64,000 nt of DNA, from NCBI GenBank assembly GCA_905221615.1, contig CAJNDT010002902.1, forward strand, positions 620,001 to 684,000. The letters run 5' to 3'. Shown here in pieces: positions 1-64,000 of the stretch. A model generated the notes under the pieces. That model had not been told where the DNA came from. It worked only from the letters and a program-made list of their open reading frames with translations, and searched no databases. This stretch comes from Symbiodinium sp. CCMP2592 (Eukaryota; Sar; Dinophyceae; Suessiales; Symbiodiniaceae). Position 1 is the first letter of the stretch, and the number at the start of each line of letters is the position of its first letter. The position numbers were made by a program, and so were the translations under genes.

Positions 1-1545
1 GAATGCGAACTTCTCTTTGGCGACTGGACTAACTTGACTTGGGGACCGTATTTCAGGGGATCGTACCTCACCTCCTACGGAAAATGCAGGCACTACTTCC
101 TTTCCTACGTGCTCCCAGCCAGACTCAGTAGTCCTCGAAGACATGGGCATGCTTGAAGGCCGTGTCGCTCCTCCCATAGTTGGAGTTCCGCGCTGCCTCC
201 AATTCGCTGCGTGTCCTCGCTTGAAGATCTTCTTGTGCTTTGAGTGTTTTCCTGAGTTCACTCAGCTCGTCGTGCAAGGTAGGCAATGCTCGCCTTGCAT
301 GATCTTCATTTTGATGAAGTCGGTCCTCTGCATCTTGCATCCTCCTCACAGCCATTTTGCGGTACTCTTCCTCTTCACCAAGACGTTCGCGAAGCCGAAG
401 TCGTTCTTGATCAATGGCTGCGCTGTTTCCAGCTAGCCCTTGGATCTCGTTCACGGCCCGCAACTCCTGGTTCTTGACCAAGTGGAATCGTTCCTGCATT
501 GCTTGTAAGGCTTGTTCCGAACTTGCTGTGTTCGACCGGAGGAACAAGTTCTCTCTGGCATGTTCATGAAGTTCATGAGTCAGACGCTCATACTCACGTG
601 CCATAAGCTCACCATCGCCTTGCGCTCTTGCCTCCAACTGCACAAAGTTAGTGGCTGCCTCCGTGCGGAACACGTGTAGCTGTTGAGCTAACTCCTCGGC
701 AACGGCATGTGCTTGACGTTGTTGAGCAGAGTTCTGTTCATCCATGCGAAACAAAGCTGTTTCATAGTCTCGCTTCATCTCCTGATTGACATTGTTGATG
801 TGCCTCATGGCTAAGCATGCATGGTCACGTTGTCGTTCCAATTCTTCGATGCGAATTCCAGATCCTTCATCTTCTTGTTGCATCTCCTTGATCTTGTCCA
901 TCAGGGTCTGGACGACTCCTTCGTACTCTTGCATCTGACTGCGATAGTACATCTGCTGCGCAAGGTTCGATGCTTCGAACTGTTGCGAAATCGTCAGCTC
1001 CTGATAAGCATTCGGACCATCGGCTATGGCTGGCGTGGCCACCGATGACGCATCACCACGTGCTGGGATAGTGTCCAGAGTCATATCCAGATCGTCAGCA
1101 TCGCGTGGTTGTTGGTAACCATCCGATTCCAAGTCATGGACTTGTCACGCCCACGAGTAACCGAAGTCCTTGATCGTGCTGAAGAGCTTCTCGAAGATGA
1201 TGGTCTTGACTTCTTTTCCAAGGTCTTCACTCCTTTGTCCTTGGCCCTGGACGTAGTCCGAGGTGCCTGAAAACCAGACGCTTCGGCTCGTCGTTCGGGA
1301 GCCTTGCCCGTCCTCGAACCTGTGGATGTCGGACGCGAAGGCGTAGATGCTCTTGGTAGACTCTTTGCTTTCACCTTGGGAACTGCCTTTGCAATGGCAA
1401 GCGCAGAAGATTGACCTTTGTCATCTTCCGTGGAGCTATCAACGGATTGCACCACTGTGTCATCAGCTGTTGATTCACCAACGGCTGGCGCTGCCACATC
1501 GGCACCGAAAGTCATTGTCGTATCTTGGCTTGATCCCGAGTTCAT
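1..1545 (-). pseudogene. Frameshifted gag-like N-terminus (copia copy 1)
   Basis: Sense start is the ATG at 1543-1545 (MNSGSSQDTT), the same start as the intact copy at 42688. Two single-base indels break the frame. One G is missing near 1110, so the first 140-odd residues (Ser/Thr/Arg-rich) end early. One extra C near 173 truncates the second part. Between them a 335-codon frame (1132-125) encodes a long Glu/Gln/Arg-rich coiled coil identical in most residues to copy 2. Because the rest of the sequence is nearly identical to the other copy, decay is recent. The coiled coil is presumed to act in particle assembly, by analogy with other Gag proteins. Confidence 0.85.
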
Positions 1546-2040
1546 TGTGGTCGTAGTAGATCAAGTAGTCGTTGCTGTAGAAAGGCAGAGCCGCGTACGG
1601 CTGATAACCTGCGTGGGGGATTGATCTCGACTAGGTTGCTGCTCTCCCCACCAGAGCTGTAATGAATGTAGGTGTGGCTGGCTTGCACTCTCCACAGACT
1701 GGACCCTGTCTCTCTCACACTTCCACACGTGCAATCCTATGCAGGCAGAACCGGCGGCCGTTCCTTTTGCACTCACTGCCGGCGGCGGTTCGTCTGTGCA
1801 ACGGGATAGCTCTGATTGCTCAGGATAGAAGACACTTATAGCACTTAGCTATGGGCATTGACTTGAGCCAAACGTTGCGTGGGCGGTCACATAGAAAGGT
1901 AAAGACGAGGGACGCGTAGCGTGCCCCCTTAGAGTCGAGGGACGCGTAGCGTGCCCCCTTCTCTTGCACTTTACACGGTCTTGCTCACAGCTCTTATAGT
2001 GACACCTTAGAACTTGACAAGGCATCGCAGTCCGTTCGCA
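1546..2040 (-). other. Putative 5' LTR/leader of copia copy 1
   Basis: These 495 bases lie between the gag start codon and the element edge and match 42689-43183. They contain two tandem copies of a 27-30 base unit with the core GGGACGCGTAGCGTGCCCCC (around 1905-1965), each able to form an ACGC-GTA-GCGT mini-hairpin. They also contain, on the sense strand, the 11-mer TTTGGCTCAAG (complement of 1862-1872), which equals the last 11 bases of the dinoflagellate spliced leader. A GGTTATCAGC stretch near 1600 vaguely resembles an initiator-Met tRNA primer site. The LTR limits cannot be fixed because no 3' LTR is in the window. Confidence 0.55.
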
Positions 2041-2375
2041 ATAATATAATATGATATAATACAATATAATGAAATACAATGTAATATAATATAATATAAT
2101 AGAATATAATATAATATTATATTATGTAATATAATATAATATAATATAATATAATGCAATATAATATAATATAATATAATATAACAAAACAAAATATAAT
2201 ATAATATAATATAATATAATATAATATAACATAATATAACATAATATAATATAATATAATATTAAAAAAATATAATATAATATAATACAATATAATATAA
2301 CATAATACAATATAATATAATACAATGTACTATAATATAATACATTATAATGTAATATAAATATATATGTACCTA
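2041..2375. repeat. AT-rich microsatellite (TAATA-type)
   Basis: About 335 bases built almost only from TAATATAATA-type 5-base steps with sporadic C or G. It abuts the outer end of the copia copy directly, so the element may have inserted into, or be bordered by, this tract. Open frames here, rich in Ile and Tyr, are composition artefacts. Confidence 0.95.
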
Positions 2376-2671
2376 GGGGTTCTTATGTAGTTCCTTTTTG
2401 TGGTTCCCTGGATCTTCCTGGTTTAAACCATTTGTTTATGGTTCCTACTTGAATAACTTGTTCTCGGGTATTCTTGAGGTATGGGAAGTTGTTCTTGGGA
2501 TTGATAAAACCATATATCCACATATATACATATTATGTATGTACGTATGAATAGACAATGCATACATAACACAGAATATATGTTTATATATATATATATA
2601 TATATTATATAAAGCCCCTTCGCCCCCTTTGACCCACGGCTGACCCTCTGACATGCGCATGTGTGTCAGTG
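2376..2671. other. Non-coding spacer with a TA tract
   Basis: No gene is supportable. It holds a (TA)n run around 2582-2610 and ordinary unique sequence leading into the GT tract. Confidence 0.6.
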
Positions 2672-3093
<422 letters not shown>

Positions 3094-3280
3094 ACACACT
3101 TTCGCCAACGGCTGGGACGCTTTTTCTCTTTCAGGATTGCAGGGGGGTCGCGCATGCCGGTGGATGGTGACCCAACGGAGAAGTATGCTAATATCTGGAA
3201 TCTGATCACCTCCAGAAGATCTGTAGCACTCTGGCTACTCCTTCAAAGAGTTTTCCAAGAGTGTGTGCGTGTATGTTTGT

Positions 3281-3610
3281 GTGTGTCCACCCCTGCTTCA
3301 AAGGGTAGGTAAATCTGAGTCGAACGATCAACCTGCCAGTGCTCTCCCTGGGGGTCACCGGCCAACGAAAACACCCCCGGGGAGGGGTGAAACGGTACCT
3401 GCTCTGTCATGTTGGTCAATAACTCTAGAGTTCTAGAAACTCTAGAGCGCAGTGCGACTCAATTGATGGTGCATCTGGGGAGAGTTACTCCAGCTGGTGG
3501 CCACAATGTCTCAACGTTTGCGAGCGAATGTACGTGTTTACTGAGTTGGGCCCTGAGATCTGTAACCCTAGAGTGTGACTTCTTCGAGCTGACTTCATTG
3601 AGCTGACTTC
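3281..3610. repeat. Duplicated block R1, copy a
   Basis: This 330-base block recurs at 4705-5030 with roughly 85-90% identity by eye. It starts with GTGTGTCCACCCCTG at the end of a GT-rich stretch and finishes with ATTGAGCTG(A/G)CTTC. It contains a near-palindromic GC-rich part (CTCCCTGGGGG ... CCCCC(G/A)GGGAGGGG, about 3342-3388) that can fold into a hairpin. No coding signal is seen. The function is unknown; it may be a non-autonomous mobile unit or a segmental duplication. Confidence 0.8.
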
Positions 3611-4194
3611 CACAAAGGCATTCCCCATGGGCGCCGTGTCTCCCAAAGGTTGCTGGTGCTGACTTATCCGACTGATTTCACAAGCCTCGGATGACTTCTC
3701 CTGACTTTTTCCTGGCTTGCAGATTGATTCTCAACTGACTTACCCGTCTATATGACGGGAATACCAATCATGTTACGTGTCAGCCTTAAATGTGACTTCA
3801 ACATTGATTCCCCACTTTGATTGAAATGCTTTGATGTCGCCGGATTTCCTTGCCAATGACTTGTCGCAGGTCTCTGGCTTCAGTATTGTAGCGAGTGCTT
3901 CTGAAGAGCTAGCAATGCGAAAGAGATCGCAGTGTTCAAGAAACGAGCTTAGTGAGTGTGTGCGGTGCAAGTGCCCTGCAAAAGTTGTTTGAACAGTTCT
4001 GTGTGCCGGGAGTTGCTGGTGGAGCGCACTGCGGTTTGTGGTGGTCTGGTGGAGCATTGGAGCTGCTGGTGGTGCGAGCTTTGGTTTCTGGTGGTCTGGT
4101 GGCGATCTGGGCAAGTGAGTGCGTATTGTCATGCAATTGAGTGCATCGTCATGCAAGTGCTGTGAAAGTGGCTGCTTCCTGCTGAGCCCAAACG
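3611..4194. other. No gene seen
   Basis: Unique sequence with short internal similarities such as TGGTGGTCTGGTGG (about 4030-4105). Short open frames on both strands have no recognisable motif and are not called. Confidence 0.5.
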
Positions 4195-4625
4195 TATGTT
4201 GGAATGCGTGGACCCTTCAGTCTCTTGCGAGCACTCATGTGCGGTTCGCCTATGTTGGAATGCGTAGACTGCAGTTTCTCGACATGAGTGCGGTTTGCAT
4301 ATGTTGGGATGCGTAGACTCTGCAGTTTCGTGACATGAGTGCGGTTCGCCTATGTTGGAATGCGTTGACTTCTGTTTCGTGACATGAATGCGGTTCGGCT
4401 ATGTTGGGATGCGTAGACTCTGCGTTTCGTGACACTAGCGCGGTTCGCCTATGTTGGAATGCGTAGACTTCAGTTTCGCGACATGAGTGCGGTTCGCCTA
4501 TGTTGGAATGCGTAGACTTTGCAGCTTTATGACATGAGTGCGGTTTGCCTATGTTGAATTGCGTAGAATCTCTGACATGAGTGTGGCTCGCTTTTGTTGG
4601 AATGCGTAGGCTCTGCAGTTTGGTA
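4195..4625. repeat. Tandem array, about 8 units of roughly 50 bp
   Basis: Units begin TATGTTGGAATGCGTAGACT and continue through a CAGTTTCGTGACATGAGTG core to a GCGGTTCGCC end. About eight copies run head to tail and differ from each other by substitutions and small indels. The frames it generates on the minus strand are repeat-derived. It sits between the two R1 copies. Confidence 0.9.
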
Positions 4626-4704
4626 GGCGACGCTGCTGTCAATAAGTCCCAACGGGCTGTCAACCGGTGTTTCGAACGGCTACAATGAGCCCGGCAGGGC
4701 TTGT

Positions 4705-5030
4705 GTGTGTCCACCCCTGTTTCAAAGGGTAGGTAAATCTGAGTCGAACGAGCAGGGGAGCCGGTGCTCTCCCTGGGGGCCACCAGCCACCGAAGACACC
4801 CCCAGGGAGGGGTGAAAACGTACCTGCTCTGTCATGTTGGTCAGTAACAATAAAGACTCTAGAGTGCAGTGCGCTTCAACTGATGGTGCATCTGGGGAGA
4901 GTTTCAGCTGGTGGCCGCAATGTTTCATCGTTTGCGAGCGAATGTACGTGTTTATTGAGTTGGTAATGAGCCTTGAGATCTGTAACCCTAGAGTGTGACT
5001 GCTTCGAACTGACTTCATTGAGCTGGCTTC
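4705..5030. repeat. Duplicated block R1, copy b
   Basis: Second copy of the block at 3281-3610, in the same orientation, again starting right after GTGTGT. It contains the same GC-rich hairpin (about 4768-4815) with partly compensating base changes in the two arms. Confidence 0.8.
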
Positions 5031-5045
5031 GAGACCTGTGACACA

Positions 5046-5470
5046 TTGTGTCAAGTGTGCGTGTGTGCGTGTGCATGTGTGCGCGTGCATGTGTGCGTTT
5101 GCACGCGTGCTTGTGCGAATGTGTGTGCGCATGCGCGTGCGCGTGCGGGTGCGGGTGCGGGTGCGGGTGCGGGTGCGAGTGCGTGCATGTGCGCGTGTGC
5201 GTGCGCGTGCATGGGCGTGGGCGTGTGCACACCCACTGTGCGCGTGCGCGCGTGCACGTGCGCGTGCTGCGTGTTGCGTGTTGCGTGTCGCGTGCGCGTG
5301 CGCGAGGGCGAGTGCGTGTGCGAGTGCGGGTGCGAGTAAGTGTGCGTGTGCGTGTGGGTGCGGGTGGGGGTGTGGGCGTAGGTGTGGGTGTGGGTGTGCG
5401 TGGGTGGGTGTGGGTGTGTGGGTGTGTGGGTGTGTGGGTGTGTGGGTGTGTGGGTGTGTGGGTGTGTTAC
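5046..5470. repeat. GTGCGN/GTGTGG compound microsatellite
   Basis: A 425-base purine/pyrimidine-alternating tract that drifts from GTGCGT through GTGCGG to GTGTGTGG repeats. The Arg/Val/Cys-rich frames on either strand are artefacts. Alternating GC/GT runs of this sort are prone to Z-DNA and replication slippage. Confidence 0.95.
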
Positions 5471-5478
5471 TACGAGTC

Positions 5479-5574
5479 AACAATGATTTATCGAAACAGC
5501 AAAAGAACAAGTTTCCCACTCCAACGTTCCAAGCAGCAGGGGGCCCAACGAAGACTACCGGGCGTGGAAACGTA
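5479..5574. repeat. Duplicated block R3, copy a
   Basis: Starts CAACAATGATTT and contains GAACAAGTTT, CAAGCAGCAGGGGGC and ACTACCGGGCGTGGAAACGT. It is shared with 6972-7107, where two extra segments are inserted. It directly follows a GT-rich tract and is joined to R2 copy a. Confidence 0.75.
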
Positions 5575-5842
5575 CAGTGCACCTGGGTCTTCGTGACAGC
5601 TGCTGGCCCTCATGAGGAATTCCTGGGTCCGTCGTAGCAGCTGGAATCCTCACCCCTTACGGCAGCCCCCTGTGGTGCCAAGATGAGAAAAATGGACAGA
5701 CCCCCTGTCGTATCCAGATTAGACTGGTGAGCCTTGAGTTCCGATTGGTTCCGGAACCCCGAAAGCTTCAGGAATTGAAGATGCATCAAGCATGGCTTGA
5801 TAAACAACAGGTCAGTGGCTGCGAGACGGATGACCAAGTGTG
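5575..5842. repeat. Duplicated block R2, copy a
   Basis: About 268 bases recurring at 8383-8651 in the same orientation with roughly 90% identity by eye. Landmarks are AGTGCACCTGGGTCTTCGTG, CTCATGAGGAATTCCTGGGT and GATGCATCAAGCATGGCTTG. No coding signal is seen. In copy b the block runs straight into a GT microsatellite. Confidence 0.85.
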
Positions 5843-6239
5843 ATCCAGGTAGTTGCAAGCTGGTCTTGTATTCGTTTACTGTGTAACCTGTGGCGGGATC
5901 AGCCAGTGCGAGTACCTGCCAGATTTGATCTGATACGCTCAAGGCAGGGATAACTTGATTGGTTCTTGAAGTGGAACCGCCAGGTCCAACTGAAATCTCT
6001 GCTTTGATGGTGCCGGCATTCGATTCAATCTGTCGCGATGTTATTTCCGTTACTGGGTTTATGCCAGCTTGTAATGCCAGGTTTCATTGCAGGTCTTGAC
6101 CCTTTTCAGATGCGATGGAACCACCTGCTTTTTCTATCCGCAGACCACGTTTTCAGAGTTGCTGCGATGAATTAGACCCTTATAGTGCAATCGGCCCCTG
6201 TGCCAAGATTAGCTAGCCGCCGCTGTGCGAAGGATCAGG
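5843..6239. other. No gene seen
   Basis: Unique-looking sequence without a recognisable motif; the short open frames are not supported. Confidence 0.5.
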
Positions 6240-6935
6240 CATCTGTTTGCGCCTTGCACGAGGCCACGCCCCTAGCCTCAACCTGACGACAATAAGAGGC
6301 CAGGACCCCAGCCTCACTGACGACAGGGGGCCAGGACCCAAGCCTCAACATGACGACAGCAAGAGGCCGGGACCCAAGCCCCACAACTGCAGACTTGCAG
6401 AGAGCGCGAAGCGCCGAACTGCAAGTTGCAAATAAGACAGGAGCAGGAGGCCAAGACCCAAGCCTCACCGACGACAAGGGGTGCGGTTTCAGTCCATCTT
6501 GACGACAACCAGAGGCCAGGACCCAAGCCTCGCAGACGACGACAGGAGGCCAGGACCCAAGCCTCACAGACCTCACCGACGACAAAAGGCCAGGTTTCAA
6601 GCTTCATCTTGACGACAATCAGAGGCCAGGAACCCCAGCCTCATAAACGACGACAAGAGGCCAGGACCCAAGCCTGACAGACGAAGACTTGCAGTGAGCG
6701 CGAAGCGCAGAACTGCAAGCTGTAAACCGAAAAAAGGCAAGAGGCCAAGACCCAAGCCTCCCCGAAAACAGGAAGCCAGGTTTCAGGCTTCAACTTGAAG
6801 ACAATAAAAGGCCAGGACCCAAGCCCCACAGATGACGACAGGAGCCCAGGACCCAAGCCTCAACACAAACGACAGGAGGCCCAAACCCAGGCCTCAGACA
6901 GTAGGAGGCCAGGCCCCAAGCTTCATCGCCTACGT
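6240..6935. repeat. Degenerate tandem array of GGCCAGGACCCAAGCCTCA units
   Basis: About twenty units of roughly 28-35 bases share a core GAGGCCAGGACCCAAGCCTC preceded by GACGACAA. Twice the array is interrupted by a related segment with TTGCAG(A/T)GAGCGCGAAGCGC (about 6390-6435 and 6688-6740), which suggests a higher-order repeat. Open frames on both strands are repeat-derived. Confidence 0.9.
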
Positions 6936-6971
6936 GGCTTTCTCTGTGTGTGGAACTCTGTTACTAAGAGA

Positions 6972-7107
6972 CAACAATGATTTCGGATGCTGTTTATCGA
7001 AACAGCAAAGGAACAAGTTTTCCACTTCAATGTTTCAAGCAGCAGGGGGCTGAAGGCCAGTCACTGGTACCTCAGCCAACGAAGACTACCGGGCGTGGAA
7101 ACGTACC
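6972..7107. repeat. Duplicated block R3, copy b
   Basis: Same landmarks as 5479-5574 (CAACAATGATTT, AACAGCAAAGGAACAAG, ACTACCGGGCGTGGAAACGT) with extra bases inserted. Here R3 is not followed by R2 but by a G-rich stretch, so R2 and R3 are separate units. Confidence 0.75.
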
Positions 7108-8382
7108 GAGGGGGGATGGTGGAGGGTAGGGCGGGAACGGTGGGTTTCAGGGCAAGGGGGAGTGGCGAGCACGGACACGCGAGAGGGGGGGTGGGGTGGG
7201 GGTGAGTGGGGGGGAAACGGGAAGGCACGGATCGGTAGGGCGAGCATGTTGGGGGTTGCAGACCCGAACTCTGGACTGCGGGACTTTGCAAGGTGCTGTT
7301 GCTATGCTTGCCGCATAAAATCGTTCAGTGGGGCCCGCTCTTAAAAGCTCAATGGGGGGTGCGCCCCGCAACTCCCCCGCTTTTTTGTAAATTGCAAACC
7401 CAAACCGTGCAAAGCGAAATCCACAAAAAGAACGTAAACAGACGCTTCTTCACAAAAAGAAGATGCCACTGAAAAAAAAATGCCCACGAAATTGCTTTTT
7501 CGGCTCAAACGCGAAAAACAGAATTGAAAACATGAAAATTTGAGACACATGATCGCCGCATGAAATCGTTCAAGAAATGCCCATTCTTCACGCCTGTTTC
7601 GCTCACGCGAAATCAGAAGAAATTCAAAGACATGAAAATTCAGAGACACACAAAGGCCGCCAAAATCGTTCCAGAGCCCGCTTTTGAAAAAACGCACAAA
7701 TGTAAAATCAGAATCAAGATGAGGTTCGAAACCTAACTCAAATCCAGGTTTCAACCGAGGTTCCAATCCAGTTAAAAAGCCAGGTTCAACTCCAGGTTGG
7801 AAGCCAGGTTGAATCTGACGTTCAACCCAAGTTTGCCCAGGTTGCCGAATCTGATCTTGAAAAAGAAATAGTTTTTCAGGAACCTCGGTTCAATCTGGGT
7901 TCCTGCCCTCCCTGTGGAACCAGCAAGAGTTAAAGCAGCGCACATCTGTCGACCATCAGTTGGCACAACGCGGGTCTGTGTCGAAGATTTACTTTGGATC
8001 TGGAAGAGCTGCAGCAACACAGCTGTGCGACCCAATGAGATCGCGTGAATGGGAACGCTCCTTCATCCTCTGTGCACCCGTGCATCTGTAGGCGCGCTCA
8101 ACTCCCACCGAGTTCAGTGGGCTTTCCTCAAGCAAGCGCGAATGCTTGCTGAGGGTTCTTCCAGAACGTACCTGTGCCTGAGAAAGGCATGGACTTTGAC
8201 TGTTTGGACCAAACTCTGTTGGTCCCATGAGTCCGCCCACAGCTCAAATCTGGAAGTGTTCCAGCTGCTGCATCCACGCTGTTCGGCCACCGGTGCCGCC
8301 GACGCCCACTTTGGGTGCGGACCACTGCAACACACGCGGCTCCAAATGTGGAGTCGAACAATCTGAGAAACAGAGGGGGGAG
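7108..8382. other. No gene seen; G-rich and CCAGGTT-rich spacer
   Basis: Contains a G-rich run (about 7105-7225), an A-rich stretch, and a short imperfect array of (A)GCCAGGTTNNAA(C/T)C words at about 7740-7850. Frames on both strands are short and carry no motif. Confidence 0.5.
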
Positions 8383-8645
8383 AGTGCACCTGGGTCTTCG
8401 TGACAGCTGGTGGCCCTCATGAGGAATTCCTGGGTCCGTCGTAGCAGCTGGAATCCTCACCGCTTACGGCAGCCCCCTGTGGTGCCAAGATTAGCAAAAT
8501 GGACAGACCCCCTGTCGTATCCAGATTCGACTGGTGAGCCTTATAAGTCCCGATTGGTTCCGGAACCCCGAAAGATTCATGCTTTCAAGATGCATCAAGC
8601 ATGGCTTGATAAACAACAGAACACTGGCTGCGAGATGGATGACCA

Positions 8646-8651
<6 letters not shown>
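8383..8651. repeat. Duplicated block R2, copy b
   Basis: Second copy of 5575-5842. Its 3' end, GATGACCATGTGTG, merges into the long GT microsatellite that follows. Confidence 0.85.
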
Positions 8652-8678
<27 letters not shown>

Positions 8679-9197
8679 GGGTGTGGTGTGGGTGGTAGGT
8701 GGTGTGTGTGTGGGTTTGTGTTGTGGGTGTGCGCTGTTGATAGGATGTGGTGGGGTGTGTGTTTGGGTGTTGTTGTGTGGGTGTGGTGTGTGGGGTGTTG
8801 TGGGTGGTGTGCGTGTGTGTGGGGGTGGGGTGGATGGTGGGGGTGGGGGTGGGGGCCGGGGAGGGTGGTCGTGGGGGTGTGGTGTTGGTGTTTGGTGTGG
8901 GTTGTGTGGGTGGGGTTGTGTTTGTGCGTGGGTGTGGGTGTGTGGGTGTGGGTGGGGTGTGGGTGTGTGGGTGTGGGTTGGTGGGTGTGGGTGTGGTGTG
9001 GTGTGGTGTGGGTGTGGGTGTGGTGTGGTGGGGGTGTGGGTGGGGTGTGGGTGGGGTGGGTGGGTGTGTGTGGTGTGTGTGTGTGTGTGTTTGTGGTGTT
9101 TGTGTGTTGTGTGTTTGTGTGTTGGTGTGTTGTGTGTTTTGTGTGTGTTTGTGTGTTTGTGTGTTTGTGTGTGTGTGTGTGTGCGTGTGTGTGCGTG

Positions 9198-9229
<32 letters not shown>

Positions 9230-9694
9230 TAGGTGTGTGTGTGTGTGGGTGTGTGTGTGGGTGTGTGTGTGTGGGTGTGTGTGTGGGTGTGTGTGTGTGT
9301 GTGTGGGTGTGTGTGTGGGTGTGTGTGTGGGTGTGTGTGGGTGTGTGTGGGTGCGGGTGGGGGTGGGGGTGGGGGTGGGGGTGGGGGTGGGGGTGGGTGT
9401 GCGTGTGCGTGTGCGTGTGCGTGTGCGTGTGCGTGTGCGTGTGCGTGTGGGTGTGGGTGTGCGTGTGGGTGTGGGTGTGCGTGTGCGTGTGCGTGTGCGT
9501 GTGCGTGTGGGTGTGGGTGTGGGTGTGGGTGTGGGTGTGGGTGTGGGTGTGGGTGTGGGTGTGGGTGTGGGTGTGGGTGTGGGTGTGGGTGTGGGGGTGG
9601 GTGTGGGTGTGGGTGTGGGTGTGGGTGTGGGTGTGGGTGTGGGTGTGGGTGTGGGTGTGGGTGTGGGTGTGGGTGTGGGTGTGGGTGTGGGTGT

Positions 9695-9742
<48 letters not shown>

Positions 9743-9790
9743 GTGTGTGTGTGGTGTGTGGTGGGTGTGGGTGTGGGTGTGGGATGGTGT

Positions 9791-9849
<59 letters not shown>

Positions 9850-9873
9850 TGTCTGTGTGTGTGTGTGTGTGTG
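8645..9873. repeat. 1.2-kb GT/G-rich compound microsatellite with G-quadruplex potential
   Basis: The tract moves through GTGGT-rich, (GTGC)n, (GTGTGTGG)n, (GGGGGT)n at 9357-9398, (GTGTGC)n, a roughly 190-base run of (GTGTGG)n at about 9507-9698, and back to (GT)n. Runs of GGGTGT and GGGGGT are textbook G-quadruplex formers on the plus strand. The long Cys/Val/Gly-rich frames and the Pro/His-rich frames opposite are artefacts. It is not a telomere: the unit differs from TTTAGGG and is interrupted. Confidence 0.97.
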
Positions 9874-9885
9874 TTTTTGCTTTGG

Positions 9886-9951
9886 TTCCGCTTGCATCAG
9901 TTCACTATTGCTTGCTAGTTCCGCTTGCATCAGGTCACTATTGCTTGCTAG
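9886..9951. repeat. 33-bp direct duplication
   Basis: Two adjacent copies of a 33-base unit beginning TTCCGCTTGCATCAG and ending TTGCTTGCTAG, differing at one base. It lies at the right edge of the GT tract. Confidence 0.95.
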
Positions 9952-12499
9952 TCGGGCAGAGGGAGATGCACAAACATTTACAGCCACAGATGCTATCCTT
10001 CATAAGGAAACAATGACGAGCACACAAGCTAAAGCGACGAGATAAGACTATGCTGTTTGCTTGGTTACGTACATGCGAGCGACTTTTCGTGTTTCGTAAC
10101 AGCCGCTGATTAAGCGGACTACGGCAGCGTATGCATCGGTAAAGAAACGAATGATCAACAACTCGTCGTACAGAATCACATACAGCTATAGCTAAGTGGG
10201 CACCTGAGCGCTGTGGCTGATACCTAGATATAGCCTGATACAGCTATGTATGTGTATAATACCATACATGTGCTTGTGTTGGACCAAGGCATATCTATGG
10301 GCCTATGCGTGTATCTGCGTACTTGCCTATCTGTGCTTCGGGATAACTGCACAAATTTACGAGAGTGTGCGGCTAGAAATAGGCAGAGGGACGGCTAGCT
10401 GCATCCCGTGTCGTTAAATTCATGAGAGAAATAAATGTTCAAACTTTCTCGAGGAAGTGCCAAAAACTGGAAGTACAGTAAGAAAGTTGACACGGGACTG
10501 ACGCCGTTTCCTTGTCTTGGTTAGGTTCATGAGCACCAGGGCTCCAACTTTATCATAGCACTTGCTACACTCAAGTACATACACAGTCTTTAACATATGC
10601 ATGTAGCTGGAGCAGTTCAGGACATGTCCTAGTATGGAAATGAAAGAGCAAGACAGGCGGTGCTGCTGCTGAAACTGCACAGTTCAGCGAATAACACGTT
10701 GGAGACCGTTCAATGTTTTTCAAACCAGTTTTAAACTTCCTGTAGAGCAGAAAGAAAGCCAACAATGCAACGGCGGGAAAGGAAAGAAACCCAAAACAAA
10801 AAGATCAACACCCAATGCCCCATGGAACCCAAAAGATGAAATCAAAACATTCCTGAACTCAATGTCTGCAGCCTTGTTGGCTATAGACTCAAACTAGTGG
10901 CAGTTGTGTGCTTGTGGTTGTTGGCTGTGGTGTTGTGACAAGGCGGTGATGGTTGTTTTCGCATGGCGTTCTGTGATTGCTGTTCTTCGTCGATCTTTGC
11001 TTCTCGGTGCTGTGTGTTTGTGCATGTTGTGTTGTGTGTTGCAGCGCGGTGTGGCTGTTGAATTGTTTTTTTCGGTGCTGGTGATACTCTTAGTCATGTG
11101 CACATATCGGACCGCATATTTGTTCTCCTTGCATTATTGACTCGTCAGTCCTAAGTTAAAAGTTAATCCTTAGGACATGCATGAACGGAGTCTCGCCCTC
11201 GTCTCGGAATAGAAACACGTCGGTCAATAGGACTCAATGCGGGGGGGTACCATGTATATGTCACATATATACCTACATAATCATACATACATAAACACAT
11301 ACGTAGCGTGTAGGACGCGGCGCACCCTGCGTGGTGCAAGGGGAGCCATTGCATCCGGGCGCCAAGCTCTGCATATCTTGTGTCATAGCCTGAGCTTGGA
11401 TGAACTCACGGCGTACACCTGTTCGGAAGTTGCTGAGGTCTGCGCCACCCACACTCAACTCTCCACCCCATTCTGCCAGGCAGATGGCAAAGACCTCGAA
11501 TAATGTAGATGAACACACAAACTGGTAGCTCCGCATTGCACAAGCCGCAATGTGCTGCTGAACTTGCAAGACTCAGCGCATGAACTGCAGTGTTGACATG
11601 GGCTTTGTCTTTGAAAAGATCCTGCTCGCAGCAGACCGTAGAGACATGTCGAGACCAGAGACACATTCACATGCGACTCCTTCAGCACATTGGACCTTCC
11701 AGTAATGCCATGGGGTGCCAAGCCAAAGATGCCGTTCACCTTCGAAGTCTTACCAGCGATCAATCAGTCTGATTGCATCAGCGGCAGGTACTTTCAGCGA
11801 CTGCCTTCATTTGTGGCATCAGTCACTGGACGCTGCTGGTATCTTGCCAACCCGATACGATGTTGCTTCCATTGATCCGTGCCATTACTGAGTGAGATGA
11901 TTGGTCGGAGCTTGGCTTGTCACAGCAGCAGAGCAGCCAAGTAACGACTACATTAAAGCCCACAACATCTCCACTAGTGATACTTCGACTTCATGCGGCG
12001 CACTCCCACCTTCTGGGTGTAGAAAAGCTTCCGCCTGCACTGACTGATGTGCGATGTGTGGTCCCGATCTGCAGAAGGAAACAAACACGATGCGCCAAGC
12101 TTCCGGCTCATCCAGATGGCAACCCAAGGAGGCTTCAACCGGGTGGTTGTCGGCATCAGACTCAGAGATGCAGCAGGTCGGCGAGCCAAGAGTCATGCAG
12201 CATGTAGTTGACAGCTCTTTTCCGAATGCCAGACAGTGTTGCGACATCGCTGAAGCTTCCTGAAGGACAAAGTCGGATCCTTCGAGTATAACGAGACGCA
12301 GCTTGCTCTGCGCCAAATGCTCTTTCATGCCGGTCATCAAGTGCGCGTCTATGGGCAGGTGACATGAGCAAGCTTGCGGCGCTGGGAAAACTGCGTTAAA
12401 GACGTTATTGTCTGACTCTTGTCAGGCTACCTGCCTTTTCATCTACATGCTTCTCAACCTTCATCTGAATGTACTGCAACTTCAGCCAACACAGCATGT
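9952..12499. other. No gene called; one weak minus-strand frame
   Basis: Mostly unrecognised sequence. A minus-strand frame at about 12340-11948 reads through 130 codons (for example KLRLVILEGSDFVLQEAS) and could be an exon, but no family is recognisable and no splice evidence supports it. A GT-rich stretch at 10900-11100 has no gene. Confidence 0.45.
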
Positions 12500-13450
12500 T
12501 TATGCATCCTTGCCTGCTCCTAGTGCCAACCTTTCACTGCCCCCCTCAATGGCCTTCATGTTGGCAAGGTCCTCCTCGGACACAAAGTAGTCCTCACCCT
12601 CGTCATCATCAATTTCTTCTTCGATTGGAGGAAGCTCCTTCATCATGTGAGTCACACCTTCAGCGTCGGTGTCGCCGACTGCAGCATATCCCACCGATTC
12701 ATAGAGCAATCTAGCAGGTTTGTACTCGTCAATGTGCAAGTACATCTTGCTGTCTTTCCAAATGTATCTGACCACATCCTCCGCCACTCTGAGTAATGCT
12801 TTTCCAATACCTGACCGTCGGAAGGGAGGAGCGACACAAAGATTGCTCAAGTATGGTTGCTTGGTGACTCCCTCAGGGAGGCTCTCATCATCATCTTCAG
12901 GTCGACGGCCATCGTTCGCAAGGACACAAAGCTCCACATAAGCAACCAAGGGGCCCTGCTTTGCTCGGGCCACCAGTGCCATGCTCTCGTCCTGTTTAAC
13001 CGGACGGCGGAGGTTTTGATATTGCAGGGATACGTCAAGTCGCATCTGCATCCCCTTGGCAATCTTGTCGGTCTCGTCAGCGTCAATGAAGGCGTTCGCA
13101 TACTCTGCGAAGGGGTTAGATTCATCCCAGCGCTTCTTGGCGAGCATGCGATCGAAAGAGTCGACCATCAAAGCTGTCATCTCTTCGAGGTCACCCATAT
13201 CGGGCATGCCCACCTCGAGATCGGCCTCTTCTAACCGCTGAAGCGTCTCCGTATCTATTTTCTGCATCAGACCTTCGCCTGTAGGTATGCGGGAGAGGGT
13301 TATAGCCGATGCGGAGATGCGCCGCAACTTCCTCCCTGGCGTCCCCGTAGGCGATCTTGCTACAGACCCGACGAAGCCCAGCGGCAAGCAGACCAAACTT
13401 GCCAGGCCGAACAAAACCACATGGAAATTCCGTCTGCGCTGGAAGTCCAT
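12500..13450 (-). CDS. GNAT-family N-acetyltransferase, probably plastid-targeted
   Basis: An intronless frame of 316 codons from the ATG at 13448-13450. I prefer this start because it puts a signal-like leader first: MDFQRRR, then a hydrophobic run (VVLFGLASLVCLPLGF), a FVGS site, and an Arg/Ser-rich transit-like segment. This bipartite pattern is known for plastid proteins of peridinin dinoflagellates. The C-terminal half has a GNAT fold signature: YLSNLCVAPPFRRSGIGKAL holds the acetyl-CoA loop (RRSGIG), followed by AARLLYESVGY-type text (PARLLYESVGYAAVG), the usual last strand/helix. The tail is acidic (EEEIDDDEGEDYF). Substrate is unknown. The frame is open 157 codons further upstream, which I judge to be leader. 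A further 3' exon cannot be excluded. Confidence 0.8.
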   Translation of the reverse strand: MDFQRRRNFHVVLFGLASLVCLPLGFVGSVARSPTGTPGRKLRRISASAITLSRIPTGEGLMQKIDTETLQRLEEADLEVGMPDMGDLEEMTALMVDSFDRMLAKKRWDESNPFAEYANAFIDADETDKIAKGMQMRLDVSLQYQNLRRPVKQDESMALVARAKQGPLVAYVELCVLANDGRRPEDDDESLPEGVTKQPYLSNLCVAPPFRRSGIGKALLRVAEDVVRYIWKDSKMYLHIDEYKPARLLYESVGYAAVGDTDAEGVTHMMKELPPIEEEIDDDEGEDYFVSEEDLANMKAIEGGSERLALGAGKDA

Positions 13451-16271
13451 GGCGTCCAAAGGAAAGACTTCTCTTTTAGAGCTCACTTCTGCGCTTCTTG
13501 CAAGCTTCTGAATGACTGCATACTTTACATGGGCTAGGTGTAACACACAGAACGAATGTCGATTCTCAGAAATAGCTTTGCACACAGTTGCGTTACTGCA
13601 CCGGCTGGTGCAGGGTGCGTCGCCAGCTGGTGCCACAGATTGCCACAGATTCGCAGCAAGTGAAGCAGCTACACAGAAGGTCTCATCTGCATGGCATGCT
13701 GAGTGCCGATCACCGTTTAGCATCACGAGGTCACGGAACCAGATGCCAGAAATACTGCTTCCTGCTGTAGGGGAGGGGGCAGACACGACTATAGAGCATG
13801 GGCTAACTCTGTGGCGCTGAACAACTCTGAATCCTTCAGAGTAGGATTGCAGGTACCCACACCGAGCTGCATCACAACGGTTGCAGTCTGGACCTGCGCT
13901 CGGCGCAGGGCACATACTCATTGCAGCTCAGGCTGCGCACCACATGGCAACGTTCTGGATGTGTTTGAGGCCTCGCGAAGCCAGAGAGCAGACGGATGCG
14001 GAATTGGGGAGCGCCGGCACACGGCCTCCATGTCAAAAGGCGGATCGAGATGATTTCCGCAGTGGCCTGGCAAGAACGCATGGAAGCTTTTCATAACGGC
14101 TTGCTAGCAAAACTGCCGGATCGACTACAGCCGGCACATGGGAAACCTCGTCTTCTCACATCGACACCGTGTAGTGATCTCTACATCGACACAAGCTGGT
14201 CTGTCTGCTCACGGAAACGGAGCGTCCCTGAAAGTCAGGGTCGCTGACAGTCCATCAAGAACCGGGGATGCGACCACAGAGTGCACTACCGGTGTCAACT
14301 ATGACCTGAGCTCAAACCGTCGGTTCGCCCTGCAAGTAGCTGCGGCTAAGACAAGTCTGTTTGATGTATTGTTTCACCGTTTGACTCGCATGCGCTGGTT
14401 ACAAAAGAAAAAAGCTAATGCATTTTGCAGACGCTCTCCGTGTCGGAGGAGGTTTAACCGTGGTGTTTCAATGTGCACGGAGCACAAGCTCCGTGGCACA
14501 GCTGACTGTCCTGGTATGATTGCAATTATTCTTGTTGAAGCAGAGCGACGACACTTTTCCTGAGAGGTTGAGCCCTGCTCGAAGACTAAGGTGGCACTAG
14601 AAATTGCGGGGATTCAGCTAAGGCTCTCACCGATGCTGATTGAGGTGGCGTTCCCACAAGCAGCTCCTAACACTGTTGGATTCTGACAAGCATTCTGGGA
14701 GATCCTGAAGCTCTGCTGAGGCGGCAGCTGCGAAAAAGTATGCATATGCATTGATGTTGCCGAAGAGCTTTGTTCGCTCAACCTGTCTCCGAGCCGAGAA
14801 CACCCGTGGAGGGTGCACTGCTGCCTCTATTGCAACAGCAGCACGTGCAACAACTCACACAGTCGCTGAGAAAGCTAAGACACTCCATTGTCTGGAGCGG
14901 CTGCTGCACAGAAACTCCTTGCACGACTAATTGCAGACATACAGGTTTTCCAAACGCAAGGAGCGCAGGGCAGCTACCTGATGCCCACCAGCAACAGGAC
15001 TTGCACCTGGCAAGCGACAAGTTTCTCTCCGACCTTCTGGAGCGGGGCCACAGCAACAGACGATCAGCTTCAGACAACTTTCTGTGCCATTCCATGTCGC
15101 GACCCGTCTGCAACACCTATTTCCTCTTCAGTTTCTGGGTTTCTGGACTACTTGGAGGAGGATGCTCAGTTGGGCAAGAGGATTGTCGGCGGCTCTGCTC
15201 AAGCAAGCTCGATCATGAGAAAGTCTTTCACGCTCAGGGATTTGATCGACCCTTCCTTGCTTGAGGTGCGTCTCAATTGCAGCATCTTAGAATCTTCAAT
15301 AAATTCCAGCATGCACGCGGCCTGGAACCGTTCAAGCCCAGCACGATAGGCAGGTCACAGGATTGCTGCACAAAGGTCCATCACTGGTCCAATCATACCA
15401 GGCTATACATCGGCTGCCCGTGCCCTCCAGGCAGGTCAACCAAAAGCTGGCTCCGCTTTGAGCTTCGCCTCGTCCGGCTGTGGAAATCATTGGCCAGGAA
15501 GAGGCAGAAGCACGGCACATGCGAAGGTGTCGAGATTCGAAAAAAACAGCGCAAAATACAGATGGAGGGGTGGAGATTGTACTGCGTTTACTTGCATCGA
15601 CACACGTCGCATGCACATCCAGGTCTGTCGCAGAAAAACGATATGAATAATTACACCCGCTATGACCTGAAGGTGCACGGAAAATCACTCTAAAAACATC
15701 TAGACGACGTCACCGAGTGAAAAGAACAATGCTCGAGAAGCATCTGTCAAAATGCGACTGCCGGAGACGTGTGTTGATAAGCCTTCAAGAGATGTGCCAG
15801 CTGTCCTGGAGCCTGCGGCTTCCGAGAAGTCGAGAGTCTCGAGAGCTGACAGCAGCTGTGTGCATCGCACTTTTGTCGGCTCGCAAATTAGTTGGCACTG
15901 TGCCATTTGGCACGCGCTGCCGCGCTGCGCGCTTCCGCGCTGCGTCCCGCTCACTGCAGCTCTGATGCGAATCAGGCAAGTCTTTTGCTGCAGCCGCGCG
16001 TGGGCAGGCATCTCGCAGTGGCCCAAGCTTTCGGGCTCTCATCTTTACGGCGAACCATCTCCTGCAGATAATTTCTTCGCAGAGTGCTACCCGGCCTGAA
16101 AGCACTGCCTCGCAGAACTCGATCATGAGCCTTTCTCGCCTGGATGCTCAACATGGACCCTATGTTATGTCATGTCGATTGGCGAGCCTTGATGCTCAAG
16201 ATCAATGACTTGCCTTGCAGGCAGATGCTTAGACCGGACCCTTCGGAGCCTCTTGCTCTGGGCCCGGGGGC
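13451..16271. other. No gene seen up to the assembly gap
   Basis: Both strands were read; frames of 60-160 codons exist but none shows a family motif. The copia element's 3' end is not found here. If it lies between this sequence and 16372 it is hidden in the gap or absent. Confidence 0.5.
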
Positions 16272-16371
16272 NNNNNNNNNNNNNNNNNNNNNNNNNNNNN
16301 NNNNNNNNNNNNNNNNNNNNNNNNNNNNNNNNNNNNNNNNNNNNNNNNNNNNNNNNNNNNNNNNNNNNNNN
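16272..16371. other. Assembly gap (100 N)
   Basis: Exactly 100 N, the conventional size for a gap of unknown length. It cuts the last coding frame of the copia element, so order and distance across it are not guaranteed. Confidence 1.
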
Positions 16372-16535
16372 GGGTCCTTCACTCTCACTCCCAGGAACTG
16401 CAGCCGAATCTTGGCCTTGTGGCGTCTCGTGGCTGCGAGCATGTTCCCTTGGAACAATAGCTGGAGTCTTTCATTGTACACTCTCTTCCTCTGTTGCTCA
16501 TCGGTCCTTGAGACCGCTTCGGTGATGCGTCTGCT

Positions 16536-19500
16536 CTAATGGGTCCATAGTTGCTCATGCCTCACCAAGTCCTCGATCAGCACCCACCCTCCTTCATCAC
16601 ATCGAATGACGCTGCTGAATGCCACCTGGCACCTGTTGTCACGCCATTCCGAGCCTGGGCGCCTGGCGATTCTGTGACGCAGGTCAGATTGAATGCATGA
16701 TAGCGCCCAATCCGCGTTCCTTCTGCGATGATGGGTGATGTTGCGAAGGACAACTTCGTTCACGATGTCCCATCGATTGTTGATGAAGCTTGCACCCCTG
16801 GTTGGGATCAGGTCGAGAATCCCGCACCGGATTGGCCTTCCGCCGCCGATGCATTCATAGCCTGCATTGGTGTAGCCCTGAGTGGTATCATCAAAAGCAA
16901 AGCTAGGACGGTCTCCTCGTTGAGGTAGGCGTCGGTCGCGATGGTCCGAAAGCTGCTCAATGAGGTCCACCACCCGCTGGCTATTCTCTGGTCCTGATTC
17001 CTGCAGTGGTACGCCACAATCATCATGTAGGCCCCGACGGTTTTCCACATCCGTGCAGAGATTGTGCTTGTTCTCATAACGGATCAAGACCACATCACCC
17101 CGTACGGCTTCGCCTCCGCGTCGCGGTCGTGCTTTGGCCTTGGGTCGTCGGTCCGAGGATGCAACACTCACATGGTCTGTGGTGTCAACGTCCATTGGCT
17201 CAGCCTCTTGTGGAGGTACTCGACGTGGATATCGAAGAAGGCTTTCCTTGATGATCTGGATGCCTCGAAGTACCAGATCCCGGGTTGCAGCATTTTCCGT
17301 GCAATTGGACAGAGTGTGTAGATCACTTCCACAAGCGATACAGAACGTGAGGCGGTCGCTTCCGACCGACATTTCGCCCTGAGCGAGTACTCCCACATAG
17401 TCCTGAAGCTGTGCGACAAATCCTTCACGAATCGCCTGCCTGGGATCAGGGCCTTCTGCACCTTGTTCTTCTTCGGGTTGCGCATCCACATCTACATCCT
17501 GTGCAGGTATTGGTGGAGCAACGGAGACCCCTGGATCGTCCGTGACGTTGTCAGCGGCCTGTGTCTCGTCGGTTCTCGTAATCTCTACGGGGTAGATATC
17601 ACCATCGACGATCACTGTGAAATCAATCACGAGGTCAGCGGACATGTTGTTTACGATCTCAGCGACTGCTTCATTCTTCTTGGGCGGTGTCCTTTTGCGT
17701 GGGGAGTCAACCGTGATCAGCTCGATAGCTTCGGCCGACGCGTAGCGGAAGAATGATCTTTCGATTCCCCTCACGCACGCATTTGCTCCCTCAAGGCCAC
17801 CCCAGTTCGGAAAATGACTTGGGTGTCTCATTGCAATTGTAAGAAGCCCGAGCGCCAGCTCCACCGTGTCACCCAGGAGTTCCTCCTTGGGCAAGGCTGA
17901 CCCTCTGTAGCATTCTTGGCGCTCCTCCGTAGTCAAAAGCATTCTCATGAAACCAGCATAAGCGCAGTTCCCGGCATCGTAGTAGCAGATGTAGCATGTC
18001 TTGCCTTCGGAATCGTATCCTCTGTCCCATGCCAACTGTTTGGCCTTTCCCCATGCCGCGTACTCGATGGCCTGACTGGCTGTGATTCGGAGACCACCGT
18101 AGTGATAAACCGTCTTGCCAATGTCTTCGTAGACCACTTCCGCACAAGCTTTGAGGAACTCCTTGATGTCCATGCGAGGGTCCACAAATTGAAGCCTCAG
18201 GTCATAAAGGTGCTTTGCGCAAGCCAAGGTGTACTTCTGGGACGCGACCAGGTCATTGAAGGAGCCGATTTGATGCTGCATCTTCAAAGCTGAAGTATGC
18301 GCGCACCCAATGCAGTGTCCAGGATACCCGTTTCCAGTCGGCTTGAAGAAGGCCTGTGCGTAGCACTCAGCCAACTTCATTGCGTCACATCCAGAGCAAT
18401 AGAACGTTCTCCCTTTGACATAGCCGGTGTTCGGGGTCGCATAGGTGTCGATCCGGAACCAGTAGTGCCTGTTGTCGTAGTAGGCTTCGGGGACGGTCAT
18501 GGCGACGTCAAAGTCCTGCCAGGTGACTGTGGACGATTCAGCGACCGTGTCACCCTGGGCACCCGACCTGATCTGTTGCTGCTGTTCTCCCGTAAACCAT
18601 GTCTGCGAAATCCTGGTGGACGTCTTGACTTCCCTCTTGTCCTCCCAAATCTCGACAAGCGACGGGTGAGCGACTGAGTCGGCGCGGACAGTTTCGTCCC
18701 ATGAGCGAACTTTCGATGCCTCAACAAAGCACGTGGATACCATCTTCTCGCAGAACAGCTGCTTCTCGTAGATAGCGAAGCCCAATTTGAAACTGACCCG
18801 ATTGTCCGGTGCTGGCACCTTTTCGGCTGACAGTGTATGCACGCCTGATGACGCATGTTTCGTCTGGCTGTACATTCTTGACCAAAACGAAGATCCATGA
18901 ATCACCACGCATGCTCGGGCTCGCAACTCCAGTTCAATATACATTCCCAGCGCGTGGAAACCGTTGAACAGAGAAGCCTTGTGCTGAAGGTAATTGCTAG
19001 CTGCTCCAACGAACCGTAAGTCGTGATTGATGTTGACAATTGGAGGGCGCGTGGTACGCTTCCCTGCCGCAATGATATGGTCAACGTACGTGATCTTGAG
19101 CTGTCGCTGCAAGTCAGTGCGAATTGCTGCTCCGTCTCCGACCTCACTCATCGGAAAGGACATGTTCTCGATGAGGATCGCCTGGAGAGACAGATGGTAA
19201 TGCAATGTGACGGTTGCAAGCTGCTCTTCAGTCAAGCCGTCCAATGTCGCATTCACAGATTCCAACGATCCTTTTGTGACTTGGAAATTGTAGTTGGCAC
19301 CTGTGGTGATCGACGGGCTCACAATGTAGATCTCGCTCCATCCATGCATGCCGAGGTTCTCTCTCACCGTGTGCGTTGATCCCCTGGTCCTTGCAACCAT
19401 GTCAAAGTCTTGGACGAGGATTGTGCACTGAGAGCGCATAGTTGCGGCATCAGGTTTGCCACCCATACCCAAACTATTGCGAAATCCGTTCAGCGTGTTC

Positions 19501-19949
19501 ATGGTGTTGATCCTTGCTTCTTCCGGAATTTCATCGTTGTCGACAAGATCGCTGTCTGCCTCGATCATCACTGCCGAGGTAAGCATTGGAGGATAAGGAA
19601 GATGCACGCATGATACCAATGCCAATGCATGGTACAGCCGTGAATACATTCGTAACCACACCTTTGTACTCAGCTTCACGTAGACCTTCAGGTTGAGACC
19701 CTTGTCATCATTTTGAGAGACGGCACGGATCCTTGCCAAATAGGTCACCAGTCTTCTGACGTAATGCTGAATCGGTGTGGTCCCCACGTCGTGGTTGGCC
19801 ACAAACTTTGGCGTCTCATCAATGGTAGGTGGGTACTCGTCTTGATCACGGGTCGTCGTCAGCAAGATCGAGCGACAGCCCTTCTCATCGATGTTGACAT
19901 AATGGTACCAACTTTCCTGAGCGCCAGCGGGATTGGAGCTTCCTCCCAT
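16536..19949 (-). CDS. Copia extra ORF C, 1137 codons, unknown function, with CCHC knuckle
   Basis: Starts at an ATG (19947-19949) inside the 3' end of ORF B, overlapping it by 91 bases in the -1 frame. I do not recognise the protein as a whole. Two probable metal sites stand out: CSGC ... HCIGCAH in the middle, and CIACGSDLHTLSNC, an exact C-x2-C-x4-H-x4-C retroviral-type zinc knuckle, at about residue 860. A basic stretch (RRPKAKARPRRGG) follows. The stop is TAG, and the same frame stays open past it for at least 54 codons (RKRVYNERLQLLFQG ...) to the assembly gap, so the protein may be longer or the TAG a recent mutation. It belongs to the copia element by strand and spacing; a structural or nucleic-acid-binding role is only inference. 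Confidence 0.7.
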   Translation of the reverse strand: MGGSSNPAGAQESWYHYVNIDEKGCRSILLTTTRDQDEYPPTIDETPKFVANHDVGTTPIQHYVRRLVTYLARIRAVSQNDDKGLNLKVYVKLSTKVWLRMYSRLYHALALVSCVHLPYPPMLTSAVMIEADSDLVDNDEIPEEARINTMNTLNGFRNSLGMGGKPDAATMRSQCTILVQDFDMVARTRGSTHTVRENLGMHGWSEIYIVSPSITTGANYNFQVTKGSLESVNATLDGLTEEQLATVTLHYHLSLQAILIENMSFPMSEVGDGAAIRTDLQRQLKITYVDHIIAAGKRTTRPPIVNINHDLRFVGAASNYLQHKASLFNGFHALGMYIELELRARACVVIHGSSFWSRMYSQTKHASSGVHTLSAEKVPAPDNRVSFKLGFAIYEKQLFCEKMVSTCFVEASKVRSWDETVRADSVAHPSLVEIWEDKREVKTSTRISQTWFTGEQQQQIRSGAQGDTVAESSTVTWQDFDVAMTVPEAYYDNRHYWFRIDTYATPNTGYVKGRTFYCSGCDAMKLAECYAQAFFKPTGNGYPGHCIGCAHTSALKMQHQIGSFNDLVASQKYTLACAKHLYDLRLQFVDPRMDIKEFLKACAEVVYEDIGKTVYHYGGLRITASQAIEYAAWGKAKQLAWDRGYDSEGKTCYICYYDAGNCAYAGFMRMLLTTEERQECYRGSALPKEELLGDTVELALGLLTIAMRHPSHFPNWGGLEGANACVRGIERSFFRYASAEAIELITVDSPRKRTPPKKNEAVAEIVNNMSADLVIDFTVIVDGDIYPVEITRTDETQAADNVTDDPGVSVAPPIPAQDVDVDAQPEEEQGAEGPDPRQAIREGFVAQLQDYVGVLAQGEMSVGSDRLTFCIACGSDLHTLSNCTENAATRDLVLRGIQIIKESLLRYPRRVPPQEAEPMDVDTTDHVSVASSDRRPKAKARPRRGGEAVRGDVVLIRYENKHNLCTDVENRRGLHDDCGVPLQESGPENSQRVVDLIEQLSDHRDRRLPQRGDRPSFAFDDTTQGYTNAGYECIGGGRPIRCGILDLIPTRGASFINNRWDIVNEVVLRNITHHRRRNADWALSCIQSDLRHRIARRPGSEWRDNRCQVAFSSVIRCDEGGWVLIEDLVRHEQLWTH

Positions 19950-21481
19950 GTCGGTTGCGATGGTTCCTCTTCCGGCTGCGAAGTCGGTTGTTGTGGAGGA
20001 GGTGCCGCAGAAGATGACGACGCCGATGCCGTTGCCTCGTCCGTCCTTGCCCTCTTTGGTCCGTGGCTAGGGGTGGCTCGAGGTCCGGCAGCGGATCCTT
20101 GCGATTGTTCCGGCGTTCTTCCATGCTCAGGGTGCACTATTCCTTCCGGTTCGAGGTTGCTTGCCGTAGGCATCGCAACTCTCCCCGTTGAGTATACCCA
20201 GCTAGGATGCCGTTGAAGGTTGGGCGGAAATAGGCCATCATCTTGCGTAAGCGGATTTGGTGCCCTCATCTGTTGGAATTCCGCTTCCCATATGCCCAAT
20301 GTGGCGCGTTTGGTATAGCAGTCGACCACGTACCCAGATTCAACTCCGCATTGATTCCAGGTGTAGCCACGGAACGCATCCGGCAATTGGAAACCGTTCT
20401 TGTCCTGAGCTGCACATACAGCATCCACATGGTACTTGAGGAAAGCATACGTGGTGTAGTCGGAATCAGGGAGCACGTCGTTAGACCATCTGTAATGCGG
20501 GAGTCCAGTTTGTGGATCGACCCATGATACGTAGGAATGAAGCACGTGGAGACAGACACTGAACGCCTGGAGTGAATTCATCGCAAAGGCGAGCGGATGT
20601 CCCATGCCTTGAGGCAATGTGCGCATCATCAAAGCCAGCTGGTGAACGTTGATTGGCGTAGCGCCATCGTTGCTCGCTGCGCATTCCTGGTTGTAGGTCC
20701 GAAGCCCATACCCAGTGTGCTTTGCGAACATGTACATCAGCTTGCACACCCTACATAACGTAGGATCTCCCAACAGGTCGGATTGGTCAGGTGCTCTGCC
20801 TGACATAGGCAACTTGTGGTAGTAGTCCTGATTCACCGTATACCATTGCTGAATTCTCGTGTCTGTCACGGTCTGGTAGGGCGTCTCCACGGAGTTGATG
20901 AGAACGGCGAGATTGTAGTACACGTCCGCGCTGACGATGTTCCTGGTTGCAGTGTTCAAGTCGAACCGAACTTGTTTTCTTTCTTGTTCCAGTTCAACCA
21001 CAGCCAACTTTGCATCATCGAGGATCACTTCCTCATCCACCATAAATCTTGTGATGGCACTGAACTTCCCTTCGTAGTCAGCAACAATGTGTTTGAGACC
21101 TCCACCAAACTTGATGACCATGGCGAGTATCTCCCCATAGGGCTTGTCCATGTACTCCTCCGGGGCAGCAAATATGCAAGCCTTGAGGATTTCTCGGACT
21201 CGAATGGCAAGATCCCCTCCTGGCGACAGATTTGCACACGTGAACAGCAAGACCAACGGAGGTGCTTTGAAAGCTGCCCATGTGCGAATGAGATCATTGT
21301 CGACCACTTTGTCTTTCGTAATCTTTGGTGGGAGCGAAACGCTCTGCGACGAATCCCCAGAATACATCTCCAGGAACTTGTGGAACTTCAGAAACGTCCG
21401 CAACATCCCACCAGATGGGAAAACTTCTTCGTGGTCCACTCCTTCGAAGGCCAGCTCGTAGGCATTGTAGCTTTCAGCCAT
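19859..21481 (-). CDS. Copia extra ORF B, 540 codons, unknown function
   Basis: Starts with ATG at 21481, 112 bases after the pol stop. The N-terminal roughly 400 residues look globular, with a CRVC motif and many aromatic residues; the last 110 are low-complexity, rich in Pro, Gln, Ser and Glu, with a KRAR patch. I cannot assign a family. Its size, its position before a knuckle-bearing ORF and its -1 overlap with ORF C recall gag-type layouts, but no capsid motif is evident, and an envelope-like role is not supported since no membrane segment or signal peptide is seen. Confidence 0.7.
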   Translation of the reverse strand: MAESYNAYELAFEGVDHEEVFPSGGMLRTFLKFHKFLEMYSGDSSQSVSLPPKITKDKVVDNDLIRTWAAFKAPPLVLLFTCANLSPGGDLAIRVREILKACIFAAPEEYMDKPYGEILAMVIKFGGGLKHIVADYEGKFSAITRFMVDEEVILDDAKLAVVELEQERKQVRFDLNTATRNIVSADVYYNLAVLINSVETPYQTVTDTRIQQWYTVNQDYYHKLPMSGRAPDQSDLLGDPTLCRVCKLMYMFAKHTGYGLRTYNQECAASNDGATPINVHQLALMMRTLPQGMGHPLAFAMNSLQAFSVCLHVLHSYVSWVDPQTGLPHYRWSNDVLPDSDYTTYAFLKYHVDAVCAAQDKNGFQLPDAFRGYTWNQCGVESGYVVDCYTKRATLGIWEAEFQQMRAPNPLTQDDGLFPPNLQRHPSWVYSTGRVAMPTASNLEPEGIVHPEHGRTPEQSQGSAAGPRATPSHGPKRARTDEATASASSSSAAPPPQQPTSQPEEEPSQPTWEEAPIPLALRKVGTIMSTSMRRAVARSC

Positions 21482-21593
21482 GGCTCGGGGTTCGGTCCTT
21501 CCTCCGTAGAAGAGAAGTCCCTACACCCTACTCGACTTCACGGTTCCGGGTTCTCCGTAAGAGGCACCCTTCCCCGATCCGTCTGGTCAGACC

Positions 21594-24500
21594 TTAGTTG
21601 TTCCTTAGTTGGGGCTGTCTAATAGCCCCTTCATCAGCGTCTACACACTGATGTTGCTGCCATGCAATGTCCTCAGATTCATGTGCATCGTGACTGACAC
21701 TGACATTAGCTCGAACAAGGCTGCGAACATTCCTCGCAATCGACCGCCATGAAACATCAATGCGCTGCAACAAACTGCTCTTCGATTCATGGTCCAAGCA
21801 ATCATCCAGTCTCACCATCAAACGATCCGCTTCAGGCATGTTAGAGAACATGATCCTGCGTCCACCACCATCGCCACCAGCACCAACATGGTCATCAATC
21901 TTAACCTTCGTCACCTTGCCACTTGAAACGAGAGCATGCAACTCCGGCCAAGACCAACATGAACATGAAGAAGGCATGTCAAGCGAAAAATAGACGTCGG
22001 AAAATTCCGCACACTTCTTCAGCAGGCGTTTGAGAGATTTCAAGACACTTCTGAAAACCGTGTACTTCCCACCGGAACGTTTCTCACCCCCCACGCAAGC
22101 CCCTTCACTACTTCCAGGACCAGCACCTGATCGCAAAAGCGATGCCACGAATAGCACAGGGGTGCGCAGGTCATTCCGGCACGCATCCTTCATCGCACCG
22201 ATAAGGCTGTCCTCATCGGCCTTAGAGCCAATCAGCTCCTTGCAAGTGATGCGAGCGCATCCCTTAGTGGACTTAGGCACGGCGTAGCCATTGCCCAAGC
22301 CACATAGGTCAACGATCATGCGGTCAGGCTTTCGTCCACCAGCCTTCGACGGCATGGCTACCAATCTCCCAGCGCCCGTTGCCTGAAATTTCAAGGCTTT
22401 AAGCAATCTCCTGGAGATTTGGCTAGTCAACTCGCATTTATCAGATCGATCCTTAGCGTCCGAATCGGTCATGTGCAAATGTTTGGACGAGCACACGTCA
22501 GACGACTTAGGATGCAAAGCGACGTTTGCGGCAATGTACTCCCATTCATCCTTGCAGTAGCCGAGCTCAACGGCGGTTCCGGGAGATACAGGATCCCGAA
22601 AGGTATAACGTTGCCCGTGAGTGCATCCTTGGATCTTGATGCTCTTCCACATGGCATCTTCCGGAAGTCCCTTGTACTGCTTGGTTTCCTGGACTGGTAC
22701 TCGAGGAGGTACTTCGATGATGATTTGGAACCCCCATGATGCCGCTCTGCGCGCACTTCTTTGGACGACCTCCCCCCATGGGTAGTCTGTCCGCAATTTG
22801 GCCCTTTCAGGGTTGTCAGCGATTTTCCGACTCAGCCACGAATTCTTGCCTAACACCCCTGCACCAATGAAGATCACGGAGTTAGGGTTTGTTTTCCTTG
22901 CTTCCACATCGAAGAGGTAGGCACACATGGCATCGTCAACTTCTCGCCCCATACTCAGAACATTTACTTGCAGCCCAGGGTCATAGTGAGAATCGGGAGC
23001 ATGCTGTGCAATGCAATCCTTGCCTGGAGCATACTCGTTCCACCAGTTCTCCTCATCGACTCCTACCAATGTCCACACCGTCACTGCCTTTGGAGCATCT
23101 TTGATAGTGATACGGTATTTCCAACGGCTGTAAGGATTTTTGTACGTATGGACCAACCCTCCATCGTGGTCGAGGAATTGGATCACCAGGCCCTCCTTGG
23201 GTTTGTTTTCGGCGAAATTGACCACGTGAGGCACAATTGCTCCATCGTATCCTTGATATTCCCTTTTCTGTTCAGCCGCATCATGCCATACATCCTCGTA
23301 CACTGACGACCAGTGGTCATAACCGAATTGAGAGGCTTGACTTTTGGACTGCCCGTTGAAACAAAGAGGCAATGTAAAGCCCTGGTACCCCCCATGGATG
23401 GCACGCGCCAGTGTGACAACCACCGCTCGCCATTTGGCGGGCAGGGCGCGCACATAAGACTGGCCCAAAGGAGGTTCAGGAGGAGGCAAAAACGGCGGCG
23501 CAAGGACGTCCGCAATAGCTGCGGGGCGCAAATGCCCCCGTACCGGATGGTACTGAAACACAGCACGCTCCACATAGCGGTCGAACTTGCCCGGTTGATC
23601 AAGGATAGCAGCACGGTCCTCCATCTGGCGCCACTGCCCTTCACGAAGAATCCAAGTCGACCGAAGGTAACGACCAGGCGGCAACGCGGAAGGCGGCCCC
23701 CGCAACATGCGCGGGAACTTGACAACCAGGATGGGGGCCACACTGTCATGTTCTTGCAAGCCTTCCTTACTCGACAATCCAGCGCGATACAACACCTGAG
23801 GGAGGATCGGCGTCTGCGTGTAAGGAAAACAAGGCACCTCGCTCTTGAACGAGTAGTGCTGCTGACCCTTCTCATCTGTGCTTTGGGTATGAGTAGGGCG
23901 CATCAGATCCATAATCTCTTGGGAGCCAATGAGAGCCGGCGGAAAAATGTTGATGAGCTGACACGCGTGTGTCCAGGACACAGAATCCTTGAACGACTTG
24001 GTGTGAATGTCCGCGGACATCTTGGCAGTGACCTCATAGGCAAGAGAAACGTAACCTTCCTGAAAGATAGAATGCATCCAGCCAATGCAGATGCCGTGGG
24101 TACGTTCCAAATGACGCATAGTCGGATTCTTGCCCGTGCGAATCACCCCGATCATGGTCTGGTTGTCGTCGTAGAAGACGAAGTTGGGGTCTTGCCCCCC
24201 AAGCTGCTGCCACAACGTGATAGCAGGCAATCCAAGACGTGACATGGCAAAGTCGGCCGCGACAATCTCGGCCTCAGGTGTGGAATGACTCAAGCACCCC
24301 TGCCTTTTGCTAAGTCCCGCCAAGGGAAATCTTGTGTGAGAACCTTGAATGTGCAAGTGAGCACCGGAGGTAGATTTCAAACTTTCTCCACAACCTGCAT
24401 AGTCCGCATCTGCAAACAGCCCGATGGACGAGTCCTCCAAGGAGTTCCCGACCCATCCAATCATCATGTGATGTTTGGACTGGTGCACATAGGCCATGAG

Positions 24501-25556
24501 ATGATGAAGAAGAGCATCCTCCTTCTTGGTCCATTTCGTGATCTTGCGTGCGAGATTGTTGATACTGCGCAGAAGATCAAAGCGGCAAATGCGCGCGGCA
24601 TAAAGCAATTTCATGAGAATGCTTGCTGCCTGCGGAGCAAGTGCGCCGCGATTAGCCTCGTTGATCTCCTCTTCCTATGGCGCCTTGGGAATAGGTGGAG
24701 GCGGAACAAGCCGACCGTCCTTATCAACAGGCATGGTGTGTCCACACCACGTGCATCGATGGCTTTTACCTGACTGTGCCGGAGCGCGAGCTGGGTGATT
24801 CTTAGTCTCCTCAGCCGGACTCGGCGATGGTACCGTCTTGAATTTTGTCGGATCGAACCCAGTCACGTCGCAGTACTTCTTGACTGTCATGTCCAGGTAC
24901 GTCTCCATGTCGTAGGTAACGGTCTGCACCTTCGTTTTGTCATGCAACGTTGCCTCGCCCTTGGAGATGCGACAACCCAGATACAAACCTAGTGGCGTTT
25001 CTTCTTCCAATCGGAGTTCTTGGCGCAGCATGTCCCAGCCCTTGGGTAGATTCTCTTTGGGTCCTGCCATCTTGAGATCATCCACGTAGATGACAAGTAA
25101 GAGCTTCATTTGCGGGTGGAAATACAATGATGGCCATTCGTCGCCAATCGGCTTGAATCCTACTTTCTGTACCGCGGTATGGCAATGTTGTTCCCACATG
25201 GTTCCTGCGTCAGGATGTCCATACAGAGCTTTGATCAGGCGACACACAGGTCTACGGAATTTATGCCGTTTCGCAGATGGATGCCAGGCTTCATCGGGCA
25301 GTTCAACCCAACATGGAGTTCCCGATAATCTCGCCTGAATGTATGCTTGGATAGCGTCCGCCATCTGGACATCGTTGCCAGGAAGGCATCCGTAATAATC
25401 TGCCCACCGTGAGGCATCAAACGTAGCCGGGGAATTCCCCAAGTCCTGAAACAATGCGGCTTCCATGTTCTGGTCTTTGACCTGATCACCGAGTAGTACA
25501 CCTCGCCCTTTGAACTTCCTGGCGGGATCGTCCTCTTTGAGCTGATAGTTCTTCTC
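21594..25556 (-). CDS. Copia pol, 3' part: RT, RNase H and a long unassigned tail
   Basis: Continues the copia frame after the DIRS insertion. RT: NDVQMADAIQAYIQA, LIKALYGHPDAGTMWE and the catalytic LLLVIYVDDLKMAG (YVDD intact). An in-frame TAG (24675-24677) follows PPIPKAP; the frame then runs on without a break into ANRGALAPQAASILMKLLYA. RNase H shows FADADYAGC, STPEAEIVA and the FYDDNQT block typical of Ty1/copia. About 740 further residues to RQPQLRNN have no copia counterpart that I know. They include LFVASLLRSGAG and FSLDMPSSCSCWSWPEL, which faintly resemble Rossmann/methylase-like modules of other dinoflagellate retroelements; this is a weak guess. Confidence 0.85.
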
Positions 25557-25774
25557 GTGCACTAGCTCCTATATCCCACCACCATCCCCGGAACTCCACC
25601 AGGACGATAGTAGTGCGAAAGTAGATAGCTAGCGAGCTAGCCGAGCGACGACCAGACGGACAAGCAACACAGCTAGCACGGACGTTCTTTTGTCTGGAGT
25701 GGCAACTATCCCAGGTTGCCTGGAGATAACTGATAGCCTTCGGCTATCTGATAGCCTTCGGCTATCTATCCCCA
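25557..25774 (-). repeat. DIRS repeat A (outer copy)
   Basis: Matches A' at 26024-26223 except that A holds two tandem copies of the 18-base unit GATAGCCTTCGGCTATCT (25732-25767) where A' has one. It contains perfect hairpins: CCAGG-TTG-CCTGG (25711-25723) and GATAGCC-TTC-GGCTATC (25732-25748 and 25750-25766), as well as a doubled GCTAGC palindrome (25628-25641). It carries the sense 3' end of the element. Confidence 0.93.
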
Positions 25775-25791
25775 GGGTGGGCAGGGTGGGT

Positions 25792-26025
25792 ACTTCAAAA
25801 TTACCCCCCCTGATGGGGGACTTTATCCAGAATGGCCACGGTCACACACCGTCGTAGCCATTCCAAGTCACTGCTATCCTGTCTTCGCATGTCAGAGGCA
25901 ACTCTCCTGCGAGCGACGATAGCGAACGAAACTTCGTTTCTAGCGAAGCTACCTTCGATAGCTTCGAGTAGTAATAGGTAAGCTAGCACACATAGTCGTA
26001 ACTCGTTCCTCGTCACGAGGTACGT
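25792..26025 (-). repeat. DIRS repeat B (internal copy)
   Basis: 234 bases identical by eye to B' (35530-35763). It contains five perfect short hairpins: CCCCC-TGAT-GGGGG (25806-25819), ACGGT-CACAC-ACCGT (25838-25852), GAAAC-TTC-GTTTC (25928-25940), CGAAGCTA-7 nt-TAGCTTCG (25944-25966) and CCTCG-TCA-CGAGG (26008-26020), the last next to the crossover site. The 71-codon open frame inside both copies is unlikely to be a gene. A 17-base G-rich spacer separates A from B. Confidence 0.93.
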
Positions 26026-26223
26026 GCACTAGCTCCTATATCCCACCACCATCCCCGGAACTCCACCAGGACGATAGTAGTGCGAAAGTAGATAGCTAGC
26101 GAGCTAGCCGAGCGACGACCAGACGGACAAGCAACACAGCTAGCACGGACGTTCTTTTGTCTGGAGTGGCAACTATCCCAGGTTGCCTGGAGATAACTGA
26201 TAGCCTTCGGCTATCTATCCCCA
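26024..26223 (-). repeat. DIRS repeat A' (inner copy)
   Basis: 200-base copy of A with a single GATAGCCTTCGGCTATCT hairpin. Its junction with B, ...GAGGTAC-GT-GCACTAG..., shares the GT with both outer junctions and is what a joined circular intermediate would be expected to contain. Confidence 0.92.
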
Positions 26224-26239
26224 CGCATCGCCACTCAGG

Positions 26240-29200
26240 CTACCAGGGATCTAGCTTTCTGGCCTTACGGCTAAACTTGGACACCCTATCCGGGGTCCCT
26301 CGCTTTCGCGTGCCTAGCTCCTGGTAGAAGCTATCTGCATGCGCGAGTAGCCGGCCAAGAACACGCCACTGGAATTCCTCTCCTTTCAGATCTATCCTCT
26401 GAGAGGGATCGAATTCCTTGAACTCCTCGTTTGTAAGGTCATCCGCTAGCTGGTTGATGTCTCTCCGTATCCACTGGAGCTGTAGCTCACAGTTTTTCTG
26501 GGATAGCTCTTCTGCTATCTCCATTAAAACTAGCATGGAGGGATACTTGGTCGTCATAGCCTTCTTCACAAGTGCCTCATTGGACTTGTTATCCGTATAG
26601 CCGCGGATGGCCACTCGCGAGGTCTTCCTATCCTCGCCCTCGGGGACCCAGAGACGTATCCCCACGAGGGTCGCTAGCAGTTCTAGCGCAGCTATCACTT
26701 TCTTGGGGTCGCCTTTGGCAAAGGCCCACGGAGCCCAGGCCCTATCCACTTCTAAGGAAAACCAGGGACCTGGCTTCCCTCCGGAAATCTCCAGGAAGCC
26801 ACCTATCCAGGCCCTATCGGACTCAGCTTTGGCATCCGTGAAAAAGCTCAGTGGAGGTAGCCCGGCGTAGAGAGTCACTGGACGCTGTAGCCTCTCTCCT
26901 TGGTCAAGCTTGTCGGCTAGCCACCGCATCAGCACCCGGAGCATCGTCGGGATGATGAGGTAGCCGGACTTCCCTTGAATGGCTGCGCTCCACGCGTGGA
27001 GCGGCCCTAAGAAGGGCCTCTGCCAATCCAAGGCTATCGCAGCAAAGCCTAGCCGACCTAGCCCCTGCTGCATCTCCTTGGCCGTGACTTTGCCGAAGGT
27101 CACCTTGTCGTTTAGCCACGCCGATAGCCAGGACGCCCGCTTCTTGGACATCCCTAGCCTGTAGGAGGAGTACTCTGTCTCCATTCCCAGCCACTCCACC
27201 CTATAGCCACCACGAGTCTTCGCCCACTTGAAAGGATATCCCAGAACAGAGAGGAAAAGGTAGCTCAACGGGATACCCTTCCTCCCCTCCGTTCCTATCC
27301 CCAGGGCCTCGAGGTCATTGGCATATAGCAGGAGGTCGATGGGATAGCCGGGGCCCAACAGATGATGGGTTGCCCGTAGCCCACATGCGGCTATCCGGGT
27401 CCACCAGTAGCTAGCCGGCGAGAGTCCGAACGTGCCCACTTTGTTGACGTAGACGATCTGGCTATCCGGGTCCCCGGGGATCGTCTCCTCGGTGTCTATC
27501 TGGCAGCCCATGAAGCCGTGCTCGCTAGCCTGGTGTTTGTATCTCCGGTGGGCCTTCGAGATATCCCCCACGACCGAAAAGGCAATCTCGCCACAGCGTA
27601 TCAGCTCTCGGAGGATTTGCTTCTTTTCTCTAGCCCCCGGCGCCCGGATCTTATCCCGACAGCGTATCCGGTGGTTAACCCGGACGCCGTGGGTCGCGTC
27701 GTGGATTATCCGCTTCTTGTCCTTCTCCTCGTCCTCGACTATCACGGCCAGGGAGGCGATAGCCCGGTCCTCGCCGAACCTCGCCTTGAACTCGCCGAGG
27801 GTCATCCTCTCCATGAGGCCTTCCTCGACGTCCTCGTCGAACTTAGCCCGCACAAAGTCCCTGTGGTCGCTAACCGAGGAATAATTCGGAACCCATGCTA
27901 GCGCCGGCTCCCAAGGGGCGTTGTCTAGCCTCCAAGAGGATTGCTCCTCGAACACGTGCGGTGTTCTGGGTAGCCCCTCCAATATCCCAAGTGGGAGTCC
28001 CTCCTCGGCCCGACGGAGGAAGTCCCTATCCGGGTCGCCAGCCGCCTCGAGGATTGCACGAAGTAGCCGTAGACGAAGGGGCTGCCCAGGAGGAATATCC
28101 AGTAGGCCAGGTTCGCTGAGGTCCTGACCTTCTATCCAAACTTGCAGGAGTTGCAGTAGCTCTTCGTGTAGTTGGCTATCCCGGACGAGCTTGCAGGCCG
28201 ACTCGCCTCCCATAGCCATTCGGAAGGCCTCCTTTTCTAGCTCGTTCTCGGATCCCACTCGCCTGGTTACCATCTCCCGGATCTTAGCCCTCAGCCAGTC
28301 CCAGGACTCGCCCGCGGCATGTCCACGAGAGTGTCGGGGCCAGCGCCCAGGAGAGCATAGCCCGCCACCGTCGTGGAATTCCTTTATCCCGTCGTTTTGA
28401 TGGCATCGGCGGGGGGGTCCCGTGCCACCATGTAGCCGTGGGCCCTCTGGTTGGTTTGTAACATAGTCGAGGTCGCCAGAACTCGCCTTATCCTGCACAG
28501 TCGGTACCCCCTCTCCGGAGGCAGTCGGAGCAGTAGCCGTGCAGGTTGCCAGGGCCAACTGTGCTAGCCATCGGCAGAAGTTCGAGGGCCACTCGCCAAG
28601 CGTCTCCTTAGCCAGCATGGGGCTCTGCGGCGTCGATGAGGTAGCCGCTTTCGGCAAGGGGCCCAGATAGTAGCCATTGTTGTCGAAAGTGGGGAGGCCT
28701 TCGTGCACGGTAGCCGGCATTTCCAGAGGTGTCTTCAGTAGCAGTCGTGTCGGTTTCGCCGAGGGTGCCCCGAAGTTATCCAGGTGCAGGGCCACCGAAC
28801 GTAGCCCGAGGCCAACTAGCCGTGCATGAGCCTCCCATTGCCACATGCTGGCCGGTCGCCGGCCTTTGTGGGGGCCAGCCGGCATAGCCCCCAGGTCTTC
28901 TGGCTGCTCCAGGACGAAGAAGGTAGCCGAGGAAACCGCAGCACTAGCTATTTCAAAAGAAAAATCAGCAAAAATGTTGCCAAGAATAGCCCGGTCTCTT
29001 TCCTTGGCCGTGAGTGTAGCCAATCCTCTGGGCTCGTCGAAGCTTCGGACTGGCCGGGGACCTTTACGGTTAGCCGAGCTCGCCCTAGAGAACGTCGCCA
29101 CAGGGGGAGACATAGCCACGATGTCGTAGTGGCCCGATTGAACTTTGTGAAGGTACTTCGCCCTCTCCTTGGAAGTAGCCAGGTCAATGGGCGGACTTCT

Positions 29201-29377
29201 CGCCAGATCCACACAAGAGATATCGATGTCGAGCCCGAAGGAAGAAACTAGCCGGCGGAGGTGGCTTTGGAAGCTGCCTAGCCTTTCTCTTCCCGAGAAG
29301 AGGTAGAGAGCCTGTAGCCGCCGGTGTGCAGGTGTCGCCTCAGGTGTAGCCGATGTAGCCGGCTCAGGCACCGGTAG
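26240..29377 (-). CDS. DIRS pol: methyltransferase-like domain, RT, RNase H
   Basis: About 1045 codons in the gag frame, directly after the gag UGA (29378-29380). There is no ATG before the first domain, so readthrough is the likely route of expression. Residues about 20-160 resemble a cytosine-C5 methyltransferase: YLFSGRERLGSF (motif I), YDIVAMSPPVATFSRA (motif IV position, but PPV rather than catalytic PPC), and FFVLEQPEDLG (near motif VI). RT follows from about 560, with VVGDISKAHRRYKHQ and an active site reading LLLYANDLEALG: the YxDD box has Asn for the first catalytic Asp. RNase H shows FFTDAKAES, ALELLATLVG and YTDNKSNEAL. It ends at a TAG. The RT defect, if real, makes this copy inactive. 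Confidence 0.8.
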   Translation of the reverse strand, partial: LPVPEPATSATPEATPAHRRLQALYLFSGRERLGSFQSHLRRLVSSFGLDIDISCVDLARSPPIDLATSKERAKYLHKVQSGHYDIVAMSPPVATFSRASSANRKGPRPVRSFDEPRGLATLTAKERDRAILGNIFADFSFEIASAAVSSATFFVLEQPEDLGAMPAGPHKGRRPASMWQWEAHARLVGLGLRSVALHLDNFGAPSAKPTRLLLKTPLEMPATVHEGLPTFDNNGYYLGPLPKAATSSTPQSPMLAKETLGEWPSNFCRWLAQLALATCTATAPTASGEGVPTVQDKASSGDLDYVTNQPEGPRLHGGTGPPRRCHQNDGIKEFHDGGGLCSPGRWPRHSRGHAAGESWDWLRAKIREMVTRRVGSENELEKEAFRMAMGGESACKLVRDSQLHEELLQLLQVWIEGQDLSEPGLLDIPPGQPLRLRLLRAILEAAGDPDRDFLRRAEEGLPLGILEGLPRTPHVFEEQSSWRLDNAPWEPALAWVPNYSSVSDHRDFVRAKFDEDVEEGLMERMTLGEFKARFGEDRAIASLAVIVEDEEKDKKRIIHDATHGVRVNHRIRCRDKIRAPGAREKKQILRELIRCGEIAFSVVGDISKAHRRYKHQASEHGFMGCQIDTEETIPGDPDSQIVYVNKVGTFGLSPASYWWTRIAACGLRATHHLLGPGYPIDLLLYANDLEALGIGTEGRKGIPLSYLFLSVLGYPFKWAKTRGGYRVEWLGMETEYSSYRLGMSKKRASWLSAWLNDKVTFGKVTAKEMQQGLGRLGFAAIALDWQRPFLGPLHAWSAAIQGKSGYLIIPTMLRVLMRWLADKLDQGERLQRPVTLYAGLPPLSFFTDAKAESDRAWIGGFLEISGGKPGPWFSLEVDRAWAPWAFAKGDPKKVIAALELLATLVGIRLWVPEGEDRKTSRVAIRGYTDNKSNEALVKKAMTTKYPSMLVLMEIAEELSQKNCELQLQWIRRDINQLADDLTNEEFKEFDPSQRIDLKGEEFQWRVLGRLLAHADSFYQELGTRKRGTPDRVSKFSRKARKLDPW

Positions 29378-29380
29378 TCA
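29375..29380 (-). promoter_or_regulatory. UGA-CUA stop-codon readthrough context between gag and pol
   Basis: The sense strand reads AAC-UGA-CUA-CCG. The stop closes the gag-like ORF and the frame continues without a further stop into pol. UGA followed by CUA is a well-established high-readthrough context in several viral and cellular genes. The next in-frame ATG lies only after methyltransferase motif I, so independent initiation would lose that domain. Readthrough itself is inferred. Confidence 0.65.
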
Positions 29381-30610
29381 GTTGGCCGCTGTCGACGTCG
29401 ACGGCGTAGCCGTGCCGGGGCAGTTGATAGCCGAATGCGGTCCCCGACACTTCGTGCAGACATGCACGAAGTGGCACTTATCCCCTTTCTTGCAGCCACC
29501 TTTCAGATTAAATCGAAAACATATCGGCTTGTCATCCTCGGTGCGGTGGAAGGTAGCGGTCTTAGCCTTCTTGTTGCTATCCTTGCCGTCCTTGCCCTTG
29601 CCTCTGCCCTTGCCCTTCTTGTTGGGCTTAGCCGGCGGGGTGTTGGTGCTATCCCAGTTCCAGGGCTGCGGCCTTTTAGCACAGAGGGACAACGGAGTCG
29701 TGAAGTGCCGCTCCTTGGTAGCCGCGTCCTTCCAGGACTGGACTAGCGCGTCCGCGAAGGCTATCCCCTTGAGGACCATCTGCTTGTAGGCCTGTTTCCG
29801 GATAGCGTTCTCGTAGGATAGCACCAGGGTCCACGGGGGAGCAAGACTTCCGCTAGCCTCGTTGGACCGTAGCCCATAGCAGAAGTCGCCGAGCAGATAG
29901 TCTTTGTATTTCTCAAAGAGCTGGAAGTCGATATCCTTGAGTTCTGCTCGCCCTGGATGCTGGAGGCCTATCATGAGAAGTGCATTTTGCATGACTGTTA
30001 GCCGTAGCCGTAGTTGCTCCGGTCCGGATGGCATCGCCCCTTTCGAGGTAGCCTTCTTGAGCACGAGGGCGGTGCCCTTGCTATCCCACTGGGGAACTAG
30101 CACATCCGGGTCTATCTCGTCTCTGGACAGCACCTCGTTCAGGGGCTCCGCCCTGAACTCGCCCGTCTCTAGCTCGTGCAGCTTTCGCTCAATATATTCC
30201 TTAGCCGGAATATGCTTATCCTCGGGCTCGCCAAACTTCTGTGAGAAGGACTGGCGCATAGCCATGTATTCCGTTTGGGGGATGGGCTTAGCCCATTCCC
30301 GGACCTCGCTAGCCGCTTCTCTATCCGCCTGCTCGCGGGTTCTGGCCTGCGCGGCTCTCCATGCAACCACGAAGGCAGCCGCTAGCGCCCTGTTTGTTAG
30401 TGAGCTTTCTGGCTCTATCGAGAAGTCCTTGGCTAGCACCGACTTGAGGTCGGCTTCGTCCTTGAAACTCGCCGAAAACTTCGCTATCGTGTCTATCCCG
30501 GCTTTGAACAAGGTAGCCTGGGAGGTATCCGGGACCCGATTCTGGGTCAAAAGGTAGCGAAAATCCGTGGAGCCCTTTGCTAGCTCCGCTGGGTCGGGCA
30601 AGGAAGCCAT
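29378..30610 (-). CDS. DIRS gag-like protein with CCCH and CCHC fingers
   Basis: 410 codons from the ATG at 30608-30610. The first 300 residues are unassigned and alpha-helical in character. A Lys/Gly-rich basic stretch (KGKGRGKGKDGKDSNKKAK) leads to CFRFNLKGGCKKGDKCHFVH, a C-x8-C-x5-C-x3-H finger, and then CTKCRGPHSAINC, a C-x2-C-x3-H-x4-C knuckle. The pairing suggests nucleic-acid binding during particle assembly, as in Gag proteins. It stops at a UGA in frame with pol. Confidence 0.75.
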   Translation of the reverse strand: MASLPDPAELAKGSTDFRYLLTQNRVPDTSQATLFKAGIDTIAKFSASFKDEADLKSVLAKDFSIEPESSLTNRALAAAFVVAWRAAQARTREQADREAASEVREWAKPIPQTEYMAMRQSFSQKFGEPEDKHIPAKEYIERKLHELETGEFRAEPLNEVLSRDEIDPDVLVPQWDSKGTALVLKKATSKGAMPSGPEQLRLRLTVMQNALLMIGLQHPGRAELKDIDFQLFEKYKDYLLGDFCYGLRSNEASGSLAPPWTLVLSYENAIRKQAYKQMVLKGIAFADALVQSWKDAATKERHFTTPLSLCAKRPQPWNWDSTNTPPAKPNKKGKGRGKGKDGKDSNKKAKTATFHRTEDDKPICFRFNLKGGCKKGDKCHFVHVCTKCRGPHSAINCPGTATPSTSTAAN

Positions 30611-30966
30611 TCTAGATTTAGCCCGCCAACGGGCTAGCTACCTTTCGGCTACTGTCGTACTTGAAATCAAAAGCTCTAGCCATGTGGCCGTTCAGCAGGG
30701 CTTTCCCCCCCCTAGCCGGAGAGATGGGAAGGAAGGAGTATCAACCCGAGACCCCGGGCCCCCGTGCCCCCCCCCGAGACCCGAGAGGCCGACCCCCCCC
30801 CCCCGTCCGAGGTTTCACGTATCTTGGGAAAACCTAGCCTCGCACTCTCTTCTTTCTGGCAAACGGAGGCACTAGCCGACATGAAGTGAAAGCGCGAGGT
30901 CCACACACTATCCGCTATTTTCGTCACTAGCCGCAAGTCTGGGAGATCTAGCCATACGACCGTGCT
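30611..30966 (-). other. DIRS spacer upstream of gag
   Basis: No ORF. It contains long C runs on the plus strand and the conserved intercistronic motif at 30716-30750; the TAGCC words continue through it. Confidence 0.6.
30716..30750 (-). promoter_or_regulatory. Conserved intercistronic motif, copy 1
   Basis: Plus strand CCGGAGAGATGGGAAGGAAG followed by GAGTAT and, shortly after, CCCGAG. The sense strand is therefore a pyrimidine-rich tract. It recurs at 33127-33160 in the only other long spacer of the element. It lies about 110 bases before the gag start codon. A trans-splice acceptor tract or an internal promoter/processing signal is possible; neither is proven. Confidence 0.5.
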
Positions 30967-32445
30967 TTAGCCCGGACCCTTTCGGCCCCTGCCAGCTCCC
31001 TTAGCCGGGCCACCATAGCCAGACGGGGGCCGACAGCTATTGCACGTATGGCCTCTATCCCCATGCGTATCCAGGCAGTACCACATCCTTTTGTTGCACT
31101 GCTCTAGCCGACAGTGATCACAGACCACTATACATCTGAAGATAGCCCCGGCAGGCTCCCATCGGCCTACCCCAGGGGTAGCCCCCTGGGGCCTGCACAA
31201 TATCCATCCCTGTTCCGGGATCGCTTCTGCTAGCTCTTTTGCGTAGCCGGACCGGGTGCTAACCGCGATGAAGTCCTCATCCTCTAGCTTGTATATCCAG
31301 TTGGGGTCGTGTATCGCCCCTTTGCCGCTGACATCGCGGCCTCTATCCGACAACTGCGATAGCCTTCTATCCTGGCGACCGCCCTTCTCGTAGCTCCCCA
31401 GGGGCCACTGGGCCCTAGCCACATATAGCCAGGTCTGATCGATCATGCCGCTATCCGGGCCGAGTGGTCGCCCCTTGGCTTGACTAGCCACTGGCGGGGG
31501 CGCCATTATCCGGTGCACCACCTCGGGTTCTTCGCGAAGTAGCCGTTCGGTGTCCAGGTTGATGTTCACCGCGGCTCCCTGCTGGAGCGCGGGCCTCTCC
31601 GGAGCTATCCGGCCGTCACCGGCCATAGCCTCCCACTGGGCCTCGTTGTATCGGCCCGCTCCTAGCCTTCTGTCCAGCGGGTGGCTGCTATCCGGGTGGA
31701 TGTAGCCACGGTCGCTATCCCCACCGCGTCCTTTGGTGGTGCTCTTAGCCTGCGGCCTCAAGGGCGGGAAGGGATCGTATCCCGGCTCGCCCTTGCGTGG
31801 CCGCCGCTGCTGCTGTGTATCCTGGTTGCTATCCGGACCGTCCTGAAAGGTGCCTATCCGGAAGACCTCCTCCATCCTAGCCACATAGGCCGGGACGTCC
31901 GCAGGCGGGCCACGGTAGCCCTGCATGCATCTAGCCAAAAACTGCTTCAGGCTCTCGCCCTGGGCAGGGTACTCTGTACTCGCCCTTAGCGGTGTAGCCG
32001 TGGTCTCTGCCGCGGCTGCCCTAGCCTGCTGTAGCCCCGGACCCGGGTTGACGACCTCGGCCGGATCTAGCCCAGCCGAGAACGGCAGGGTGGTAGCCGT
32101 TTCTTCTTTATCCGCTGCACTCCCCTGCCGCAGCTTGTTCTTAGCCTTGGACTCTTGGACCGTCGGCGGGTCCCTAGCCGGCTTCTTGGGCCTCGCCGCT
32201 GTGCTATCCTCTGTGCTGGCCTCCTCTGCCCCAGGATGGGGCTCCTCTTGCCTAGCAACAGGGGTAGCCGTGCCGCGGACCTCCGCCTCTAGCTCCTTGA
32301 GCTTAGCCATCATCTCGTGTAGCATGTCTAGCCGTTCGGGTGGCGGCCCGGCGCTAGACCAGGTAGCCTCCGGGGCCTCCCCCTGCCACGGTGTAGCCTC
32401 CAGCTCGTTATCCGTGACGCTATCCTCCTCCAGGGTCTCTCCTGG
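30967..32445 (-). CDS. DIRS accessory ORF, 492 codons, Cys-rich C-terminus
   Basis: The frame runs from the codon after a UGA (32446-32448) to 30967; the first ATG is at 32325 (MLHEMMAKLKELE). The N-terminal half is polar and low in complexity. The C-terminal part is compact, with IVVCDHCRLEQCNKRMW and HTCNSC, a Cys/His cluster likely to bind zinc. It is in the same frame as the 66-codon ORF upstream, from which only the UGA separates it. Function unknown. Confidence 0.6.
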   Translation of the reverse strand, partial: PGETLEEDSVTDNELEATPWQGEAPEATWSSAGPPPERLDMLHEMMAKLKELEAEVRGTATPVARQEEPHPGAEEASTEDSTAARPKKPARDPPTVQESKAKNKLRQGSAADKEETATTLPFSAGLDPAEVVNPGPGLQQARAAAAETTATPLRASTEYPAQGESLKQFLARCMQGYRGPPADVPAYVARMEEVFRIGTFQDGPDSNQDTQQQRRPRKGEPGYDPFPPLRPQAKSTTKGRGGDSDRGYIHPDSSHPLDRRLGAGRYNEAQWEAMAGDGRIAPERPALQQGAAVNINLDTERLLREEPEVVHRIMAPPPVASQAKGRPLGPDSGMIDQTWLYVARAQWPLGSYEKGGRQDRRLSQLSDRGRDVSGKGAIHDPNWIYKLEDEDFIAVSTRSGYAKELAEAIPEQGWILCRPQGATPGVGRWEPAGAIFRCIVVCDHCRLEQCNKRMWYCLDTHGDRGHTCNSCRPPSGYGGPAKGAGRGRKGPG

Positions 32446-32646
32446 TCAGTGCGGTCGTAGCCCGGCCAACTGCCGGTTCTTCTCTATCCTCTGCTCCAGG
32501 TATCTAGCCTCGGTGGTGGACAGGCTAGCCTCAAGCTCCGCAGAGATATCGTCCCAAGACCTAGCCCCTTGGAACTTGAGTAGCCTGGCAGATAGCCGGC
32601 CGCCAGGCTGTATGCTAGCTCCCTCCTGGCACTCGGCTAGCCTCAT
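32446..32646 (-). CDS. DIRS small ORF, 66 codons, in frame with the next ORF
   Basis: ATG at 32644-32646 overlaps the stop of the preceding ORF as ATGA. It encodes a charged helical peptide (EARYLEQRIEKNRQLAG) and stops at a UGA followed by CCA, after which the same frame runs on for 492 codons. It could be the N-terminus of a 559-codon protein if the UGA is read through or is a recent Trp-codon loss. Confidence 0.5.
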   Translation of the reverse strand: MRLAECQEGASIQPGGRLSARLLKFQGARSWDDISAELEASLSTTEARYLEQRIEKNRQLAGLRPH

Positions 32647-32834
32647 GTCCTAGCCTTTCGCACTAGCTGGAGAAGCTCGTGCTGCTTATCCAGACTTAGC
32701 CGATCGTATATCTGTTCGGCCAAGCTAGCCGGGTCAGTCTCTAGCCAGTCCTCTAAGAGGCGTAGCACTTCTATCCGTTGCGCCTGGACGCTAGCCGACT
32801 CAGTCTGGTCTGCCCAGCTGGGGGCAGTAGCCAT
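32643..32834 (-). CDS. DIRS small ORF, 63 codons
   Basis: ATG at 32834; encodes MATAPSWADQTESASVQAQR and a Leu-rich helical remainder. It shares a 4-base ATGA with the next ORF, an arrangement that permits termination-reinitiation. Family unknown; it may be a small helical partner protein. Confidence 0.5.
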   Translation of the reverse strand: MATAPSWADQTESASVQAQRIEVLRLLEDWLETDPASLAEQIYDRLSLDKQHELLQLVRKART

Positions 32835-33223
32835 GTGCCGCTAGCCGGCCCGAAGGCACGCAGGCTCGCCCACCTAGCGTGGGCTCTCCAGAAAAGCTGG
32901 TGGTCCGTTACTCCACCCTAGCCACAGTAGCCGCGGCAAGTGCATTTGTGCCGTGCCCTAGCCCACAAGTGCACACTCAGCCGGACATGTGCGCATGCAG
33001 CTTAGCCTGCCTAAGAACCTCGCAGCCTACGTCCTAGCCAGCAGACAAGACAGCAAGTGCAACAACGTGATTCTCTCCTCTCTCTCTCTTCTCTCCCCTT
33101 CTTTCTCCCCCCTGGGCCCACCGCCCCCGGAGAGATGGGAAGGAAAGAGTATATCCCGAGAGGCCCCCCCGGACGTATCCCCCCGTTGTCCAGCCCCGCT
33201 GCTTTCCCGGCGTTTCTATCCCT
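32835..33223 (-). other. DIRS spacer between recombinase and small ORFs
   Basis: No ORF. A pyrimidine-rich (plus-strand) stretch at 33070-33130 leads into the second copy of the intercistronic motif. TAGCC words persist. Confidence 0.6.
33127..33160 (-). promoter_or_regulatory. Conserved intercistronic motif, copy 2
   Basis: CCGGAGAGATGGGAAGGAAA, then GAGTAT, then CCCGAG on the plus strand, matching 30716-30750 at 25 of the first 26 bases. Both copies are bordered by long C runs and each sits in a spacer preceding a coding block, about 290 bases upstream of the 63-codon ORF here. Confidence 0.5.
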
Positions 33224-33973
33224 TCAGGCAAAAGGCGGTCCCCAGCCGAACGGAATAGCCGGTAACGGTGCTATCGGCAACTGGGGTACTATCCCCGGCG
33301 GTGCTCCCTGCAGCTCTGCTGCTGGGACCTCTCCGAAATCTTCTTCCTCTCCCGGCTCCGGCTTCTGGTCGCCGGTGCTAGCCTGAGAGGTGTCGCTATC
33401 ACCAGACGGGGGCTCTTCGCCTCGGCCTTTCGGCCAGCATAGCCTACAGACATGCGTGTACTGGTTGGGTTCGGGCCTCGCCGAAAACTCTTGGGAGTTC
33501 TTAAATATCCTACGGCGGCCCATCCAGCACCCGGCCTGGCCCCCCTTGTGTAGCCTGTACTTCTTCCCTGGAAGCTCAACTATGATATAGCTCGTGCACC
33601 TAGCCTTCTTAAGGAGCTGCCTCGGCCGGTTCCGGTTGGGTTCCGGTCCCAGCTCCGGCTCACTAGCCGAGGAGTCGGGTCTATCTTCGGGAGGATCGCT
33701 CGCCACGACTTCTTCAGGTATCCCCGGACCAGCCACCATCTCCACGATGCGCTCGCTAGCCCACTCTCGTCGCAGCTCTCCCGATAGCTTCTCAGCTTCC
33801 TGCTCGCTAGCCTTGCCAGTCCGGAAAAGCCAGCCACCAAGATCGCCGGCTATCTCCCTCTCGTCTAGCTGCTGTTCTCGGTCCCGAGCCCTAGCCGCCT
33901 CCGCATAGATAGCCTGGAGTCGGGCGACCCTTCCGCCATAGGAGCGGATGTAGGTATCCGAGCCCTCGGGCTT
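33224..33973 (-). CDS. C-terminal part of the DIRS recombinase ORF, after an in-frame UGA
   Basis: 249 codons in the same frame as the recombinase, directly after its UGA and without an early ATG. It begins KPEGSDTYIRSYGG, which has the form of the last motif of tyrosine recombinases and contains the probable nucleophile Tyr. A charged helical region follows (REQQLDEREIAGDLGG), then a Cys/His module: CTSYIIVELPGKKYRLHKGG, GCW, and YTHVCRLCWPKG. The last part is proline-rich. Most likely this was one protein with the upstream part. Confidence 0.65.
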   Translation of the reverse strand, partial: KPEGSDTYIRSYGGRVARLQAIYAEAARARDREQQLDEREIAGDLGGWLFRTGKASEQEAEKLSGELRREWASERIVEMVAGPGIPEEVVASDPPEDRPDSSASEPELGPEPNRNRPRQLLKKARCTSYIIVELPGKKYRLHKGGQAGCWMGRRRIFKNSQEFSARPEPNQYTHVCRLCWPKGRGEEPPSGDSDTSQASTGDQKPEPGEEEDFGEVPAAELQGAPPGIVPQLPIAPLPAIPFGWGPPFA

Positions 33974-35559
33974 TCAGCGTCCTAGCATATCTCTATCTGC
34001 CGGCGGAATCGGCTTTAGGCTCAGCCCGGTGGGTAGCACTGCTCTCTCACTGTGCTCCGACCAGTAGCCTCGGGCAACCGTCGGGATCCCCACCATAGCC
34101 AGCAGCCCTGCTGTAGCCACCATCGCATCTGCGTAGGTAGCCATCTTCTTCTCCAGGGCGCCTCTCTCGCCTAGCCTTGGCATGAGATAGTCCCGCTGGT
34201 AGCCCGCGTGGTTCTTTAGCAGGTCGAAGCCCGCCTGTAGCCAGCCAGGGTCCTCGAAGTAGGCTCTCTCCGAGATGCATACGGGTAGCTCTCGTATGCG
34301 CCTGTTAGCCCCGGTGGTTTTGGTCCGCCGCAGGATGGTGGATAGCCGACCTTCCACCATAGCCAGTTCGTTTGGGACCATAGCCTGGAGGTCCGACCAT
34401 CGCAAGCTGCCCCAAACCTTTAGGAGCTTAGCCCAGGCCCAAGCTCTCCAGCCGACGGCCACAGTTGTATCCAGGACCAGGCGCTCCCACCTAGCCAGGA
34501 TAGCCGCAGGATATCGGGGGGCTCGCCGCGTCCAGGGCGCCTTCCAGGATAGCCTCTCGACGACCGTATCCTTGATCGCCCACGCTATCCTGCCTGAGGT
34601 AGCTCTCGACTCGGTCGCCCATTCCGCGACCCTCTCTATCCAGCTGATGGCCTTGAGGATCGCCTCGGGGACTGTTCGCCCGCAGGGCTCGTCGCCCCTA
34701 GCCATGATGTAGTCGGCCAGGTCGGCCGGTAGCCCAGGGGGGCGTCCACTCTTAGCCTCCCGTAGCCATAGCCGCCATCTCACGTGTATCGAGACGTAGC
34801 GCTTGAGAGTGCTAGCCCGGGTTTTCCCCGCTAGCGCCAACACCGCTCTATCCGGGTCCAGGCACCCCTGTAGCTTCTTCAGCACCGGCGCCTCGCACAA
34901 TTCTAGCTCTTCCTTGAGCTTGATAGCCCAGGTTGCTTGTAGCCTTTCCTCCCTAGCCTGCGCCAGGGAGCCCTCGTTGACCAAGCGCTTCTGCCTATCC
35001 CCTTTCGGGGGCTCCGGCTCGCTATCTTCCTGAAGGTCGATGCCTTCGATCGCCGGCCGCTTGCTGAGGTTAGCCCAAGCTAGCGAAGTTGCTCTGTATC
35101 CCGACGATCTCTCCACCAGGTCTCTAGCTTCCTGGGCCTCTTGTATCCACAGGTAGATCGAGTCGCCGATGTACTCGTCGTAGCCAACGCCCAGCTCCTC
35201 AGCCACCTGGTGCCCAATATCTTCCGCGTCCTCTAGACCGAGGGTAGCCAGCTCAAGCACACCGAAGCCCCGCGACGCCAGATGCTCATGGCATCTATCC
35301 AGCACCGCACGCTTCTGCACAAGAGCGCTATCCAACAAGGACGGAAGACCGATGGGGGTCCCTATCCCTCCGGAGGGAGTAGCCGGCCCAACGTCCTGCT
35401 CTTCCGGCTCAGCCCTGGACAACCGTAGTAGCCGGAGACTGTGGGCTAGCCGTCCGCGAAGCAGAAGGGGAGCGCGGGGAGGCCATTCTCGCTTGGCTAG
35501 ATAGCCAAGTTCCCCTTCTATCCCCCTCCACTTCAAAATTACCCCCCCTGATGGGGGAC
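33974..35559 (-). CDS. Tyrosine recombinase (DIRS type), truncated by UGA before its catalytic Tyr
   Basis: Open from 35559 inside repeat B'. No ATG occurs in its first half; a TTG at 35534-35536 is the first near-cognate start. The core-binding part includes LAGKTRASTLKRYVSIHVRW. Catalytic motifs are KVWGSLRWSDLQAM (first Arg), RRTKTTGANRRIRELPV, and YWSEHSERAVLPTG (H-x-x-R). It ends PADRDMLGR-UGA exactly where the GRW motif should continue to the nucleophile Tyr, which lies in the frame just beyond. It would catalyse integration of a circular intermediate. As it stands the protein is inactive unless the UGA is read through. Confidence 0.8.
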
Positions 35560-35763
35560 TTTATCCAGAATGGCCACGGTCACACACCGTCGTAGCCATT
35601 CCAAGTCACTGCTATCCTGTCTTCGCATGTCAGAGGCAACTCTCCTGCGAGCGACGATAGCGAACGAAACTTCGTTTCTAGCGAAGCTACCTTCGATAGC
35701 TTCGAGTAGTAATAGGTAAGCTAGCACACATAGTCGTAACTCGTTCCTCGTCACGAGGTACGT
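35530..35763 (-). repeat. DIRS repeat B' (outer copy, sense 5' end)
   Basis: 234 bases matching B (25792-26025), with the same five mini-hairpins. The recombinase frame begins inside it. The outer edge ...CCTCGTCACGAGGTAC-GT then meets copia sequence ATATCAG. Confidence 0.93.
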
Positions 35764-38700
35764 ATATCAGTCCATGTACTCGCGCCATATGTACTTTCTC
35801 ACCTTTCTTCTTTGCCTCAGCGACGACGTCGTCATATTCACGCGTAGTTGAGAAATCAAACACCTCTTGGTCCCACAATCCCTTCCATTCTTTCATGAAA
35901 GCTTCCATGGCCTTGGGGTTGTTGACCATCTCCTTGCGTGTGACGGGTCGAGTAACCATGGCATTGAAGCATGATCCTCCTGCCAGATTCTTTTCCCGAT
36001 GTACGTTTCTGTGAGAAGTCGTACACGGCATAGACGGAATCCAGTTGTCATCCATGACCATGTGTGCCGGAACGGCCGGCACGACGTCTGCCAAGAATTG
36101 TTCTTGTGTGTATTGATCCACATAGGATTGTGCCCAGGACCATCCATCGTCGTCGTCAATGGACACGTTGAGTTGCAGATCAATTTCTTCACATGGAACA
36201 ATCTTGGGAAAGATCATGTTGTCCAGAATCTTGGTGACTATTTTCTTCCCTACCACAGCCTTCTTCCGGTCCTTCTTGGCAACTCGAGCTTTGTCTCGCT
36301 TTTCTTTCTTGTACGCTGCCTTCTTCTCCGCTTCGCTCATTTTCTTCCATGCTTCCGGAGAATAGGAATGGATAGGTCGCCGTGTAGGAAGTGTTCGTCG
36401 ACCATCACTTCGGATCTTGTACGGAACTCCCCTTTTGTCGATCTTGCAGGCTTCACCATCATCGGTGAGATATACAATGCCGTCCCCTTTCTTCCCCGTA
36501 CTCCAATGTTCAATCTCCTCGGGAGCCAACTTCTTTTCTTTCAAGATCTTGATAATCTCTCCAGGTTCTTCGATGTCTCCTTCGGGGATGAGTCTACCGG
36601 TTGGACCGACTTCGCGGGGCGATCGTCGATCTTTTCCAGTGACCTTTGGTTCAGAAAGAGGCGGTGCTGCACGTAGACCTAGTTCTTCGTCTAGTTCCTC
36701 GAGTCTTTTGTCTCCTATAGCATCAATAGCTTCATGTTCTGCTGACTTGAAGACTTCGCCAGACGGCTCCGCCTCTATGTCAGATGGATCTATGTCCTGT
36801 AAGTCGGGATCTTCTCCGGGATCCGGTGGAGGAAGAAGATCATCTTGATCATCATCATCCCCGTTGCCACCATTTCCTCCAGGCGGACCGTCATCCCCGT
36901 CATCGACGTCTTTTATCTCCTTGCCAGCAAGGTCAACGTTGTCCCTTAGTCCCTCAATGGTTGAGTTCATCCTCTCGTACTCGGCTTTCAGGGGAAACGT
37001 TATCTCCTCTGGGAAGTAGATAACTTCTGTCTCGTACGGTCTCATCAACTTCCTGGGAACAGATGCGTCCATTGACAAGTTCGCATTGGCAAATTCCTTC
37101 ATGTCCCACACGCGATACTTCTTGGACCATCCTTGACCAGCAGTGATGATGTATCCGGCGAAAATGCCTGGGATCCCCTTTGGATCGAACTTGTTGCCAT
37201 ATGTCTTCGGCCTTGTATCCGTAGGCTTGAAGAAGACTTTGGCCCCAAAGGGTATGGCTTTTCCCTCGAAGTCCTTTCCAGTCATACGTTTCCATGCTGA
37301 ATCACCATCGCCCTCCACGTCTTCGATGTTGAGGTTCTGCATCACGCAATTCAGCGCAAAAGACCAGTATTGGGCGGGTAATCCGGCGTGTAGCATGGAT
37401 GCTGCGACTGTGTTGATCACTTCTTGATTTGATCGTTCAGCGAGTGAATTGTTACTGGGTTTCCCTGGAAGGGAATGATCTATCACGATCTTCAACTGCG
37501 CCATAGCTGAATCGAACTCTGGTGCTTCATCACTATACGCCATATGAATCTTGCGCCTTCCCATTAGGCGTCTGATGGCCATGACGACCTCGTCAGTGCT
37601 CCTTGAAGCCGTGGGAATCGCTGCGATCATTTTGGTGGCGATGTCTCTGATGACTAGAACTTCACGTGCTCCATCATCGAGTCCGATACCTGCTTCGGCG
37701 GCCTTGCGCATATCGAGGAAGTCGAACGTCACAAGATCTCCCCAGTGTTTGATCACACGTTGAAACGCACCTCGTTGTGTCCGCAAGTGCTTCATCTTCG
37801 CGCGTATGCACGATTCGCAATATGGATTGCGGTAGCGATGAGTACACAGATGTGCCAACGTCTTGGCTTCGGCTTTCAGTGTTCCGACTCTGGCCTTGCG
37901 GCTCGGCGCACCGTCGCCTTCCACATCAATGATCACCTCATCGTCACCATCCAATGGAATTTCACCCACTCCTTTTCCTTCGTCGTCGTCCGGAGGTCGA
38001 CCGGCCTCGGACTCTGGCACTTCTTCTATAGGAGGTTCTTGGGGTTCAGGATCAGGAGGTCGTTCATGATCGTCACCTTCTTCTTCTGCTTCAATCTCGC
38101 TTGGTGCAGCTTCAGCGGCAGCTGCGACACTGACGTCAACATCACCCGCGGTTAGCACACTCTTGAAGATTTCGGTGATCGCTTTGGCCTCCGGATCATC
38201 ATGAACAAGTGACTTGGAACTCCCGGCGCGAATGTACGGGATGTCACCGTTCACGAACAGAGATATCCTCTTGCCCTGCGGGTTGATCATGAATGGTTCC
38301 CTTCCGGGTGGCCACACAAACCCGTAGTTGAAGTTCATGCATCTCTTGCCTATGGAAAGCACCGATGGTGTGTCGTCCAACACGTAAGCGTTGATCGGTT
38401 CCTCGAACGACTCAGTCTGGAAATTCGACACGAGATCGGTATCGGTGATTCCATTTGCTGTCTGAAATGATATGGGCTCTGGAGTCACGAGTGTCTCGAG
38501 ACTATGCTTCTCGATCTTCTTCTGAGATATGAGGTCGTGGCCACACCCAGTGTCCATGAGAAACTTGATCTTCTTCTTGAGGATGACTGGTTGAACCATG
38601 CATTTGCATACACCTTGATTGATGATCCGCTTGCTGTGTGCAGCATCGAGTTCACGCTCAACGATGGAATCCTCACCGTCGTAGAAGGAGACTTCCTCCA

Positions 38701-41700
38701 CCCGAGACGTTCCTGGGATTCGCACGAATGAAACTCGATCTCCACATTGATCATCATCGTCGTCAACCATGTCTCTCATAATCTGTGCCCTCAATCTCGC
38801 TTTGTGCTTGGCGAATTCCAAATTCACGGCGCGATCCTCATCGTTGACAAGCGCTTCCATGTCGACGTACTTCACCTTCCGCTCTTTGTCCTTCTTCGAT
38901 CTTCTAGGACACGAAGAAATGAACTTCACGTCATCGGCGAATGTCACATTACGCTTGATCCCTTTTCGGGTCGACGTAGTCGGTCCCGAGGATTCGTCGT
39001 CTGTTGAACAATCCGAATCAGCGTCGCTGTCAACGGATGGACAATCTGACTCCTCCTCATCTTGTCTTGAAGATCGCTTCCATATAGCCGGGGCTGATGG
39101 ATTCCACCTTCGGCACAATCTGATGGCGGGTGCCGCAGGGAGTGCCTTGGCCTTGGCATTCGGCTTCGCTGGAGCTGCCTTTGCTTCGGATTTGGCTTTA
39201 GCTTTTGCCTTTGGTTCCGGAGCTGGGGTAGCTGCTGCCTCATGCTTGAAAGGACAATTCTCTCTTGAGCACGAGCCTGTGTTCTTGAACGAGTAGCATA
39301 TCCTGTTTCCTCCTCCTCCAGATGGACTTGGAGTTCTCGTCCTCGGCGTAAAGGGTCGCTCTGGAGTCTTCTTCGAGTGACTGAATGGGCACTTGTCACC
39401 ATTTCGACACCCTGCATCTGTGAAATGGAACTTGCAGCGGATTTGCTTCTTGCTCTTGTCGCCTCTGTTGTCCGCTGACTCACTCCTCGTCTTCTTCTTG
39501 GGTTTTGGCTTGGTCTTCGCATGACTCTTCGCTTTGCTTTGAGGTAGTACAGGTGTTGCTTTATCCGGCTTGGTCGGTGAAGCCTTGACCTTTGCGGATG
39601 GAGCTGCGTTAGGCGTTGGTTTCTCAGGTACCTTGGCCGGCGCAGCAAGCAAATCCTTGCCCTCAAGCATCTGGCGCAAGCCAATTTGGGTCTGAGTGAG
39701 ATTTGATTGTTCTCGTCTCCGCATGATGGTACGGTCAATGATCTTCATCAGATTGTCGTACGATCGGTCTTCATGATTGTAGGGCAAGTGTTCGTAGTGC
39801 ATGCCCAACTCCATCTTCATTGCGGGCGAGTCCTTGATCTTGCTGTACAGGCAATCACGGAGAGCTGTTTTGGATGGTATGTCTTCTGGCCTCATCCGTC
39901 CCAGAACCTCCAACCACGTCTGCTTGAACGTATGAAGCTTGTTGTCGCCTTGGTACTGAAGCTTCACCAGATACTCGAGAGTGATGATCATGTCGAGACG
40001 ATCATGCGTTCGAAAACTTTCATACATTATCGCAATGATTTGTCGTCCTTTGATGATCTTCCCTTCGGGCCTGCTGATGTAATCGTTGGCCTTCCGGTTC
40101 ACCTCCAAGTACAGATCAGCAGATTTGTCACCACCAGCGCGTAGCATTGCGACCATAGCGATCCCCAGTTTGACGTCTACGCTCTTGAACTTCTTGTGTC
40201 CTGAATCGTTCAGTGCTTCGACATCTGGGAATGGGTTGAATGCAGGTGCCAGCCATAGCATCCAATCCTCATGGTTTGGATCGGCTGATGCTCCTAAGAC
40301 ATTCGCCGTGCATACGGATCGCCAGTTGTTGAGGTGAGTGAGAGTAGGCCATGGAGGAACGGTCACTTTGTCGGCCTCCCTCCTGGAAATTCTCACCTCC
40401 GTGACTTCAGGATCTGCGTCTCCATCAGGATCACGCGCATGAGAGCCAGGATCCGATTCAGGTTTGCCTCCACCGCTTCTCTTCTTATCATCATCATCAT
40501 CAGGCGGGTCTGGAGGGTCATACCCCGTGCCGGTTCCTTCATCATGCTCTCCATCTTCATTCTCGTCGCCAGCTTCGTCACCGTCATCGTCTCCATTATC
40601 CTCCTGAATCGTTTCAGCGAATAATTTCCACTCATCACGATCAGCTCTGAGACGCTGTTCGGCTTTCTGGGCCTTGAGTACTTCGCTTCGCAGATCGGCA
40701 ATCTTCTCCTCGTACCGTTCCGCGACCTCTTTTTCGATCTGACGTCTCCTTGTTTCATGAATGGAATCGTCATAGGCAATAGGGGGACCAATGAGGTCGT
40801 TGCCCTTCGTAGATGCGGTGACACCGTCGACACCAACAGGTCTTGAGGAGCTGGCAGATGCTGTGGACTTCGATCCCAACATCCCGCGATCCTCCAAGAG
40901 TTCGCGTAGCTGTCGATCACGCACGGCTGCCGCATCACTTTTCCCATGAAATCCGCTTGGTATGCCGAACAAAGTGGCTGCACTAGGCGTGGAACGCGCA
41001 AGTGCTGGGCTGCTAATACCTGGCACGTAGTGCTCGGGCATTGCATCCGCCACGATTGGCATTGAATTGCGGCCAGTGAAGAAGTTTCCACCGGTGAATG
41101 GAATTCCATCCATCACAAGGTTCTTGTCCTTGTCCGATTCCGAGAATGCGAACTTCTCTTTGGCGACTGGACTAACTTGACTTGGGGACCGTATTTCAGG
41201 GGATCGTACCTCACCTCCTACGGAAAATGCAGGCACTACTTCCTTTCCTACGTGCTCCCAGCCAGACTCAGTAGTCCTCGAAGACATGGGCATGCTTGAA
41301 GGCCGTGTCGCTCCTCCATAGTTGGAGTTCCGCGCTGCCTCCAATTCGCTGCGTGTCCTCGCTTGAAGATCTTCTTGTGCTTTGAGCGTTTTCCTGAGTT
41401 CACTCAGCTCGTCGTGCAAGGTAGGCAATGCTCGCCTTGCATGATCTTCATTCTGATGAAGTCGGTCCTCTGCATCTTGCATCCTCTTCACAGCCATTTT
41501 GCGGTACTCTTCCTCTTCACCAAGACGTTCGCGAAGCCGAAGTCGTTCTTGATCAATGGCTGCGCTGTTTCCAGCTAGCCCTTGGATCTCGTTCACGGCC
41601 CGCAACTCCTGGTTCTTGACCAAGTGGAATCGTTCCTGCATTGCTTGTAAGGCTTGTTCCGAACTTGCTGTGTTCGACCGGAGGACCAAGTTCTCTCTGG

Positions 41701-42688
41701 CATGTTCATGAAGTTCATGAGTCAGACGCTCATACTCACGTGCCATAAGCTCACCATCGCCTTGCGCTCTTGCCTCCAACTGCACAAAGTTAGTGGCTGC
41801 CTCCGTGCGGAACACGTGTAGCTGTTGAGCTAACTCCTCGGCAACGGCATGTGCTTGACGTTGTTGAGCAGAGTTCTGTTCATCCATGCGAAACAAAGCT
41901 GTTTCATAGTCTCGCTTCATCTCCTGATTGACATTGTTGATGTGCCTCATGGCTAAGCATGCATGGTCACGTTGTCGTTCCAATTCTTCAATGCGAATTC
42001 CAGATCCTTCATCTTCTTGTTGCATCTCCTTGATCTTGTCCATCAGGGTCTGAACAACTCCTTCGTATTCTTGCATCTGACTGCGATAGTACATCTGCTG
42101 CGCAAGGTTAGATGCTTCGAGCTGTTGCGAAATCGTCAGTTCCTGATAGGCATTCGGACCATCGGCTATGGCTGGCGTGGCCACCGATGACGCATCACCA
42201 CGTGCTGGGATAGTGTCCAGAGTCATATCCAGATCGTCAGCATCGCGTGGTTGGTTGGTAACCATCCGATTCCAAGTCATGGACTTGTCACGCCCACGAG
42301 TAACCGAAGTCCTTGATCGTGCTGAAGAGCTTCTCGAAGATGATGGTCTTGACTTCTTTTCCAAGGTCTTCACTCCTTTGTCCTTGGCCCTGGACGTAGT
42401 CCGAGGTGCCTGAAAACCAGACGCTTCGGCTCGTCGTTCGGGAGCCTTGCCCGTCCTCGAACCTGTGGATGTCGGACGCGAAGGCGTAGATGCTCTTGGT
42501 AGACTCTTTGCTTTCACCTTGGGAACTGCCTTTGCAATGGCAAGCGCAGAAGATTGACCTTTGTCATCTTCCGTGGAGCTATCAACGGATTGCACCACTG
42601 TGTCATCAGCTGTTGATTCACCAACGGCTGGCGCTGCCACATCGGCACCGAAAGTCATTGTCGTATCTTGGCTTGATCCCGAGTTCAT
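35764..42688 (-). CDS. Copia gag-pol, 5' part: coiled coil, CCCH fingers, protease, integrase, RT N-terminus
   Basis: About 2308 codons from the ATG at 42686-42688. Order: Ser/Thr/Arg-rich leader; a coiled coil of roughly 300 residues; acidic linker (GDDDGDEAGDENEDGEHDEG); a capsid-like region; CKFHFTDAGCRNGDKCPFSH and CYSFKNTGSCSRENCPFKH, two CCCH fingers; protease KFLMDTGCGHDLIS (Asp-Thr-Gly); integrase HHCC (HLCTHRYRNPYCESCIRAK) and DDE core (TFDFLD, YSDEAPEF, LAERSNQE); GKVFFK-like end (GAKVFFKPTD). The RT starts near VTRKEMVNNPKAMEAF and breaks off after RVHGLIY, where the DIRS element sits; the frame then runs into it and stops at 35687. Before interruption the polyprotein would have been about 3630 codons. 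Confidence 0.92.
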
Positions 42689-43183
42689 TGTGGTCGTAGT
42701 AGATCAAGTAGTCGTTGCTGTAGAAAGGCAGAGCCGCGTACGGCTGATAACCTGCGTGGGGGATTGATCTCGACTAGGTTGCTGCTCTCCCCACCAGAGC
42801 TGTAATGAATGTAGGTGTGGCTGGCTTGCACTCTCCACAGACTGGACCCTGTCTCTCTCTCACTTCCACACGTGCAATCCTATGCAGGCAGAACCGGTGG
42901 CCGTTCCTTTTGCACTCACTGCCGGCGGCGGTTCGTCTGTGCAACGGGATAGCTCTGATTGCTCAGGATAGAAGACACTTATAGCACTTAGCTATGGGCA
43001 TTGACTTGAGCCAAACGTTGCGTGGGCGGTCACATAGAAAGGTAAAGATGAGGGACGCGTAGCGTGCCCCCTTAGAGTCGAGGGACGCGTAGCGTGCCCC
43101 CTTCTCTTGCACTTTACACGGTCGTGCTCACAGCTCTTATAGTGACACCTTAGAACTTGACAAGGCATCGCAGTCCGTTCGCA
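42689..43183 (-). other. Putative 5' LTR/leader of the main copia copy
   Basis: Matches 1546-2040. The sense start is TGCGAACGG, a TG as expected for an LTR. It carries the two GGGACGCG-type repeats (about 43048-43104) and the spliced-leader-like 11-mer (complement of 43005-43015). With one LTR only, its inner edge is undefined. Confidence 0.55.
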
Positions 43184-44009
43184 TTTTGGGTACCCTAAAT
43201 AATAGGTGCCGTATTATAATAGGGACCCAAGAAGGGACCATAATTTTGACAACCACCCATATTATCATATCGACATGGAAATTGGGGAGCTCGAGGTCCA
43301 GCTTCAACCCGACACACACGCTGGCCATGGCAACTTGGTGAGAGCACCGTTCGTGCGAGCTCTTGCCGAGAACTGATGGAATCATGCAAGCACCGCTACT
43401 ACGGGGAAGCTTTCATAAACAGCTTGGCCTTTCTTTTTGAGCTTCTCCTCATACCTCCTGAGTCATTTACATTCTGCAGTGTTGGGACGGAGATTTGGCT
43501 CCTACTTGTATCGTATTTACGAACGCAGAATTGGCAGTTCGCTCGAGAAGAACCAATGGACCAGCTTGAACAAGACCTGCAACTGATAAGTTTCTGCTGG
43601 GGGTCTGCCGCAGCTCTTCCTGCATTCGCAGCCTCAGACGGACCGCAACGTCAGCACACCATGACCATCACAGCGCCGGAGATCACAGACACTTCCAAGA
43701 TATCCCTAGATTCCCTAGATTACAAACCTGAGTCATGCGCTTTCGCTTGTCTTCGACGGCGAACTCGACAATTGGCCGGCGGTTGCCTCCGAAGACTGTC
43801 CTCGGCACTTCTGCAGGCACAGGGGGCACAGGGACAAGCTATGTCAGCTGCCAAGTCAGCAGCGGGTTGTCATTGAGGAACTCCAAAGCTTTCATGGCCG
43901 AGTCGTGGTCCTCCACAGCACATCACAGCACTATATCCACTATGCATCACTACGCAGTACTTGCATTCTCACAGCACAAGTCCCTTGCGGGGGTATGGCG
44001 CCTTGAAGG
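43184..44009. other. No gene seen; flank of the copia element
   Basis: Begins with GGTACCC-rich sequence at the element edge. Frames of 60-166 codons on either strand have no motif. The RBM28-like gene's 3' end may lie in the right part of this stretch, but no exon could be recognised. Confidence 0.45.
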
Positions 44010-44428
44010 TCACAAAGCCGTAGCCCTTGGAGCGGCGCTCGCCGGCTTCCGTCCGGCGCTCGTCGTCCCGCACCATGCTGGCCTCCGGCGCCACAGAGGC
44101 TCCAGGCCCTCCAGGCTCAGCCTCCTCCTTCTCCTCTGCCCTCTCTGCGCCTTCACAATCGCCTCCTGGGCAGCTTTCAGGCGCCCCTTCTTTCCCTCAA
44201 CCTTAGGGCCGTTGAAGTAAAAAGGATCACGAGAGTGTCAGAGTGAAGCGCCAAGGCAAACACGGCATCCACGCTGCTCGGGCTGTGTGCCAAATGCCTC
44301 GGATCCGCAAACCTTCCTTCCGGCAGCTCCTGCTTTGCAACTTCAGCCCAGCGGCTTCACTATCGCTTCCCGCAGCTTGTTGGCATCCACAAACGTGGGC
44401 AAGTTGCGAATCTTGGCTGTGCGACGGC
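44010..44428 (-). CDS. RBM28-like gene: RRM4 exons
   Basis: About 44428-44346 reads RRTAKIRNLPTFVDANKL and continues REAIVKPLG, with RNP2 (AKIRNL). About 44231-44150 reads DPFYFNGPKVEGKKG and KAAQEAIVKA. About 44100-44010 reads SMVRDDERRTEAGERRSKG and KGYGFVTF, an RNP1. A frame change between the last two implies an intron or indel. The long insert between RNP2 and RNP1 fits RRM4 of the family. Confidence 0.6.
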
Positions 44429-47400
44429 TGAAAGCTGAGAGACAACATGCAGCACTCAGGCGCCCGGCACTTATGCGCTGAGGGTGAATCGCGAAGTTCG
44501 AGTTGTTAATTCGCCTGCAAAGTTCTGTGAAAGCCCGACGAAACTCTTGAGGTGTGCTGGACTGGCATCGAACTCGCTAGGCTTCCAACCACTTCCTCTC
44601 CTTCTGCCCCTCTATCCTTTGGCGCTGCTCAGACCTCACAGCATCACAGGTGGAACGCCACGAAAGTCTCGCGGCATCAACCCCTGCAAAAGATTGGTGC
44701 ACAGAACGAGAGGTCGGCTTGGACAGATTGTCCCAGCGAGGTGACGTCCTGCATGGGAGCCGTCAACACTACTCACCACTCCGGGGACGTCCTCAACGTG
44801 CCAGGCGGGCTCTGGGATGTCTCCCACCTTTGGAACAATCCCAGCAACTGCCAAGCACTAGAACTCGAGAAGGTTCAGCTAGGTCACGTTGAGCAAGTGC
44901 ATCCATGTCCGGCGCTCCTGACAAAGCAGGAAACCAAGCGAGCGAGTGTCGTCTTGAGGCCCAAAGGCCCTGCCTTGGAAGCCTGTCCCTTCATCTTCGT
45001 CTTGTCGCTTAGCTCTGAAGCCTCGCACGGCTCGCGGATGCTCGCATATGCTGGTGTTCCGCAGTTCCCTGCCTCCTGCGGCTTCACAGCCGGCTTCAGA
45101 ACCAGGCGGCGCCCCTTCACCCGCTCCCGCGTCACCAACACAAGAACACTTCGACAGCAGAAAGGGTCTCGGCTGCCGGCCTTTAAGCTGACGCCGAAGC
45201 CTTCGACCTCAGAGCGGAAGCGGAAGCGGGAGCGGACGTAGATGTCTCCGAGGCGGCGGCTGCGGGGAGCTCGCGCTGGTCGCTGCGCCGCACCACCGAG
45301 GAGAGCTCCTGCAGAACGCGTCGCTGCGCCGCGGAGGCGAGAGCTCAGAGGCGCCGAGGCGCTGCGTGCTTTGTGCGGGGGGCTGCGGGGGGCGTGGGGG
45401 CGCCCCGCCGCCGCCGCTCCGCTCCTTGAGCTTCCTCTCGGCCTCCTCCTCGGCTGCCAGCGCCGCCTGCGCCGCCTGCGCCTCATTTTCATTTTAAACG
45501 GAAAGACCTCACGGCACCTGGCGGGGCTGCGGAGACAACTCGTGCTTGATTTCTTCGCAAAACGTAAACTTCGTTAACTGCGCAAGCCTGGAGTCTGCTG
45601 CAAAACCGTCGTTGGGAGGCCAGTATGTCATATTGACATCTGACGCTCGCGTCAAACAAAATGCCTGCCAGACTAATCTGGGTGCAAAGCCAAGTGATGT
45701 TCAAGGCTGCTGAAATCCCTGATCTGAATCACTGAAGCGACTGGTGGCTCTGTCTAGGACGGTGCAGAGCCATCCGCCAATACTTGCAGACTGGGGCATC
45801 GCCAATTTCAGCATCCTTGCTTTACACGTAAACATACACTTTGCCACGACTGGCAGCCTGGTCTGGGAATGTCATTATTCCCTCGGTGGAGGCCATCGGC
45901 ATCGTCCGGCAACCTCCAGCTGTCGAAAACTTCCCCAGCAGTCACGCCTTATGCTGTCTGACTTTGCCATGCCTCCACGGATTTGTGCCAAGCTGAATGT
46001 GCCCTTGCACATCAGCCGAACTACGTTAAAACTCGGACAATGCTTGCGCCGGCAGTGAACATGCCTCGCATCATCCCCTCGGCTTCAGTGAATGCTAGAA
46101 ATGTCGTGCATGTCGGAGGTCGACTAAATGACTGCGGCATCCCCGCAGGGGTAGGCTTTTGCCAAAACGTCCGCAGAGATAAGTGGACTCTGAACTGAAA
46201 GTGCAGAGCTCTTGTGGGTGGGGCAAGCGCGGGCCCTAGCCGCACCCATGCCCCATAAAGCACGGAGATGCACACAGGGATTGAAATTGGAATGAACATG
46301 CAAAGGTACAGGTGCTTTCGGAAATCGGAATGGGCGATCCTACGATTTACAATCCGATCTTCGTCCTTACAATGATTCCAGCACCCAACGCAAAAACCAA
46401 TGAGCCGCAGTGTGTCAGGGTAAACATTTCTGCTACCCTGACTTCCATGACCATCCAAAGGGTCACTGGATGGCATTTGTCCGTAGATTAAAGCTGACTC
46501 TTGCGTTTTGGGACAATTGCACTTCTTGCGAACTCGAAAATGCGTGCCGTTGAATTGCCAGGGCCCAAGAAGCCGCTGGGTCGTCCGTACACGAAACTGG
46601 TTGGAACCCTCTGTGGTGCATGGTGGAAGAAGTGGAGTGCGCGGGCAAGCCTGTACCCTGTACCTGGCAGCTGGTACGTAGGATCTTAGGAATCACAAAA
46701 AGCTGAAGACGCTTCGGCGCACTTTCATTGACGCGGCTCTCTGAGCTCTGGCCGCCGACCCGCGAGGATCCAGCCTAACAGCCATTCTCAGTTACATCGT
46801 CGTGCTTCATTGGTTAATGCGGGTAGGGGTGCCCTTCCGACGCGGAAGACGTATGGGTTTCCTCAGCTTGCTGTGATCAGGTGCCGTCGATCCACCACAA
46901 ACAGCACAAGCTTCAAGTTGCAAGTGGAGGATCGTTGGAGCAGGAAAGCTGACCGGCTGCCCGTCGCTGAAGACCAGCGGTCTGCACATTTCAGGGACCT
47001 GCATAAAGGCGCCATGAAGGCAGAGCTGCAGGCAGCGGGAGCTTCCCGGCTCCCTTCCCCTGCAGCAACGGACGCATGCGGTATGCGGACCTGGCTCGAC
47101 ATCACTGGGCTGTTCCTGGCATCAGGTAAGCTGTGCCATGCTGTGCAGAGTGAGAAACGGAGCTCGACCCGCCCGGTCCTGTATCGCTCTACGTGCGCAG
47201 CGTAACCCTGCAAAGGATGGCCCCAGTGGGCCTTTCAGATCAAGAGTTGAGCAGAATGAAAGTCTACTGAGTCTACTGTTGTGATCTCCAGCCTCGCAGG
47301 GTATTATCTCGCTCTCCTTTAGAGGAACGCAGTCTCATGACAGAAGGCTCACGCATCCTTTTTGCGACCAAGCGTCAGTGCTGTGCCAGTCCACGAAACC

Positions 47401-50400
47401 GTCAAAGAGCTGCCTAGCCTCCGAACATCTGCCAAGTCTGCAATCCCTTCATGGCAAGGCGGATGCAACACTGAGGCCTTCGAAGCCTGCTCGTGGCTCA
47501 CAAAGTTGACAAACGCGTATCCGTAAATCGCGAAATTATCCTGGCATCAGAAAGCATCGCTCCTCCTGTCGCCAGAGCGAAGAGAAGCCTTGAAGTCCCG
47601 CGGAAGGTAGAGAAAGTCATACATCCTCGAGTAGCCTGTGACACTGGTATCGAACGCAGTTAGCATCGTGGAAACATTGAAGGCAGCCACCCGGTCCTAG
47701 ACTGTCCAAGAGCTCCATGAGAGTCTCTCTGGTGGTATCCTGATGTAATGGATCAGCCCAGGTCCACAAGTCATAACATGCCGTGATGTTGGAAGGCTCC
47801 CCTGGAGCCAAGAGTCCTTCGGGATATTCCTCGGCACCAACGGTTCAACTTTGGTGTCATGCTTGGATCGTTTTAGTGCTAAGCACTGGGCCGCAGCATG
47901 ATAGTGGTGCGCTCCTCGTCCCTGATTGCCACGGGCTCTGCAGAGCCTCATGGCATCTCACGGCACGGCAAGAAACTGGCTTCACGTGGCGACTCCCACC
48001 CGTGGCCTTGCGTGTCATCACGTCGAACTTCTCCGGCCTCACAGGGAAGAAGTGCTCTTCGGGGCTTCCCAGCACCGAACTCCCGAGTCGCCTCCAGCAC
48101 CTTTGGCTGCGGCTCTTTCGGCCGAGCTGACCGCTTCTGAGAGCTTTGAGACTGACCCTGTCGGACATCACTGGCCTGCGGCGGCCCAGGTCAGGTCACA
48201 AGAAGAACTCCAACAGGCCATTTGGATGGGGTGCCGCATTCCGCGGGCTGGTTGTCGCACTCCCCTGTCGCTGGCTGCCACCTAGTACTTCCGTCTTGTG
48301 ACAGGAGATTTTTGGCTCAACGCCCGACTGCATTGCGAGATGAATCGCAGCAAGGTCGCTGTCGTAGCTGGTGTCTGCAATGCTGGTCTCTGCTTGCATC
48401 ATTTGATCGCCAGCTTCTGGAGCCAGATACCCGACGCAATAGTATACCAGGGCAGGCGAAGCCTTGCATCAACTTTCAGTTGCTGAGACCGATGGAAGCG
48501 AATTTGAAAAACATAGTAACAACAAGGATCCCGTCTTCCTCTCCAAGTAGCCATCGCCTGCTGCGGTACATATTGCAAACTTGGCATATGCTGCAGCTCA
48601 GCGGAAGCAGCCTAAGTCTCCGAGCGCGTCTCTATGTCTGCGTGCAAGCCAGCTCTGGACAGAAACTTCTTTCATCCAAACGGCCGGCATCCAGGCAACT
48701 CCAGGGTAGCCTTGGCGACAGAACCAATTAATTGCAGCTTCCTGCACTCTTCAACCCTACGACGGCGGCGAGACACATGGAAAGTAGGCGTTGCCCTGCC
48801 ACTGCTCAGATGCGGCCTGCGACCGGGCAGAATGCTTGCCAACATGACTCAAAGAACCTAGAGGAATCTACTCTTGGCTTGAAGACAGCTTGCAAGGCTT
48901 GCACAGATCCTTCTGAAAGGCCTGCTCAGGTGAGGCAAGGTCGTGCTCGTAAGTGTTCACTCGCTGAAGAGTGTCCGGGGTCACCGCATCAAGATCCTGC
49001 GCAGCACGGAGAAGCTTGTGAAGAAGACTTCACGTGGCGCGGTAGTAGTGACAAAATGCATGCAGCACGTGGCGGTGCCGCATCGCTACGCACGGCAGGA
49101 CTGGCAGGTTCATGTTGCCAATTGTTCGAAGGTCCTCAGGGGTGCCAAAACCAATCTCCATGCCACCATGCGCTGGCGGACTCGGAGTCTGACAGTCCTG
49201 CAATCTCGCAACTTACAAAACTAATGCCGGAGGCTGCACCTAATCCAGAACCTCATGAGAGAGAGGGTGGTCATGTACAAACACCAAGGCTAACCATCTT
49301 CCTCACAACTGCACGTACTTAGGCACGATTCTACGTTGGACCGCCGTTCTGGAGTTGCACCGCATGCTCGTTGAGAGTGGCTGTGCAAGCTGTGCTTCTG
49401 TTACTGATATTGGTACCGATCACCATGCTGAAGCTGTTGTAGCTGTTGCACTTTCCGACATGGCCCGGTCCTGAAGACCCAACATGTAGTCGTCTTTGTG
49501 AGCCTGCGGGCTGGCCAGAGGTGTCACCTTCACAGCTCGGCGTCGCCATGCAACACCAGCTACAAGGATGCCTCCTGCCTTGTCATCATCGGATGCCTTG
49601 CGCTGACCCCGGAGGTACTCATACCTTGCATGTCATCTGTTTCCGGAGGTCCCGAAGGCCAGAGCTGGCGTTTGGAGTGCATCCGAAATACTTCACGCAG
49701 AAATCTGAAGCTGAACGAGCCCTTCGTGCGGGCTGGAGGAGGTCGTCTTCCACCTGAAGCTTCCAGATTTCAGAAGGTTTCTTGAGAAAGTCGGCTGTCG
49801 CTTGGAGAGTCGAGCTGCGTTGTCCCACGCCACCATGCTGTAGTACGCTGCCGCAAATCTTGAAACGCTGTGCTGATGTGGCGCTTTCACGGGTCGTATA
49901 TGTTGCAACATAGCTCTTGCACTAATAACTAGTACCGTAGCTTATGTTCGCATCGTAGGAAGTGACTTGGTTTGATCAAGCTACAGGGTGTGAGTGTGGT
50001 GTTGGATTCAAATGGACTGGTTGGTGCAGTTCGGACGCCGCGCACCTGATCTGAAGGCTTTCTTGGGCACTTGGCTGCAGGATCACTATGACGACCAGGC
50101 CATCAAAAGTCCAAGATTCAGCTGCAGAAAGCCGCCTCTGCGAACTTAATGAAGGCAGAGCCCCGGTGGGCATTCTGGCCTGAACAGGATGGGCACCGAA
50201 CTCTCGGCCAGGACGATCGCCCCATGTCGGCTGTGCCCCGAGGCTCCGAGGCCTGTCTTGTCGGCCACCATCTTGATGGAGCCTCGCCGGCGGGACGCTG
50301 GGCATTGCTGGCAGCGGTCTGCTTTCTGCCAGTCGCTTGGGGCAGACGCTCACCCGGCCGAAGCGCCGGAAGACCTGCGAAATTCCGCAGCTCCCGCAGC

Positions 50401-53400
50401 TCTCTGAGGCTCTTCGGACCGAGATTAACTGAGCATTTGTGCCTCTTTCAAGTCCCCCTCTTCTGCATCGAAAGGGACATTTCTCACGAAGATGGAGAGC
50501 CTCGAACAGTCGAGTTTCTCATCTCGGAGAGATGCTGAGAAACCGGCAGCACCCTTGCTCCACGTCGAAGCCAGGCTTTCTAGCTTTCGATGCCTGCGCC
50601 AACGTACAAGAGCTCCTTGATGGCAAATGCCGAGTGCCGGATATACTGGCCTTCGGCTTATCCTTCTTGGGCTTCGATCCAGCATCTTCGTCGTCTTCCC
50701 CGTCCTCCTCTTCCTCCTCGTCCTCGTCATCGTCTTCCTGCGAATGCCGCCACTCAGACGAAATGCGCAGGTGCGCAAGCAAAGCCCAGGGGCCCAAGGC
50801 CTCCACATCGTCGCCCAGCAGCTCCTTCATGCGCTTCACCTCCTGGTCTGGGTCCGGCTCCGGGTCCTGCGATCGTCGCCACACATCGCACACATCGCCC
50901 CGGACATCGCCCCACCTCGCCCGGCTCTGGGAGCGAAGAGCCCTCGGCTTTCTCCTGCAGCCCGAGTCCAAGCCTCCAGCTCCCGAGTCGAGACTGCGAC
51001 TTGCGTCCTTCTGCTTCTTGGGCTTCGCATGCTTCGCATGCTTCGCTGGCGACCTGAAGGTGAAAGCCCACGCCCACGGCGCCCTCCATGCCCTTCGCTT
51101 CCCAGGACTCGGACGGCTCCGGCTCTTGCGGCGGCTCTTCGCCTGGGCACTCTGTGCGGAGGGCAAGCCAGCGGCGGACCTTGACGCCCTGAGCCGGCCG
51201 CTCAGCTTGCTGAACCTTGCGAAAAATGAAGTACATGAGACCCATCAGAGACCGGAGAAAGATCATGGCAAACCTCAGGTCCACACACTGACGCATCAAC
51301 TGCCCAGTCCACGGCCACGGCACGTCCACATATCCTGCAATGTGAAACAGAAGGCTTCCAGGCATGTCAACACCAATCGGACTGGGTCGGTCCTCGAGCC
51401 ATTCAGGCTTGCAACGGCCTTTTCCGCTGCCGAAGCCTCAGCTTCTCAGGGCTCCGGCGCGCTCCCCAGAGCGTCCCCATGCAAGTCCTGCCTCAGCATA
51501 CTGCACGAATGCGAACCCGCGATGAGCCCCCATCTTGCCGTCCTCCAGAGTCTGCAGGACGGGCAGAAGATTACCAAAGAGAAACTGCGACTGCCGCTTG
51601 TCCAGCTCTCGCAGAAGTGTTTTTCGGAAGCCATGGACACTTCCAGGCTACTTCCAGGCTGGAAACGCGCTTCTCTGCAAATCCCCAGGTCGGCCATGCT
51701 CAGCACTGCAGATCGCGGAAGGGTCAGGGAAGAGTTACGAAAGTGTGGTCTGAGATCAGTTGCCAATGGCTGCGCCTCCGGTGCTCTGCATGATCAGCTC
51801 AGTCATAGCAGAAACGGACGGATAATCAAAAACGAGAGTAACAGGAAGTTGCACGCCAGGTAGGGCTTGAGAGATCTCCTCAGCTGCATGCACCCTTGGA
51901 ATCTTGAAGCACAGGACTGCGGCACCATCCACCCGAAGGGATGCCCGACTGCCCGACTCGGAGTCCAAGCAGCATCGCGCATCAAAATGGCCTCGTAAAA
52001 CCATTCAGAGATCTTTAGGGCTTTGGGGCTTTGATGGAACCCTTCTTTTGAGGCAACGACAGAGTTGCTGGTTAGACCCGCTTCCATGAGGGGTGTGTCC
52101 GCTTCGATCTCTCCATCATCGGCACCGGTGATTCTCAGCGCGATCTCCTTCACCTGGCTGGCCAAACAGGGGCCCCCCAACACCTACCAACACCTAGGCG
52201 CTAAACCCTATCTTGTCTCTGAAAGCGCCCAAGAACCTCCGACCCTGAACGGGCTGCAGGCCTTGTTGGTGATCACATCCAGGCTGAGACCTGCCTTGAC
52301 ATCAAGAGCAGGTCCTGCCGGCCCTCTTGCTGGAGCCTGCTTTGCAACGGCCTGGCGCCGGTTTACAACACAAACGCAACGAGCTCTGTGCACCGTGCAC
52401 CCTTTACATCGAGTTGACAGCACCACAACCAAAACAAGTCCGCAACACCGCTTCTGGCGGTGCATCTTGGCCTGCATGCCGGCATTCCCAAAGTCACAGG
52501 CGCACAATGGAGGCGTTGGAACCAGAAGCAAGGATTTCAACACAACCCCAATGCAAAAGAAGCCGGAAGAGCCCTGAACACGCCACAAGAGGAAGAGGGT
52601 GGGTGATCGCAGTAGTGCCTTGCTGCTGTAGCCATACAGGGATTTGTCCAGGAGCTGCACCCGCTTGTGTCGGAGGTGGTGGGACAAACTGTGGCGCCTG
52701 TTGCTGCATGTACTCCTGGAAAGTAGCTATCACTTCCAGGGCCAGGTTTTCACCCGCATCATCCTGAACATGTCGATACAGAGCCAGTGCTTCGTCTGCT
52801 GCCTCCGCAGCCTCCCGGATCTGCTGTAGCGCCCTCAAGTTGTCACACGAGAGCATCAGCGCGTTGGCCTCTAGCTGGTAGCACAAAAGATCCCTGTAGA
52901 TCAGCACGGCCTCATCTGCGCATGCCAAAGCCTCTTCGAATCGAGCTTTCAATGTCAAGCCTTGAGCTCTCGCGCAGAGCAGTGATCCCATCAACTCTGG
53001 GGCGGTGGAAAGTGCAGCGTTCTTCGCCAGCTTGATACCAGCTTCGGCAAGCTTGATGCCCTTTTCCAAGGCATCCCGCGCTTGCCGGGGGATCGGCTCG
53101 TCACCGAAGATCTTGGCTCCTTCCTTCACGGAGAGCCGTACTGCATTCTCAGAGATCATATACATGCATGCGATCTCACCCTCGGTCTTTCCTAATTCTC
53201 TGTACAACGCCCGTCCCTTCTCAGCAAATCGGATCGCGCTTTTGAACTCGTTCTTCTTCCACGCAATTTCCGCTTGCATCTTCATGGAATCTGCCTCACC
53301 TGGCATAAGCCCCTCATCATTGAAGATGCTCTGAGCTTTGGTGTTGTAGCTGGCAGCCTGTTCGACGTTGCCCTTTTTGAACTCCAGAGTTGCGCTGATA

Positions 53401-56400
53401 AGAAGAGCATGTGCAAACGCGGCCATGTCTTCTTGCTGCTCGAAAATCTCTTTGAACTCCAGAGACAAGTCAAGAGCTTCGTCTTTGTGGCCTCTGTGGT
53501 AGTTGGCTTCCACCAATATGTGCATGGCTTCGACTTTGTCCTCCGAAATTTTCGGAGTCGCAGATAGTTTTTTTAACATTGCAAAGGCATCCTGCGCCAC
53601 GGCGATGCCTTTATCCAGCTGACCCATTCTCAAGCGAGCACGGCCGACGACAAGCATCAGCGAGGCCTGCGCTGCGACATCCCCAAGCTCTTTGCACACG
53701 GTGATACCCCGCTTGGCAGCCGTCAAGGCTTCCTCAACCCGGTTCGCCTTCACGTAAAGCTCCACGAGCATACGGACGGCATCGACCTGCGCTCGCTTGT
53801 TGTTCTGCTCCCGGAAGCGGCGTAAGGCTTCGGCAGCCACGAGACGTGCTTTGCGCAAGTCACTCCGGGCTACATGAGCATCAAAGACTCTTCGCAGTGC
53901 CTCGCAAGGAAGCACAGGTCGGAGTCAGACGTGTCTCATGAACATGAGAGTACAGCATCAAGGCCAGCCTTGACCTCCTGAGAAGATTGCAGCATTTGGT
54001 AAATTTCCAGGGCGTCTTCTGCATCGGAAAGAGCTCGGGCATGGTCTCCAAGCTTGATGTTCCACTCCGACATTCTCCTCACGGGAGTGCACTTCGGCTA
54101 TCAGGCAAGTCACTCCTCGGATTTCTACTCTTCACTGTGCAAAAGCAAGTAGTGAGCGATGAGATCAGCCGTTGCCGAGCGGCATGAGCACACGAGCTTC
54201 CATGCGCTTATCCTTTGAAGCAGGAGAGCGAGGAACGACTTGTCGGAGGGTCATGGAGCGTCCAAGTGCACGCCAAGTCTCTCGCAACTCTAAGTACAAG
54301 TCCATCGCTTCATCTGCTGCATCTAGTGCATCATCGGGCGATGACACAATGCCACGAGCCTCTGCCATCGCAAAGAGGCACTCAGCCTGCCGGGCATCCC
54401 CGGGACGATGTGCAAGATGGGTTAGCGCCTTTGGTTTTGCACGGCCACGTAGCTTGCACGATACGATGGGTTGAGTGAAGCAGTACGGGCCGCTAACGAA
54501 GTTTAGGCGTGACGTCGCTTCTGTACAGTTGCCTCGATACGCTTGTCGTCAAACTCCTGGCATATGTCCCGCCTCAGCCATCTACCCAAAGCCCTCCTCT
54601 GCGACTGATGTCGCAGATGGGGTGCTGGAGAACTCATAGCGGGTCTCTACGGAGGACAACCAAGAAAGTCATCCGATGCAGCTGAATGGAAGGCAAAAGC
54701 CGTATCCACGACGTTAATCCACTAAACCGAGTCATCCGATGCCACAAAGTGAAAGCAAAAACCGTATACCCGATTTTAACCTACATAACCATAGAATCGC
54801 GTCTGATGAAGGATGGGACGTGGAAGCAGACATGAACACTCATGCGAACGTGCAAACATACAACACAGCCCGTCTCGCTCAGGATCTAAGTTTAAGTTCT
54901 TTTTAGCCCCGGAGCGGCTTTGTACAAGGGAGCTCTGGTATAACGACAGCTCATCCTTTGGGAGTTTGTGTTTGCATGTTTGGATCAAATTCTGGCCACA
55001 ACTCTCAATGAAGCTATATCGGGAGCTTATGGGAGCCTCAAGGTCCCGGCATGGACTCTTCGTCTTTCGTCTGAGAGCCCTTTTTTGGCTCAGCTCCGCG
55101 GGCCGAGACCACACAAAAAAAACACTCATTGCGGCACGGCGCGTGGCCAATTCTCGAGCTATGCCTGTATTCCTACGTACATGTTTTATCGAAAGGAAGA
55201 CTCGAGCTCTGCAAGTTAGCTTGAACTGTAGAGACACCTCCGCGAATAGTACTTCAACACTCCAAGGCATATCAAACCCCAAAACCAGCTTCTGGCTCAA
55301 GCAGATCCGACATCTTCTGCTCGCTTGCTCTGCCCACCGATGTGCGTCAAAGGCGCGCTTCGGTGGCATTCTTTAAAGCGGTCTCAACAGCGCCTAGATC
55401 CGAGTCCTTCTCCAGGTTGATCCCGGCCAAGGTGAGCAATGCTTTTGCCTGGGTGAAGGGCAAAGCGGCACAGGAGAGTGCCAGCATGCAGTGGTTTTCG
55501 GCGACGTCCTTAGGGTGGGCAAGTCACTTCCCACTCTTTGGCTCCTTGGTTCCTGAAAATGGACCTCGCTTCCTTGACGGAGCCGATGGCCTCTGCCTGA
55601 ACGGCTCTCAAGAACATCTGGAACAAGTCTCAGCCCTGGGAGTGCCCTGGGTTGCCGAGATTAAAGCTTCAGCGCAAGCTTGAATCTGTGGCGTTTCGGA
55701 CAAAGGTCGGCCATGCGCTGCAGCCACCAAATGCATGCCGACCCTCGAGCAGTTCCCTGCATTTTCTGAAATCAATGCAGCCGCTATCCACCCACCACAT
55801 GGCAAATTCAGAGCCCAGCCGGCCCCCAACCCACCATTAGCGAAAATCAGTAAGACTCCGTCACTGATTCTCTTGCCGACCTTTTGTTCGGAGTGGCGTG
55901 CTGAAAGCCGATTGGTCTGAGCAAGTGCTCGCGCCGTTTCTGAAGGTGCCGAGAAGTAGGCGTAGGCAGTGGGTACAGTCGAGCTTGTATGGAAAACAAG
56001 AAGGCAACAAAAACCTGGCCACTGAAGCATGAGATATGACCTGATTCGATGTGCCTTCGCCTTGCCTTCCTTGGCGGAGTTGGCTTCTCCGAAGGAAGTT
56101 AGCATCTTGGCTTCGCCAATCTTATCCCCGACCTGATCGGGCAAAGAAGATGATCGAGAGGACACAAGCAAGGCAGCAACGTCCCCATCGCTCCTCTTTG
56201 AATCGTGCCAGCTCATCGTTAGCCAACTCTTGCGCGGCAGCATTTTCGCCGTTGCCGACCAGGGCCTTCACGACCTCACCGGCTCAGATAGCCCGGGCGG
56301 ATGCCGGCAACGTCGCTGTGTCTCTGAGAGCTGGGCGAGCCGGGCTGCATCCACCGCCCCAGCGCTGTCCGCAGCTCTGAAGGCCTTCAAAGCTGCTCGC

Positions 56401-59340
56401 GCCTTCTCCGCCGCTTCAGCCTCGGGCGTCATCACCAAGGTGCTGCGACCAGAAAGCGTCTGCTGTGTTCACAGAACTCAAAAAAACACATTGCTCGGAT
56501 CTCCAAAGTGTCAAACTGTTCTTGGCCAAGGAGGTCCTCTGCTTCCACAAAGAGCTCGCATGCCTCTTTGGAAGATCCGGTAGCCAACCCTTGATACTTC
56601 TCAGAGAGGAAGTCTCCTCGGCCCAGGCATTTCATGGCATGGGCTCCTCTGCGCTACCCGCAAAAGAGCACTCGAGTGAGGCGGAGGCCTCCGCCTCGGC
56701 AGATCTGCAAGGGCATCGTTAGCCACCATGCGCAGCTTAGACAATAACCGCAAGGCAAGTCGTCCCAACTTGCTGATGGGGCCCTTGAGCCTGGAAAAGC
56801 CATCGGGTCATGATCTCGCGTGACCCGCGTGGAGCATCACCCCGTGGTACCACAACCGCTGGTACCGCTGCCACCAGACAATGCATCTACGGTCTGCGAA
56901 AGTCTGCGAGTGTTTAGCCCACACAGAACCCAAGTTTCCCTCCTTCGAAGGCAGATGGACATCTGCCAGCTCGCCGATCTGCTCGAAAACCTCCCCGGGA
57001 CGGGAGCAGAGAGGCCGGGGCCGCTGCTAAGCTCTGGCAGCCGGCGCCTTTCGAAGGTGCTTCCTTTCAAGCCCAACACTTCCAAACAAGCCCCACACAG
57101 CATGCAAAGCTCAGAGCACGCGGAGCTCAGTGCTCCCTCTTGTCTCCAAGCGTCTCTCTGGCGTCGAAGGACAGGTTGCGGACGATTAGTCGCCCCGCCT
57201 GCAGCAAAGCAGGCTTCAGATCCTTGTAGGAAAAACTACACGGCAAAAGCTGCAGAGGCCTTGCTGCTCTGACGACTGAGTTCTAGAGCTCGCAGTGAAG
57301 CCGTGATGGTGTGTCCTGCCACACCCGGCACGAGTTTACTACTGCAAAGCAGCCTCACAGACGCTTAGAATGTGCCAGGTTGGCCATTCATGTCGGCCCC
57401 GCTGAGGCTCTCAAGCCTTAGCATGGCATTCAACCGCTGTGCCAGGCCCTGGCGTGAATGAGAGCTGCGGTGTCCAGCATTGAAACACACGGACTATGAG
57501 TTTTGCACATCGCCTCAAGGCAGCAAGCTGACCCAGGCTATTTAAGCTATTTTTCCGACAGTGCCTTTCTGGATATTGCCGCTCAAGTTTGCATGCAGCA
57601 TCTTACAATGATGACACACCCCAGGACCATCACACAATAAGATACATGCAGACATGCCACGATTGCCCTGCTATCTAGTTGAGTCAGGAAGTGACTGAAT
57701 CAGACGCCTGTCCTGCGAGAGCAATGAAGCAATCAAGCATCTCTCATCTCTCCGTCAGCAAGAGGTCTGAGAGGGAGGAGAATCACAGACCCGAGTAGAA
57801 AGAGAGTAGTGAGTAGTGAAAACTGGTGCACAGAACGACGAGGAATGAATTCCTTGTGCCTTTGTCAAGGCTGTCTCTGCTTTGGAGATGCCCTGAACCA
57901 TTGAAGAGTCCTCGTTTGTGGCTTCTGATCTACTAGATTACTAGAGCTTAAAGAAACCTAGAGTCAAGATTCGCCGATGACAGCTCAGTGCAAGGCGCTC
58001 GTCTCGCATTCTGATCCTTCCCGAACCGAGCAACAACAAAACAAGAATCGAGCAATCCAAGTCTTCTGCTTAGTAAAGCTTTTTCCGAAAGCAGAACTCT
58101 GCAGACAAAGAAAATCCACTGTTGTTAATGCGCTCGGCTTCGCAAAGCTATAAGAAAGCAGCTTCATTGAAGACCCTTGAAGTAGGCTTCCTGATTAAAC
58201 TCGCTGTCCTTTCGAAAAGAAACGGTAAAGTCGCCGGTGCCCACGACCCGGCGAACGGCCTGGGGCAGCAGGAAACACGGCGCATAAATGCAGCCTGCGG
58301 CACCACACCTCGATCCCACATCCACCAGGGAGTCTCTCCTGGAATGGAGGGCCACTGAGAGAAACAGACAGAATTGCCACCACGTTCCTCAATCCACTGG
58401 CGAAGCTTTTCCTTTGTCATTGCTGGCCTTGGATCATGCAATGCTGTCACAACTGCGCTACTTTTAGCGCTCCATCTGAGGCGGTCGCGGCACGCCACCT
58501 AGCTGAATGCTGCGCAAATGTACGAGTCCTTTCGCTTCCTCGCGCTTTGCAGAAACTAAGGCTTAGCGATGCACGACGGCAAGCGTCCTGGTCCATCTCC
58601 GAAGTAGTAGCCTGCTTGCCTTTGGCAGACGCACCCCTTGGGACGAGGCAGACAACATGAGTGTTTTCGTAGCACTTGCGGGATTGGCGCACCGTTTCGG
58701 CTTCCCGGCTTGGACCTTTAAGCTGGAGCCGTTGAAATCGGTTCCGTTGAGCTCCTGCACTTTGAAGTGCACTGAAAGAAAGAATCCTGACATCTCCGGC
58801 ACAGCTCCGACCCCACCCTTCCCGTCCGGTCCTGCAGGCATCTGCGAGCATCCTCGCAGAGATTGCTTGGTGGTCTCCTAGGTGGCCTGGCCTCAGCCTC
58901 CCCCCCCGCTCTCTGCTCTCTTCGTCCTCCTCCCTCTGGAACTTCGCGATGCCATAATCCTCAAGGGCATCTACAAAACTACAAGCCATGTAGAAAAAGA
59001 CTGTGGGTCGCGGAAAAAACTCTGATGGACAAACTCCGACACGATTTAACTATGCATGGCGCAGGCGTTTCTCCATCAACGTTCTGTTGGCCGCTTGGTT
59101 CCGAACGTCACGAATGACGAAGCATGTGACGACAGCTCCCACTCGCGCCTCACAGTGAAACCAGAGCGGCTCGACCGCGAAGCGGCACACTGAGCTTGAA
59201 AGCCTCTAGGAAGACTCGGAGATCTTTGTCCTCGACTGCAGCTTGTCGTGCTGTTTATCTGCAAACCGCCACAACTTGCCCGGTCCGTCGTGCCCTCTGG
59301 TAGCCCGCGGATAAACACGCTTGAAGCATCACCTTGAGAA
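44010..59340 (-). CDS. RBM28/Nop4-like protein with four RRMs, intron-rich gene
   Basis: Exon pieces on the minus strand, in order, give the architecture RRM1 (59.3-58.7 kb), RRM2 (57.2-51.5), acidic linker (50.74-50.65), RRM3 (50.5-50.1, end near 45.1) and RRM4 (44.4-44.0). This is the domain order of RBM28/Nop4, a nucleolar factor for large-subunit ribosome assembly, including the Asp/Glu linker before RRM3 and the KGRRLVLKPAV end of RRM3 that resembles DGRQLKVDLAV of human RBM28. Introns are numerous and some very long; one inside RRM2 contains a whole other gene. Start, stop and several exons are not resolved. The alternative is two RRM genes or a broken duplicate. Confidence 0.55.
45090..45495 (-). 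CDS. RBM28-like gene: probable end of RRM3
   Basis: The minus strand at about 45490-45410 reads NENEAQAAQAALAAEEEAER then KLKERSGGG, a charged helix. At about 45135-45080 it reads TRERVKGRRLVLKPAVKPQE, the last strand of an RRM. The 45.2-45.4 kb part between them is GC-rich and of uncertain status. Assignment rests on resemblance to the RRM3 end of RBM28. Confidence 0.4.
45496..50124. other. Unassigned; probably intron of the RBM28-like gene
   Basis: Read on both strands. Only weak candidate exons are seen, such as SQKRSARPKEPQPKVLEATR (minus, about 48140-48080), a basic linker-like stretch. No second gene could be recognised. Confidence 0.4.
50125..50741 (-). CDS. RBM28-like gene: acidic linker and RRM3 exons
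   Basis: About 50741-50652 reads EDDDEDEEEEEDGEDDEDAG then SKPKKDKPKA. About 50506-50443 reads SRLSIFVRNVPFDAEEGDLK (RNP2). About 50375-50353 reads VFRRFGR before a GTGAGC donor. Next come IKMVADKTG and, after a 73-base intron (50252-50180) with GC...AG ends, QNAHRGSAFIKFAEAA (RNP1). Splicing across that intron keeps the frame exactly, giving ADKTG-QNAHRG, which strongly supports these exons. Confidence 0.7.
51485..51553 (-). CDS. RBM28-like gene: second half of RRM2
   Basis: After a CTGCAG acceptor the minus strand reads TLEDGKMGAHRGFAFVQY then AEAG: an RNP1 (HRGFAFVQY) preceded by DGKM, as in RRM2 of RBM28. Its N-terminal half is not adjacent but at 57.2-56.9 kb, on the far side of the TPR-carrier gene. 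Confidence 0.6.
51756..52350 (-). CDS. Carrier-domain exons of the TPR-carrier gene
   Basis: Exon 1 (about 52350-52262) ends VITNK followed by a GC donor. Exon 2 (about 52152-52073) starts VKEIALRITG; joining AAG to GTG keeps the frame. It holds ADTPLMEAGLTSNSVV, the motif around the phosphopantetheine-bearing Ser. Exon 3 (about 51888-51756) reads EEISQALPGVQLPVTL and VFDYPSVSAMTELIM, the helix III-IV end of a type I PKS carrier, then stops. The junction of exons 2 and 3 is ambiguous because GC is repeated at both borders. Confidence 0.7.
51756..56600 (-). CDS. TPR-repeat protein ending in an acyl/peptidyl carrier domain (intron-split)
   Basis: Exons on the minus strand encode a run of TPR-like helices: SSKEACELFVEAEDLLGQEQ (56.57), EKARAAFKAFRAADSAGAVD (56.4), GDKIGEAKMLTSFGEANSAK (56.13), EAIGSVKEARSIFRNQGAKE (55.6), GDARQAECLFAMAEARG and DDALDAADEAMDLYLELRE (54.4-54.25), KLGDHARALSDAEDALEIYQ (54.05), and a long exon (53915 to about 52610) with many more. 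Three small exons then form a carrier domain: LDVKAGLSLDVITNK | VKEIALRITGADDGEIEAD and TPLMEAGLTSNSVV | EEISQALPG and LPVTLVFDYPSVSAM, with the expected phosphopantetheine Ser in GLTSNS. The stop is the TGA at 51756. TPR scaffold plus carrier suggests handling of polyketide or fatty-acyl intermediates; the start is unresolved. Confidence 0.65.
52494..53915 (-). CDS. Largest TPR exon of the TPR-carrier gene
   Basis: About 430 residues of tandem TPR-type helix pairs, for example KANRVEEALTAAKRGITVCK, GDVAAQASLMLVVGRARLR, KKGNVEQAASYNTKAQSIF and REAAEAADEALALYRHVQDD. These pack as a superhelical protein-binding scaffold. The exon probably begins at a splice site near 53915 and ends near WLQQQ (about 52608), where the frame turns into unlikely sequence. 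Confidence 0.8.
   Translation of the reverse strand: MLPCEALRRVFDAHVARSDLRKARLVAAEALRRFREQNNKRAQVDAVRMLVELYVKANRVEEALTAAKRGITVCKELGDVAAQASLMLVVGRARLRMGQLDKGIAVAQDAFAMLKKLSATPKISEDKVEAMHILVEANYHRGHKDEALDLSLEFKEIFEQQEDMAAFAHALLISATLEFKKGNVEQAASYNTKAQSIFNDEGLMPGEADSMKMQAEIAWKKNEFKSAIRFAEKGRALYRELGKTEGEIACMYMISENAVRLSVKEGAKIFGDEPIPRQARDALEKGIKLAEAGIKLAKNAALSTAPELMGSLLCARAQGLTLKARFEEALACADEAVLIYRDLLCYQLEANALMLSCDNLRALQQIREAAEAADEALALYRHVQDDAGENLALEVIATFQEYMQQQAPQFVPPPPTQAGAAPGQIPVWLQQQGTTAITHPLPLVACSGLFRLLLHWGCVEILASGSNASIVRL
56941..57198 (-). CDS. RBM28-like gene: first half of RRM2
   Basis: After a CTGCAG acceptor, about 57198-57139 reads AGRLIVRNLSFDARETLGDK (RNP2 LIVRNL). After an intron, about 56993-56942 reads EVFEQIGELADVHLPSKEG. 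These match the beta1-alpha1-beta2 part of RBM28 RRM2 (RLIIRNLSF ... VFAQFG ... VNIPRK). No RNP1 follows within the next kilobase; the fitting one is at 51.5 kb. Confidence 0.65.
57199..58689. other. Unassigned; probably intronic
   Basis: Between RRM1 and RRM2 pieces. One candidate exon on the minus strand at about 58420-58380 reads AMTKEKLRQWIEERGG. Otherwise nothing is recognised. Confidence 0.4.
58690..59340 (-). CDS. RBM28-like gene: RRM1 exons
   Basis: About 59335-59285 reads DASSVFIRGLPEGTTDR, an RNP2 (VFIRGL). About 59140-59105 reads GAVVTCFVIRD, fitting beta2 of RRM1 (KQCFVVTE in RBM28). After a GTGCAG acceptor, about 58757-58690 reads ELNGTDFNGSSLKVQAGKPK, the last strand of an RRM with a basic tail. 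The RNP1 exon was not identified with certainty. Confidence 0.5.
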
Positions 59341-61322
59341 GCAACGAAAAAAGCTGTGTTAAAGGAGTGCGCTGTGAGCCCGAGGTCCGTGAGGTCTGAG
59401 GGCCGGTCTTTCTCGTGTTGTCGCCTTCTTGCCCTCAGCCTTGCCGCGATTTCAGTCGAGGCACGTGCTGTGCGAAGGACTCCCTGCCTTAGCATCGGCC
59501 TCCTTGGTCTCCTTGGGCTTCCTGGTTCTCACCGATTTTGAGCGAACCGAGGCTCCGAAAAACTTTCGGCCAGGCCTCCGTCCAGACTTCACCGGCCTTG
59601 TCCGACTCCCGCTCATGCGCGGCTTCGCGCGGCCATCTCATGCCATATCTTGTCGGACAACCGGAAAGGTGGCCGTGAACAGCCGCCGATGTCTTCAACC
59701 CGCACTGTAGGAGTAGAGACTTGCTCTGTTTTGGTCAGTGCCCGTCGAGCTCCTCTCTAGAAACATTCTAATCATTCTGTTACGTGCTGCACGCCATTGA
59801 TTCATTCTGGCTTTGTAGCGATATATCTTCCATCCCGTTCTCCCGATCTTGTCAGAGCTTCAATTGAAACTGTCCCGTGTCTGCGCCGGGTCGGGCACAC
59901 TAGCAAATATTTACTTACCCACACCCCCGCAAGTGGACAATCGTTAAAGTCTGGCAGTGCCAGCTGCGGAAGTACGATGTAAAAACTATGTGGCATGTCA
60001 CGTGTCTTCACAAGAGCACTAGATTCAGTCTATGTCCTGTCCACGGCAGTCGCGCAGAACTACTTCGTGAGCGACTGCTTCCTGACATCCGTCTGCAAAG
60101 GCATCTGACCATTTGCGCCGTCCAGCACGTGCACCTGCATCTCCTCGTTCTATGCCAGCGACCTAGGAACAGCAAGCTACACCGACAAGGGCCACTCCAT
60201 CTCGCATCTCTCAGCTTGTGGCCGCGCGCGGGCTCGCAGGATGTTCGCCAGGTCTCCTGAGCCAAGCGCAGCCACTGCGAACGCACGTGCAGCACTGCTG
60301 CAGAAGGATAGCATGAACCACAACCGAGCCCAGCTCTCATGCTGGCTTCATGGATTTTCGGAGCAAGCGCAGACGCTATGGTGTCCACCTGCCCAGTCGC
60401 AACTTGGCAGCATGAGAACTCTTGGCGAAGGTCAACTGAGCCGCCAACCAAAACTCCACGTTGTTGGTCCAGTCGTGCAGGTGTTCGTGCAGTGATTGCC
60501 GGGTGCTTGGGTGAAAGCTCTCCGGCTTGGATTCTCAGCAGTGAAGCTTGTCCGGTACTATCTGACAGGCTCGTGCTCCTCTACCTTTGAGAAGCCAATG
60601 CCCATGCCGACGCTGAAAGCTCGTCTGCAGTCAGCTGTCGCTCAGACAGGCAAGTTGCGGCTGCCCGATGTGCTCGGGAGGCGGGCTCGGAGAAGACCCA
60701 CTGAACATCTCAGAGGCATCTCCGCATGGCTTCTGTTTCTGCCCAAAGTTGACTCCCAGCCCCAGCGCCAGCTATGGGCCTTGAACAGATAACTGCAAAC
60801 CGCAAACGACACGGCATGGCATAGCATGGCATGGCATTTCATGGTATGGAGTACAGTATCATGGACTTGGATCTGCTTTGCAGCTTTTGCCTTAACAGCC
60901 TTAACACACCCACTTGTTTCGCTCAACGATGTGCCCTGCAGGCGTTACACCTGCATCCTCGGGGGTCTGATTGGTGAGCACACCCAGTGAGACATTGGGT
61001 GCCTGACTTGCCGACCCATGCCTACGCGTGACTTGGCTGGATATCTGGAAAGATGCTTTCCTCACATGAGGAGGTAAGTCTACCGCGATCTGGCCATTAC
61101 TCAACGATATTCTGACAGGAAAGAACAGTACTGATGCAAAGTTGCAACTTTCCACGTGGCACTTTGGGGGAAAAACCACAGTAAGAATGAGATTGCTGCC
61201 TTTAAGCAGGACCTCCTGAACCTACTGTCGAAGCAGTCCAGAAAATCAGAGAAGCTCGGGCCTGCAAATCGCAATGCATTTGCCACTCAACATCGCGCAC
61301 CAGCTAGACCGCTTGGTTGATG
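59341..61322. other. No gene called
   Basis: Both strands were read. Candidate minus-strand exon text includes RKPKETKEADAKAGSPSHS (about 59525-59470) and AGRRKWSDAFADGCQEAV (about 60115-60060), neither assignable. Short GGCAT/ATGGC repeats lie at 60815-60845. Confidence 0.4.
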
Positions 61323-64000
61323 CCGGGCGCCCAGACTTGTTGAAGTAGACCCAGAACAGCACCGCAGGTCCCAAGCTAATGATGAAGACGGCCTCGACTG
61401 TTCCGACTAGCTTCGTGCATCTTCGTGCTCTGAGTGCCAAAGCGTGAGCCCGAGATAGCCCAAGCCATACCAAGCCCCGGACCCATCCAAGCTGGAGCAG
61501 AGCGTAGCCTGAGTTGCCTGCCAGAGCAACCTGGGGCACGGCCTGGGCTGGTCAGAGAACAGATTTCTGGAGGCGCGGGTACCCAAGACTCCGAGACTTC
61601 GACAGCGACGGCAGCTCCCAGAAGAGCTGCTTCCACGGGCGCCTGCATGCGCCAAACCCGGGACGCGATCCGATGACCTGTGAACGGTAACGCCTGTCCG
61701 CGCAACTGCGGCTGCTCCACCACGGGCCTTGCGGTAGCCACTGTCGATCGACACTGATGCCAGTGTCAGCTGAGGGATGAACTGGCTCTTGGGCGCCACA
61801 AAGCAGGAGAATCCCCAGCAGGCCTGCTGCCCAGTCAAAGCTCAGAACTCTCCCCGAGATGCACTGAGAACCCGACCACCGCCGCCATCAGGACGGCGGC
61901 CACCAGAACGGAGCTGCTTCGGCGGGCCATTGTTGGGTGGCAGGCAGCCTGACCCGAAACAAGACGCACGCTGGATAGCAGCTACACCAGGATGACCGGG
62001 GCGTGGACAAGTGCAGAGCTTAAAAAGCGTGTGGCAGGCGAGCCAATGCTGCGTGACAGGTTGACAGAGTCCGGGGGAGGAAATGCAGGGCAGGGCTGAC
62101 GCACGTTCATGTCAACACAAACGTGATTGAGAAGCGCTTCGCTGGATTTTTGCGATTCTCCCCCGCACTATACACCGCTGCACTTTGCCGTGAAGCCATC
62201 GCCAAGTGACTCATCACAGCCTGCACAGGCTGAAATTCTCTTCGCCAGCATGAGTCGTACAGCGGAAGCTGCAGCCCAGGCACGGCTCACAGCAGCTCAG
62301 GCCTCACGTCCAAGCAACATGCTGCAAGCTCGCCGTCTCTGAGTTTCTGCACTCAGCTCTGCGACTGAATGCAGAACGGCAATCCGGCAGCTAGGCCCGT
62401 TCCAGGTTTGCCGGGCGCCCAGACTTGTTGAAGTAGACCCAGAACAGCACCGCAGGTCCCAAGCTAATGATGAAGACGGCCTCGACTGTTCCGACTAGCT
62501 TCGTGCATCTTCGTACTCTGAGTGCCAAAGCGTGAGCCCAAGATAGCCCAAGCCATACCAAGCCCCGGACCCATCCAAGCTGGAGCAGAGCGTAGCCTGA
62601 GTTGCCTGCCAGAGCAACCTGGGGCACGGCCTGGGCTGGTCAGAGAACAGATTTCTGGAGGCGCGGGTACCCAAGACTCCGAGACTTCGACAGCGACGGC
62701 AGCTCCCAGAAGAGCTGCTTCCACGGGCGCCTGCATGCGCCAAACCCGGGACGCGATCCGATGACCTGTGAACGGTAACGCCTGTCCGCGCAACTGCGGC
62801 TGCTCCACCACGGGCCTTGCGGTAGCCACTGTCGATCGACACTGATGCCAGTGTCAGCTGAGGGATGAACTGGCTCTTGGGCGCCACAAAGCAGGAGAAT
62901 CCCCAGCAGGCCTGCTGCCCAGTCAAAGCTCAGAACTCTCCCCGAGATGCACTGAGAACCCGACCACCGCCGCCATCAGGACGGCGACCACCAGAACGGA
63001 GCTGCTTCGGCGGGCCATTGTTGGGTGGCAGGTAGCCTGACCCGAAACAAGATGCACGCTGGATAGCAGCTACACCAGGATGACCGGGGCGTGGACAAGT
63101 GCAGAGCTTAAAAAGCGTGTGGCAGGCGAGCCAATGCTGCGTGACAGGTTGACAGAGTCCGGGGGAGGAAATGCAGGGCAGGGCTGACGCACGTTCATGT
63201 CAACACAAACGTGATTGAGAAGCGCTTCGCTGGATTTTTGCGATTCTACACCGCACTATACACCGCTGCACTTTGCCCTGAAGCCATCGCCAAGTGACTC
63301 ATCACAGCCTGCACAGGCTGAAATTCTCTTCGCCAGCATGAGTCGGACAGCGGAAGCTGCAGCCCAGGCACGGCTCACAGCAGCTCAGGCCTCACGTCCA
63401 AGCAACATGCTGCAAGCTGCAATCCGGCAGCTAGGCCCGTTCCAGGTTTGCCGGGCGCCCAGACTTGTTGAAGTAGACCCAGAACAGCACCGCAGGTCCC
63501 AAGCTAATGATGAAGACGGCCTCGACTGTTCCGACTAGCTTCGTGCATCTTCGTACTCTGAGTGCCAAAGCGTGAGCCCAAGATAGCCCAAGCCATACCA
63601 AGCCCCGGACCCATCCAAGCTGGAGCAGAGCGTAGCCTGAGTTGCCTGCCAGAGCAACCTGGGGCACGGCCTGGGCTGGTCAGAGAACAGATTTCTGGAG
63701 GCGCGGGTACCCAAGACTCCGAGACTTCGACAGCGACGGCAGCTCCCAGAAGAGCTGCTTCCACGGGCGCCTGCATGCGCCAAACCCGGGACGCGATCCG
63801 ATGACCTGTGAACGGTAACGCCTGTCCGCGCAACTGCGGCTGCTCCACCACGGGCCTTGCGGTAGCCACTGTCGATCGACACTGATGCCAGTGTCAGCTG
63901 AGGGATGAACTGGCTCTTGGGCGCCACAAAGCAGGAGAATCCCCAGCAGGCCTGCTGCCCAGTCAAAGCTCAGAACTCTCCCCGAGATGCACTGAGAACC
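61323..64000. repeat. Tandem array, period 1088 then 1040 bp, three units (last cut by the window)
   Basis: Units start at 61323, 62411 and 63451 with CCGGGCGCCCAGACTTGTTG. Units are near-identical over their shared length. The first is 48 bases longer because of a segment at about 62336-62384 missing from the second. The third runs off the window after 550 bases, so the array may be longer. Parallel open frames on both strands are preserved in all units simply because the DNA is. Confidence 0.95.
62391..62627 (-). CDS. Hydrophobic ORF inside the tandem unit (hypothetical)
   Basis: 78 codons, present with the same peptide at 63431-63667 and with minor changes at 61246-61539. It contains TVEAVFIISLGPAVLFWVYF, one plausible membrane segment, followed by NKSGRPA. 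It could be an exon of a repeated membrane-protein gene, or chance. No family is recognised. Confidence 0.25.
   Translation of the reverse strand: MPQVALAGNSGYALLQLGWVRGLVWLGLSWAHALALRVRRCTKLVGTVEAVFIISLGPAVLFWVYFNKSGRPANLERA

Follow-up and report, generated by a model that had tools for sequence, protein, structure and literature searches.

The window is a stretch of 64,000 nucleotides from Symbiodinium sp. CCMP2592, and it was found to contain a DIRS-like element whose sense strand is the minus strand of the window (Table 1). Split direct repeats in the arrangement A-coding-B-A-B were present as two exact pairs of 234 and 194 nt, and the same layout was observed in two sister families of the same genome, L031 and L032. 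The residues R, K, H and R of the recombinase-like ORF, which we take to be catalytic, were the same in all 21 aligned relatives, and the frame of the part carrying the SDTYIRSY stretch was continuous in L031. Profile comparison of this ORF revealed weak PDB matches to Cre (0.45-0.81), ranking below FkpA, and a Pfam search with 21 recombinase-like members at E 0.5 returned no recombinase family. The reverse transcriptase of Pol was assigned by homology, with RVT_1 matched in 3 of 36 aligned Pol relatives (best, 1.9e-7); the window element's own Pol showed no RVT_1 match at E 0.01. The 452-aa ORF had no Pfam match at E 1. Cys/His-rich tails were also seen on element proteins other than Gag.

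Table 1. Features of the DIRS-like element in the window.
Feature	Position	Strand	Remarks
Whole DIRS-like element and word field	25556..35763	-	ends set by terminal repeats; 253 sense GG[CA]TA
Terminal repeat A, 5' copy	35530..35763	-	234 nt, identical to 25792-26025
Tyrosine-recombinase-like ORF	33974..35536	-	stop breaks frame upstream of putative catalytic tyrosine
In-frame ORF past the recombinase stop	33224..33973	-	SDTYIRSY stretch and zinc-binding-like tail
Spacer with words	32446..33223	-	19 GGCTA and 6 GGATA in 778 nt
452-aa ORF, Cys/His-rich tail	30967..32325	-	no Pfam match at E 1
Gag-like ORF, proposed to read the words	29378..30610	-	zf-CCCH E 8.6e-4, just under curated cut-off
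CCCH finger with CCHC knuckle directly after, in Gag-like ORF	29420..29521	-	eight invariant ligand residues
Pol ORF: methyltransferase-like N-terminus, reverse transcriptase, RNase H-like end	26240..29371	-	motif-IV cysteine absent
Terminal repeat B, inner copy	26023..26216	-	194 nt, identical to 25556-25749
Terminal repeat A, 3' copy	25792..26025	-	pairs with 35530-35763
Terminal repeat B, outer copy	25556..25749	-	pairs with 26023-26216

The overall organization was similar to that of SymbioDIRS-Dnmt3 (PMC5890265), which is described from a dinoflagellate host with A-coding-B-A-B repeats, a tyrosine recombinase and a methyltransferase-like domain in Pol; SymbioDIRS elements are reported there to have a DNMT in Pol. 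The structural difference is the motif-IV cysteine of the methyltransferase, which was conserved at 90% or more in 36 aligned Pol proteins and was missing in 27 of 27 motif-matched copies of the window element (26 Val and 1 Ala; 3 of the 30 copies were unmatched), as well as in Pol of L034, a relative with 88% identity. Pol of the window copy had no Pfam match to C5 methyltransferase; Pol of L032 and L031 matched Pfam DNA_methylase weakly (0.035 and 0.35, respectively), and both kept the SPPC motif. As far as known, the published description of SymbioDIRS-Dnmt3 makes no mention of a word field.

The earlier note had reported about one TAGCC or TATCC per 39 plus-strand bases, and this observation proved to be real and stronger than first reported. 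On the sense strand these pentamers read GGCTA and GGATA. Between positions 25557 and 35763, GGCTA occurred 167 times in sense and 19 times in antisense orientation (23.2 expected from a first-order Markov model and 8.0 when scaled from the flanks), and GGATA 86 and 11 times (13.2 and 5.8). Over 25556-35763, GG[CA]TA was thus found 253 times in sense and 30 times in antisense, which bears out the strand bias, with a mean spacing of 39.8 nt, in agreement with the earlier count. The enrichment, previously put at more than tenfold, was 15- to 21-fold relative to the flanks, but about 7-fold for GGCTA and GGATA relative to the dinucleotide expectation. A wider core, G[CA]TA, was counted 358 times in sense and 120 times in antisense over the same interval, with a preceding G preferred in the window element; GCTA and GATA in sense correspond to TAGC and TATC on the opposite strand, and GATA itself numbered 121 sense and 42 antisense. 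The suspected rise of TCGCC was seen for sense GGCGA over the same 25557-35763 (49 sense and 4 antisense; 21.5 Markov and 13.8 flank-scaled), but this word topped the synonymous-shuffle maximum only in pol.

Word density per kilobase rose at about 25.5 kb and fell at about 35.7 kb, and the nested copia DNA was without the words. The field is confined to the element, as had been claimed, but it does not stop short of the terminal repeats and runs on through them; the first G[CA]TA lies 39 nt inside the 5' repeat A and the first GG[CA]TA at plus-strand positions 35613-35617. Among the 5-kb tiles of the window, the words reached z values of 12.5-22.7, and the highest value elsewhere was 7.0 (16 CGAAG, tile 60001) when the simple-repeat tiles at 1-10000 were left out.

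In the synonymous-shuffle control, GGCTA and GGATA were each counted in five ORFs against 500 shuffles, and nine of these ten counts lay above the shuffle maximum, so that synonymous shuffling failed to reproduce the field; the remaining one was GGATA in the 249-aa ORF (4 versus a maximum of 5). The claim that all codon phases are used held for GGCTA in three of the five ORFs, and phase 0 (GGC TAn), the rarest GGCTA phase throughout, was absent from the other two. Words were likewise present in non-coding sequence, as the spacer demonstrates. CTA accounted for 37 of 115 Leu codons in pol, whereas the copia ORF had 15 of 135. Across four ORFs analysed in this respect, GG[CA]TA filled 61-81% of the protein-neutral places. 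The word array is a second code overlaid on every ORF of the element.

The words were evenly spaced, as close neighbours were excluded and long gaps were few. The coefficient of variation (CV) of spacing was 0.63 in the window element and 0.48 in L032, compared with 0.98 for random placement, and pair correlation was low up to about 20 nt and flat beyond; the periodicity check proposed earlier yielded even spacing but no long-range period. Against a null model of protein constraint, the CV was lower than expected for pol, YR and the 452-aa ORF, whereas spacing in gag was no more even than that null (0.83 versus 0.76), and the two longest GG[CA]TA gaps, of 172 and 120 nt, were both in gag. GGCGA gave no clear signal as a gap filler (z 0.7). 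Antisense TAGC (z 3.6, n 39) tended to keep its distance from the canonical words, and because G tracts and GAGA did likewise, gap filling is not specific. In predicted RNA structure, the words had no advantage in accessibility (p 0.20 and 0.54) when their unpaired probability was compared with that of permuted pentamers.

Comparison with an 83.5%-identical relative revealed that 75 of 96 words were kept (71 when only exact identity was accepted), as against 221 of 487 permuted pentamers (p 3e-9). Fourfold-degenerate sites had changed at 18 of 107 positions inside words and at 222 of 537 outside, and after removal of CpG contexts the difference persisted (13 of 88 versus 127 of 358, p 1e-4). 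Exact GGCTA retention taken alone was 41 of 63, which ranked just 18 of 48 pentamers. A copy-level selection test was borderline (p 0.05, or 0.32 without three divergent copies), and the 831 single-copy variants among 30 copies included 10 word-creating (9.3 expected) and 74 word-destroying (87.2 expected) changes. One-mismatch neighbours of the words, and TA outside words, were scarce on the sense strand. The shuffles and the relative-copy test support the view of the earlier note that the words are a polar, frame-independent signal at the nucleic-acid level, limited to the element.

The three families of this genome (the window element, L032 and L031) share the core GCTA and differ in dialect, the base preceding the core being strongly different between them. 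The window family uses GG[CA]TA, one sister a C-rich NGCTA, and the other GCTA after any base; the fields of L032 and L031 were equally polar and their dialect was GCTA without GATA (in L032, GATA was found 9 times in sense and 20 in antisense). Between L032 and L031, which both use GCTA, fourfold sites were protected in words (44 of 107 changed versus 278 of 424 outside); between the window family and L032, whose dialects differ, they were not (48 of 84 versus 239 of 390). The array has the appearance of a recognition code because the word is protected at silent positions while sister elements use another version.

On the sequence evidence, we consider it an evenly balanced proposition that a single-strand-binding protein encoded by the element, with Gag as the likeliest one, reads the polar array in order both to coat and to select its own RNA. 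The words would form one recognition array selected as nucleic acid, in which each G[CA]TA, and best GG[CA]TA in the window family, would bind a single sequence-specific protein molecule. Such a reader would take a single strand, either sense RNA or sense-strand cDNA, and the likeliest candidate is Gag, whose C-terminal CCCH finger and CCHC knuckle would make the contact. With sites every 28-40 nt or so, and with close neighbours and long gaps avoided, Gag could coat the entire transcript, and coating may let the family's own RNA be preferred to host messages and sister families when particles assemble and reverse transcription takes place. The sequence data show the array itself, its polarity and even spacing, the protected synonymous sites and the dialects; RNA as the level, Gag as the reader and packaging as the purpose are what we infer. 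The dialect would drift along with its reader and could isolate families. Slightly more tentatively, each family may write its own address across its entire RNA, as a footprint-spaced dialect array co-evolving with an element-encoded nucleocapsid, with dialect change isolating families. We know of no self-recognition code of this kind in other mobile elements.

All 33 aligned sequences retained the eight CCCH and CCHC ligand residues of Gag. Profile comparison gave matches, all of them weak, to Ty3 Gag (E 0.035) and to MBNL1 fingers (E 0.72 and 0.82). MBNL1 fingers are reported to read GC steps in single-stranded RNA and were crystallised with CGCUGU (PMC3103431); the likeness is that of a CCCH finger recognising such steps, although Muscleblind is a splicing factor with four fingers and the Gag resemblance is weak (E 0.72). 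The deviant dialect was accompanied by Arg at Gag position 389, where Phe is found in 90% or more, and L034 also carries Arg there. L031 and L032 have different Gag fingers despite their common GCTA dialect. The specificity classes available for correlating Gag with dialect number only two.

Reading of the words at the level of DNA or cDNA by another protein of the element is, in our estimate, unlikely; the candidates would be the recombinase, the 452-aa protein and, within Pol, the methyltransferase-like domain. The DNMT in published SymbioDIRS Pol (PMC5890265), the SPPC motif and DNA_methylase matches of the sister families, and the extension of the field through the terminal repeats would fit such a reader; however, reading of double-stranded DNA would on its own leave the polarity unaccounted for, and the words were kept although the motif-IV cysteine is absent from every matched copy and from L034. 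A host factor acting in licensing against silencing, splicing suppression or RNA stabilisation has a somewhat poorer chance still. The GCTA core common to all three families would suit one host reader, but one reader should set one word, whereas GATA is sense-biased here and not in L032, the base before the core varies strongly among families, and nested copia DNA has no words. Among the mechanisms named in the earlier note, packaging fits best, strand-switch guidance found no specific support, and a host-protein array is disfavoured because families of one genome differ in dialect. A neutral origin, through context-dependent mutation, reverse-transcription bias or codon usage, is very improbable: some compositional pressure is possible because one-mismatch neighbours and non-word TA are scarce, and the copy-level test was borderline, but the even spacing, synonymous-shuffle excess and fourfold protection are not expected under bias, and neither word-creating nor word-destroying variants favour it.

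To explain how a retroelement chooses its own RNA among host messages, a single local signal has usually been looked for. An array of evenly spaced, selected words with dialects, as preferred here, would be a distributed solution that is readable from sequence, and the dialects would supply natural specificity variants for mapping the reader. Single-stranded RNA viruses such as MS2 offer a close parallel in their dispersed packaging signals, many sites across the coding and non-coding genome that are thought to be read on one strand by the coat protein; the window element similarly carries many candidate recognition sites along its whole length, under selection beyond protein coding. Those signals are degenerate and presented in RNA secondary structure, whereas the window element, a retrotransposon, has exact words of 4-5 nt, at 253-358 per 10.2 kb, in dialects, with an unpaired probability equal to that of permuted pentamers. 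In phage phiX174, periodic packaging motifs are described as overlying all genes and spaced along the single-stranded genome, and their alteration without amino-acid change as causing a packaging defect in cis (PMC13386984); these are 60 loose segments matching capsid symmetry, in contrast to the sharp words found here, which have no long-range period. The resemblance to bacterial DNA uptake sequences, also drawn in the earlier note, holds for short dispersed words, turnover of positions and dialects in relatives, but not for strand symmetry. Uptake sequences lie on both strands and are read during uptake, whereas the present words are polar (253 versus 30) and lie inside a mobile element.

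The words GG[CA]TA were strongly polar in the window element, a DIRS-like retroelement, with 167 sense and 19 antisense copies of GGCTA and 86 sense and 11 antisense copies of GGATA. The bases adjoining GGCTA showed little preference, and GGATA had a mild excess of G directly after it (47/86). The earlier note had proposed a frame-independent signal at the nucleic-acid level, to be checked with synonymous shuffles; nine of ten ORF-by-word counts lay above the maximum of 500 such shuffles. Of all the places where GG[CA]TA fits without a protein change, the words occupied 71/116 in pol, 25/34 in gag, 44/54 in the 452-aa ORF and 43/70 in the tyrosine-recombinase-like ORF (YR).

Features of the window element
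Feature	Positions	Remark
DIRS-like element	25556-35763	sense on minus strand
Repeat A pair	25792-26025 and 35530-35763	234 nt, exact
Repeat B pair	25556-25749 and 26023-26216	194 nt, exact
Methyltransferase-like domain ORF	26240-29371	Pol, window copy

The two exact repeat pairs give the layout A-coding-B-A-B, which is shared by the published SymbioDIRS elements (PMC5890265), and the ORFs follow along the sense strand in the order YR, 452-aa ORF, Gag-like and Pol. An in-frame stop codon interrupted the recombinase-like frame of the window copy (33974-35560, 33224-33973) ahead of the putative catalytic tyrosine; in L031 and L032, loci of two sister families, the frame was unbroken. The element lay in copia DNA, with an RVT_2-matching ORF stopping at 25562 on one flank and a 2333-aa ORF extending to 35687 on the other. 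In the 1.098 Gb genome (5383 contigs), the Pol query revealed 42 places whose protein was 98-100% identical to it, out of 3354 candidates of which 44 were scored; these are further or same-family places, including the window's own, and some are partial. Where the database gives the organism, close protein relatives came from Symbiodinium or Cladocopium.

The words were also evenly spaced. The gap CV was 0.63 in the window element compared with 0.98 for random placement, with 12 gaps below 12 nt (63 expected) and 22 above 72 nt (41 expected). GCTA in L032 was more regular still (CV 0.48; 26 and 2 such gaps, 103 and 30 expected), while frequent control 4-mers had a mean CV of 1.05. When words were placed at random among protein-permitted places, the CV was 0.79 in pol (0.47 observed), 0.77 in YR (0.52) and 0.60 in the 452-aa ORF (0.48); spacing in gag was no more even than this null (0.83 observed, 0.76 null). 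Pair correlation was low up to about 20 nt and level at greater distances. L031 showed the same short-range exclusion, and its CV of 1.47 was due to one 935-nt word-free stretch (3614-4549), which may be other DNA inserted into an element that is word-dense elsewhere. In the window family, 17% of non-canonical GCTA (n=65) lay within 12 nt of canonical words compared with 39% of places overall, a hint that they are weaker members of the array. Antisense TAGC also avoided canonical words (18% within 12 nt, n=39), as did G tracts and GAGA, so this avoidance test is not specific. Sense-strand G runs were present in spacers of two families (30705-30804 in the window; L032 from sense position 2318 onward) and overlapped some of the longest word gaps.

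Upon comparison with L031 and L032 (Pol 61-65% identical), we found the same kind of field in the same genome in another form, or dialect. GCTA occurred 328 times sense and 48 antisense in L032, preceded by C in 153, A in 76, G in 55 and T in 44 cases, and 221 and 35 times in L031 (C 65, T 60, A 52, G 44). In the window family, G preceded GCTA in 167/237 and GATA in 86/121 cases. For GATA, the window family had 121 sense and 42 antisense copies, L032 had 9 and 20, and L031 had 24 and 12. Two further loci, L033 and L035, resembled L031 and L032, and the nearer relative L034 (Pol 88% identical) resembled the window family. Word positions turned over between families: among 71 words in window Pol, 14 coincided with L031 words (1.7 expected) and 16 with L032 words (2.2 expected). 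Counted from the 5' end of repeat A, the first core word, G[CA]TA, lay 37-39 nt inward in all three families, and the first GG[CA]TA of the window element about 147 nt inward.

The window element and L034 were compared over 26000-30700, which covers 96 of the 253 words. The words were retained above the control level: 75/96 were still words in L034, compared with 221/487 permuted pentamers, and 71/96 were exactly unchanged. Fourfold sites had changed at 18/107 in words and 222/537 outside (p 7e-7), or 13/88 and 127/358 without CpG contexts (p 1e-4); antisense words showed no such protection (2/9 vs 138/437). In exact retention GGATA (30/33) ranked first of 48 pentamers; GGCTA alone (41/63) ranked only 18th, which counts against selection. 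Between L032 and L031, both with GCTA, fourfold sites in words were likewise protected, with 44/107 changed in words and 278/424 outside (34/87 and 162/280 without CpG, p 0.003). Between the window family and L032, fourfold sites in words were unprotected in both counts (48/84 vs 239/390; 34/67 vs 136/243). Single-copy variants among 30 copies showed no excess of word creation (10 vs 9.3 expected).

The different dialects within one genome suggest that each family carries its own reader, a protein recognizing the words, and the polarity points to recognition of a single strand. Gag is the strongest candidate, as a lead and not proof. Its Lys/Gly-rich linker is followed by a CCCH finger and then by a CCHC knuckle. 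The eight ligands of the two did not vary in any of 33 sequences aligned, which comprised the window, two loci and 30 of the 120 matches listed. At E ≤1, the Gag profile matched only Ty3 Gag (0.035) and MBNL1 (two sequences, 0.72 and 0.82) in the PDB, all weakly; MBNL1 fingers recognize GC steps of single-stranded RNA and have been crystallized with CGCUGU (PMC3103431). Gag position 389 was Arg in the window family and Phe in at least 90% of aligned sequences, and this Arg coincided with the deviant dialect. The methyltransferase-like domain is a less likely reader because its motif-IV cysteine is gone though the words persist: it was absent in all 27 copies with a motif match, out of 30 (Val 26, Ala 1), and kept by at least 90% of 36 aligned relatives.

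No precedent for such a field was found in the literature searched. The field would work in the manner of dispersed packaging signals and of the phiX174 packaging motifs, which are periodic (PMC13386984); it differs from both in its exact words, high density, dialects and location in a retrotransposon. If the reader were not a coat-like protein, the array would stand further from known systems.

At the window end, GT-rich and TGGGT-rich repeats dominated 1-10000, with 201 and 269 GTGTG in its two 5-kb tiles, and the long ORFs that overlap one another at 8410-10045 are probably artefacts of repeats.
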